Origin: Thelephora terrestris
Taxonomy: Eukaryota > Basidiomycota > Agaricomycetes > Thelephorales > Thelephoraceae
Length of the DNA: 64,000 nucleotides
Assembly: GCA_015956445.1 (NCBI GenBank)
Contig: WIUZ02000023.1
Coordinates: 248,001 to 312,000, forward strand
Direction of reading: 5' to 3'
Shown one piece after another: positions 1 through 64,000 of the stretch. The notes below the pieces were generated by a model. The model was not told where the DNA came from. It saw nothing but the letters and a program-made list of their open reading frames with translations, and made no database searches. Position 1 is the stretch's first letter; each line of letters begins with the position of its first letter. The translations under genes were made by a program, and so were the position numbers.

Positions 1-899
1 AAGCTGACATTTCCTAGACTGAAGAACTCGAGAACGTAGTGGCAGTATTGACGGCGCAGGTCGAGTCCTTGCAGGACAAGACCTGTAACTGCAAGGAGGG
101 TCCCAAATTGGTTGGTCAGGGGACCGCCGATGTTCCATTCGAGCTGGAGTACGCCGACGAGGTGGTACTCCCATCGCCTAATCCATCGTCTTATGCGACG
201 CCTCCGATCGAGAACGCGGTTCCCGTTCCGACACCAGGTCCGGCTTCCACCTTGGCCGCTTCCGACAAGGAGAACTGTGGGCGCTGCGTCTTGCAGCCGA
301 TCCATCAGTTGGTGAAGATCGAGGATGAGGTCATGGAGGTTGACCGAGCTGAAGATGCTCCGAGGGTCGCCGAGGTACGTCCGGTGACTAAGGGGCAACG
401 TTGCAAGCGCTCTCGACGCCGTCCTGCTCATTGCATGGTTCCGTCGGCTAATCCCTATCCTCGACCAGTTGAGTCGGATGGTGACCAGTCTGGTCGAGGT
501 GGAGGACGAGAGTTCCGCCATCGGGTCCACCGTCCCTACCGACAGGTCGAGTCGGAGATCCAGCTTCGCCACCAGCTACGACTCGCAAGACAGGATCCCA
601 CCCAGGGGTCCGACGAGGGAGACGGAGGGTCGCTTGCCGACTACGTCGATAGTGCTGTCGAGCAGTCACCCAGTGATGGCGATGTGGGACCAGGTGTTCC
701 AGAGTTCAGTGACATCTGGGAGGCTGATCGGTCCGCTCGAAGGAGTCTCTTCCTATCGGCTTGAACTAATCGTTCAGCTGAGTGCCGAAGATGGCGACGC
801 CATGTTCGGGGAGGTTCTTGCCAGGAGGGGCCAGCACTACGATCTCCGGGATGGACGTTTGGTGACCTTCAGGCCTGCCGTAGATAGAGTCGACTTTTG
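1..899 (+). CDS. hypothetical protein, 5' truncated by the window edge
   Basis: I do not recognise a named domain. The first part reads with a short heptad-like stretch (ENVVAVLTAQVESL) followed by a CNC motif and a Pro/Ser-rich acidic linker, then a basic RSRRR patch. Two overlapping plus frames are open: 39-764 and 469-899. The second ends in a conserved-looking tail (QLSAEDGDAMFGEVLARRG, then HYDLRDGRLVTF). A 31-nt GT..AG interval at 438-468 would join the first frame to the second in phase 0, but it is shorter than the introns elsewhere in the window. I favour the joined model because the 469-899 tail looks more protein-like than the Arg/Ser-rich alternative. The gene ends about 85 bp left of the inverted-repeat unit. 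It could be a retroelement-associated or agaricomycete-specific hypothetical. Confidence 0.4.
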
Positions 900-984
900 A
901 TGGGGTTAGGATAGCACTTGTATAGCTCGTTGTGGCTTCGCGGGGAATAGTACGCGCGTGTGTGTGTTTCGAATGATCAGCTGT

Positions 985-3113
985 GGTGGTCCATATCGTT
1001 AATTTCAACCTGATAAGTGGGTGATACAGTTGTTTCATACAGCCTGACAGCATGCTGTGGGCATTTTTGTAACGTTCACCTCAAGCACCCAGAATCCAGG
1101 TTGAAAATTAGGTTTCCAAATTGGGCCAATCCCATGAGGCCATATTTGGGTTGTTCCCTATGGCTGCCAGCGGCGCTCCGCAGCCTTTCCCTCTGTAAAT
1201 AATGATTATTTTACCAAATATATCGATTTTTTCCGCCAATACTGGGCCCTGCGTTGCCATTCCCAACGTGAGCGACGGTAGCAACCGTGCGAAACGAGAG
1301 CTTCGACCGTGATGGCGCGCGGGCATCCCGCGATCAGCAAAGAACCTGGCGTCCCGGGTTCTGAGCTCGCGATGGGGCCCTCCCGCAAATTCCTGCGTAG
1401 GGAATGGCCCTCCCTCCCCCCTCCCTCCCCCCTAGGCCAGCTTCTCGCGTTCGAGGATGCGTCGCGACTGTGGGAACTTTATCCCGCATTGCGATTGGTC
1501 CGCATCCACCCGATTACTCTGATCCTCATCCTACACGCTGCAGCCACATTGCCTAATCCCACCTCTCTCTCTTCCCCTCCCCTCGCAACGTACGCAGCTA
1601 CTCTTTTCGGTCTGTCCGTCCCGCCGCTCTGCTTTGCGATGACGTGGCACCCGTACCGCTCGTTTCTCAGCCGAGCGGATGATCCGGCCTCCAGATTAGG
1701 TGGGTAATCTGTCTTCCCTCCTGGATATTTTTCACTTATCGGGTTCCCCTTGGGTAGACGCCCCTCACTCGACGACAGCGGGTGTTTCTTGTGCAGTGCT
1801 TCTGATTGGCCAATGTCTGTTGCTCCGATCCCATCCTTCGCGCCGTTGTGAAGTTGGCAATCCCTTTTCCCTCTCACTCAGCATATTCCCAGCATGTTAT
1901 GCGATGGGCAACGGTCCTCCCCCTATCCTCGCGCGTGCCTCATGGATCCCCTCCGCCTATTGGTCGACGAAACTTGGTTCATCGTCCCGGCCCGCTTCTC
2001 CCATGCCCTGCTTGGCGATCCTCTTCCTCTTCCCGCCCGTTTCTTCTGTTGTCGCATTTCTCCGGGAGCAACAACCTCTCCCCATGCTCTCGCGTCCTTC
2101 GTGGATGCTCCTTTTGATTGGCCGACGCTGGTCTGCCCTCCCGATCCGCGCATCCCACTTTCCGAGCGCTTTTTGCCCCTCTTGGAAATCATCTATACCT
2201 TTCGGTCGATCCTGCTCTATCGCATTTCATCGGGAGCAGCCGCTCTGCCGCATTCCCCCACGTGCTCTAAGGACGTTGCGTTACGATTGGTCGACGCCAG
2301 TCCCGCCCCGCCGATTCCGTCTGCTCCATTTGGCAAGTCCCTTCCCTTTTCCCTCGTTCCGTGTCTTATCGCGCTTTGTGGCGAGCACCTCCTGCCCCTC
2401 CTGGAAATCATCTTCCCTTTTCGGTCGATTCTGCTCCATCGCATTCCATCGGGAGCAGCCGCTCTTCCCCATTCCCCCACGTGCTCTGTGGACGTTGTCT
2501 TACGATTGGTCGACGCCAGTCCCGTCCCGCCAATTCCGTCTGCTCCACTTGGCAAGTCCCTTCCCTTTTCCCTCCTTCCGTGTCTCATCGTGCTTTGTGG
2601 CGAGCACTTTCTGCCCCTCCTGGAAATCATCTTCCCTTTTCGGTCGATTCTGCTCCATCGCATTCCATCGGGAGCAGCCGCACTTCCCCATTCCCCACGT
2701 GCTCTGCGGACGTTGTCGTACGATTGGTCGATGCCAGTCCCGCCCCACCGATTTCGTCTGCTCCACTTGGCAAGTCCCTTCTCTTTTCCCTCGTTCCGTG
2801 TCTTATCGCGCTTCATGGCGTGCGCTGGTCCTTTCCCAACCCCCCAGGCCTCAGGTGCTTTGTTGGCGTTGAAACATCACTGGTCGACATCACTTCCCCA
2901 TCCCGCGCCTTCTTTCTGCCCCCGCATGGCAACCCTCTTCCCCTTTCGATCTCTTCTTCTCCGGTCGCGCTCTATTGGGAGAAACGACCTCCCTCTTGCA
3001 TCCTTCCTGATTCCTGCATCGTGATTGGTCAACGCCGTTCGCTCTGCTCCGTAAGTTTCTACCCTTCTCATTCAATCCATCTCCCTCATCCCGTTTGCTC
3101 TGCCATGTAAATC
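985..3113 (+). repeat. left long inverted repeat
   Basis: This matches the reverse complement of 18997-20690. The outer 60 bp (from GGTGGTCC to about 1044) aligns only loosely. From about 1045 to 2375 the two copies are almost identical: a 399-bp open frame here (1479-1877, minus) is translated without a single change in the other copy, and a second (1309-1707) shows one Gly/Arg change. Beyond about 2820 the match falls to roughly 85% by eye and fades near 3113. This copy has about 436 bp more than the right copy, equal to two 218-bp tandem units. Long Pro/Ser-rich open frames in it exist in several frames at once and are not credible proteins. Confidence 0.85.
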
Positions 3114-3660
3114 CCCTCCCATTTCGCTCTTTCGTGTCTTATTCTACTCCGTGGTGAGCAGCAATCCCCCCTCAGGTGCTCCGTCAATGCCGCAATTTCA
3201 TCCATCGACACTTCCCTATCCCGCAACTCTGACTGGAAATCCTCTTCCCTCTGTAATCACGTTCCGAGCAAGCGACGACCTCTCCACATCCCCTCCCATG
3301 TTCTGCGGACGCTGCTTTACGATTGGATGATACCGGTCCCTCTCCTGATGCCATCTCCTCTCGCTCTCTTCGGGAAATTGCTTCCCTTCTCGCTCCCCCG
3401 TGTCTCGCTCTCCCTCACGGCGAGCGGCAGTCCTCCCGCCCTCGGGTGCTTCATCAACACCGTGATGTCAATGGTCGATAGTTTTGCCTATCCACACTTC
3501 CTTTCTGCTCTGTTTAGCAATCCCCTCACTTCTTTACCTGCCCTTTCCCTTGTCTCGTTCTAGCACGTTCTCGATCTTGAGTATTGCCAGCCAATCCCTA
3601 TCCTCTCACATGTTCTGTACGCGCCGCATTCTTATTGGTTAATTCCATCTCTTTCGCCAT
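1490..3660 (+). repeat. degenerate tandem array, core ATTGGTCGACGC
   Basis: A recurring word of the form (A/G)TTGGTCGACGCC occurs at about 1493, 1805, 1957, 2117, 2284, 2503, 2721, 2879, 3020, 3319 and 3634, with weaker matches near 3196 and 3470. Spacings are mostly 140-220 bp. The three units starting near 2284, 2503 and 2721 are 218 bp apart and nearly identical, including the words GGGAGCAGCCGC and CACGTGCTCT. ATTGG is the complement of a CCAAT box and CACGTG is an E-box core, so regulatory activity is possible but not shown. The array begins inside the left inverted repeat and runs past its inner end. Confidence 0.75.
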
Positions 3661-5283
3661 GCCCTGCCGCCCCCCCCCCCTCGTTGGTTTAGTCGCTCGC
3701 TGCACGCCGTGGTAAGCGGTGGCCTTTCCCTATTTCCATCAGGTGCTTTCTCGTCGCAACGGGCTCCCCGTTCCCGCGTGTGTTTTAGTACAATTTGTCG
3801 ACGCTCATTAATTGTTCCCGATACCACCCGCCGACCACCCGCCTCCTCCAACCTTGTCCGCTCATTTGCTCGCTTCGTACCGACCGCGTCGAATGTTTGT
3901 TTCGTAACACATTGTTGAAACAGACGCACCACATACCCTACAATTAAATTAGTTCACAGTTTGTCGACAGTAACATACATCCCATGCCGCGCAACTTAGT
4001 GTTCCCCACCAGCAAAAGTTACGAGAACACGCGCCTTCGAAACGCTCTACATTATCGAGACATCTGCTGACGCCACCGCTATCTACAACCTCAGTTCCCT
4101 TCGCCTTTGTTCCCCTTGCGGATGATCAAAATCGCAGGCCGTCCCCTCATTTCAACCGCTCTCTTTACCTCCTCTTTTCGAGCATCAGCGTACACCCACT
4201 CCCCACCAACATATGCCACGCACTTCACCAACCCACAAGGCGCTCCAGAAACCCTCCGCTGTAAATCACGATGTGTATCGAACACCCCTTCCTCACCATC
4301 GCATCCTCTTACCTTACGAGTTCTCTGCAGCCCTCACAATCAACACCCCTTTGCATCCCACGTGTCCGTCCTTTCTTTACAACTTTGCTCACTACCTTTC
4401 TGGTTTGAACACCGGCCAAAATCCCTCCCTAATATCTCACACCGCACTGGCTCCCTGCCCCTCGTCGCAATGGACTCAAACCTCCGTCGGAAGCCCTACC
4501 CACTACACCTTGGAACCCTCTGCACGTCACATAGTGCTTCATTCAATTCTCGTCCCACAGGGTGAGTGGAGAATTTCGTTCTTATGCTACCCTCTGCTGA
4601 CCAACAGCTTGAAACGTGACAAACGTCAATTGTACTCTGACAGTCGTCCACAACCACAGCTCCTCGTTCAAAATGGCATGGTTGCAACAGCGCACTATCA
4701 AATATCTGGCCGCGCACTTTCTATTAGATTTCGCCACAGGCCCCATTTCGCAGCGAGACGATACCCCACGACCACCACCCTCCATGTGTAGGCCCACCCC
4801 CGATGCCGCGCACTCATCCGTAGACCATAGATCCCTCCTTACTTCCCCTCCGCTCATGGGTATCGTCTTTCTCTCGTGCAAGGCGACTCAGACTTGGGGT
4901 CCCCTTCTCCTGCCCATCCATATGGTTTGTCGTAGCTTACCTACAACCCGCGTGCTCCAGCAAATTCTCGTTAGATAACTTCCTGTATATTTACCTTCTG
5001 TGTACACCGCTTCAGACGTGCCCTCGAAATCATATAGGTTGGAATCCAGCCTCAAATACAGAGGCGGAGGAGGAACGGTTTCCGAGGGGACAGTACCTAG
5101 GGGGGCGACGCCTCTGAATAGCAATCATACCAGTTAGCTTTAACACATATCTCGTTAGCCCACGACCCTTCCTGTTCGCACGTTGTAGAAAGATATGCAT
5201 TGCCAGGCACACGGATGTGCTCACTGGTCCAAAAAACTTCGGACAAAAACCTCGGACTAGAAAAAACATTGGACTAGAAATAT
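3661..5283. other. no gene seen; C/T-rich, gene-free stretch
   Basis: The plus strand is strongly pyrimidine-rich to about 4500, as in the array to its left. A run of ten or more C lies near 3670. Several open frames exist but none has splice structure or family resemblance. I looked for a terminal inverted repeat of the KDZ element on the left of its 3' end and did not find one. Confidence 0.5.
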
Positions 5284-8200
5284 CTACCTGCTGGCATAAT
5301 CATCGTCATACTCAAACCCGACACCAAGACCATCACTATTCTCTCCCTCATCGTGGTTACCAACTTCCTGAATTCCGTCATCGCTCTCATTCCCGCTACT
5401 GCCGTCAAGGCCTGCAAACTTGAGGATGTCATCTTGTTGATTGCTGAGAGGCGTGGTTTTCGATGTGGACGGGTTACCCGACAAGAGGTTCTCGTGCGAG
5501 TTTGACGGGCCGGGAGGTTGTTTTGACGCTGGAGAGGTGACCTCGGCGGCCCAGGTGTATCCCTTCGTCCATGAGACATCGAGGTTCAATGCGAGAAGGT
5601 GAGGTATCCACTGGTTGGCGAAGGAAACTGCAAGTTGGTGATATGTGTTCGCCTGTTTGTGAGCATAACCGTCAATTCCATGCTGAATGTCAGCCGCGAT
5701 AGAGCCCAGGCGAGATCCGACTTTCTCTCTCCACCACGTGGACTTCCACTCAAGAAACGCGATAACCCGGCGCATCTCTTCTTGCAATAAGTCCGACTCC
5801 TCCTTCCAACGGTCAGCTCTTGCCCTGCAGGTCATCCACTCGTGACGGACGGTCTCGTTGACCTCCTGCTCGGGAGAATTAGTTCCCTGCTGAAGTACCG
5901 CCGCAGAACCTCTCCAGATCCAGGACATAGTGTAACGGCCATCCCCGACGCCTTGTTCCTCCACCTCCTTCCCCGGTCCGCGATTATCCTTGTCGGACAA
6001 TTCAAGGTACTCCAAGCGCCAGTCGCCTGTGGGATCCAAAGAAAGGAGAGCAGAGTAGGCTAAACGATAACGAAGCACTGTTCGGCCTATTCGAACAACG
6101 ATCCCGGACTCAGCGGTCCTCGACTTCGTTTGTGTTTTCTGGCCCTCACCAACTACGTTGGACCTGAAGTAGGTCCTCAGGCTTCGGAGGGTCCGCCTGA
6201 GACGCCGCAGGTCTACCAAGTTGTCTTGGACTTGGGCCAGGCGGAGGGTGCGTTCGGTCTCCGTGATACCCTGGTGGCATGATGACCGGTCGTCCTGGGA
6301 GACCTGAGAGGGGAGGAAGAGCGGCCACAGTTCAGGTTTCGACTCGTCAAATTCATAATCGTCTGAAGTAGGGAGGTCCTGTTCGCCAGAAAGATAGCCA
6401 GATACCCGTGGCATGTATATAGACTGAGCCGTCCTCCACAAGTTGATGCGTCGCGCAAGAACATTCCGTCGCTCTTGAATTTCCAGTTTCTGTGGGTCTG
6501 TTCGTTGTTCCTTGGATCCTTGATGCATGATAACTTGCTGTCTGTAAGGATGAGGCAGAATTAATATCCGTTGGCCCCAGAGGAGGCCACACGACACTTA
6601 CTGTTGGTTCTCAAGCTCGAGACCCATGCGGACAAAGGCGAACGGAGATAGTGTGTGCGGGGCGGTACTTCTAGACTTAGGATCAAGCGCTTCAACCTCC
6701 GAGAGTTTCCATTTTGCAGAATTGAAGTTCGAGCCTAGAATGACACAGAGTCAGAAATAATCAAGCATAAGGATGGGTCGAATGATTGGCTTACCCCTCT
6801 CGACCACTTGATATGGGTCTGGCTGCGAAAAGTCCTTATCCCACCTAAGCTTCATCATCTTCCATTCGTGGATCACACTAGATGGCCTGTGCTTCTCGAA
6901 ATCTTGACAAGCCTCCTCACACTTCCTTGCCATGACAACGGCCTCGCGTAAGTTTTTCAACAACAGGGGTCCTACCGTGAGCACGTTCGTGGTTAGTGAT
7001 TGTGCGGGTAAACTCAAATAACATGGAACATCATACCAAACCCAATAATCTTCCGCCAATTCCAGCCGCCCAATGCCCATCTAGTGCCGAATGTCGCGCG
7101 CCAGCACCCATCTCTCGCGTCGAAATGGCTGCTGGGTTAGTGTGAGCCCACCCAGACTCAATGTTTTCTCCATGAGTGCGGCCAACGCCCGGCCGGTAGT
7201 TGAACGAGTATTTTGTGTGACAACTGGAGCCGTGGGCGGGGAGGTGGAATTTCGGAATGAAAAATTCCAGCGTAAACTTGTCTTCGGGAAACTGGAGATC
7301 TTCAGAATAACTTTCTATCCTCTGACGCAACTTGATGGACCAACGGCATGCGATATCGTAAGAAACTTTGATGGTCTTGATGCCCTCGTCTTTGAGAGTG
7401 GACAGGAAAATGTAGTCCATGTTTACAACCTGATTATAAGTCGTTGAGATGCAAGGGAATACAACAGTAACACGATAGCCCACCTCTCTCCTTTTTGCAA
7501 ATCGACGACACCATTCTTGCGGACAAAACCATGGCGACAAACCACGGCACCCACACCAGACACGGTAAAGTCCCTTGAACGTTTTGAGTTCGCCTGGTTT
7601 ACGGCATGGAATTCCGTGCCACAAGTCTCGATCTGTTGGCGCGTGAACTTGCGTACAGCTTGGCAGCAAAACTGAAGAGAACACTCACGTTATCCTCGAC
7701 GCCATGATTCCCGAGGTGCGCTTCGAACTTCGCAGCATTCACGAAGTAGGCCAGTCCGGACCCAAGCTCAGGGTCTTGTATACCGCGAGACTTTAGTTTG
7801 AGCCTGAAGTTTGCATCGATTGCAATGAAAAGACTGTACAACCACCTAAAATAAATTGCCATTGAGGAAGGAAGTATGGTAGAAAACTAGGAGACAAACG
7901 CTTTATCTCCTGGCACATTTTCCCAGCCTGGAGGCAAATTCTGTCCCGGGTGGGGGCATGCTGGACACTCAATTGCGAGTGATCCATCACCGAGGTCGTC
8001 GACCGCCACAGAGGTATGACCGGCGGCACCGCGTTTTATGTCCTTGAGGTGACGCCATTGCCGGGCGCACCTTGAGATCTCGTGGTATCGGTACTGCCAA
8101 CAAATATAAGCGGGGTGGTGGAATTCTCAACAGGAAAACACACCTTCGTATCCAAACGTCCACAATTATCAGTCTTTTGCATGATTGTGGTATAGAAGTC

Positions 8201-9181
8201 GTAGAGATTCAACTTTCCCTGGAGGGATATCTTGTGGTATGTGTCCAAAAGATCGAACGTGAAAACAGTCTTGGGGCGAAGCACTGACGCCGGGTACCAA
8301 CGAACCCTCAGCAACTGTCGAAAAGGCTCCAGGAATGAAGTTTCGAGCAGTGGCAAAAACGGACGCGAACGAAATGATAACCGGAGAGGTCGATCACAGT
8401 GATCAGCTGTGTTTCCGTGTTGATGGGACAGATGTCAGTGTTGTGGTGGCCGAGATTGACGATAAGCCCAAGATTTTCAAGGGTTGCGCTCTCGAAGAAA
8501 CCGCCGTTCCACCGCTAGGGTTTGTTTAGCATTGATAGAGGTACATAACATTCAACTCACCTGAAGCCTGTGGAGCGGGAGGTCCCGGTGGGACAAAAGG
8601 ATACATCCAGCGCAATGCATAAGTTCTTCAACACAGTCCCCGCATCTGAACTCCCCCTGGCTGTTTGAGCAATCCACGCAAAGCGTATGGTCATTCAGCG
8701 CGTCACCTAGACCATCGAGGCGGAGCAATTCGTCCAGAACGACCGGGCGGTACTGAAGCCATTGTTCCATCCTGGTCTAGAAACGCGCGTGAGCAGATGG
8801 TACACACAGGTGTGAGAGATTCACCATGCTTACGCTGTCATTCTCCTTGGAAGGCTTTACGCGCTTCCGCTTCGGACGTAGTTTCGTCACCTCGGGGAGG
8901 CATTCAGAGTCGGCAAGGGTACCAGCGTCTTCAGCATCTTCGTTCCCCTTGTTCGTCGACGACTCTCCGGGTTGGTCTAAAGACTTGTGGTAATGCTTGA
9001 CCGTTCGCCTGCTCGCTGAGACGCGTCCAGTTCGTTCAGATGTAGACACGTCCCAAACGCGAATATCCTCCGCAGCATTGTCGGCATGTTTGGGGAATTC
9101 AAGATCGACAAACGTGTACGGCGCGTCGCCTCTCCTTCTTTTACGAGCCGTCTTGGGAGCTGCCCCCTGACGTTTGAGCAT
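5284..9181 (-). CDS. KDZ-type transposase with N-terminal CxC2 cysteine cluster
   Basis: This is the catalytic protein of a Kyakuja-Dileera-Zisupton DNA transposon. Translating the minus strand gives a basic N-terminus (ATG at 9181, MLKRQGAAPK, KRRRG), then the CxC2 cluster (CVDC, FRCGDC, HCAGC, HRDLPLHRLQ, WNGGFFE), LLRVRWYP, LQGKLNLYDFY, IECPACPHPGQN and WLYSLFIAIDANFRLK. Next come a SYDIACRW acidic motif and IPKFHLPAH, then the signature GVGRTHGENIESGWA with STREMG. The C-terminal part contains MGLELENQQ, RRNVLARRI and an acidic tail ending DDDYASR. At least six short introns are needed, for example the phase-0 intron after ENDS and one ending in TTTTAG before WLYSL. Near 8345-8310 the frame shifts by one base between FCHCS and PFRQLLR. 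A 38-nt GT..AG intron could absorb this, but it would delete the conserved C-x-C. The copy is therefore either inactive or unusually spliced. Confidence 0.85.
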
Positions 9182-11718
9182 AATGAGAAGAAAGGAAAGT
9201 TGCCGGGAGTGCCCGGTGCCCTGTTCGGAAGGTGAGTACAGAGGAAGCAGTTGCCCAATTATGAATGCACCTCCCGACTGCCGCGGCCCTGCCGGAGTGC
9301 CGGAAACTCCACCCACCGGGGAAAATTCCCTGAATAATGATTATAATTAGCGATCCTTCACCAGCTCCCCTCCAGGTTTGGGCCTCGGCGAGTGAAGAGC
9401 GGCATGGGTATTGTGCCTGACTGAAAACTTACCTCGGTATAGACAAACGTACTCTGGAGGTAAACAGTCCATTCTTGGGCTTGAGTACCTGAGATCTTAA
9501 ACACGTTGGATGCTCTCGAAATCGGTCGACCCGCTGATATCGCTGGCAGGAACGATTCTGAAACGTGGTCAGCCGACGGGTGCTGGTCATGTGCAGGCGC
9601 TTCTTTATCTGTTATCGCCAAAGTGCTTCTGGCGCTAGCTTCGCTCACGCATCCCCTCCAACTATTGGCTCCTGCTTAATATCGCTGAGAGCTCGTTGTA
9701 ATGAGGGCATGATTCTCGCGTGGTTTTGGACGGTACAGCCACCTGGATCGCTTGCGATGGTGCAGATGCTTCACCGCGCCCTTACAATCAGTGGAGGTAT
9801 GTTCAGCCCTATCTCTGACCTCTAACCATAACCTGAAATGGTGTCGACAGGTACGGAATCAATCTCTTGTTGACGCGTCCAAATATCGTATATTAACGGT
9901 TTTGTATGTCAAGGCCTTCGTGCATCGAGGTTTTCGTATCAATCCCCTTCGCAGTCTCCTTCACGTTCCACTGTCCATGGGACTCGCTTCTCCTGTGGTC
10001 CCTATGTTTCTTCTCGCCGAGGTTACTAGAGTCTGACCATACTTGGCATGACTCAAGGCATCCATTATTTCGTAATAGTTAGGGTCCGAGTAGATTAGCG
10101 GGACGACCAGCGTTGATTCAGCGAGACACAGAGCATTATTTAACTTGAATTTACACTTTTTGGTATCGCAAACACGGCCTTCCTCAATATCTAAGTTTAA
10201 TAATTCGGTTAATCGAATAATTTGGTTAATCGCTTTTTCAAAAACATAGACCATAGAAAGGATTCTCGAAGGAATCAATCGAGGATACCGCTGTTTGGTG
10301 TTGCCTCTAGTGAAATTCGGTGGACTTAATTTTTTTTGGCTTTGGAAGAACGCACTCTGCAACTAAAAATAAGCCAGGTGAACGGATTAGTAACACGTTG
10401 AACGTTAACGTTCAAACCAAGGGGGCGAGTCCACCACTGGCGACCAGATTGAAGATTCTGTGCACTTAGTGATTTCAGGTGTGCTCAAACGTATGCGCCG
10501 GTTGATCCATGACTAACGATGCACGATGCACGATGAGCTAACAGGCATACTGGAAGCTAGGTGTTTGCTATATCCCCTCCGATTTCAAATTTTCGTACCA
10601 ACCAAGTTTTTGCTTTCTCGAGATCTTTGATCATCAATCTCACTGGACGGTCTGACCACCTGTTTCGATCGATGGTATAATCTACATATCTCACTCGAGG
10701 GTTCGATTGGTGCACAAGAATTCATACGCTCTCTTGCTCTCCTGGAGGAACCTCACTAACGCCGCCCCCACTGCAGGTAAGCTGAGTGGTTGTACTACGC
10801 GCGCACAAATTTCGAGAGATTCTAGGACTTCGTGCGTTGCACCAGTTCAGCAACACTCCAACCGGCGTGCGTTTGAAAATTCCATCTGCAATTTCTTCGC
10901 ATCAGAAAACAGCCTGGCCTCCTAGACATGGCCAGGAAGTATAACGGCCCTGCCTCCAGTCTTCCGAGTGCAGATGTGATTACTAGATCTGTTCTCAGCA
11001 GAATTCCATCGATTCATCCATTGCCTACTGACCGTACAAGGTCTCGGATCTCGGATCCCAGGTGTTGAAGAAAAACCTCTTTTGGCATATGTACACGTAG
11101 TTCCTGTGCCACGGGTACTCTCGAAGTGGTGTAAATGGTGTGCAGATGCAGCAACAATGATATTCTGCTTTTTATCACAATCATCGCCCAGTATTCATCA
11201 CAATCGCGTGTGCATGAGAAGGGAAGCGCACGGACTACGAATAATAACTACTACCCGAACGATTATCTACGTTATTGATTGTTCATAAGTCTGAAAATGT
11301 GTATATACGTATGGGCCTGGCACGCTGAGCTTCATCGAGTGAGAATTCGGTCGAGTGGGAGTGCGTATGCCAGAAATATACAGAGATATCGACTAAGCGT
11401 CAAGATAACACTTATGCCAAGCGTTCCAGCTTGCAGGGTTGCGATTCTGCACAGGAGGCAACGCCCAAGCCCTAAAGCACTGAATATTCGTATAGGTACA
11501 GCCGGTTGTTCCATACATTTAACTGCGCTCGTGTACACAAGGTATGACCTGACACCATCTGGAGCCAAGAAATGAGAAGTCTATTTTTCGGGCATCGATA
11601 TCATCGATGTACAAGAACATATGGAGATACTCTTCGGGACATTAGCAGAGGGCTACGGAACAAATCGACGACAGGTATGCGAAGGGTGCGAAGTCTCGAT
11701 AGCAAGCGCAAAATAATT
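9182..11718. other. no gene seen; AT-richer spacer with a perfect palindrome
   Basis: No open frame here resembles a protein or has plausible introns. Bases 10398-10415 form a perfect 18-bp palindrome (TTGAACGTTAACGTTCAA), next to an AT-rich stretch with GGTTAATCG-like repeats (10200-10230). The 5' flank of the KDZ gene (9260-9345) holds GGGGAAAATTCCC-like symmetry but no matching repeat on the other side. Confidence 0.4.
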
Positions 11719-12818
11719 CTAAGTCAAGATCTGAATGGAGCCGGAAGCGAGACTAGCGTTGTAGAAATCCCTGGCTTGCTCCCATGATTTTGCCGCGTAG
11801 TAGAAACTCCCAGAAATTCCAAACACCCAGGGCTCGGCCTCTTCCCTGACAATGGGTCTATGAGATGAGCGCCGGGATTGAGAACCAACTCACCAGTCGG
11901 TAAATATACCCACGTAGAGACCCTTGGTGATGACAAAATACATACAAGGAGGAGCATGTCCTGGAGCCGTAGGAGGGCTGTAATAGGTTCCTGGAGCCCC
12001 TGGCACGAAACGTAAGGCCACGCGGATCTTTTCGAGTCGGAATAAAGACACACCTGAGGGAAGGAACGGGGGGTGATAGCTATAGTCGGGGAACCTGACG
12101 TTTTCTCGAGAGGAAAGGATGAGAGGATAACGGCCATGGATCTTGAGTGAGGCTGATGATGGAATTTGCTCTGGATCTGGGATTGGAGTAGGGATACAAG
12201 TGAGAACCGGAGACGAGGTAGGAGCCGGGGGTATGGCCCTGGTAGGGGTAATAGTAACTGTGCGACGAGGTAAAGAAGTAGTGCTGGGTTGATCGGGATC
12301 TATCCCGACGTTGGGCGACCCAAAGTCCGCGCCAAAGTCTTCGGCCCCAGGGGGAGGGTAGGTGCAGGAACCTGAAAAATGTCAGACAAGATGGAAAAAA
12401 GTACTGGAGACTTACGCGGGTCCATGGCGAGGCCTTTAAAGTCCAAGGAGACCTTACGCCCCATCAAATCCAACGCCAGGTCAGCCTTCATCAAGAGGGA
12501 GTCTAGCCTGTACCGAATCTCCCTCAACTCATCCTCGGGGAGCTCGACGATTAAACAGTGAGACATCCGTATTAAGCCGTCGCACATCGCGAAAGCAGTT
12601 GAGTTGGGAAGCACTACAAAGTCAGCTCCAGCGATTTGGTGGCGCATTGTAAACAGGGGAGAGGTAAAAGATGCAGGTTGATGACGACGGCGGGGAGGGC
12701 GTGGAAAACAACCTTTCCCGTTGTTTAAATACATACTGTAGGCAGACCGCTTTGGGGACGAAGGCGGCCACATGGCCTGAGGCGTTGGCTGGCGTGGGGG
12801 GCGATGATCCCGCGGCAT
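11719..12818 (-). CDS. protein with RNase H1 N-terminal (viroplasmin-like, Cauli_VI) domain
   Basis: The N-terminal half is Pro/Arg-rich, then LIVELPEDELREIRYRLDSL (possible helix), then a Pro/Thr-rich linker (PPAPTSSPVLTCIPTPIPDP). The C-terminus reads YYSPPTAPG, MYFVITKGLYVGIFTDW, then PWVFGISGSFYYAAKSW and EQARDFYNASL. This is the pattern of the small RNA/DNA-hybrid-binding domain found at the N-terminus of eukaryotic RNase H1, with the Tyr-Val-Val-x-x-Gly-x-x-x-Gly-Ile-Phe core. Introns are good: one after AMDP (GTAAGT..TTTTTCAG), one near 12058-12003, and one splitting FTDW (GTGAGT..GTCAG) that joins to EEAEPWVFG. The stop is at 11719-11721. No RNase H catalytic domain follows, so cleavage is not expected. 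The start is uncertain: ATG at 12818 or a more internal one. It lies in the inverted-repeat unit, 2.5 kb upstream of the transposase. Confidence 0.6.
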
Positions 12819-13720
12819 CTGAATATCATATATGAAAATTTTGCAAAACTGATCGAGCAACCAACCTCCCCGCTACTTCCAAGTCCTCCAGGTTTCGAGC
12901 TATCCCCTACCTTTCACCAGCCACCCACCACCTCTTGGTGGGGCTCACATGGGAGTGGTTCGGGAGATGGATGGTCGGGTTGTTGGTTATATGGGTGATG
13001 TGCGTAGCTAAGCATTCCCTCTCTCGTTGATATGTATTGATGATCATTTTCGAAAGGCAAGATTCGGTGGAGCGGAACGTGGCGTCTCCTCCTGAATGAT
13101 TCACACGCCTTACGTCCCTCAGCTTGATGGATTAAAGGTTGAAGGAGGTGATTATGGCCCAGTTGGACTTCGACTTGCTCAATGGATTAAAGTTTGATAG
13201 GATGATTCTTGCTCAGGTCATCGACTTGCTCGATGGCTATTTCATACCAACTCTGGAAGGCGTAACTCACTCTGTGTATAGATATCTCCGTGTTTCACTT
13301 GGGCGCATGCCAAAGATGGTGTCGGCTGACCCGATGGTCACTCGCCGGTGCACATGTTCCTTCCACTCATTCTCTCGGCCCCACTGCCAGGTGCGTCAAC
13401 TGGCAGACTTACACGAGACCAGAATTTTTACAAGAGAAGTAATTTACCTAGCCGCCAGGATGGTGCACTAAGACTGAATGTGACGCCGAAATGGTACCAT
13501 CGCGACAAGCGATTGTCGGCCTACTGGGATCCTCAAACAGGCTCACAAATACCATGCGCAACACCGGCAGAGAACACGCAGTACGGGTTGCCAGAACGCC
13601 TTGACATCCATAGCAACTTGCTGTCGATTCTCCGTATGGAAGGGCACTGGTCGCACTTCAGGTGGATATAAAATCCAAGTTATCAGGTCAAGTGTGAATC
13701 CCATCATACCCTCTGACCTC
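12819..13720. other. no gene seen
   Basis: Short open frames only. A near-duplicate of about 20 bp (CGACTTGCTC(A/G)ATGG) occurs at about 13168 and 13220. I could not build a spliced gene. Confidence 0.4.
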
Positions 13721-13857
13721 GTTATTACTCCTCCACTAGTCTTACCTTGTTATCGCTCCCTCGCCAGTCTCACCTCGATACCGCTCCTTCGCCAGTCTCA
13801 CTTCGTTATCACTCCTTCGCTAGTCTCACCTCACTCCTTCGCTAGTCTCACCTCACT
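13721..13857 (+). repeat. 28-bp minisatellite abutting a start codon
   Basis: About four and a half copies of a unit containing ACTCCTTCGC(C/T)AGTCTCACCT are arranged head to tail, with internal variation (TATTACTCCTCCACTAG first, CACTCCTTCGCTAG last). The final partial copy runs straight into the ATG at 13858, so the array forms the 5' leader or core promoter of the next gene. It is a C/T-rich tract of the kind common at fungal transcription starts. Confidence 0.8.
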
Positions 13858-16714
13858 ATGCCGCCAAGACGCTCGGACGGGAAGTCTAAGGAACAGGTCG
13901 AATTTCTGACGTCCCATTTGGCAAACTTTTTTATCCATCAGACCGCTGGATCGTTGGATCGTTTCTGGCCACGTGTATACGAGGGCTGGCAGAAGCAGTG
14001 GCCTATCGTCCCTCCTGCTGAGGACATCAAGGTACACGGCTCGCGTGAGAAAGCATTATCGAAACTCCGTGCGGCTAATAACAAAGTGCGTATTATAAGA
14101 TGCCTCTACCTTTTATTCTAATCATTCATTTCATCGATAGAATCTACGCACGTGGTTCCACAACAAGGGTCGTCCGACCTCCAAGTCGTCAAAATCCGAT
14201 CTGCGATTGGGCCAAACTGAAAAGCGAAAACTCGCCCCTGCACAAGCCTACTGCAATTACAACTGGGAATCCGGCCTCAAAGACGTCGTTGAGGCCCGCT
14301 GGGACCAACATCTGAAGTCCCAACCGACCCCAACCTCTGCCGCTCAGATCCCGATCGACTTCAAACTCAAAATTTCAAAAGAGCTCTACGACGCGCTTCC
14401 TCCTGACGAGAGGAAACAGGTTGAAGAGCGTCGTGATGCGGAATGGGCGAAACTGTACCGGCCGGTACGGGACATCGTGGATCCTCAGGAACGAGATGAG
14501 AAACTCACCTGGCACGAACAGTAAGATATTCCTACATCATTATCTGCAACGTCTTCTTATATGGTCGTTGCACCACTCTAGTAACCAGCCCACGGTGGCA
14601 AAAACCTTGTCCCGTGCGCTCAAGAACCTCGAAGATCAGGCAGGGTGTATTGCCCATCTGCTTGTTGGGTATGTAAATCCTCGAGATGGAACCGCGACCT
14701 TTCAGAAGTGAGTTTTCGATGCATTTCCCAGATCGCCTCAATCTAACGCCCTTGAAATGAAGTTATTCTCAGGGGGAAGGTGAGTTTTTGGACTTTCGCC
14801 ACTTCTGCGGGGATGATTGGAACGATGTCATCGAGAAGAGGTTCACAGAGTGGGGTATGGAGATCTTCGGTAGTACGTGCCCCTGAGACATAGTCGAGGA
14901 AAAAACATTAACCGCCTTGCTTCAGAACCAAATACTAGTGGACGATCGCAATTCATGTTCACCAACGCACCTCCTGTCCCTCAACCCACTGCGTCCTCGT
15001 CCACCACGCGGGATTCTGCAACTCCGATGGAGGAATACAGCGAAGCCTCGCCTAGTCCCAGTATCAACGCAGTCGACGATGTTGAAGGTGTCGGGATTGC
15101 CGACGTCATTGCTCTTGACGAGCACGCTGAAGACGCGAGGGCCGTTCCTCAGGAAATCTCTGCAACTCAACAGACGCCCGGGCCCATCGAGTTCATCTCC
15201 CCCCAGGAAATCTTCGGGATTCCTATGTCCATTGAGTTCACTGCGGACAACATTTCCACCACTTCACCCGTTGCTGTCCAGCTGCCTTCCATTGCTCCTT
15301 CGCCTCTTGATTTTCCCCGGGTGACCACACCCCACCAAACCACCATTGCTCCTGTGGTCTCCGGACCCCTTCTTGTCACTCCTCTTGAGCCATCCCAAGC
15401 CGTTGTTTCCCCTCTTGCTTCTGAAATCACAGATCTTGTCTCTTCCTCTGATGCTCTTGGTTCGCCTCATCAAGCAAAAAATCACTCCGTCGTTGATAAG
15501 CTCTCCGGTACACACGACCTCCCTCAAGCCCCTCAAGTTGTCGGCCCGCATCCTGCAGAAGGGGCCACCAATGGCATGTCTGGAACGACCAGAAGCACCT
15601 ACAAAACTCGGGTATGGACCGAGGGAGCACTCGCCATTCAATCACGACGTGATTCTGTGGAAGGAGCCCCTGACGTCATTTTGACACTCGGCGGGTCCGG
15701 GTATGAACTTCCAGGGCGCCCATATGACTCACCCCTTTCCACCGCGTCATCTGCCACGTCTCATCACTTAAAACAGACCACGACCCCATTTGACAACCTC
15801 ATTGTACCCTCGTCGCAACAGTCGCTCGAGGGGGTCTTGACGATACCTGTGGAGATCAATACGACCCTCTCTTCCATCTCCGGTGAACCTGCTATCCCAC
15901 CACAGGAAGAGCATCTCGAGGCATCTTCCCCCGTCGTCAGAAAACTATCCCTCTTTACTCCCCGGATCATCCCCACCTACCATATCGACCGATCGGACAT
16001 CCCGTCCTGGCTCATCGACCGTGGGAGACTCGACTTCATTCTATCCGTGGAGGCGGGAGGTCTCTGGGAAAAACTCATTATGACCTGGCTCCGTCAGGAG
16101 AGAAGGCTCGGTTTTGGCCTCGACGAAAAGATTGTGAGTAGGAGTCTATGTCGTCCCCCATTGCATTTCTAATCACTTTCCCACAGGGAGTAAACCTGAA
16201 CTCGACACAGAAGCCCAAAATCCTTGGCGAATACTTCAAATGGCATCACAACCCCTCCAAAGGGGATTCCGTCGTATTGCCGGAGTTCGGCGAGGAGGTC
16301 GCGCTTTGGTGGTACAGTATTCAACCCCAATGGCGTCCCAAGTCCAAGACCCACGACAGTGACTACTCTTATATACTCGCCGGTGGGAAGAAGGGCGTGT
16401 TCCTCCTCATCTTGTGCTTGGCTTGGTGGGACCGCGCGTGGGCCCAGAAGTTGGAGGGAGAGAAGCCTGAACGCCATGTAGCTGCACGAGCTGCCACAAA
16501 GGACGACGCCAACTTGGATCCCCGCAGTCTACCTGCTCACGATTGCGCCTGGTTCAATATCCTCTGCGACCTGATATACGTCCTGGAGCGTGCACAGGGC
16601 TGGCCGGTTCCCGCCAAGGGTGGTCCCGCGACCACGGGAGCACGCTCCGGACGAACGAAGCGAGCAGCTGAGCCAGCAAACGCTTCGCCGCGAAAGAAGA
16701 AGAGGTCGTCTTGA
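13858..16714 (+). CDS. Trp-rich multi-exon hypothetical protein
   Basis: A well-formed gene of unknown function. Exon 1 (MPPRRSDGKSK, LDRFWPRVYEGWQKQWP) joins through an intron at about 14083-14140 to NLRTWFHNKGR. This continues through CNYNWESGLKDVVEARWDQH and VEERRDAEWAKLY. Later exons give TVAKTLSRALKNLEDQAG and HLLVGYVNPRDG, then DFRHFCGDDWND and KRFTEWGMEIFG. A long Pro/Ser/Thr-rich disordered stretch follows (about 14930-15940). The C-terminal part reads IPSWLIDRGRLDFIL, then after an intron at about 16134-16186 GEYFKWHHNP, VALWWYSIQPQWRP and GVFLLILCLAWWDRAW. It ends with a basic, nuclear-signal-like KRAAEPANASPRKKKRSS. From memory, similar proteins with this Trp spacing are numerous in agaricomycetes, but I cannot name a function. 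The start is fixed by the minisatellite junction. Confidence 0.7.
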
Positions 16715-17233
16715 TTGTTCCTCTATAGCTGCTTTTGTCTTCACCCCCATTGCCCGCTGATCACCTTCCTGCCCGTTTTCTTTTTTGTTGACGCTCTCTC
16801 ACAATCCACCCGCCTGTCTTTGCAAATATCTACGAGTGCTGATGTATACCGCTTTCCCGACTACCGTTGACTTTGCCTCTCGCCCTTGTTTTTACACCAC
16901 CTTAACCACCTGTCTTTACAAGTTACCGATCAATATCGTTGTCATCGTGTTTGACATATCGTTCGACACATGAAAATTGATCACGCTGGATATATCGATC
17001 ACTTTTGTCTTCAGTCGGGCACCGGAAATGCCAATAATGAATGAATGAGGTAACCGCCTCGGAGTACTTCTCGAGTAGTGGTCATCCTTTCGCGCGAGCA
17101 CTATCTATTCAGGATGGGCAACTTCCCAAGTGGTCCGTTGCTGGCTTCTTATCTCGCCACATCCCCATATTTGGTCGTGATAAAAGGATGCTCGTGCGGG
17201 CAGATGACACAGTTTTCCCCCTCCTAGCCCCCC

Positions 17234-18278
17234 ATGCAGAACAGCAGAACGACTGGGTCCCCTGCCCTGTTCGAGGCCCGTATCGCGCTCTCTAGTCGTG
17301 CCACTCCTGTTACTCCCACTCCAAGACGTGTCCGTGGTGGTGACGACCTTTTGCGAAGCCCCATTTCCGCACGCGAATTTTCCTCCAAGAAGTCTCGCCG
17401 AGACGACAGCATTTTTAGTGAATATAAGGCAATTTTGAGGCGTGCGACAACCCTCGTCACTTTCGAGTGGGATGCTCAAACTTCAAAGGGCGCTCTCGTT
17501 CCCATTCCTTAGTGAGTCGTTTTGATTTCCTGTTTTAGCTCCGCTCACATTGCCGTGGGTCAGCCCTCTGGATGAGAACGGATCACCAGTCGAGCCGTCA
17601 CATTTGCCGCAGTTCCTTCAGACACATGACTGGGATCGTCCGTCATGTTTCTGTGTGATGCGTGGATCCCCTCGCAAGGCACAGTTCCTCGTCCCAACCT
17701 GGCGGGAGTCCGCATCGTTTGATATGATGTGTCTCGTCTGTCCCGAGTCCGACTGTTCCTACTTCGGTGAGTTTGCACGTCACGTCTACACTCACAGATT
17801 GTTGACACTTCGGCATTTAGTGAACGTTGTCGAACTTATGAGTAATTACAGGGACCAAGTCCTGTCCGTTAGAGACGCAGGTGCGAGCGAAAGCGACTCG
17901 GCGACATCGAGCAGTGGTCAGTATATTTGAACCACCTCAGTGCGTACTGTGGCTTACTACCACGCGATTACTCTAGGTATCACCGCAGAGGCTGTCCCGA
18001 AGAAACGTAAGCGCAACCTTCGACAGAGGGCTCCCGATGTTAAGGGGAAGTCGGCCAGTCTCAACGTTGCCTCGTCGTCGAGCCGCCCCAAGTCACATCC
18101 AAACGATTGCCCATCTGCAGGGGTCGCTTCAACAGTTTCAAACCTCCTCAGCAGACACGGTGTCCTCCAGGAACAATTTTACAAGGCATTCCGTGTTTGT
18201 GACTATTGTCGTAGGATCGTCTGCAATGAGACCTCCCAGATTGACGGCCACGTTTGTGTAATTGAAGTCGAAGACTAG
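17234..18278 (+). CDS. hypothetical protein with C-terminal Cys/His pairs
   Basis: Four exons fit cleanly. Exon 1 (MQNSRTTGSPALFEARIALS) ends VPIPY. A 52-nt intron at 17512-17563 joins to PLDENGSPVEPSHLPQFL and continues through WDRPSCFCVMRGSPRK and MCLVCPESDCSYF. A second intron is likely at 17767-17820, although the frame stays open through it. A third joins SSSG to ITAEAVPKKRKRNLRQR, a strong basic nuclear-type signal. The C-terminus holds CDYCRRIVC, ten residues, then GHVC, a plausible zinc-binding cluster, with another CLVC..C group upstream. Function unknown. It is co-oriented with the preceding Trp-rich gene, 520 bp away, and lies inside the inverted-repeat unit, so it may be element cargo. 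Confidence 0.55.
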
Positions 18279-18996
18279 CTAGTGCCCGGTTGTACCTATT
18301 TTGATCTCATCATCCACAATATATTTCTTGTTGTTTCATGAGTGCAGAGGTGTCTATCCTAAAATTTATTGTATGGAAGGACTTATGTTAGTCTCCAGCC
18401 TAGACGAACAAAGCTACGTGCGGAAGGAAGACAACGCCGCGGAATCTGCCGGACGAGAGGCGGATTCGTGAGGAGCGAGACTCGACCAAAATTAACGGCA
18501 ACGTTGGAGAGGCGTTGTCGAAGCCAAAGGGGTCACCGGCACAGGTTTCCCGACTGCACAGGTCCTCGTTGCCATTGCGATGGGAAAGGGAGGCAGTTGA
18601 GATCACGCGGACAGTCGACTGAATGTCGCCCAATATGTACATATATGATGTGACTCGACTCGGACAAATAAGTCAAGCTTGTTTTGGAATGAGGAAGGGA
18701 GAGCAGGGTCACGACGCGATGCAAAGACATATGGGAACGACAAAAAAGGGAACGTTGTACTGTCAGGGAAGCCTACGAAATGAATAGGGACATAAAGCGG
18801 AAGGAAGCGGCTGCAATGTGATGGAAGGGGAAGGTGATCTACTAATGGAGGGCAAACAACGTGTCGGATAGAAGTAGGCAGACGCGAGCTGTGCAAAGTT
18901 CCTTCCGTCGTCTTAGTCGCAGCTGTGTTGCTTCAAGCCATGATCAGTAATTGGATGGACAAGGTGGAAATCAGATAACACGCAGTCGGCTGGAAG
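18279..18996. other. no gene seen
   Basis: Purine-rich plus strand with no convincing coding frame. It lies between the Cys-pair gene and the inner end of the right inverted repeat. Confidence 0.4.
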
Positions 18997-20690
18997 CGGA
19001 TTTGCGAGCAAAGGGGAAGGGGCGAGATGATTCGAAAGGCAAAGGGAAAGAAACTTACCAAGCAGAGTGAACGGCGTCGGCCAATCACGATGCAGGATCG
19101 GGAAGGATGCGAGAGGGAGGTCGTTTCACCCAACAGAGCGCGATAAGATAAGAAGAGATCGAAAGGGGAAGAGGGTTGCCATGCGGGGCGGAAAGAAGGC
19201 ACGGGATGGGGAAGTGGCATCGACCAGTGATATTTTGACGTCATCAAAGCACCTGAGGGGTTGGGGAAGGACTGCTGTTCGCCACAAAGCGCGATAAGAC
19301 ACGGAACGAGGGAAAAGGGAAGGGACTTGCCAAATGGAGCAGACGGAATCGGCGGGGCGGGACTGGCGTCGACCAATCGTAACGCAACGTCCTTAGAGCA
19401 CGTGGGGGAATGCGGCAGAGCGGCTGCTCCCGATGAAATGCAATAGAGCAGGATCGACCGAAAGGTATAGATGATTTCCAAGAGGGGCAAAAAGCGCTCG
19501 GAAAGTGGGATGCGCGGATCGGGGGGGCAGACCAGCGTCGGCCAATCAAAAAGGAGCATCCACGAAGGACGCGAGAGCATGGGGAGAGGTTGTTGCTCCC
19601 GGAGAAATGCGACAACAGAAGAAACGGGCGGGAAGAGGAAGAGGATCGCCAAGCAGGGCATGGGAGAAGCGGGCCGGGACGATGAACCAAGTTTCGTCGA
19701 CCAATAGGCGGAGGGGATCCATGAGGCACGCGCGAGGATAGGGGGAGGACCGTTGCCCATCGCATAACATGCTGGGAATATGCTGAGTGAGAGGGAAAAG
19801 GGATTGCCAACTTCACAACGGCGCGAAGGATGGGATCGGAGCAACAGACATTGGCCAATCAGAAGCACTGCACAAGAAACACCCGCTGTCGTCGAGTGAG
19901 GGGCGTCTACCCAAGGGGAACCCGATAAGTGAAAAATATCCAGGAGGGAAGACAGATTACCCACCTAATCTGGAGGCCGGATCATCCGCTCGGCTGAGAA
20001 ACGAGCGGTACGGGTGCCACGTCATCGCAAAGCAGAGCGGCGGGACGGACAGACCGAAAAGAGTAGCTGCGTACGTTGCGAGGGGAGGGGAAGAGAGAGA
20101 GGTGGGATTAGGCAATGTGGCTGCAGCGTGTAGGATGAGGATCAGAGTAATCGGGTGGATGCGGACCAATCGCAATGCGGGATAAAGTTCCCACAGTCGC
20201 GACGCATCCTCGAACGCGAGAAGCTGGCCTAGGGGGGAGGGAGGGGGGAGGGAGGGCCATTCCCTACGCAGGAATTTGCGGGAGGGCCTCATCGCGAGCT
20301 CAGAACCCGGGACGCCAGGTTCTTTGCTGATCGCGGGATGCCCGCGCGCCATCACGGTCGAAGCTCTCGTTTCGCACGGTTGCTATTGTCGCTCACGTTG
20401 GGAATGGCAACGCAGGGCCCAGTATTGGCGGAAAAAATCGATATATTTGGTAAAATAATCATTATTTACAGAGGGAAAGGCTGCGGAGCGCCGCTGGCAG
20501 CCATAGGGAACAACCCAAATATGGCCTCATGGGATTGGCCCAATTTGGAAACCTAATTTTCAACCTGGATTCTGGGTGCTTGAGGTGAACGTTACAAAAA
20601 TGCCCACAACATGCTTGTCAGCCTGGATAACACAACATGGTGACACAGTTATCACCAATTTTACATACGATGGGGACCACCATTAGTGCC
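18997..20690 (-). repeat. right long inverted repeat
   Basis: This is the reverse complement of the left repeat. It has only one unit of the 218-bp type where the left copy has three, so it is about 436 bp shorter. Its outer end (20610-20690) aligns loosely to 985-1045, its middle is almost identical to the left copy, and its inner 280 bp is more diverged. On its outer side it abuts the copia gag fragment at about 20640-20690. Confidence 0.85.
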
Positions 20691-20923
20691 TGCTGAATTG
20701 GAGTGATGACGGTGGATCCAATGAGTCCTTTGGCCTTGTTGTAGCGACTGCGAAACTTGGCCTTCTCAGCGACGGAATCGTCGTAAGGTACGTCCTCTCC
20801 AGTGATCTGGTCCCAGCAGTCACCTAACAACGCTAGGTTCTCTACTGCAGTGGACCACTCGGCGTAATTTGCCTGGCCGGCGAGGACAGGGACGCTTGAA
20901 ATTTGCTTAGCGAGATCGGACAT
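20690..20923 (-). pseudogene. Ty1/copia gag N-terminal fragment
   Basis: ATG at 20923 opens a frame reading LAKQISSVPVLAGQANYAEW, STAVENLALLGDCWDQITG, then AKFRSRYNKAKGLIGST. The order 'L.G.NY..W....' followed by a short helix and an 'A...I' helix is that of the copia-type gag N-terminus (UBN2 / DUF4219 style). Likeness to gag stops near 20690, where the inverted repeat takes over, so more than 90% of the retrotransposon (rest of gag, protease, integrase, reverse transcriptase, 3' LTR) is missing from this side. The LTR and primer-binding site lie correctly just upstream. Confidence 0.7.
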
Positions 20924-21025
20924 CGCGTAAGACTTTTTGTGATGAAGAGGGTAGGATGCAAAGGAGGTAGGAGGGGAGATGGTTCTTGATAAAACGAGGT
21001 GGGTAGCGTAGTCTGAGGTTTAGAG

Positions 21026-21047
21026 CGTTCGAGCCGGGCTCATAACC
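21026..21047 (-). promoter_or_regulatory. copia-type primer-binding site (half initiator tRNA-Met)
   Basis: Reading on the minus strand, the LTR ends CCAACA and is followed directly by GGTTATGAGCCCGGC. This is complementary to the anticodon arm of an initiator tRNA-Met (..GGGCUCAUAACC..), the half-tRNA primer used by copia-class elements. It sits about 105 bp upstream of the gag ATG. Confidence 0.65.
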
Positions 21048-21347
21048 TGTTGGACGACGGCGAAACCTAGACGTATCGCTGTAAGCGAAAAGTCCTCAAT
21101 CAAGAGTAAAGACGATTTATTGTACCTAGACGTATCGCTGTAAGCGAAAAGCTATCGACTGGGTAAGCGAGGGTTCTAGAAAGAGAGAATAAAATATACG
21201 CACTCCTCAATCAAGAGTAAAGACGATTGAGGAGTCGAAACGAAAATTGACTGATCCTGTACGCGGTAGCGGTCGTGGGAAGTAACTACTAAAAGCGTAA
21301 CGAGATAAGGAAAGGTTCGGAAACACGGAAAGTCTAATATTTCAACA
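21048..21347 (-). repeat. copia LTR (300 bp)
   Basis: The block begins TGTTG and ends CAACA on the plus strand, which is the expected TG..CA inverted terminus. It holds two internal direct repeats: CCTAGACGTATCGCTGTAAG at about 21066 and 21125, and TCAATCAAGAGTAAAGACG at about 21095 and 21208. The primer-binding site and gag start lie on its lower-coordinate side, so it is the 5' LTR of a minus-strand element. No second LTR is in the window. Confidence 0.75.
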
Positions 21348-21541
21348 CATGGTTCAGGGCAATTCAAGAGGATTTCACAAACTCCCTACACCAGTGGCGT
21401 TCGACAAGACAACTGGATTCGGCAACCTCCCATTGACTTCGGATGGCTCCATTTGACCGATGCCGAAAATTCAGAGCACACTGGCTTTGCTGGCCATAAC
21501 GATAAGGTCTTCGACGACGAAGATGCTGGGAGCTCAATATT

Positions 21542-21978
21542 ATGCAGGTTAAACGTGCGTCGACTCCCACAAACCCCGTAAATATGACTCCATATCTCTC
21601 TGCATCTGCCAGTTCTCAGGTCGCGAGCTTGGGAAGTGGAGGGTGAGGCATATGAGACGTTTGCTTGCGGACGCCTTAACGGATGCGACTACCAGATCCT
21701 GACGACCAATACTAAGAACGCTCGAGGGTCCATCACCAAGGGGAAGCTCGCATTTGAAGTTGCGAAACTCGTGAAACGCAACATTGAAGGTATCAAGGTG
21801 AGCGCGGAGTTTTGCCCTCGCGCGCAATGCTTAACGCCCAACCGCGCAGGCTCAAACTAGCTGTGGAGGTGCGACGTTCGAGAACGCGGTTTTGACCAGG
21901 CTTTGCCACGTCTCGAAGTCGTCCTGGCAGCCAGATCTCTGGTACGAGGTTAGCACTCCTGGTCATAATTCACCCTAG
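21542..21978 (+). CDS. hypothetical protein, short paralogue of the next gene
   Basis: The reliable part reads AWEVEGEAYETFACGRLNG, CDYQILTTNTKNARGS, ITKGKLAFEVAKLVKRNI. Through an intron at about 21799-21850 (GTGAGC..CGCAG) it continues to FENAVLTRLCHVSKSSWQP and DLWYEVSTPGHNSP, with stop at 21976-21978. The same motif order (I-T-K-x-K/R-L-A ... F-E-x-x-x-L-T-R-L-x-H-V-S-K-x-S-x-Q-P) ends the convergent gene 736 bp downstream, so the two are paralogous. The 5' end is unclear. I start at the ATG at 21542, but the first exon may be lost to the copia LTR that lies 190 bp upstream. Function unknown. Confidence 0.5.
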
Positions 21979-22713
21979 AAATATGGAAGTTCTCCCTGCC
22001 CTGTTCGGTTGGTTTGATTTGATTTGATTTTGTACTTGGGTAAACGTTTACCATCATGCGCCCCATCCTATGTTACCCTCTGATAGATCTTTTGTATTGA
22101 ATGCTTTGTTTCCGAGTCCTTTTTCCTAGCAATCGAAGCAATAGATTTCCTGCCTCCCCCTTTCTTTGATTTGTCGTCAATTTTTTCCTAATTCATTCCT
22201 CACTGATCCTACCCTGGCATAGCCCCGCCATACCATATACTCGGGCCCGAACGCGGCGAATGAAATATGCCCCCGAGGGCAAGGCCTTGGGGAATTGGCA
22301 TCAGCGACTAGCCTTTTGCGATGGGTCCTCATGATCACCGACGAAGGGTGATATCCACGACCATCAGAAGAATTGTTTTTCGAACGGGTCGTAGCGACTC
22401 GCAGTCAAGGGCAGCGAAAGCTAGCACAAGGAACTGGTTCTTAATCAGCTTGAGGGAAAACAAAAACCGGCATTTTGGGGTCTCCTAAGTACGTATCATG
22501 CAGTTGCGAGAACAGAAAAGCAAATAACCATCCTTATCCGATGAGAACATGGGAACATCCAATTACAGTGTGGCCGTGCGGAACAGTAAGTTCTAACGTC
22601 GCCAGGAATGAAGCAGCGGGACATAAGCAAAGACGAGAAAAGTAAAACCAAAGAGCATATGTTCAGATAGGTCGGGTATGCACAGGCGATCACGCGGGCC
22701 GCAAAGAACATCT
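21979..22713. other. intergenic, convergent 3' ends; nothing seen
   Basis: This spacer between two tail-to-tail paralogues contains a small TTTGA run (TTTGATTTGATTTGATTTTG, about 22013) and otherwise no feature I can support. Confidence 0.4.
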
Positions 22714-24239
22714 TTAGGCATCGATAGAGCTTGAAGGCGTGATTTGGTACCGAATCTCTGGTTGAAAGGATCCTTTCGAGACATGGATAAGTCTGGTGAG
22801 GATCATGTCTTCAAAGCAGATAGGGTAGGGGGTCCCGGCAACCTGAATGCCAAATTAGCACAGGTCGATTTAATTTCACAACCGAATTACTCTCAGTTCT
22901 TCCAGATAAGCCTTGATGCGCTTTGCGGTGTAATCCGCTAACCGTTTCTTTGTGATTCGCCCCTTTTCCCTCTTATAATTCGAGGTTGTAATATGGTGAT
23001 CGTTTTTATTACACGGGATTTGAATACAGACAAACACCGTAGACGTACCTGTTTTGCCTCTCCGCTTGCCTTGTATGGGCCCTCAAACTGATTGAACTGC
23101 ATAAGTAACTACGACGGTCGCCGTCGCAGAGAGCACATACATTTATTCTGCAGGAGATAGAACTCCCAACCTTTCCATCCGTGAACATGGGCAGGTCGCG
23201 GTCGTCAGGACCGGGGAAATATGCGTCCATGGCCTGGGTCAATTTCATTCCGTCCACGCCTCCGACCGTGAAAACGATGTCGGGGAGCTTGTCCCACTTC
23301 TGCTTACACGCGACTTCGTAATTTTTCTGTCGCACTATACGGAGCTCGGAGGGTCCAGGCGGGGACGAAGGGGTTGACTACAAATGACCGGGCTGTGAGT
23401 CGCGATTCCTGACTGGGTCTGAGTTTGGAATGCACACCGGAATTGATCTTCCAATTTGTTGATCGTGATGCTGCGACCGGCTGTGCTTGCCTTTGCGTGG
23501 CTTGTCCTGGGAATCCTGTCGCTTCCTTTTCTTTGGATTACAGGGTGCGACATTGTGGGTTACGGAGGGCGGTGACCCCTTGGGCAGCGTGATCGTTCCC
23601 CCGTTTTCCACCCTGCCAGGGGGACTAAAAACCGGAGGATCTCCAGCTCCCAAAGGATCACCCTCATGGGCGACTGTAGGCCTAGCCCATGCTGTATTAT
23701 CCGGCGGCTGGATGGACCCCATGAATAGTGGGTATGCGCGGTTTAAACCAGGAAACTCTGGCGATATAGGCTCATGGTTACTGTTCAGTGTCGCGCTCGA
23801 GCTTGAGGGATACCCTATACTATCATACGGGCCGCTGCACGGTAGAGAGGCGTGGGGGTGTAACGCTGAAGGGAGTTGCGTGGTGTCCTGATTGAGGGGA
23901 AAGTTCGTCTCCGTTCTGTAACGGTTGGATTCTGCTGTCAGTGCGATGTAGAAAGGATCCGAGTCCTACGAACTCGTTAGTCGATCATCAGGCTGGGCGT
24001 GGAGGCGGACGTACATGCGGCGACAGAATTGGGTCTGGAGTGAGATATTGCGGTATGTTGGCCAAATCTGGCGCTTCGGTGACGGCCTCCTCTCTATCAT
24101 GAAATGCCTCCTGACCGGCTGCAACAAAATCGCTAAAACTGACATCTTGACCTCCTGCTGCGATAGATTGTTCGCTTGGGTTTGCAGGATCTCCTGTGAG
24201 GGAAGGAGAGGGGGTGAAGTTCTGCAATAGAGGTGTCAT
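22714..24239 (-). CDS. Pro-rich protein with unnamed conserved C-terminal domain
   Basis: Exon 1 runs from ATG 24239 (MTPLLQNFTPSPSLTGDP) and ends at a GTACGT donor near 24013. Exon 2 has a Pro/Ser-rich stretch and a nuclear-type signal (NPKKRKRQDS). An intron near 23390-23340 leads to KNYEVACKQKWDKLPDIVF, TVGGVDGMKLTQAMDAYFPG, FTDGKVGSSISCRIN and FNQFEGPYKASGEAKQ. Later exons give EKGRITKKRLADYTAKRIKA, YLEEL, and after another intron PICFEDMILTRLIHVSKGS, FQPEIRYQI; stop at 22714-22716. The 'SCRI..' block followed by 'ITK' and the 'FED..L.RL.HVSKGS.QP' block is shared with the convergent neighbour. From memory such proteins recur in agaricomycete genomes without a named function. The NLS suggests a nuclear location; beyond that I cannot say. 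Confidence 0.6.
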
Positions 24240-25444
24240 CGGTGTGTCTTGCACAAGAAGAGAGCAGGCACACAGTTTGGTACGTGGGAATATATCCTTC
24301 TGCTCGTAGCACTGCACAGAGATCATGAAACCAAATCTCTAGCGAATCGGGAGTATTCATGTTTGCAAGAATCCGAACGAAAGGCCAAGACCGGACACCT
24401 CACGCAAGGTCAGTTTGAGCTGGCCTTTTGCTAGGGCCTTGGGAAAGGGTATGCGCGTCGTGGTGGCCGTGGTGGGGAAGCAAGCGATTCCGGGCTTTGA
24501 ATAAATAGTAAAGGCAAGCAGTCTTCAGAAAACAAAAATCAGCTCGCCTCCCGGGAAAATCCCGTGTTTTTAAAACTCTGGACTCAGCAAAAGGAAAAAA
24601 CGAACATACCAGAAACGTACGTAAGAGATCTCGAGAGCAACGATGTGGTCAAGTCCATTATCGGGCAAAGGGCTCTGCAAAGATGATGCCTACCCACGTT
24701 GGGAACGTTGCGGAGCATAAGCATTGCAAGAAATTCTTGGAGAGTGGTAAATGCGCAGTCAGCTGTGCTGTGGGGAATCAAAAAAACGATTCCGAAGGAA
24801 AGATCGATGCACGCACACCGTAAATCGTCAAGCGAGATTGCCGAGCAACATTAGGGGACTTACAAAGCGCAACCATGGTAGATCGGTTGTGGGGGTAAAG
24901 GTCGCCGTATCATTCCTTGTGGTTGGAGGGAAAGGACTGCAGCAAAAGGGAGCCCGCTCGACGATGTAAAAGGTCTCAGGTGTCATTGTTGACAGCAATT
25001 CATCATGGGCGTTCTGTGGGTGTCATAACCCCCATTAATTAGCTCCAATTCAACGGTTCATATCCCGGATATCGCTTGCTTTTCGCTGTCATTGCCAAAA
25101 TAGAGGGCCTCAGGGACTCAAGCACCCCTAAGTTCGGGTCCGACGGGGGAGGGGAACAGGCAGTTTTGTGGGGGTGGGTGGCTGGACGGTGGGAAAGGAT
25201 TCCAAGAAACATCAGAAACGGGAAACGTATCTTCGGGGAGCGTCCCCCCAACAGCAGTCCCCCCCCTCAAATCCTCCTCCGAATTCGCTCTGAATTCGAG
25301 GCTGGATTCCAGACTAATCCCGGATCGGTTTGATCCATTCCTCTCCTGGTATCCGCGGGGAAGGTCCTATGCTCACGTCTCCGCGTTGGCACTATATATG
25401 CACATGCCTCGCCCCATTCCCATGTTCTCTCCCCCACCACCGTC
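24240..25444. other. intergenic; promoter of the SDR gene at its right end
   Basis: No coding region seen. A TATA-like CTATATATGC at about 25391-25400 lies roughly 50 bp before the ATG of the dehydrogenase, followed by a C/T-rich tract, which is a typical fungal core promoter layout. Confidence 0.4.
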
Positions 25445-26702
25445 ATGACCACCATTCTCGACGACCAGCTGTACTCGCACAGCGACAGACTTGCAGGGAA
25501 AGTAGTGCTGATAACCGGTGAGTTTTCTTCGCTTGCATGTCCTCCCGTCCCCCGTGATTGGAGCTGAAATCTCGTGATGGTCAAGGTGGGGGAGCAGGAA
25601 TCGGAAGGGAGACGGCCCTACAGTGTGCCAAGTTCAGGTAAGATGCCTCCTGTCGGAAGTGAATCAACCTCCCCATCCGCGTTCCGCGTGCAGAGCCAAA
25701 CTCGTGCTGGGCGATATCAACGAATCTACAGCACAAAGTGTGGCCGCACAGATCAAAGACGATGGCGGGTAGGTTCAACATCCGCCGACTATGGGGTTCG
25801 AATTCTGACAAGAGCAACAGCGAGGCCATCGGATTACGCTGTGATGTCACCTCGTGGGAAGACCAACTAAATCTCTTCCAGACTGCATTCGACGCCTTTG
25901 GCCCCGCTGACGTTGTGGTATGCTTGGTATCTCAGGTTTTATGCGCTCATGGTTGTCGGTCGTTTGTAGGTCGCTAATGCTGGGATAAACGAGACCGGTG
26001 ACTACACCACGCCAAAGGTCAAGGATGGGAAGCTAGAGAAACCGACGATGACCACTATCGACGTGAACCTGATGGGCACAGCATACAGTGAGGAGAACGA
26101 ACTCATTAACAGTCCAAGCGACAACCACTTATCTGCATATATCCCAGCTACGCACCTAGCTACCCACTTCTTACAGCTCGATAGAAAGCAGGACAATGTG
26201 TTGAAATCCATAGTAGTGCTGGGCTCGATGGGTAGGTTCCTGCGTCGTTTCCACTCCCACGTCCCTAAAGTTCAGAACAGCTTCTTGGAAACCCGCCGCC
26301 ACGGGTCCGATGTACTCTGCGACAAAGTGTGGGGTATTGGGGATGACTCGATCGTTGGCCTACCCGTTGGAGCAGAAGAACATCCGGGTGGCCGTCGTCC
26401 ATCCGTTCTTCACAGGTTCGCGGCTCGCGTGCTTCCATAATCTCTCTCTCGTCTTACAGAGGTTAACAGACACCGCCCTGTTGGATACCACAAACAGGGT
26501 GCTAGCGGCAGGTCTTGCCTTTGTCCCGATCGAGCGGGTCGGTGGGACCATCATATTGGCCGCTACGGACCGCGATATGTCGACGACGGGAGCTGCGTGG
26601 GTCTTACCCGACGGCGGCCCGCTTTTGCGGCTCGAAAGCGAGGCCATCAAAGGTGGGGTATACGATATCCTCACGAACCGCGCTATGCAGTTCGAAGCGT
26701 AA
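25445..26702 (+). CDS. short-chain dehydrogenase/reductase (NAD(P)-dependent)
   Basis: Classical SDR reading MTTILDDQLYSHSDRLAGK, VVLITGGGAGIGRETALQ (TGxxxGxG cofactor motif split by intron 1), an acidic GDIN after strand 2, DVTSWEDQ, and VVVANAGIN (NAG motif). Further on come IVVLGSMASW (catalytic Ser), PMYSATKCGVLGMTRSLAY (YxxxK) and VHPFFTDTALLD. About 275-290 residues, the normal size. Seven short introns are needed; for example, the one after FFT uses a downstream acceptor (..TTAACAG) that restores DTALLD. A glycine-type, uncharged position ends strand 2 less clearly than the Asp in GDIN, so NAD(H) preference is likely. The layout and the PFFTDT ending resemble 15-hydroxyprostaglandin-dehydrogenase-like SDRs. 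The substrate is not predictable. Confidence 0.85.
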
Positions 26703-27909
26703 GGATTTCCGCTGCTACCAGTGAGGGTCGTATCTTTTCTCACGCAGGGAATCAGGAACGTTTCACGTCTGAAGGTCGTGGCTAGCTTATGGGCCGTGTT
26801 TCGGTCAAAGGTTTCCCTCACCATGATGGCTGTGCCTGCGGCTGTGATCTTATCGCTGGTCTACACGAGCACCCGTCTATGATAAACTGCCGTGGTTTAT
26901 GACGAAGTTGTGTCTAGTGTTTTGAAGCATGTAAACGTATTTTATCTTGGGACAATTCGAACGTTGACATCATTGCGACTATCAATATCAAATATGACCC
27001 CGAGTAGGGTAACGAATTAGGTAGGCCACGGAACGTGAAAAAACCGCAAAGTTCCTGATGGTACGCAGCACGAGCGGCCTGTCTGCAGAGGGTAAGAATC
27101 TGAGATGGATCGAGCCAACAACCAAGTGCTAGGTCCGAGATATATCCGCGAATCATTATGCACCACCATTCCAATCTCAGTGGAGTTTTCGCCCATCCTC
27201 GCATTGAACTGAGCACGGCGCGGCTCAACTTAAAAGCTCGTTGAAGCGGGCGGTCCACGATAATGCGTTGTATCCTCGATGGGCATCGGTGATGGTGATC
27301 CACAACTCGACCGCGACTCTGCCGTCGGCCTGAAAAAACAAACGCCGCCCCTAAGCAAGCCCAGGATGGACGATGACCCCATCCACTTTACGCGTGACCT
27401 GACCCATACAGGATCTCCAACGAGCGAAGGTTTCTGATTCTATGGCCACGCATAATTAGGCGGAGCTCTCACCCTTCCTGTGTGGAATGAGCAAGGCATG
27501 GCGCCGCCAAGTCCCAAACTCGTCGATCGTTCAATTTCAATCACCGCGCGTAGGTGTTCCAGGCCAACGAGGGAACGGAGCAGCGAGCAGGCTCCTACCC
27601 AACCGTCAGTGAACAAACGAATCCGACGGCGTGAGGCAGGGCCTGTGCGGTAGCTAGAAAACTTTCCGTTTTTGCTTAGACTCCGAGGCCTTGCAAGGGA
27701 AGACAAAAAAGGAAACTCGGGCCGGTGAAATCCCGGTGCCCCATCGAGCGGGAGATACCCTATTACCCTCCGCGTCTTCCGTGCCAACTAGGTCTATCTG
27801 GTTGGGAGAAAGCGCGCGCTGACCATCAGTTTGTCCAGTCCTCCCCCGATCTCGTTCCCTCGATTACTCGCCATCAGATCCTCCCTCACCTTGATCAGAG
27901 GCCCACAAC
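26703..27909. other. intergenic; nothing seen
   Basis: No convincing coding region. An antisense 154-codon frame overlaps the end of the SDR gene and is a shadow. C/T-rich DNA precedes the next ATG. Confidence 0.4.
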
Positions 27910-32360
<4,451 letters not shown>

Positions 32361-32769
32361 GGTGATTGAAACGCCCGAAGTTGTAACAACCCCAGAATTG
32401 TTTTAATTGCCACTGAGCTGGTAGGGAACTTCACTCGGATCCTCTCGTGGCGGCTTTAGGCATTGAACCAACCCCGCTCTGAGTAAGGGAACAGGATGGC
32501 ATGCATTACGTTGGCCGTATATTAGGACGCTGTGTTCCTCACGGTGTAGTCATTTAGCGCTGCGCGTGTCGGGAGAGCCTTAGACTGTACGACTGTGGTC
32601 ATTTTTGTGGCACTGAACTGTCTCCATGTTCTGATATTTCGAACTTGTATTTACCTTGAACTCCTGCGTTTGAGTCAAAGATCTCGTGTTTTCAAGTTTC
32701 CGGGTGGCCCTTCACCTTGAACTCAAAATCAGATCGGATCGACATCGTTTGCTGCGTCTCACCATCAAC
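32361..32769. other. intergenic; promoter of the NLR gene
   Basis: 409 bp with no coding frame that I can support. It should hold the promoter of the following gene. Confidence 0.4.
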
Positions 32770-35700
32770 ATGAAGAAACTAATACCCAACAAAAAGCCTA
32801 AGAAATCGCTCGGATACCCTGCGAAGCATCTTTTGTTGGGAATTTCAACTAACATCGCCGTCGGTCCGCTCGACTTCCGAGCAGCACTGGATATCGACCC
32901 CAAAGGTGAGCGGAGTTGCCTTACTATGAATCCGAGCTGATCGACCCGGTTCCACTAGACGAGAACAACCCCGAGCCTTCACGGATCGAATTCGTCGGGA
33001 GGGAAAGTGAAGCCCACAAACCCCCCACACCAGGATCCTCGACCGTGGTAGCGATCCCCGATATCGAACAAGGGGCCCGTCTTATGAGTGAGTCCCACCA
33101 ATCCTCGTCATATCGGCAAACGTTCACCTAGATCTCGGTGTCTTTGCCCTTCAGCAGGAAACGTCGGTCATATAATACGGGAAGCTGGACCAGACATGGC
33201 ATCGGAGGGTATGCGCTGATATCCTTGTGCTATTCGTATGCTCTAAGCACCTATCGGTTCCAGAGCAAAGCCGCAAGGACACAGTGCTCGACGCTTCTAT
33301 AAGCCACCCAGATATCGCAAATGAAGGCGTAGTGGGGTTTGGTCCGCTCAAATCTCTCCTTAGAACCATCTCTGATATCTGCACGGATTGCGAAGTCAGC
33401 CCACGATTCCCTGCTTGAAATCTTGCTTTGACTCACCACACCGTAACAGCACGCAACCATCAAGAATGTGGCTGCGAGGCTTCTCTCACGTGTAACCTCA
33501 CTGGATAGACTTTTTGCGACTCCCCCAGGTGACGTGGCGGAGCAGAGGCGCAGAAATAGAGTCATTGAGTATGGTGTGACCCTCCCCCTTCGCGCCCAGT
33601 GCTGACACACCCTTCCAGTGAGCTCAAGGGTATCGAAGGGCAACTACGGTTGTTTTGCGGGGGACTGGAGTTGCAGCGACTCACCGATAACGTTCAATGC
33701 AATGGAGATCTGTTTACGCTCCTCGAAGATCTACAAGACGCAATTTTCCTCTATCAGGTTTGTTCACGACGGGGCGTTCTTTTCGATATTAACAAGGATA
33801 ACAGATGGCACAACAAACAGGGATCGTAGATCGAGGGTTCAAATCGATGGTGGGTTTTCCCAATTACGTCTGGGCCAAGGAAATGACCCCTCTCTGCAGG
33901 ACCCGGGTTAGAGAACCTTCCGCTCCTTCTTTCCCAGTGACGGATCCCTGACGCGCTTCCTTCTGCAGCCGAAGCGGGTACCCTCAACGATTTTCGCTGC
34001 GCTAGACAGGCCGAGTACCGCCATGGCAACCGCAACCGTTGTCTCAAGGGGACCCGCGGTACCATCCTGGACGAGATCGAACTCTGGGCATGCGACTTTC
34101 ACAAAGCTCCTGTTTACTGGCTGAATGGACTCGCTGGAACGGGAAAGAGCACCATTGCTCAGACGATCGCGGAGAGGTTGTTCGCAGAGGGGCGACTCGG
34201 TGCCTCCTTCTTCTGCTCCAGAGATTTCGAAGACCGGAGCAACCTCCGTTTCATCTTCCCAACCCTGGCCGTCCAACTTGCGCGGACATATACCGAATTC
34301 CGGTCGATCTTCGTCACGCTGGTACGGTCGGACCCAGAGGTTGCCCACGAGTCGCTGTATGGCCAGATGAACAGGTTGATTGTTCAGCCCCTCATAGAAT
34401 CCGCGATCTCAACCGTGATCGTGATCGACGCGCTGGACGAATGCAAAGATGACGAACCCGCTTCTGCAATCCTCTCTGTCCTTGGCCAATTCATGGATCA
34501 AATCCCTAACGTCAAGTTCTTTGTCACTGGTCGTCCGGAGCCACGAATTCGAAACGGGTTCCGTCTTCCGCTGTTGGCCAAGGTCACGGATGTGTTTGTC
34601 CTCCACGATGTCGAGCTGGGTCGAGTCAATAGCGACATACGGCTGTTCTATAAACACAACTGCTCAGAAATTAAGCACCGTCGACACGGATTGGACGACT
34701 GGCCAACCGAGGAACAGCTGGACCTGCTGTGTGGACGTGCGGCAGGGCTGTTCATCTATGCAATGGCCACGGTCAGGTTCATTGACCTCAAGAACATGAA
34801 CCCCAGAAAACAACTGGATCGGCTCATACGGTCACAGGAGAGCGGATCCGAGGGGAAGACCAAACTTGGAGCGGGCGCCACCCTCGATTCACTGTACACG
34901 ACAATTCTTCGTGAGGCTTTCGGCGACGACGACCCAGAGAACGATCCCAAGGTCCGGTCGGTTCTTGGTGCTGTGATACTCGCCGCAAACCCTCTTTCTC
35001 CATCCGCCGTCGCTGCAATCCTGGGTCTTGATGTCGCAGACGTCTTTCCTCTCCTGTCATCAGCGCACTCGCTCCTAATTCTCCAGGAGAACGTCGATCA
35101 TCCTGTCCAGCCCTTCCACAAGTCCTTTTCCGACTTCATCGTCGATCCAGCCCGCTGTGCGGATCCAAGGTTCTGCGTCCACCCTCCTGATCAACACACA
35201 GAACTCCTGGTCGGTTGTCTCGAGCTAATGAACCACAAGCTGGAGCGGAACATGTGCAAGCTCCCGGATGGGGTCATCAACACAGAGGTCAAAGACCTGA
35301 AGTGGAGGGCAGAACAACACATCGACAAAGCGTTGGGATACGCCTGTAGATCGTGGCACAAGCACCTCAACGACACGAGACCGACCCAGATACTCAAAAT
35401 CACTCCTGTCTTGAACAAATTCCTGGAGGAAAAGTTTCTGTGCTGGCTAGAAGTACTCAGCGTCCTTGGTGCCGCAAGGGTAGCAGTTGATGCAATGGAA
35501 AGGGCAGAAAAGTGGTCAGATGTATGTTGTATTTCATCTTCTGTTGTTTTCCAAAAGCTTATCGGGCTGGGCCCAGCTCCCGCGGACTCTCGACCTTACC
35601 AGAGATTATTTTCGTTTCGTACTCAAGTTCTTTGGCATCATCAGCACGTCAGCGCCACATGTCTATATCTCAGCGCTTCCCCTATCCCCCCAAACGTCAA

Positions 35701-37541
35701 TTGTACGCAAGCTGTACGAGCAATACGCCTGTCCTTTAACAAGGGTCGTGCAAGGGTTACCGATCTCGTGGGACCCGATTCCTGCGACCAGGTATGATGC
35801 GCATTTTTGGGGGTCAGCCGCATGGTCGCCGTGCAGCAGGTTCATCGCTGTCGTCAAATCTGGAGTGATAGAAATTCTTGATGCGGCAACTCTTGAGCGA
35901 CGTAACGTCTTCCGGTCCCCTAAAGGCGTCCCTTATCGCCCGCTCTGTTTCTCTCCGGACGGTTGCACTCTAACCCAATTCTGCAAAAAGGGGATCAACA
36001 GCTGGGACATTCAGACAGGCGGTCCAGGAGGTTCTGTAGACGTGGACTTCGTTGACTTCCTCTCATCTGCGTATTCTATGGATGGAAGGATACTTGCAGT
36101 TTTGGGTTCTTCATGGCTTGACTTCACCCTCGTTTTCACCATTGTCACCTTTGACCTTCTCCCCTGGACCCACATACGCTCTTATCATGCTCCGGAAGGA
36201 CGCATTGTGCCCCCGATTTGGACTCACCGTGATTGTCTTCGTTTTGCCACTGTACAACCAGGGTCCATCGACATATGGGAAGCCGAATTCACCTCGGTAC
36301 ACACACCAGCAATAATCGGATCTTTTGCTACACCAGACGATATCGCTGATGCAGAGCGGGGACAGTGTCTGTTCCTTCCCGCTCTCTCCCAACTCGCCTT
36401 TGCTGCCCAAGATACAATTTCGATCTGGGACATTCTAGATTCCCGGTTCTCTCTGAACCACAGCCAAATTCCCGTCTCAGCTGGTCTCAAGATGTCGTTC
36501 TCCTCCGATGGTCGCTTCTTTTCAACCAGCGCCGGGCGAAACATCTACGTTTGGAAGAAGTCCCCCTCAAGCTACGTTCTTCATCAAATGGTCACACTCC
36601 CCTCTTTGTACGTGGTAGCCGTTTTATCACCAGACGGAGAAACAATTATTGCTGTCGGCGGCCAGACAATTTACGTATGGCACACCAGAGATCGAATTCA
36701 CCTCCCCGGTGCTTCAGCTTACGAAAGTGGTCGCTCCCACACTCTGGACTTCTCCTCCGAAAATGTATTATCAGCATCCGTGCGCCATCCGGGAACCACG
36801 GTCACAATTCGCGACCTACAGTCTGGTGACCTGTGGTTGGATATTGACGCAAGTATGGAGATTATGTGCCTGAGGGTGACAAGGAGTGCTGTCGCTGTTG
36901 CCGGCGAGGGGAGAGTCATCATTTGGAACATACCAGAGGAACACTGTGTCAGCGCCAGGGCGAGCGTCGAGGACAGCGCTCATACTGCGACGCTCGATCT
37001 CTCAGATCTACAACTATACGGTCCACGTGAAAAATCGATATCCCCTGATCTCAGCCGCATTGCCGTGCTCACGCATACTCCTGAACCGCTGACCCAACGT
37101 CTACAAATCCATGACACATCAACCGGGAGGCGGCTTGCAGACGTCGAACCATTTCCTCAAGCATGCTTGCATATCGACCTGGGTGAACACGAGGTCTGGG
37201 GCGACTTTGGACATGTTATAGAGGGATGGGAAGGCATTGAGGACCGTGAGTCTAAAAATGTTATGGAGGGATGGGAAGTCATTGAGGACCGTGAGTCTGG
37301 CACCACCAAGTTGAAGCCCCTAAGTGGGGATATGAGCCCACAGAAGCTACGCCCTTGGAACTCGCGGTGTGGTTATAAAGTCACACAAGATGGATGGGTG
37401 TTGAGCCCCACCGAGAAGCGACTTCTATGGTTGCCGCATCATTGGAGGTCAGACGATGTGCGGAGGATATGGAGTGGACGATTTCTTGGGTTAAAACAAG
37501 AAGGGCTTCCAGAAGCCGTCATCCTGGAGTTTTTCGAGTGA
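32770..37541 (+). CDS. NACHT-domain STAND NTPase (NLR) with C-terminal beta-propeller
   Basis: Fungal NOD-like receptor, presumed intracellular sensor. The N-terminal part is helical and not assigned (MKKLIPNKKPKKSLGYPAK, IREAGPDMASEEQSRKD, GFGPLKSLLRTISDICTDCE, ELKGIEGQLRLFCGGLELQR). The NACHT region follows: RNRCLKGTRGTILDEIELWA, VYWLNGLAGTGKSTIAQTIA (Walker A at 34127-34150), FFCSRDFEDRSN, TVIVIDALDECKDD (Walker B) and KFFVTGRPEPRI (sensor-like Arg). A winged-helix/ARM-like stretch comes next (LSPSAVAAILGLD, FHKSFSDFIVDP). An intron at about 35519-35578 (acceptor GGGCCCAG) joins KWSD to LPRTLDLTRDYFRFVLKFF. The C-terminal 550 residues form WD-like blades (FSPDG, SWDI, SIDIWE, TISIWDI, FSSDGRFF, IYVWKK, LSPDGETI, VIIWNI). 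About eight short introns in the first third; no frame break seen. Near the C-terminus a 48-51 bp tandem duplication repeats EGWEVIEDRES. Confidence 0.85.
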
Positions 37542-39728
37542 CCCAGTGCGCAGAGTTTTCTCTCTCTCCCATCATGTGCATCTGTTCCCATTTCCCCGCG
37601 ATATTTCACCTTATGCAAATTTTTGTGGCCTTAATATATTTCTTCGTGACCTTTATATCTATTGGTATTCGACCCGTGTGTACTAGTAGACGAGTTGATC
37701 TATTTTGTTTTAGACGCATTTAGATGTATATTACGAGGGGCGGTTACACTCACCCACACCTATCAGCTCTGAACACCAACAAACCTTCCGCCGCCATACG
37801 CGGCCATGAGCCCAAAATATGTGTGCTGTTCAGCTCAGGTCTGATGACATATATCATTACCTACCAACACGGGTTTGATCTTTTCACTGGGGATAGTAAA
37901 GAACATGATATCACGCATCTGGGCCGACGAGACAGGGAGGTTTTTACCCCCTCGAGATGGTTTCCTATGAAGGTAGCAAATTTGTTGCTAGAGGCAGCGA
38001 AATGGCCGAGGGCCTCATGCGGCCGTGCGGGCATCTCGCCTCCAGTTGGATGTGCACATCAACCTCAATGCGGTCAACGTTGAGGGAGCTCGATTGGGGA
38101 AACCGGAGGCAGCACGCTTTGGATTCAGTGAAAATCCGTGGAGCGTGCTTGCAATATGCTGACCGGAAGACCGCAGCGCACGACCAGACGTGGAGGATAA
38201 CCAGAACCTTTGAATGAGTCTGCGACGCAGTGGCAAATGGAAACTTTCAAAACTCGTGGTACGACAACGAGTTGGACGGTGTGTGCTAGACGGGTGTGTA
38301 TCGGTGCATCGCCTTCCTGCATGCTCTGTGCAGGTAGAATTGGTTATTCTTTTGGTCTGTTGGTAGATATTAGGTGTCTCGGGGTGTGTTGAATGATTCT
38401 AAACCAGACGACGACTTTACCAACTGTTGATAACTGTACGAAAATTTGTTAACTAATCGGGACCTGAGGCGAGATTGTCCAACCGTTGGATAAGTTCTCG
38501 CAACCGGGAGGACACAAAACTTTCCAATAACTCCCAGATCGTTAACCAACTTTATCTGCACAATGCTGTGTGTGTTTCTCGATATACCCGTCTAGGAGAG
38601 ATATACGCGCTCATCGACATTGGGCAATTCACGTTCAAGGGGGAGTGGAATTGTAAAACCGGGTGTCTCACGTTCCGGTTTTACGGCAATTTGCACGAGC
38701 CGGGTGGCTCAAGAGGTTCAACGGTTCCGTGTGCAATTGACGAAAACAAAGTCAGGCATGCAATCCAGGACAAAGGCGGGTCGGCAGAGGTGTGTGTTGC
38801 CGCGGACACGACATTCACGGTAGGAAAGTTGCGAGTGGCACTGATACCAGGACATATCTTGGCGAAGTGTACATTCGAAGGCAGAGAGGACATAAGACCC
38901 AGCTCGGTAATGCAAAGACGAAAGACTGAAAGGAAGTCAGGGATGGGGCGGAATCTATAAGTTCGAAGCATACCAGCCTACTCGGCTGAGGTCGCCATTG
39001 TATCGTGCAGGGCGACATTCGGTCGTCTCAATTCTCGACCAAGGCCGGCGGCCCTCTCCGATTCCTCAATTGTGTACGCAGGCTCTTGCAGCTGTTTCAG
39101 TCGACGCTTGTGAACTTTGGCTCTTCGATGTGACCCGAGGGCACTGTCGGTCTCGAAGTACCTGTCAAAGTCCCACATGAGTGTTTGCCCGGAGTACGAG
39201 AGATAGTATGTGCGCACTTGGCGCATTCAACGCAGTAGTGTTGTGCTAGACCGGGCTTCTCCAAGTCCAGAGGCTGGGCTTCCAGTTTGGCCCTATTCTA
39301 TGAACCGCTGTCAACCCAAGCATGTCCCCCGCGCGCATGCGAGAGACGATCGCATACTTTTGGATCCATGTCGATTAACTGGATCTGGTCGAGATCCTTT
39401 GTGCGAGCTCTCGTCCTGGATGCTCTGTGGGTGTCGCGTTGGGCCTTATGTGTTCTTGACCTTCTCAGTCGTCCCATTTCGATTTTGCGTTCGTTTGAAT
39501 CTCAAGTCGATGAAATTTAAATCGCGGAAAACCATGTTTTCCAGATTTGGTAAACAATTCCCAGCACATTCGCCTGAGTTAGGCGCTGAGGACAATAGCT
39601 CTTCCCAGACTCTGACACTTCGGTAACCTCACCCCTTCCTCGCTCCTCTGTAGGCCGGCCTACGATTGACTCCCCCAACTATAACCCCTAATTCCGCCCA
39701 ACTCACCCCAATATTATTTGATGCGATA
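37542..39728. other. 2.2 kb intergenic region with one doubtful ORF
   Basis: The only candidate is an unspliced 161-codon frame at 38475-38960 (plus). Its middle (IYALIDIGQFTFKGEWNCK, TGCLTFRFYGNLHEPGG, EVCVAADTTFTVGKLR) alternates like a beta-sandwich protein and has several Cys. I cannot match it to a family and see no promoter or splice support. The rest, including the C/T-rich stretch before the copper pump, shows no gene. Confidence 0.35.
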
Positions 39729-42700
39729 ATGTCGACGCTATCAGACATGTTTACAAAGTTACTGAGCAAGTCCCCGGCCGGAGGCTCAGTCGAACTCCCT
39801 CAAGCTGAGGACGAACCGCTCACCAAGGGCCCCTCGGAGACGTGCGAACTACGAATCGAAGGGATGACGTGCAGTGCTTGCGTAGAGGTGTGTTTTCGTG
39901 GTCAACCGTCAGCGTCCGACAATCCACTCAGACCTGTGGCAGTCGATTGAAGGCATGCTCCGTAACATGCCCGGCATCCATTCCGTCCGAGTCGCTCTAC
40001 TAGCAGAACGAGGAGTCGTAGAATATGATCCTGTGGTCTGGAATCCCGAGAAGATCACCAATGTTAGCACAAATCTCAGTTCACCCTCTCGCTGACTCAC
40101 CGTACACTTTCTTCCAGGAAATATCTGACATCGGCTTTGATGCCGCCCAAATACCCGTCACCCGCTCCGATACCGTCAACCTCCGCATTTACGGGATGAC
40201 TTGTGGTGCATGTGTATCAGCCATTGAGAACAACCTCACTCCCAAACCAGGAATTCTGACCGTCGCTGTTTCGTTGCCACTCAACAGCGCTAAGGTAGAA
40301 TTCGACCGGACCATGGTTGGCCCTCGGGACATCGTTGAATGGGTGGAAGAAACCGGCTTTGACGCCATCCTGGCCGGCGACGATGATGCCACTCAGATCC
40401 AGTCCCTCACCCGAACCAAGGAAACCCAGGAGTGGAAAAGGCGCTTCCTCTGGTCCACCGTATTCGGCGTTCCGGTATTCTTCCTGCACATGGTTGCCCA
40501 TCGCATCCCAGCCCTCCGCCCAATCCTACATTTCAAACTTCTCCACGGAATCTACCTCGACCAGTTCATCATCTTCTGTCTCACTACTCTCTCCCAGTTC
40601 TGGGTAGGTTCAAAGTTCTACAAGAACGCCTTCAAGGCCATCAAACACGGCAGCGGCACCATGGACGTTCTCGTGATGCTCGGAACTTCTGCCGCATATT
40701 TTTATTCATTGTTTGCAATGATCGCAGGAATCTTCGACTCAGATCCCGACTACCGCCCATCTCTCTTTTTCGAAACTAGCACGATGTTGATGATGTTTGT
40801 GTCATTTGGGAGGTACCTCGAGAACAGGGCAAAGGGAAAGACCAGCGCAGCGTTAACAGATCTGATGTCTCTGACACCGTCTATGGCGACCATCTACACC
40901 GACGCTCCTCATTGCACCCAGGAAAAGAGGATCGCCACAGAGTTAGTCCAGGTCGGAGATACCGTCAAAATCGTCCCAGGAGAAAAGGTCCCCGCGGATG
41001 GCACCGTGGTTCAGGGATCCTCTGCCGTAGATGAGAGCGCCGTAACCGGGGAGCCCCTACCGGTAACCAAACAGATTGGAGACGCTGTCATTGGTGGGAC
41101 TATCAACGGCCTAGGCACTTTCGACATGGTTGTCACGAGAGCCGGCAAAGACACCGCACTTGCTCAAATCGTAAAGCTTGTCGAGGACGCTCAGACCTCC
41201 AAAGCTCCAATTCAGGGATTCACCGATAAAGTCGCTGGAGTCTTCGTTCCGGCCGTTCTATCTCTCGCCGCCGTCACCTTCGTCGTTTGGATGATTCTAG
41301 GCCACATCGTGGATGATTCTTCCCTTCCTGCTATATTTCGCCACCCCGGCTCCTCAAAATTCGCCGTCTGTCTTCGACTTTGCATTTCCGTCATCGTCGT
41401 CGCTTGTCCTTGCGCCCTTGGACTGAGCACTCCGACCGCCGTAATGGTCGGCACAGGAGTTGGGGCCCAGAACGGCATCTTGATCAAGGGTGGAAGGGCT
41501 CTGGAGGCAAGTAGCGGCATCAAGACGATCGTCTTGGATAAGACAGGGACCATCACGGAGGGAAAGATGCAAGTTGCAGAGCTGTCCTGGGTCCCTTCAC
41601 ACGCCGCTGTCCTTGAGCTGGAGACATTAGCAACTCCTAGTGCCGATGGGTTTACTCCCAGGTCAACCATTCTCGCCATGGTCTCTGCCACTGAAGCCCG
41701 CTCTGAACATCCTCTCGCCAAAGCGATCGCAATTCATGGCCAGGAGACCCTCAGAAATGCGGGACTCACTCACTCGGATTGTACCATTGACTTGTTTGAG
41801 AGTGTCACTGGCGCAGGTGTCAAAGCCATTGTGTCCTTTTTGAACCCTACTTCGGCACCGCAGAGGAAGTACGCCGTGTTTATCGGTAACGCTCGATTCG
41901 CCAGCCAGAGGGACGACGCCTACCTCCCTTCTCACTTGACGACATTCGAAGAACGCGAGAGCGCCCTGGGCCGATCCGTCATCTTCGCGTCTATCGCTTC
42001 ATCCCCCACCGCCACTCCGGTACCAGTTCTGGCCATCTCGTTATGGGATAATCCCAAGCCCTCGTCTATTCAAGCCATCAGCGCCTTCAAATCGATGGGA
42101 ATCGAGGTGTTCATGATGACGGGGGACGACAAGCAAACTGCTCTGGCCATCGCGAAGAGAGTTGGGATTGAGGCTGCGAACGTCTGGGCGAATATGAGTC
42201 CCAAGGGCAAAGCTTCAGTGATCTCAGAAATGATCGAACGAGAGGATAGCGTCGCGATGGTTAGTTTTGTCTTTTGATCCGCCTGTTTCTGCTATGCGAG
42301 TGAACTGACGATAATTTTACCAGGTTGGAGACGGAATCAACGATTCTCCAGCCCTCGTAGCCGCTTCCGTCGGCATTGCACTTTCATCGGGGACGACTAT
42401 CGCTGTCGAGGCTGCGGACATCGTCTTGATGCGTTCAGATCTACTCGACGTCGTCGCAGCCCTCCACCTGTCCCGCAAGATCTTCTCTACGATCAAACGA
42501 AACCTCATCTGGGCGACCGTATACAACCTACTCGGTATTCCGTTCGCCATGGGATTCTTCCTTCCGCTCGGTTTGAGTCTTCATCCGATGATGGCCGGTG
42601 CGGCGATGGCGTTTTCGAGCGTTAGCGTGGTGACGAGTTCCTTGATGCTCAAGCGGTGGAAGAGGCCGAAAGAGAGCATTTTGGTCGAAAACGGAGATGA

Positions 42701-42851
42701 TTCCTTTGGTGTGCTGCCTAACGCCCACGCTGCGTCTTCCACGTTTGGAGGGTTCAGCGTGTTGGAGAGGATTAGAGGAGTGTTCGCGGGGAGGAGCACT
42801 AGAGACGGGTATGCCGCCTTGCCCATGGAGCCGATACGCACGGCTGTCTAG
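39729..42851 (+). CDS. CCC2: Cu(+)-transporting P1B-type ATPase (CCC2/ATP7 type)
   Basis: Pumps cytosolic Cu(I) into the late Golgi to load multicopper oxidases such as Fet3 and laccases (family knowledge). Two heavy-metal-associated domains carry GMTCSAC and GMTCGAC. The membrane part includes [13 protein letters not shown] and the CPC ion site ([15 protein letters not shown]). The A-domain TGE is in [11 protein letters not shown], the phosphorylation site in [12 protein letters not shown], the P1B HP motif in [10 protein letters not shown], and the hinge in [15 protein letters not shown]. The last helices read [19 protein letters not shown] and [14 protein letters not shown]. Three introns: after CSACVE, before EISDIGF (cutting the first HMA domain) and before VGDGIND. 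The start is ATG at 39729 ([10 protein letters not shown]), just after a C/T-rich leader. It is about 975 residues, normal for fungal members with two HMA domains. Confidence 0.93.
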
Positions 42852-43920
42852 CCTCCACCTTTTCTCTGACGGATTCAGCTGTGCATTTTGGCATAGCTGA
42901 CCTGTTGAGAGCGAAGTTTCTTGTTGTATATATACTTTTTCTCTGGGATTATCTCTTCGGTCCAACTTCGGCTTGGTATGCGCTCGTTTTTCACCGGTTT
43001 CCTTCACATTCCTGGTTTTGTTACTTTCCATCTTATCCCCTGTTGTTGCTAAAGTTATAATCGACGCCTGTCGTCTTTGTAGACTTGATAAACATTCCTC
43101 CCTGTACAACTTACGCCTGTGTTCAATGTGATATTTTAGAATCACGCATTCTCATGTGTGATCGCCTCACAGCCAGCTGGTAGGTGGAAATCTCCCGCGT
43201 GTGACCGGCTAGCTGTGAAGATCGTAATGACTGAAATCAAGTTTACCTTCCAGGTGGATTCGGACAAGAACTTTGCGTGTCATTTGTCGGGGCTGAACAG
43301 CCAGGTCTGCGCCTCGACGTGCACACCACGGATGGCTGCAAACCCATAAGCCCCAAATCCATGGCCTTGCAGGACCACAAACTGTGGGGGGTTATGGACC
43401 TACCTATGCGCACCCCCCACCTAATCGCGCTGCTCGTGCCTGCTGCTTACTGGGACAACGTCAACGGCCGAAAAAGAAGGTTGGTATTATGAGACAATCC
43501 AAAGGTGCGGAAGATGACTACCGTTAAGTAACAGAAAACAGAAGAAAAGAGTGTTCCACGGGGAGAGATATGAAAACAACGCAGGACGGAGGTAGTGACG
43601 TACTGATCAAGAGGGTAAGTAAAACAAAAGAAGTTGTGAAAGAGGGGGGGGGGTCCAGGTGAGCGATTGAGTAACTTACAGAATCCGTGAGAACAGCACA
43701 TTCCACCAAAAAGAGACAGAGGGAGAGGGCGAATGAGATAATAAAGAAGGAGATGAGGAAACTGGCGTGGTATCCGGAGTACAGGTCGTTGCGGGTTCTG
43801 TGGCCGTGGTAGTGGACAGTGTTTGGTGGAGGTTGCGAAGGCAGGGGAGGCTCCAGGGAGAGGCGAGAAGATGGGGCCGGATGTTGCAGGGGGTTTGGCC
43901 AGAGTTGCACCTCCACGGGA
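42852..43920. other. intergenic, convergent 3' ends; one small doubtful ORF
   Basis: A candidate two-exon gene starts at ATG 43227 (MTEIKFTFQ) and, through a 48-nt GT..AG interval, joins PGLRLDVHTTDGCKPISPK and ends at 43492. It has no recognisable domain and low support. A run of at least ten G lies near 43648. Confidence 0.3.
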
Positions 43921-46900
43921 TCAGATCAACGAACCCTGTTGTTGTTGCTGGGGTTGAGGTTGCGTATTTGGGTTCTGCCCGAATGGTGTGCCATTGAACC
44001 CTCCCAAACCTCCGCCAAACCCAGGGTTCGGTCCCAACCCGCCACCGAGACGAGGCGGGAACGTACTACTCGGGAACATTGTCATCACCCTGAACGGGTT
44101 CGCTGTCTCCTGGACGTCATTAGTCTGAGGTCCCAATCCCACACCCACACCGCCAGAACCTGTACCAGTGGTTGTGCTCAGGTTGGATCCAAACCCGGTG
44201 GTACTAAACCCCGTTCCGATCCCGCTCCCCAGCCCAGTCGTCAGCGGTTGCTGCGCGTTGAGAGCGCCGAATCCGGTAGGTTGCGTGTTCAGCCCTGATC
44301 CCCCAAAGGTAGAATTCAACCCGTTCGGCTGGTTTTGGTTTCCCAAACCGAGGTTTAGCCCGGGCGTTCCCAAACCTCCAACCCCCCCGAAGGTAGTAGA
44401 CGAAGTGGTTGTAGGGCCAGGTGACGAAACCGTTGAGACTGGTGGAGATCCTAATTGTCCTTGTGTCTCACTTGTCACCGCTGGTGTTGTCGGCCCTGAC
44501 CCAGGGATGGGGGGTAAACTCTCCAGTAACGATGCTCCGAACGACGATGACGGCTTGAAAGTCTTCAAACCAGTGAACGTTCCCAAACCGGTCGTGTGTG
44601 AAGTCAGTCCGCCAGTGGGTTGGACTGAAATTGATGGAACCGTAGAAGTGGTGGCACCAGTTTGTTGAGTAGAGACAGAGAACAGAGTGTCTGTCGAGAA
44701 ACTGCTGTTTGTCGTAGACGTCATCTGGGGGGAGAGTGAACTCGCAACCGGTTTGTTATTCCCGAAGTTCAGCGAGGCGAAGTCAGAAGCAACGCTCGAC
44801 ATCGCTGAACCGGTGCTGGGATTGGACGTAGTCAAAGATGCTTGCCCCAGCTGTCCATTCTGTGGTTGCTGTTGTTGCTGTTGCATCTGTCGTAGCTGCT
44901 GCTGCTTACTCATCGCCAGTTCCATCAGAGTCGGAACCTTCGGTACGGGCGGAGGAGGTGCAGTAGGGATGCCAAACGGATTCCTCGATCCGGTCTGTTG
45001 TGCAACAAGGGGCTTGATAGGCTCAGGAGAGCTTGTTTTTAGCGGGGCGGACGCTGGGCGAGGAGGAACAGACATGTTGTTCATCGGGTGCTGTGGGAGA
45101 GGTGGAGGTTGTGAAAGTTGTTGCTGTATTTGGTGTGGTAGTGTAAATGGCGAGTGGGTGTTCGGTTGTTGGGCGGTATTGAACGGGCTAGCGGAGTTGA
45201 ACGGTATTTGCTGTTGCTGTTCAGGGTTTTGGACGAAGACCGGGAACGGACTTGTGCCCTGGTAGGTAGGCGAAGGACCGAATGGTGAAGGATTTGTCGG
45301 CAAAGGACCGAATGGCGAAGGATTGAACCCGGTTGCCTGCGTGTGTACGCCGTTTGTTCCATCCAGAGTGTTCTGACGGAATGGGTTGATAGCAGTCATT
45401 TGAGGATGTATCGGGGTAGCCGTAGGTTGAGGTTGCAAATGTTGGCCGAATGGATTGTACCCCGATTGAGCTGGGAAGCCCGTTTGCTGGGGTACAAAAA
45501 ACCCTGTTTGTTGTGGCTGAACACCAAATGGTTGCTGAAATGGCGATGTACCGAACGCGCCGCCCTGTGAAAAGGGATTAAAGGCCGGTGGCTGTTGTTG
45601 GAAGAAAACGGTGGACGGGCTGCCGGTCTGAGGGTTGAATATCGTCGTCTGTTCCTCCTCGATCGCGGAGAAAAAGTCTTGCATGGCCTTAGTGGCATCA
45701 GAAGTTTTTGGAGGTGGGTTAGAGGTACTCGGCGGAGGACTACTGAGACCGGATTGTTTCGGAGCTACAGTGGACGCTCAGCCGGTTGCCACGGAATAGG
45801 CAGTAAAACTCACTTGGTTCATCGAGTTTCTTTGTGACTCCTCGAGACTGTCCCCCATTCCTCGTTCCTTTATCTGCAGCTTCCTTATTCGCCTTGTACT
45901 CGATCCGGTTTTGCTCAAAATGCGGGTCGTTCAGGTATTCTTCCAGAGAGCCAACGAGGGAGACAGGTGCCTGTTTCTATAGGTTAGATGAAAGCTTCGC
46001 CATGGGGAGGGACGATCTGACGTGTTTTAGATTCGGAATCGGGACATTAAGGAGGTTTTGCAGCTTTTTGGCGACACCCAGGAACTCGACAACTTTCTCT
46101 GCCTGCTTGCAGAAACGTCGATAGAGTCTGAGCGCCTCGGTAGCATCCACTTTCGACATTTCGAAGTAGTGTTCTAACTGAGTGTTCAGTACAAGCGACG
46201 GAATGTTGGTGGATCTAGTCACCAAGCACGTTGACGACGCCTTCATTGCACGCTTGGAAAAGGATGAGTAGGTCCTCGACCAACATCCGTAATGCCATGA
46301 TGTTCATCCCATCGTCCAGGTTATCAAGATAGAACTAAGATATAATGAGAGAAGTAGGGTTGAGAGGATGAAAAAGAGATACGTACTCGACATTCACAAA
46401 GAGCGTCGACCATCCTCTGCACCACCTTGGTTTCTCTCAACAAACCCTTCTCGACAGTCATTATCCTCAGTTTCCGGCCTATTATCGTCTTCCTACGGTC
46501 CGAGAGGGGTGCGCCATTCCGCCTGAGCGCATCGTCTTCGATCGCAGCAGAATTCCTCAAATCGCGGTTAGTCTCCGACTGGACGCGAATCGCATCATGC
46601 TTGAGATCACGGAAAGCTCGAATCCGTGTGTCGAGATAGGTGGCATAGTTGGAGAGATTCTCTGGTGCATTGTATCCTGGGCGTAAATCGTCAGTCTTGT
46701 CATCTTGGCGCCGGGGATCGGGATGCTTTGTAAACAGCCCACCTTCCCAGTTGGGGGCTGCGACGTTTTTCAGCCTGAGCACATCACCGCTGGAAAGGTA
46801 CGCGAGGATGTTATCTGTCGCGCCATCGCGGATGATTTTGTGGAGCGTGAGCAAGGCCTTGAAAACGACCTGTCGCGGGGGGGAAGGATGTGAGATGCAA

Positions 46901-47190
46901 GCCTTGGCACGGCGTAACCGAGCCCAAATCTCTGCGGTTGACGCTCACAATTGCATTGGGTTCCTTGAACTTCGGTGCAAGAGCCTTGCACACGTCATGG
47001 ACCGAACCGTCTTCGGAATAAGTGGCGGCGATGAGGGCGTCCAGGTACTGTGGAGAGAGAACAGCCAGATTTAGCGTCGGTTGTCGACGCTCAGGCCAGA
47101 CTCGGCTGCAGGCTCGGCACACACCTTGGGCTTTGGCACGGCGGCCTTTGGTTTACAAGCGGCTTTGACGACTTTGTCAAAGGAGGACAT
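43921..47190 (-). CDS. ANTH-domain clathrin adaptor (YAP1801/AP180/CALM type)
   Basis: Endocytic adaptor that binds PtdIns(4,5)P2 and clathrin at the plasma membrane. The N-terminal ANTH domain reads MSSFDKVVKAACKPKAAVPK, then YLDALIAATYSEDGSVHDVC, KALAPKFKEPNAIVVFKALL, TLHKIIRDGATDNILAYLS. It continues through YATYLDTRIRAFRDLKHDAI, RKLRIMTVEKGLLRETKVVQ, FYLDNLDDGMNIMALRMLV, HYFEMSKVDATEALRLYRRF. The Lys-rich start supplies the lipid-binding patch. From about 45750 down to 43921 a Gln/Pro/Gly-rich disordered tail carries at least five NPF tripeptides (NPFSQ, NPFGQ, NPFRQ, NPFGI, NPFRV), which bind EH-domain partners such as Ede1/Pan1, and repeated GFNPSPFG/QQTG units. Introns separate the ANTH exons. 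The ATG at 47190 lies 138 bp from the divergent NASP-like gene. Long antisense open frames opposite the tail are shadows. Confidence 0.9.
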
Positions 47191-47328
47191 TGTTGTAGGA
47201 ACGTTGAGGACACCGGCACGGACGAGGCGAAGGGATCGGTCACCGTCTGTCAGACGGAAAGTGCCGACTGCTCACTTCCACAGCCACTTGCTCTGCTAAA
47301 CGCGTCTCAGTGGCTTCCCTCAAATATA
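47191..47328. promoter_or_regulatory. 138-bp shared promoter between ANTH adaptor and NASP-like genes
   Basis: The two ATGs (47190 minus, 47329 plus) face away from each other with only 138 bp between them, so both 5' leaders and any core promoter must share or overlap this segment. A TCAAATATAATGAC at the right end places a TATAA-like word directly at the plus-strand start codon. No other clear element. Confidence 0.5.
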
Positions 47329-48848
47329 ATGACAGGGTACGTGTTGTTCGAATATTTCGGAGGGGAAACAGGACTCATGATACACAGAGAAACTTCAGAA
47401 CAGAAACCTCAACTCTCAGCAGAGGAAACAATCGAACACGCCAAACGCGCCTTCGCGCTCAAGAAGTATGAGCAGGCAGTAGATTACTACGCCACTGCTC
47501 TCGAACTCAAGTACGCGCCACAACTTGACTTCCTCTCGATGATATGTGTACGATTGACCAACCGACGTGATCAGGACAGAAGAGTTGGGCGAAGATTCGC
47601 CAGAAATCGCTGACCTGTATCTTGCCTACGGCAAAGCCTTGCTCGAGAACGCGATCACTCAAAGTTCAGTGTTGGGCAAGAACCAGCCTGAAGGAGATGA
47701 TGAGGCCGAAGGTTCAAGTGAGCCACTCATCCTCCTCGCGCATACAACCTGCCCGTCTGACGAATAATTCGACGCCTGCAGGTTCTGAGGCTAACAAGCT
47801 CGGAGGCTTCTTGTCGTTCTCTGGTGATGCTGAAGATGAACCTGTGGATATGTTCGCCGAGGCTGAGAAGGCTGCCGAACAGGAGGAGGAGGAGGAAGAC
47901 CCCGACGCTGAGCCAGAAGACGACTTCAACGCAGCCTGGGAGGTATTGGATCTCGCCCGCGCAATCTTTGAGAAACAGAAAGACGAGGACGATATGGCCA
48001 AACTCAAGCTAGCAGATACCTACATGTGCCTTGGGGATGTTTCACTAGAGACAGGTCCGTTTGCCTTTCAAACCCGCGCGTTTGGCGTTTAACTCTAGTT
48101 TGCTCCACAGAGAAATTCGACCAAGCAGTTAAGGATTATACGACCGGGCTTATCCTCAAACAGGAACTCCTCCCTCTTTCCTCTCGTCATATCGCTGAAG
48201 CCCACTACCGCCTCTGCCTCGTCTTAGACATGACGCCAGGGCAATTATCCTCGGCGATCTCGCATGTGGAGAAAGCTTTGCAAAGTGTCGAAGCCCGTAT
48301 AGGGGAACTTCGGGTTGGACCCCAGCAACAGAGTGCCCCACCTTCATCAGCATCGGACTCTAAGGGGAAAGGGAAGGGAAAGGCGGTCGCGTCCTCGTTG
48401 CTAAAGGGTGACGCGGTGCAGGATTTATCTCCTCAGGAGATCGAGGCCGAACTGAAGGAGATGGATGAACTTCGGAGCGATCTGATGCTCAAGGTACCTG
48501 ATTTTTGTTTTCACATGCGCCCACCTCTCACCCCGAGGTGAACAGATTGAAGAGCTGAAGACGGCACCAGAGGATGATGCCAGTGCCTCCGCTCCTGAAC
48601 TCGTAGCCAAGGCACTTGACAAGGAGTTGAACGCCACCCGACCCACGACAAATATCACAACAGAAACCAAGGTCAACGATCTGACTTCGATCGTCAAGAA
48701 GAAAAAGAAACCTCTTGTCAACATCCCCGAACCCAACGGGGCGGTGACTCAACCACTTGCTGTCGCTTCTGGAAGCAGTAGCACGAAGAGGAAGGCGGAC
48801 GACGACCTCCAGGAAGGAGATAAAAAACCAAAGTTGTCGCCTTTATGA
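47329..48848 (+). CDS. NASP/Hif1/Sim3-type histone chaperone (SHNi-TPR)
   Basis: Nuclear TPR chaperone of H3-H4 (family knowledge). Exon 1 is only 8 nt (ATGACAGG, 47329-47336); a 51-nt intron leads to ETSEQKPQLSAEETIEHAKR, AFALKKYEQAVDYYATALEL. The next exon gives TEELGEDSPEIADLYLAYG and KALLENAITQSSVLG. An acidic insertion follows (PVDMFAEAEKAAEQEEEEED), then FNAAWEVLDLARAIF and LADTYMCLGDVSLET. The SHNi-TPR signature comes next: FDQAVKDYTTGLILK, SRHIAEAHYRLCLVLD. The C-terminal third is a coiled coil (IEAELKEMDELRSDLMLK) and basic tails (KKKKKPL, STKRKADDD, KKPKL). This fits the interrupted-TPR2 plan of NASP. The start was chosen by the micro-exon because it gives an uninterrupted N-terminal helix and a consensus GTACGT donor. 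Confidence 0.85.
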
Positions 48849-49175
48849 ATAGCTGGCATCTACGAGGTACACGTTCTTTACACGACCTTGGGTTTGGTAT
48901 CTTGTATATGTCGAGAATGCTTTCTTATTTGCTTTTGAGCCGGAGATCGACACTCTAGAGTCTTTTTTGTTCCGTTTGGTGAACTCTCCAGCATGACTGC
49001 GATGTATCGATTAGGGTCTTGTTTGCCGTCTCTAATAATCACTACTTTCTGCGTGGAATCAAGCCTCTGACTCACCGGTAACCGCTTACGGACTCGAAAA
49101 GCGCCGAGAGCGGCGATCTGTCCTCGTGTTTATCTTTCCACCAAGTGGTGTTACAGCATTCTGGGACCACTCGCC

Positions 49176-50320
49176 ATGTCCACTAAAGTTTCCGCTCCCC
49201 TATACGCCTATTCTAGCGTTTCTGGCTTCTGCCCAATAGGTGTTGAACCAGATGAATCCACCCCGAAGAAATCTGGGAGCAGGTTGATGAGCAAGCTTGA
49301 CCGCTTGTTCAGCCCCAGATCTGCGGCACCATCCTCTCCCGCCGACGCTATTGCCGCTAAAAATCCTGCAAATGCCATCAACGAGTCTCAACCTGAAGAG
49401 GTTCCAACTTCGATCTCACTCCGGATCCTGACTTGGAACATCTGGTTCGAGACCCTCTATAAAGAACAGCGGACCACCGCTCTCGTCGAGACAATCAAAT
49501 CGCTCGATCCACTTCCCGACGTCTGTTGTTTCCAAGAATGCACCCCCAGATTTGAACTTCACCTCCAAGAAAACGATTGGTGGAGGAAAACGTGGGCGAT
49601 GACCAAGTGCGCGGACCAATCCGCCGTCACACACTATAGTTACGGAACTATGGTATTTGTAAGAAGGGAGTTGATTGAGAGATTGGGGTTCAAGGTTAAG
49701 TCTTGGTTCGAACCGTTCGAGGTCAGCCAGACCGGGAGAGGACTTTTGGTCTTGGAGTTGACACCGCCCAAGTCGAAACATCCGGTATGGGCTCGAACTC
49801 CTCGCTGATGCATGTAGTATCCTCTGACGTTCGATAATCTCTAATCCAGCTTCTAATCGCGACCTCTCACATGGATTACACCCCTGAGATCCGCGCGACC
49901 CAGTTCGCCTCGGCCATATCAACCCTCTCAGCGACGCCAACAAGCGTGTTCTGTGGCGACACCAACATCGACACTTACCCCGAACTTCAACCTCTGCTCT
50001 CCGCAGGCTACGTTGACTCGTGGCTCGAAACAAACCCCGATTTCGCAACCTCGCCTGACCTCCGCGAGGTTGGGGTGACGTTCGGAACCGTTGGTTTACG
50101 CGGATCGTCCATGCCGAACATGGACGGACCGCCAAGGAGGTTGGACTACGTCATGACCAGAGGAATGAAGGTTACGAAGTGTGAATTGATCGGGGGTGAG
50201 CTGATCCCGAAAGAAAATTGGGCGACGGACTCTGACGAGGAGGATGAGGAATTGGATCTGGAGGTATATGTGAGCGATCATCTGGGTGTTCTCGTCGATG
50301 TTCAACTATTGCCATTGTAA
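49176..50320 (+). CDS. TDP2-like endonuclease/exonuclease/phosphatase family protein
   Basis: EEP-fold metal-dependent phosphodiesterase. After a disordered Ser/Pro-rich N-terminus (PKKSGSRLMSKLDRLFSP) come the family motifs: LRILTWNIWF (catalytic Asn), DVCCFQECTP (metal-binding Glu), TSHMDYTPEIRATQF, VFCGDTNIDTYPEL (GDxN), PPRRLDYVMT, and YVSDHLGVLVDVQLL (terminal SDH). The LTWNIWF and QE / GDTN / SDH spacing and the 360-residue size match tyrosyl-DNA phosphodiesterase 2-like proteins, which clear 5'-phosphotyrosyl adducts from trapped topoisomerase II. A general EEP phosphatase cannot be excluded. One intron at about 49786-49851 between KSKHP and LLIATSH. An acidic loop (DSDEEDEELDLEV) precedes the last motif. 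Confidence 0.8.
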
Positions 50321-51175
50321 CGTGCACCCCGATTACATTTGCGGTTACTGAAGCACTTTCAACGGTGTTCTACACCTGGCTTTGGGGACGCTGTCAGGCT
50401 TGCCGACAGTTTGGGCAAACCTGCAACCGAAATTTTACAAAACCCAGAAGATCTTGTGCTGGACCCGTGAACTCACCACCGGGAATTTTGGACGGCCGTG
50501 ACCGGCAGGAGCCGCTGGTTCCAACACTTTGGGAGGGCTAGAATGTCATAAATTTGTTTCCAGCAGCTGTCAAGGCGGCCGGATATCACAATTCGGCCGT
50601 AGGAGTGGAGCAGATGTGCCGAGGTGACCCGCGTGCTCTCGGTCCACTTCGGGTACGCGTTTGCACGGGAGAGAGAGCGAAGAAACTTATGAGCGCTTGA
50701 GCACTTGGAGGAAACATTGGGACGGCTCGGCGATCTTCGATCGCTTGTGACATGTCGGAGAAACGTGACCATTCCCCATCAACTCTTTCAATCGAGAATC
50801 CCGTCCCGATTGAGTTTCGAGCGAGAACACCGCGTCGTTGAGTTGCACCATCGCTCATTACTTTCGACCCAGATAGGTTGAGGTGAGAGAGAATAGAACA
50901 GGCGTGTGGTCGCCCGGGAAAACCATATGGCTCGAGTCGCTTCGGCTCAGTTCGCGGCAACACGAAGTGGATGGCCGTCTCCCGGCGAAAGGTCTATTTT
51001 ATCTCTGCTTCGCCATTCACAACCTCTGTTGAGGGTCTTCCCGCTACCCTCCCTTCGCACATAAAAAGATGAAGCCACCTCTCTTCTCCGATCCCTTGTC
51101 CCAGCACCTACTGAGTACCTCCACCTCAAAGTACGAGTCGTCTCTCAACACACACTAGGTAATTTCTCCTCAAAG
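50321..51175. other. intergenic; promoter of the sugar transporter
   Basis: No gene seen. A CATAAAAAGATG word (about 51059) lies roughly 115 bp before the transporter ATG and may act as its TATA element, followed by a C/T-rich leader. Confidence 0.4.
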
Positions 51176-52933
51176 ATGGCAGGAGGAGCAGTTGTAACTG
51201 GTAATGGCATTGGGGCCGACGCCCCCAGGAACGTTTGGGCAGGCATTCTTTCTGTGCGTTCGAGCTCTTCGACGTATACCGCCTACGTTCTGACCGGTTC
51301 CACCTGTTTAGACTCTCTTCGCCGCCTTTGGTGGTATTCTCTTCGGTTACGACACCGGCGTTATCTCTGGTGTTCAAACCATGAACGATTGGTTGTGCAC
51401 CTTTGGAAAATACAATTCTGCAACCAACAGTTGCTCCATCACCTCGTCCCAACAGTCTCTCGTCGTTTCCATCTTATCCGCTGGAACCTTCTTTGGTGCT
51501 CTTTTCGCCGCTCCCACTGCCGACTTCCTCGGTAGGCGATACTGTGTCGTTCTTGCCGTCGGCATCTTCGCAATTGGTGTCGCCATGCAAGCCGCTGCTA
51601 CTGCCATTCCTCTCTTCGTCGTTGGTCGTATCTTTGCCGGTTGGGGTGTCGGAATGGTCTCCATGTCGATTCCCATGTACCAATCCGAGTGTTCTCCCAA
51701 ATGGATTCGGTGAGCTTCTCTTGTCATGTCATCTTATCTTCCATGATCACTGACTGGCGCCATCACTAACAGTGGCGCTGTGGTTTCCGGTTACCAATGG
51801 GCAATCACCATCGGCCTCCTTGTCGCCTCAGTCATCAACAATGCTACCAAAGACAAGAACTCTCACGCATCGTGGCGGATCCCCATCACCATTCAGTTCA
51901 TTTGGGGTCTCATTCTCGCCGTCGGCATGATTCTCCTCCCCGAGTCACCCCGATGGCTCATCAAGAAAGGCCGCGACGCCGATGCCGCCCGTTCCCTCTC
52001 TCGTCTCATTTCCCTCTCACCCGACCATCCTGAGCTTCAGTCTGAGCTCGATGAGATCCGTCTTGCCTTTGAGCAGGAGATGGAGTTGGGAGAGTCTTCG
52101 TACCTCGACTGTTTCCGCACCAGCCACAACCAGATCCGCCTCCGTACCCTCACCGGTATCTTCATCATGGCGTTCCAGCAACTCACTGGCATCAACTTCA
52201 TCATCTACTACGGTACCGTTTTCTTCAAGAACTCTGGTATTTCTGACCCCTTCCTGACCACCATCGCCATCAACATCATCAACGTCTTCATGACTCTCCC
52301 CGGAATGTGGGGTGTCGAGAGGTTCGGCCGTAGGAGGCTGCTCTTGGTGGGTGCCGCCGGCATGTGCCTTTGCGAATACCTGGTCGCCATCGTCGGCGTC
52401 ACAATCTCTACCTCGAACATCGCTGGACAGAAGGTTTTGATCGCTTTCGTCTGCATCTACATTGCCTTCTTCGCCTCTACCTGGGGTCCCGTCGCTTGGG
52501 TCGTCACCGGTGAAATCTTCCCTCTCAACATCCGCGCCAAGGCCATGTCCCTTTCCACCGCTTCAAACTGGCTTTGGAACTTTGGTATCGGCTACGCCGT
52601 CCCGTACTTGGTCAACAAGGAGCCAGGTTCTGCCGGTCTGCAGGTGAAGGTGTTCTTCATCTGGGGATCCACTTGTGCCGGATGCTTGTTGTTCACCTAC
52701 TTCTGCGTTCCCGAGGTATTTTTTTACCCATTCCTGGTGCTCGCCGAAAAGCTGATGCCCTTTTGTAGACCAAGGGACTATCGCTCGAACAGATCGACCT
52801 CTTGTACCAGCACACCACCCCGATGCGCTCTGTCGCTTACCGCGCGAAACTCAAACGCGAGGGCGAAGAACTCACGCTTGGAGATGTGCAAGTCAAGCAA
52901 GACTCTGCTTCCGAGCACCAGGAAAAGGCTTGA
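51176..52933 (+). CDS. MFS sugar (hexose) transporter
   Basis: Proton-coupled or facilitative hexose permease of the plasma membrane, 12 predicted TM helices. Signature motifs: FAAFGGILFGYDTGVISG (TM1), TADFLGRRYCVVL (loop 2-3 GRR), VGRIFAGWGVGM, LPESPRWLIKKGRDADA (PESPR), FQQLTGINFIIYYGTVFF (TM7 QQLTGIN), VERFGRRRLLL, WGPVAWVVTGEIFPLNIRAK, and PETKGLSLEQIDLLY (PETKG, formed across the last intron). Introns: after AGILS, inside WI/RGAVV, and between CVPE and TKGLS; the first two flank TM1 and TM4-5. Ends QDSASEHQEKA at 52931-52933, so the longer open frame to 53066 is an unspliced read-through. It resembles fungal high-affinity glucose transporters such as HXT/RGT2-related proteins, without a long C-terminal sensor tail. 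Confidence 0.92.
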
Positions 52934-53734
52934 GATCCTTTTTTCCCCCATCATGAATAATAAACCACGAGCGTCGAACACCTACGGACACGCCGGGCGT
53001 TCCAACATTCTTTGGGTCTCCCTGCTAGATTTTTCTCGTGTCGGCTTCTGGTTTCACCTTTCATAACAGTTCCATAGGTTTGTATGTATCTCCTAAAGTT
53101 TTGCGTCGCTTGCATATCGACTTGTAGTGCATTCGCATATGCTGGAATGTAGATATGATCTGTGGGAAATTGGCTAGAGGATGGCTTGACCGCGGGAATT
53201 CCCACCCATGCCAGCCACTTCATTGACCCAGGAGAATGAAGATTGCCCACGAGAAACCCTCGCCCCCTTGAGCACCACTCCCGAGACCAGCAGGGCCAAA
53301 TCAACTCGCGTAAGATGTGTGGGTGGTGGGCGCAGAAGTTTTTCCCCAGTTTGCGCACACAAAAATTGTGAGTAGAAATCCTCCTGTAGTCCAGGCCAGT
53401 GCCGCCCACCAGAATCTCACTCGTTCATCGAGAGATTTATGACAAGAACCGTGTACGGATAACTAAGGCCCAAGCTGGTGATACGAGGACGGCAGAGGCA
53501 ACTCCCTATCGTCTTATATCTAAACTCGGTTTAAGACACCTGACATCATGCTACAGAATGCCCCCACGTGGAGCATCGTACACGCTGAAGCATCCGGGGG
53601 CATCACAACTCAATCGCAAGCAGGATCCTTGGTGAGGAAATTCACCCCATTTTGTTTGTACGGTGTAATGTAACGAGGGGAAGAAAGCAACAAAGAAGGT
53701 AAAGGATATGAATTAATGGACTAGCAAGCCCCTT
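52934..53734. other. intergenic between convergent genes; nothing seen
   Basis: 3' regions of the transporter and of the ATP synthase alpha gene. No coding frame or repeat that I can support. Confidence 0.4.
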
Positions 53735-55835
<2,101 letters not shown>

Positions 55836-56215
55836 GAAGGAAGGGGAGGTGGATGAAGGAAGAGGAAGAGGTGAGGGTGAGAGTGTTGATGATTTATTTG
55901 TGAGCTGGTACTCGAGTTCACTCTTAACCTCAGAATCCGGCCTCGCCCGAATCCCTTCCCCGTTAATTTCGATCTCCGACACAATCCTTTGATCCCCGTT
56001 CTCGGCGCACCCTTGCAATCCGACGCATGCATATATATCGTCAAAATAATACAGGGATTAAGACTTCCCATGCCATCGCACTCCCGTAGCTAAATTTCCC
56101 ATGTTACCCCCAGAATATTCAAGGGAGGAGTTACCGTGGGAACACAGTCGTGTGTCGGAAAAGCTCAACGTCACGTGTTTCCGCGCTTAGACATTCGCGC
56201 GACTCACTGAGAGCC
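55836..56215. promoter_or_regulatory. 380-bp bidirectional promoter, ATP1 / bL21m
   Basis: This segment separates the divergent start codons of two nuclear genes for mitochondrial proteins. It contains a TATATAT word (about 56032-56038) and a CACGTG-like TCACGTGTTT (about 56171), a possible binding site for a bHLH factor. A shared regulatory region for respiratory-chain and mitochondrial-translation genes is an inference. Confidence 0.45.
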
Positions 56216-56735
56216 ATGGCCAATTTACTGGGTGACTCTTTTTCTTCCTCCAGCCTTGGGCTCACAAATACTGAGAATTTTTGCTACAGGGAACTCTCTG
56301 TCTTTTTCATTGAGACAGACCTCTTTGAGATGTCTCCATACCCAGCCATCCTCGACTACTTCCGCGCTAGCCCTCATCCGCTCCCAGCCGTCACAATATG
56401 CCGTCGCTGCAGTCGCTGGCAAAAAATACCTCTTGGCCCCCCGAGACCTCTTGACAGTCCCAAGATTGAACGACGTCGCGGTGGGAGATGTCCTCGGACT
56501 GGACAGCGTCCATGAACTTGGGTCACGCGAATACACCCTCCGAGGCACACCGCACCTCACGCCCGATGTGGTCAAAATCTCCGCCACCGTTGTCGAACAC
56601 ACCAAGGGGCAAATGGAATTCATCGTGAAGAAGAAGCGGAGAAAGGGGTACAAAAAGACCATCCAGCACAAACAGACCTACACGCGCCTGCGAATCGGAC
56701 CATTCGAGTTCCCACAACAACAGACACAATCATAG
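56216..56735 (+). CDS. mitochondrial large-subunit ribosomal protein bL21m
   Basis: Exon 1 is 16 nt (ATG GCC AAT TTA CTG G, 56216-56231). A 58-nt intron ending GCTACAG leads to GNSLSFSLRQTSLRCLHTQP, a presequence rich in Ser/Arg/Leu, then SQYAVAAVAGKKYLLAPRDL, VGDVLGLDSVHELGSREY and VVKISATVVEHTKGQ. The bL21 hallmark follows: FIVKKKRRKGYKKTIQHKQ and TYTRLRI. 153 residues. The YAVA.VGGKQY-like start and the basic RR.GY.K..GH.Q.YT...I end are the family fingerprint (yeast Mrpl49). Head-to-head with ATP1. Confidence 0.9.
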
Positions 56736-57132
56736 TACTACTTTATTACAAGCATCGCATAGAACATCAGCTAATCGCATACCGTATTCGTGCCCTTTCC
56801 GCCGCTCGTTCGTTGGGTTTACTTCCTGGCGAGGGTCGGCCCATGGTGTGATCGACTTGCTTTCTGACGGTCTCTCGCTTCCTTGACACGGTCCCCAGCG
56901 AGTTCGTGTCATTTTGCTGTAGCAGGAGTATATGCGGTCGTGCGTTTCGCTCAGCGGTTTGCCTCCGGATTCTCTCAACAAATGTCAGTTGATGGCCCTC
57001 CGGTGACTGAGAGTCTCCTGAGGCATTGATCACCTGCAGCAACCAGGGCCGGCCGCAAGCGAACCTCTTTGCTAAACAGAAGATGTCGATCATTCCTTGA
57101 CCGGAAACATTGTTTTGGGTTTTTCTTATATA

Positions 57133-58789
57133 ATGCAGGACATCGCCACCCCCCAGTCCCTTCTCTCCGACCCCTACCCTGGGGCTTTCACCGACTTCTA
57201 CGGCCTACCCAGCAACCCTCGCTGCGTCTTCAAAACAGGCAAAGCCTGGCCTGTGCGCACGGGTCCCGAGGCGCAGCGCATTCTACGAGAGGCCCGCCCC
57301 GTCTGCGACCATCCGATGCAGGACCGCTGGCTCAAGATTGGCCAGCTCATCTACAAGCACCTTGACTCCCGCGATGTCGAGTGGTCGTCGGTTGACCCCG
57401 TCCGTTTTGCCGAGGCAGGGAAACAGGAGGTCAGTGTGCTCCATCTCTGGATAGGGGTGATTCCTGGGACTCTCGCCTTCGAGGCTGCAAAGGAGGCAGC
57501 CAAGGGCTGCAAGGACATTCTGGCTCGAGAGGGGTTCCCCGACGTCGAGGTTGCATTCCGCGAATCTGTTGTCACCCAGTCTGTTGGCCCAAAGCTTCTC
57601 TCCTTCGACCCCCCTGTCGACCCCGTCCCCGAGCTTCGTAGCCCCTTCACTCCCACGCTTGGCATCCAGATCGCTCCGCTAGAGACACCTTTCTACGAAG
57701 GCACGGGTGCCGTCTACCTCCGAGAGGGCGGCGAGAGCGGCCGCGTCTTCCTTCTCACCGCCAACCACGTCGCTCGCCCACCTCCCGTACACCATAACCA
57801 GCCCCTATCGCGCAAGCACAGCAGCCAGCCTCGTGAGGAGATCATCGTTCTTGGTACCAATGCCTACACCGATGTCATCAATCGTATGATGAGCACCATC
57901 CGCCACGAACTTCTCTCCATCAAGACATGGAACGCTGAGATTAAGAGGTTGGGTCCGTTCGTCGAGGGCGAGGAGCGCAAGAGGACTCGCGCGCGCAAGA
58001 ATTACGAGGACTTGGTGGAGAAGGCGAACAGGAACATCGAGGACGTAAACGAGATCCACAACGAAGTCACCAAGCACTGGACGGCTCCGAACCAGCGCAT
58101 GATTGGTTACGTCGTCCACGCCCCTGCCATTGCCGTCGACGATGGCCCCAAGCGCTTCACCCGGGACTGGGCCCTGATCGACCTCTACCGCGACAAGATC
58201 GACTGGGACACTTTCCAGGGCAACAAAATTTTTGTCGGTACGTTTCCATCTTATCTTGGCAAAACCATCTCCGGTTCTAGTGTATCCAGGCGGCAAGATT
58301 TCGCCGCCCGACTTTATCCTCAAGATGCACCCTCACCCTGAGGGCCGGTCCGACTTTAAGTACCCCCCCGGTGGGCTCCTTCAGGTCAAAGGGGTCGTAA
58401 AGGACGACGAGCTCCGCAAGCCGCAGCAGCTCGATGCCAGCGGTGAGAAATGTCTGATCGTCGTCAAAAACGGAAAGACCACAGGCACCACTCTTGGTCG
58501 CCTCAGCGGTATGGAGTCGTTCATTCGCACCTACCACGAGCACGGCATCAAGAAGACGTCCATCGAAATCGCCGTCTACCCTTACAGCAACAAGGACGGC
58601 GCCTTTTCTGCTCCCGGCGACTCTGGCTCCATAGTGGTCGACTCGAAGGGCCGGGTTGTTGGGCTGCTCGTTGCCGGTGCCGGCGCGAACAAAATGACCG
58701 ACGTCACGTACCTCACCCCCTACTGGTGGATCGAAGAGCAGATGAAGATGGAGTATCCTGACATCTTCCTCTACGAAATCGTCAACTAG
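57133..58789 (+). CDS. trypsin-fold serine peptidase-like protein
   Basis: Start at ATG 57133 (MQDIATPQSLLSDPYPGAF); an in-frame upstream start at 57097 is less likely. One intron at about 58238-58288 joins IFVG to GKISPPDFILKM. An N-terminal domain of unknown type (FKTGKAWPVRTGPEAQR, WSSVDPVRFAEAGKQEV) is followed by a chymotrypsin-like layout. Elements are YEGTGAVYLREGGESG, LLTANHVARPP (candidate catalytic His), a long charged helical insertion (EERKRTRARKNYEDLVEKAN), RDWALIDLYRDKIDW (candidate Asp), and FSAPGDSGSIVVDSKGRVVG (GDSGS nucleophile). The end is MKMEYPDIFLYEIVN. No signal peptide, so it is probably intracellular. The triad order His-Asp-Ser is complete, but activity is an inference. 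A 3' relic of a second copy lies at 62018-62255. Confidence 0.65.
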
Positions 58790-58943
58790 GTTCGCCGTCT
58801 CGTAGTCTAGATGACAGGTGTTTGGGGGCCTTATCCGGTATATAAAAACCAAATAGCTGGTCGATATCTACCGATATGTTCTGGGGACATTGAGTTATGG
58901 TTGACTCAGTCTTTGCCTCGCTTCCATCTTCCCCTCTGCAACG

Positions 58944-59276
58944 ATGAGCAGCCTTCTCAACGACAGCATTTGCTATGCTCTCAACTTTGGAGCATCACCA
59001 ATGATACCGTTGAGAATCGTTGAACGCTACCTCTACACTATCAATCCACCAGTTCATGCGAGCTCAGAACTCACCACCAATGGGGAAAATTACCTCGGTG
59101 AGTTTAGTCGGCCACTTTCTATCCCTCAATACGCAACGTTAACACAACGTTGTCGTGTTTCTCCTGGATTGTCCTCAATATTGAGCCTTGCGATGTTTGG
59201 CAGCCGGACAACCAGTCGTTCAACACGATTGATGTCACACCCCACGTCGGATTATATTCGGCCGCGTATATCATAA
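58944..59276 (+). CDS. doubtful small hypothetical gene
   Basis: ATG at 58944 opens MSSLLNDSICYALNFGASP, MIPLRIVERYLYTINPP, SSELTTNGENYLG, followed by a perfect GTGAGT donor. A second protein-like stretch in another frame just downstream (FSWIVLNIEPCDVWQPDNQS, FNTIDVTPHVGLYSA, IHERTPNHGTRKEKK) looks like its continuation, but I found no acceptor that joins them. The first half is absent from unit 2 while the second survives there (DTIDVTPDVGFYSALYTKIH), which suggests a real gene whose second copy lost its 5' end. No domain recognised. Confidence 0.35.
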   Translation: MSSLLNDSICYALNFGASPMIPLRIVERYLYTINPPVHASSELTTNGENYLGEFSRPLSIPQYATLTQRCRVSPGLSSILSLAMFGSRTTSRSTRLMSHPTSDYIRPRIS

Positions 59277-59386
59277 TACACGAGCGAACGCCAAACCATG
59301 GGACCCGGAAGGAAAAAAAAACAAACTGGGTCAGTTCAGATGCCCAACGCAGTCAGTCGACTTCGACATCCCTCAGACCTCTAACT

Positions 59387-60711
59387 TTAAACTTCATCAC
59401 AGTGAAAGTCAACCATTGCCACAGCTCCAGCAGCAGGCTCGCCAGGTGCCTTTCCGTCGCCCCCATGCACCGAATCTACCGTACGTCCGTCAGGGAGAGT
59501 CGTGCCGCTGCTCATTGACTCCCATGGTTTCCTGGCAACAACCGAACCGGCGGTCCCGGAAATAACGGTACTGTCCGAGAAAGCTCTCCGGTTGGCAACT
59601 CTTATGATGATGAGGAAGGGTGCGATGACCTGCCAGCCATGATCAGACAACGATGGCCTACACTTGGAAAAAGTAAACGGAGCACAAACCTGAACGTCGG
59701 CGAGGAGCAGCAGGAAGGTGTACTCGACGTAGTTCCTGGCACCCCACGGCGCGATAAATAATATCAAGGTAGCACCGTAAAGGGCACAAGATTCGATAAG
59801 CATCGTGGCGACGGTCACGTACGTTCGGCTACTTAGAGCCCCTCCCATCTTTCGAATCTTCCTGTTGTGTAAGAACAGCCGTGCGACAATCATGAATGTC
59901 AGGAGGACGTTTAACAAGAGGGTGATCGAAAACCACGAAATCCCGAAGTTTCGTATGGCGTTAGAGTACCGGGCGGTGCTGTCTGGTTGGGCGACCTCGT
60001 AGTTAGTCGCTATACCCATCGCTGCATCGGAGAGGTTAATCGAGAGTGTCGCTGTGGCCTTGAGGAGAGCTCGAGTACGAACCTACAGAGGCAAGGTACA
60101 TCACACATGGGAAGGCGATGACCCAGAAGTTCTTGGAATAGATAACGTAGCAACGATAGAGCTGTGTGAGTGGCTGGGGTTAGATGGCACCTGGATAGCT
60201 GCTCGGTAAGACAGCTCACTAAAAGTCCATCGGCCAACCAATTATTCACGGGGAACAGGAAGTTGGCGATAAAACCGATCGGTTTCGAGTAGAGGGTGAA
60301 CTGGTATCCAAAAGGCCCTGGAGGCGCCACATTGCTTCCGGGGAACGCTCGGTTATCGACGTAGGAAATGGATTGAATATCGAGGTTCATCGCGATGAAC
60401 GTCGTGATGATTGAGAACATGGCCACGGTGTAGGCCACGAGTCCCCACCTGATCCCCTCCATTGCGCGGTTGACGGGATTAAATAAGGCGCTCATACATT
60501 GGAAGAAGAGAACGATGACGACCCCTAGAGATACGGAATGACCGGGACCAGGTGAAGACAGGTAGACAGACTCCGGGTCGTTCGACGTACCGTAGAATAT
60601 CGCACCGAGAAAGATTCCGGCAAAATTCTCCTTCTCTGTAAGATACAGCCAGTGCGGAATCTGGGGAGCGTTAGGATTATTGGTCCAGGGCTTCCCTGAA
60701 GAGTCGGCCAT
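59387..60711 (-). CDS. seven-TM membrane protein, copy 1
   Basis: Starts at ATG 60711 (MADSSGKPWTNNPNAPQIPH). Exon 1 ends FLGAIFYG at a GTACGT donor; exon 2 reads VVIVLFFQCMSALFNPVNRA, WGLVAYTVAMFSIITTFIAM, QSISYVDNRAFPGS, NFLFPVNNWLADGLL. Then LYRCYVIYSKNFWVIAFPCV, MYLASVAMGIATNYEV, WFSITLLLNVLLTFMIVARL, TVATMLIESCALYGATLILF, YTFLLLLADVQVIAPFLIII, RVANRRAF, and a Ser/Gly-rich cytosolic tail ending DFHCDEV. Five short introns. Seven hydrophobic stretches with an extracellular-looking N-terminus. From memory this is a lineage-expanded agaricomycete family of unknown function that could be receptor-like; no G-protein motif is visible. A TTATAA word lies about 95 bp upstream. Confidence 0.75.
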
Positions 60712-60893
60712 GGCTCAGTTGCTTGCAGCTGGAGGAAGGGGTGTCGGCGAAGGAAGGGGATCAAGTCTAAGGCAGAGGATCTGGGAGAGAGATGGATAAA
60801 CCGGGGTTATAAGTACCCGAGAGCCAAATTGAAACGCTGAACGTACATGCAATGTGCAGTGACTCGGAGATACGATTATCAGCACCAGCGAGG

Positions 60894-61699
60894 GTTCCCT
60901 TTGGTTTACAAAGTTTCCCACAGGATACAGCGCCCGGTCGCCGCTCGAGCTGCGGATCCCCTCATCAAGTCAAGAGCTGAATAGGGTGCGATAAGTATTG
61001 GACAGCAGTGTGCGCTTATGAGTACCGATCTGGCACACAAGCTTGACACAAGCTCAGCTGAGGTGATCGCTTCGACCGCGCGGGAGCGACTCGGACGTCA
61101 ATCAGACAAGAACTTGCGCCCGGGGAGAGAAAGTAAGGCCAAGCTGTTGCTGGCTGTGCCCTAGCATGTTTTTGCCCCGTTTTGATACAAATCTCCCTCT
61201 CCCGAGTCGCACCTGACTCCCGGAATGGGCAGCATTGGACGTGGAATGTAGGGTTGTCGCTCGCTCCGTTTTAGTGACGAAGCTTCCCGCACGCTCGCTT
61301 GCCGCGTGCGTCGGGACAACTTTCACGCACATTTAGAGCCGCTTTCAACAGGTACCATCCGTTTCGGATGCACCATGTATCCGGTGAAATGTGCGGTTGA
61401 GCGAGCTTCCCCATGAATGAGTCGGAATGACCGTGATCTGGCAGAAGAATGAAACGCGCTCTTGCATCACCAACACCCCCGATGGGCGGCTTGCCGTCGG
61501 TGTTCCTCCGCTGTGGATTCCCGCTCTCCTCCCCCCCGGCCATTGCCCATGATCTGGTGGTGGGCAGCGCGGGCCATCCGATAGTACCTCCCTTGGTCAA
61601 CGAGGTTCGCCCGCACCGCCGTTCCCGTTGATGGGTGAGCTCAGGGCGCTGGGGGCGCCGGGGGTTTCTTGGGCCTCTGACTCACATCCTCAATTTACT
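60894..61699. other. spacer between the two duplication units; nothing seen
   Basis: Contains short open frames but no recognised protein. It precedes the quinone-oxidoreductase fragment. Confidence 0.35.
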
Positions 61700-61707
61700 T
61701 CGTTGGG

Positions 61708-62012
61708 TCACTCACCAGTCTTTATGATCAATTTTCCAGTTGACTTTCCGCGAGTCAAGTCGGTCCGGGCTTGTTGCACACCCTCCGCGGTGAAAGGATA
61801 CTCGTGGAAGATGTTGATTTTCACGATACCCTTGCCCAAAAAATCGAAGAAAAGCTTAGTAGTGAGTGCCTCCCTCGGGAGTGACCATGTAGTTCCCAAC
61901 TATCGGACGGAGAAGTTTTGATGTTTTTCTCCGAAAGCTTGAAGAGCGAGAATAGTGGGACCGGACCGGAAGCATTGCCGAAAGTGACGAGCGTTCCTTT
62001 CCTCTTCAACAA
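61708..62012 (-). pseudogene. zeta-crystallin-like quinone oxidoreductase, 3' fragment
   Basis: The minus strand reads LKRKGTLVTFGNASGPVPLF and SLFKLSEKNIK. Then, in shifted frames, LLRPIVGNYMVTPE, LFFDFLGKGIVKINIFHEYP, FTAEGVQQARTDLTRGKSTG and KLIIKTG. This is the end of an NADPH:quinone oxidoreductase of the MDR superfamily (the GNASG turn after strand F and the 'H..LE.R.T.GK.V' finish). At least two frame changes are needed within 300 bp and the upstream two-thirds is missing, so it is a relic. Its edge coincides with the left edge of duplication unit 2. Confidence 0.7.
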
Positions 62013-62017
62013 TATGT

Positions 62018-62255
62018 ATGATTGTCGTCAAGAACGGAAAGACCACAGGCACCACCGTGTGACACTCTGGCTCCATGTGGGTGGCCATGGCATAGTGATC
62101 GACACGAGGGGCCGGGTTGCCGGGGTTGTCGGGCTGCTTCAATTGCCGGTGCCGCCGAAAAGATCAACGTCACGTGCCTCACTCCCTACCCGTGGATCGA
62201 AGAGCAGATGAAGATGGAGTATCCTGACATCTTCCTCTACGAAATCGTCAACTAG
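62018..62255 (+). pseudogene. 3' relic of the trypsin-fold peptidase gene
   Basis: Matches the last part of the intact gene: the words ATTGTCGTCAAGAACGGAAA at about 62028, then a jump to ACTCTGGCTCCATG, and the common end TPYPWIEEQMKMEYPDIFLY. An internal deletion of roughly 130 bp and small indels remove the GDSGS loop context and shift frames. Only the last 25 codons keep the original reading, including the stop at 62253-62255. Confidence 0.8.
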
Positions 62256-62539
62256 GTTCGTCGTCTGGTAGCCTAGATGCAATGTGTCTGAGAGCATTAT
62301 CCGATACATAAAACCTAAATAGCTGGTCGATATCTACCAATATGTTCTGGTGATGTTTGACTCAGCCTTTACCTCGTTCGACACAATTGATGTCACGCCA
62401 GACGTGGGATTCTATTCAGCCTTGTATACAAAAATACACGAGCGAACGCCAAACCATGGGACCCGGAAGGAAAAACAGACTGGGTCAGTTCGGATGCCCA
62501 ACGCATCTGTCGATTTCGACATCCCTCAAACCTTCAGCT

Positions 62540-63863
62540 TCAGACTTCATCACAGTGAAAGTCAACCGTTGCCACAGCTCCAGCAGCAGGCTCGCCAAGT
62601 GCCTTTCCATCGCTCCCATGCATCGAGTTTACCATACGTCCGTCAGGGAGAGTCGCGCCGCTGCTCATTGACTCTCGTGGTTTCCTGACCATAAGCGAAC
62701 CGGTGGTCCCGGAAATGGCATTGCTGTCCGCGAAGGCTCTCCGGTTGGCGACTCTTATGATGATGAGGAAGGGTGCGATGACCTGCCAGCCACGATCAGA
62801 CAACGATGGCCAAAACTCGCGGTAAACCGCAGCACATACCTGAACGTTGGCGAGGAGCAGCAGGAAGGTATACTCGACGTAAACCCTGGCACCCCACGGT
62901 GCGATAAACAATATCAAGGTAGCAGCGTAAAGGGCACAAGATTCGATAAGCATCGCGGCGACGGTCACGTGCGTTTGGCTACTTAGGGCCGGGGCCCCTC
63001 CCATATTTCGAATCTTCCTGTTGTGCAAAAACAACCGTGCGGCCATCATGAACGTCAGGAGGGCGTTTAGCGAAAGGGTGATCGAAAGCCATGAAATCTC
63101 GAAGTGACGTATGGCGTTAGAGTACCGGGCGGTGCTGTCTGGTCGGGCGACCTCGTAGTTGGTCGCTATACTCATCGCTGCATCGGAGAGGTTAGTCGAG
63201 AGTGTCGCTGCGGCCTTGAGGAGGGCTCGAGTACGGACCTACAGAGGCAAGGTACATCACACATGGGAAGGCGATGACCCAGAAATTCTTGGAATAGATA
63301 ACGTAGCAACGGTAGAGCTGTGTGAGTGGCTGGGGTTAGACACCTGGATAGCTACTTGGTAAGAAAACTCACTAAAAGGCCATCGGCCAACCAATTATTT
63401 AAGGAGAACAGGAAGTTGGGGATAATACTGATCGGTTTCGAGTAGAGGGTGAACTGGTATCCAAAAGGCCCTGGAGGCGCCACATTGCTTCCGGGGAACG
63501 CTCTGTTATCGACGTAGGAAACGGATTGAATATCGAGGTCCATCGCGATGAGCGTCGTAACAATCGAGAACATGGCCACGGTGTAGGCCACGAGTCCCCA
63601 CCTGATCCCCTCCATTGCGCGGTTGACGGGATTAAATAAGGCGCCCATACATTGGAAGAAGAGAACGATGACGACCCCTAGAGATACGGAATGACCGGAC
63701 CAGGTGAGGACAGGTAGACAGACTCCGGGTCGTTCGACGTACCGTAGAATATCGCACCGAGAAAGATTCCGGCAAAATTCTCCTTCTCTGCAACATACAG
63801 CCAGTGTGGGATCTGAGGAGCGTTAGGATTATTGGCCAAGGGCTCCCCTGAAGAATCGGCCAT
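62540..63863 (-). CDS. seven-TM membrane protein, copy 2
   Basis: Paralogue of the copy at 59387-60711, with the same exon plan. Starts MADSSGEPLANNPNAPQIPH at 63863. The frame appears to break after SSPGP because of a one-base deletion, but that base lies inside the first intron (GTACGT donor after FLGAIFYG, TCTCTAG acceptor before VVIVLFFQCMGALF), so the protein is intact. Substitutions are scattered, with a change in the loop read as VYREFWPSLSDRGWQ that is again intronic. The C-terminal tail differs most (SNAISGTTGSLMVRKPRES). Both copies appear functional as genes. Confidence 0.72.
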
Positions 63864-64000
63864 GGCTCAGTTGCTTGCAGCTGGAGGAAGGGGTGTTGGC
63901 GAAGGAAGGGGGATCAGGGTGAAGGCAAAGGATCTTGGAGAGAAACGGACTGAACCGGGGTTATAAGTGTACGGTGGGATACAATTGTCAGCACCAGCGA

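What the first reader, a model, noticed from the sequence alone, without database searches (positions are those of the whole stretch)
985..20690. Possible 19.7 kb transposon with 2 kb terminal inverted repeats, a KDZ transposase and cargo genes
Two inward-facing repeats of about 2 kb with an almost identical 1.3 kb core flank a KDZ transposase, an RNase H1 N-terminal-domain gene, and two hypothetical genes with nuclear-type signals. Single-copy housekeeping genes are absent inside. Near-identity of the repeats alongside a diverged interior suggests recent duplication or gene conversion of the ends. If real, this would be a large cargo-carrying KDZ element, comparable in idea to giant cargo elements of ascomycetes.
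Basis: partly seen in the sequence, partly recalled or inferred. Interest (0 to 1): 0.8.

Follow-up and report, generated by a model that had tools for sequence, protein, structure and literature searches.

The report
Large mushroom transposon with mirrored arms
A mycorrhizal mushroom carries a young 20-kilobase jumping element whose transposase travels with three companion genes between two near-identical inverted arms; it looks like a large, unusual variant of a known transposon type rather than a carrier of random cargo.

Summary
Window 978-20688 is a complete mobile element: a second copy, 99.7% identical over 19.7 kb, sits at an unrelated site (contig C58) of the same genome, very probably Thelephora terrestris. 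Termini are CA..TG and target duplications 7 bp, as published for Kyakuja (KDZ) transposons of mushrooms. Uninterrupted versions of three insertion sites were obtained: two as paralogous sequences, one as a Copia element joined from flanks. The 'cargo' is not random: the transposase gene, an RNase H1-N gene and two orphan genes (B, C) recur in the same order and orientation at seven loci, and rough dN/dS values are below 0.4 for all four. The arms evolve in concert: 97-100% identical within a copy near the ends, 58-68% between lineages, while the outermost ~50 bp stay end-specific. Copies diverge almost only by CpG transitions, a sign of methylation. The window and C58 copies have swapped flanks: the parts of one Copia retrotransposon and the 7-bp duplications lie crosswise. 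This means a crossover between copies or an assembly switch; it cannot be decided here. No sign of a Starship. New variant of a known kind.

The parts
978..20688 (.). whole element, 19,711 bp, CA..TG termini
   Evidence: 99.69% match to G000:C58:1382535-1402230 ends exactly here, flanks unrelated
971..977 (+). 7-bp target duplication at the left side (GAATGAT); its partner lies right of the C58 copy
   Evidence: single uninterrupted copy in a paralogous site at C60:1529838-1529844
20689..20695 (+). 7-bp target duplication at the right side (CCTGCTG); its partner lies left of the C58 copy
978..1027 (+). left terminal sequence, end-specific
   Evidence: 73.5% to the C7 left end, 58% to the right end of the same copy
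20639..20688 (-). right terminal sequence, end-specific
   Evidence: 74.5% and 82.4% to right ends of C7 and C60, 58% to the left end of the same copy
1029..3100 (+). left inverted arm (core 1029-2398)
19006..20636 (-). right inverted arm (core 19263-20636)
2163..2818 (+). three ~219-bp tandem units inside the left arm
5284..9184 (-). KDZ transposase gene (ab initio model about 1035 aa, PF18758 + CxC2 PF18803; start inferred); this copy shows three single-base length differences against the C58 copy inside the gene
   Evidence: dN/dS 0.17 against C60
9344..11563 (.). 2.2-kb segment matched only in the window and C58 copies
   Evidence: no Pfam match above a cut-off in the ORFs scanned here
11719..12785 (-). 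RNase H1 N-domain gene (model 11719-12566; conserved to 12785)
   Evidence: PF01693, conserved in C60
13858..16714 (+). gene B, 846-aa model, orphan family (public model BJ322DRAFT_1025103)
   Evidence: dN/dS 0.30
17234..18278 (+). gene C, about 280-292 aa, Cys-containing orphan family (start mapped over from the C58 model)
   Evidence: dN/dS 0.22
20689..21347 (-). LTR (21048-21347) and gag start of a Copia retrotransposon that the element interrupts; the rest lies left of the C58 copy
   Evidence: LTRs 100% identical over 301 bp, 5-bp duplication CATGG, gag frame continuous across the joined flanks

Best explanation
A young, probably autonomous cut-and-paste DNA transposon of the Kyakuja (KDZ) type, 19.7 kb long. 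Inferred: the KDZ transposase recognises end-specific terminal sequences of about 50 bp. Shown: insertion makes a 7-bp duplication. Inferred: the three conserved companion genes serve the element's own life cycle, for example as transposition cofactors or counter-silencing factors. Shown: the long inverted arms are near-identical within a copy and diverged between lineages, while the termini stay distinct. Inferred: this comes from gene conversion or repair between the two arms, kept out of the last ~50 bp by selection for distinct ends. Inferred from the mutation spectrum: copies are silenced by CpG methylation.
For: Second copy at an unrelated site, 99.69% over 19,718 aligned columns. TSDs: GAATGAT and CCTGCTG crosswise on the window and C58 copies, TCCAGAC on both sides of C1:30-18841. 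Uninterrupted sites: paralogue at C60:1527664-1529951, paralogue at C21:133874-134722, and the Copia joined from flanks. All 11 end sequences compared start with CA (some ends were located with a pattern that begins with CA, and several belong to closely related copies, so they are not 11 independent cases). Published Kyakuja: 7-bp TSD, CA..TG (PMC12730594 section 3.2.1). Four-gene block in order at 7 loci. dN/dS below 0.4 for all four genes. Arms against termini. 28 of 31 transitions at CpG between the window and C58 copies, 13 of 15 between C60 and C21.
Against: The published Laccaria Kyakuja families have no TIRs, so long arms are atypical. Assignment to Kyakuja rather than Zisupton/Dileera rests on TSD length and termini, not on a transposase tree. 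The window's transposase gene has three single-base length differences against the C58 copy, perhaps sequencing errors, and my gene finder gave two pieces rather than one full gene on the C58 copy, so an intact full-length transposase was not shown. Companion functions are unknown; models of B and C are ab initio; the gene C structure was low-confidence (mean pLDDT 40). Some of the C60 pieces used for dN/dS contain stops. No transposition event was observed. The C7 copy has unmatched 7-bp flanks, explained here by a contig ending 29 bp past it with the C1 flank; TSDs of C60 and C21 cannot be tested because only one end of each is held.
Confidence: 0.86

Rival explanations
1. Starship-like carrier: a KDZ element that picks up varying host genes as cargo.
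For: Size of 19.7 kb and several non-transposase genes; KDZ loci with no companion hit nearby exist in the genome; a 2.2-kb segment differs between lineages.
Against: Same four genes, same order and orientation at 7 loci, 67-77% identical between lineages; B and C found only in Thelephora and three unnamed metagenome proteins at this search depth; no captain domain in the 26 queries scanned.
Confidence: 0.06
2. Segmental duplication or assembly duplicate rather than a transposon.
For: Some copies sit at contig ends, and the C59 end and C1 start are the same locus assembled twice.
Against: Flanks of the window and C58 copies are unrelated beyond exact borders, 7-bp TSDs, three uninterrupted sites.
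Confidence: 0.03
3. Sub-question: the swapped flanks of the window and C58 copies record a real crossover between two element copies, i.e. a reciprocal translocation between chromosomes.
For: The window's left flank and the C58 right flank form one site; the window's right flank and the C58 left flank form one Copia. CpG decay is mosaic: C58-derived 9 of 10 in 978-6000, mixed in 6001-15000 (window 5, C58 4), window-derived 7 of 9 beyond 15000.
Against: The same pattern, mosaic included, arises if an assembler switches between two 99.7% identical 19.7-kb repeats; other copies broke or confused this assembly. Fisher tests (p about 0.006) used regions chosen after seeing the data; the permutation with a free switch point gives p = 0.06.
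Confidence: 0.35
4. The element is no longer autonomous and was moved by a transposase from another of the many KDZ copies.
For: Single-base differences inside the transposase gene of the window copy; no single full-length model on C58; 125 KDZ matches in the genome, exon by exon.
Against: The C58 copy has the KDZ domain (profile 38-217) in one open frame without stops; transposase dN/dS 0.17; the end-specific termini are shared by the lineages that carry this transposase.
Confidence: 0.1

Closest known systems
Kyakuja DNA transposons of Agaricomycotina (Kojima 2025, PMC12730594; Laccaria Kyakuja-1_LB, -2_LB)
   Same: KDZ transposase, CA..TG termini, 7-bp target duplications
   Different: the two published Laccaria families are described as without TIRs and carry a TET/JBP dioxygenase gene; here ~2-kb homogenised inverted arms, no TET/JBP match in the ORFs scanned, and three other conserved genes
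Cryptococcus KDZ1/KDZ2/KDZ3 (PMC12810828, passages)
   Same: KDZ transposase with a CxC cysteine domain, TIRs, multi-kb length
   Different: 9.2-11 kb, TIRs of 139-241 bp, TSDs of 8 bp (4-8 bp for KDZ2/3), CxC1 not CxC2
Zisupton and Dileera (PMC12730594)
   Same: same KDZ supergroup
   Different: 8-bp TSDs
Starships of ascomycetes (recalled, no call)
   Same: large fungal element with several non-transposase genes
   Different: Starships use a tyrosine recombinase captain and carry variable cargo (recalled); here a KDZ transposase and a recurring gene set

Membership tests
Kyakuja (KDZ) | KDZ transposase domain | tested here: met
   PF18758 E 7e-35 and 6e-35
Kyakuja (KDZ) | 7-bp target site duplication | tested here: met
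   TCCAGAC on both sides of the C1 copy; GAATGAT and CCTGCTG crosswise for the window and C58 copies. C7: flanks do not match; C60 and C21: one end only, not testable
Kyakuja (KDZ) | CA..TG termini | tested here: met
   11 of 11 end sequences compared, some located with a pattern starting with CA
Kyakuja (KDZ) | no TIRs (as described for two Laccaria families) | tested here: not met
   arms of about 1.4-2.1 kb in the window copy, about 1.7 kb in C7; a descriptive trait of the published families, not a mechanism
Kyakuja (KDZ) | transposase falls in the Kyakuja clade of a tree | not tested
   no reference Kyakuja/Zisupton/Dileera set at hand
TET+ Kyakuja | TET/JBP dioxygenase gene | tested here: not met
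   no Tet_JBP match in 26 Pfam queries (two of them repeats) from the element and its right border; not every ORF was scanned; the genome-wide search did not complete
Zisupton / Dileera | 8-bp TSD | tested here: not met
   7 bp
Starship | tyrosine-recombinase captain (DUF3435, recalled) | tested here: not met
   no such Pfam match in the same 26 queries
Starship | variable host-derived cargo (recalled) | tested here: not met
   same four-gene block at 7 loci

The most novel reading that the evidence does not exclude
A Thelephora-specific branch of Kyakuja has turned into a four-gene, long-armed transposon whose RNase H1-N, B and C proteins are obligate parts of its transposition or anti-silencing machinery. 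Its arms are rewritten from each other at each transposition, and its copies act as crossover points that have exchanged chromosome arms.
Probability: 0.25. Interest if true: 0.7.

Novelty: new variant of a known kind. Interest (0 to 1): 0.52.

Why it matters
Mushroom KDZ transposons are common, but in the papers I saw few are described as whole elements. This one gives complete ends, target duplications, uninterrupted sites, recently duplicated copies and a conserved companion gene set, so the role of the companions can be tested. The contrast between arms that evolve together and ends that stay distinct is a natural experiment on what the transposase needs and how arms are repaired. Copies that differ almost only at CpG sites are a clean record of what looks like methylation-driven decay.

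Tried and rejected
Diploid or allelic explanation: one stretch of the window (40022-42274) has a single full-length match in the genome, with only 86% partial matches elsewhere, and C58 flanks are unrelated, so the copies are not alleles.

Telomere targeting: several copies lie at contig ends (C1, C7, C59, C60, C21). No run of two or more TTAGGG or CCCTAA units was found in the three loci checked, the last 9.9 kb of C60, C21:160001-170000 and the last 2.6 kb of C7; the last 749 bases of C21 were not checked for this. C1/C59 prove to be one locus broken in assembly. Not supported.

Arms as genes: long open frames in the arms have no Pfam match above a cut-off and overlap each other on both strands; treated as non-coding, though my gene finder called models there.

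Function of B and C: no Pfam match; the PDB sequence profile search gave no match for B and one at E 0.88 for C; the structure model of C is too poor to search; the structure job for B was not accepted.

Never answered: the genome-wide TET/JBP search, the arm-interior search (1301-3600) and the request for the full C1 copy.

Paper searches for KDZ transposase with cargo, giant transposable elements in Basidiomycota with cargo genes, KDZ with Thelephora, and long TIRs with gene conversion gave no paper. Kyakuja/Dileera/TIR gave 10, Kyakuja 12, KDZ with TIRs and basidiomycete 4, Thelephora terrestris with transposable elements 1. Of these I read sections and passages of PMC12730594 and passages of PMC12810828, PMC9674265, PMC7473861 and PMC11844451; the rest I saw as listings only. 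None of what I read describes this element; only an open-licence library was searched.
Full report
What is there. The window lies in a 40.6-Mb, 60-contig assembly (C16:248001-312000). A protein of the element matches Thelephora terrestris BJ322DRAFT_1025103 at 98%, on a contig whose length, 649,275, equals that of C16, so the host is very probably this ectomycorrhizal mushroom (its lifestyle is recalled).

A second copy sets the borders. C58:1382535-1402230 matches the window at 99.69%, and the match stops at 978 and 20688 with unrelated sequence outside. The copies differ by 32 substitutions and 8 length differences. The ends, read inward, begin CAGCTGTGGTGG on the left and CACTAATGGTGG on the right. 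A search with 985-1300 found 6 places: the four ends of these two copies and one end each of two ~70% relatives on C60 and C21; no isolated arm. The interior of the arms was not searched because the tool stopped answering.

Target duplications and uninterrupted sites. The C1 copy (C1:30-18841) has TCCAGAC on both sides. Its left flank, and the right flank of the same locus as assembled on C59, are contiguous in a related sequence on C21 (87% and 92% identical), overlapping by exactly seven bases. For the window and C58 copies the 7-mers are crosswise: window left and C58 right share GAATGAT; window right and C58 left share CCTGCTG. A related locus on C60 runs without interruption from the window's left flank (90% over 2.2 kb) into the C58 right flank (95% over 114 bp) through one GAATGAT. 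Window right plus C58 left give one Copia retrotransposon: 301-bp LTRs 100% identical, 5-bp duplication CATGG, gag frame continuous over the junction. So both original sites are known, and the flanks have been exchanged between the copies in the assembly as printed. A crossover between copies and an assembler switching inside a 99.7% identical 19.7-kb repeat both explain this. Contigs C60, C21 and C59 end inside other copies, and C7 ends 29 bp past one with a flank identical to that of C1, so the switch is the safer guess.

Not random cargo. Three DNA searches of the genome with the interior gave 42, 18 and 49 match rows, lower bounds by the tool's own note. All four genes are hit in the same order and relative orientation in the window, C58, C60, C21, C1 start (the same locus as the C59 end), C7 near 1.03 Mb and C1 near 3.34-3.37 Mb (where about 16 kb separates transposase and RNase H1-N gene): seven loci. 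Partial sets: C17 (three genes), C7 near 0.70 Mb, C22, C12 and C45 (two genes each), C13 (96-99% fragments). KDZ hits without a companion hit nearby lie at C59:835446, C21:15240, C19:251393 and C3:267589 among others. Against C60, dN/dS is 0.17 for the transposase (941 codons), 0.38 for the RNase H1-N gene (253), 0.22 for C (308) and 0.30 for B (832; the value 0.35 included a misframed piece). These are Nei-Gojobori type estimates on tblastn pieces, dS 0.7-1.1, a few C60 pieces with stops, and no significance test, so they are rough. B and C have homologues only in Thelephora (T. terrestris, and T. ganbajun for B) and three unnamed metagenome proteins; only about 8,000 candidates were scored.

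Arms and ends. In the outermost 50 bp, left ends of different lineages agree at 73.5% and right ends at 74-82%, but the two ends of one copy or locus only at 54-58%. From 81 to 1100 bp inward the arms of one copy or locus agree at 97-100% in aligned columns, and arms of different lineages at 58-68%. For C1/C59 the pair is taken from the two contigs of that locus. For C7 the gapped identity is lower, 95.9% over the outer 1.1 kb and 89.9% further in, and its right end may be contaminated by the C1 copy. The arms are therefore rewritten from each other within a lineage, up to but not into the terminal sequence. The mechanism (gap repair after excision, or ordinary gene conversion) is inferred.

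Silencing and age. Of 32 substitutions between the window and C58 copies, 31 are transitions and 28 of these are at CpG, where CpG holds 2,558 of 10,334 cytosines (binomial 2e-14). C60 against C21: 15 transitions, 13 at CpG, 1 transversion. Outside CpG only four substitutions separate the window and C58 copies, so their split is very recent. Overall CpG content is not yet depleted (observed/expected 0.95). Methylation itself was not measured.

Comparison. Kojima 2025 (PMC12730594; I read the outline, introduction, sections 3.1.1 and 3.2, figure legends and passages) gives 7-bp duplications, CA..TG ends and no TIRs for Laccaria Kyakuja, and 8 bp for Zisupton and for a Dileera element. Cryptococcus KDZ1-3 have TIRs of 139-241 bp and lengths of 9-11 kb (PMC12810828, passages). 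The present element works like, and most likely is, a Kyakuja, but it has long homogenised arms and carries three other conserved genes, with no TET/JBP match in the ORFs scanned; it is about twice as long as the Cryptococcus elements (lengths of the Laccaria elements were not given in what I read). I rate it a new variant of a known kind. A transposase tree was not made.

Limits. Gene models are ab initio with simple splice rules; the window's transposase gene shows three single-base length differences against the C58 copy, which may be sequencing errors, and the finder split the C58 transposase into two models. The mosaic test for the exchange was framed after seeing the data; its permutation with a free switch point gives p = 0.06.

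Noticed in passing
C58:1377776-1382534 and window 20689-21347: A young Copia retrotransposon with identical 301-bp LTRs, interrupted by the element, its two parts now on different contigs.
   Followed up: yes
L013-L016, L019, L020 (C60:1539137-1559942 and C21:148592-169398): A second recent pair of the same element type, 99.85% identical to each other and about 70% to the window copy; both contigs end inside them.
   Followed up: partly
C59 end and C1 start (L053-L056): The two contigs overlap in one element copy and share the right flank, so they probably belong together in the assembly.
   Followed up: partly
C13:506244-511567: Fragments 96-99% identical to window 13225-15102, separated by about 2.9 kb and 0.5 kb of other sequence with short overlaps like target duplications.
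   Followed up: no
window 59216-60814 and 62374-63968: Direct 1.6-kb duplication, 90% identical, containing similar open frames.
   Followed up: no
window 9344-11563: 2.2-kb segment matched only in the window and C58 copies; C1 and C7 have an interval of about the same length at the same position that does not match it.
   Followed up: partly
whole genome G000: 125 KDZ domain matches (exon by exon, so fewer genes; the tool calls its counts lower bounds), a large transposase family in this mushroom.
   Followed up: no
C60:1526626-1529951 and window left flank (1-977 and upstream): A repeated sequence, 90-95% identical, that hosts one insertion; nature unknown.
   Followed up: no
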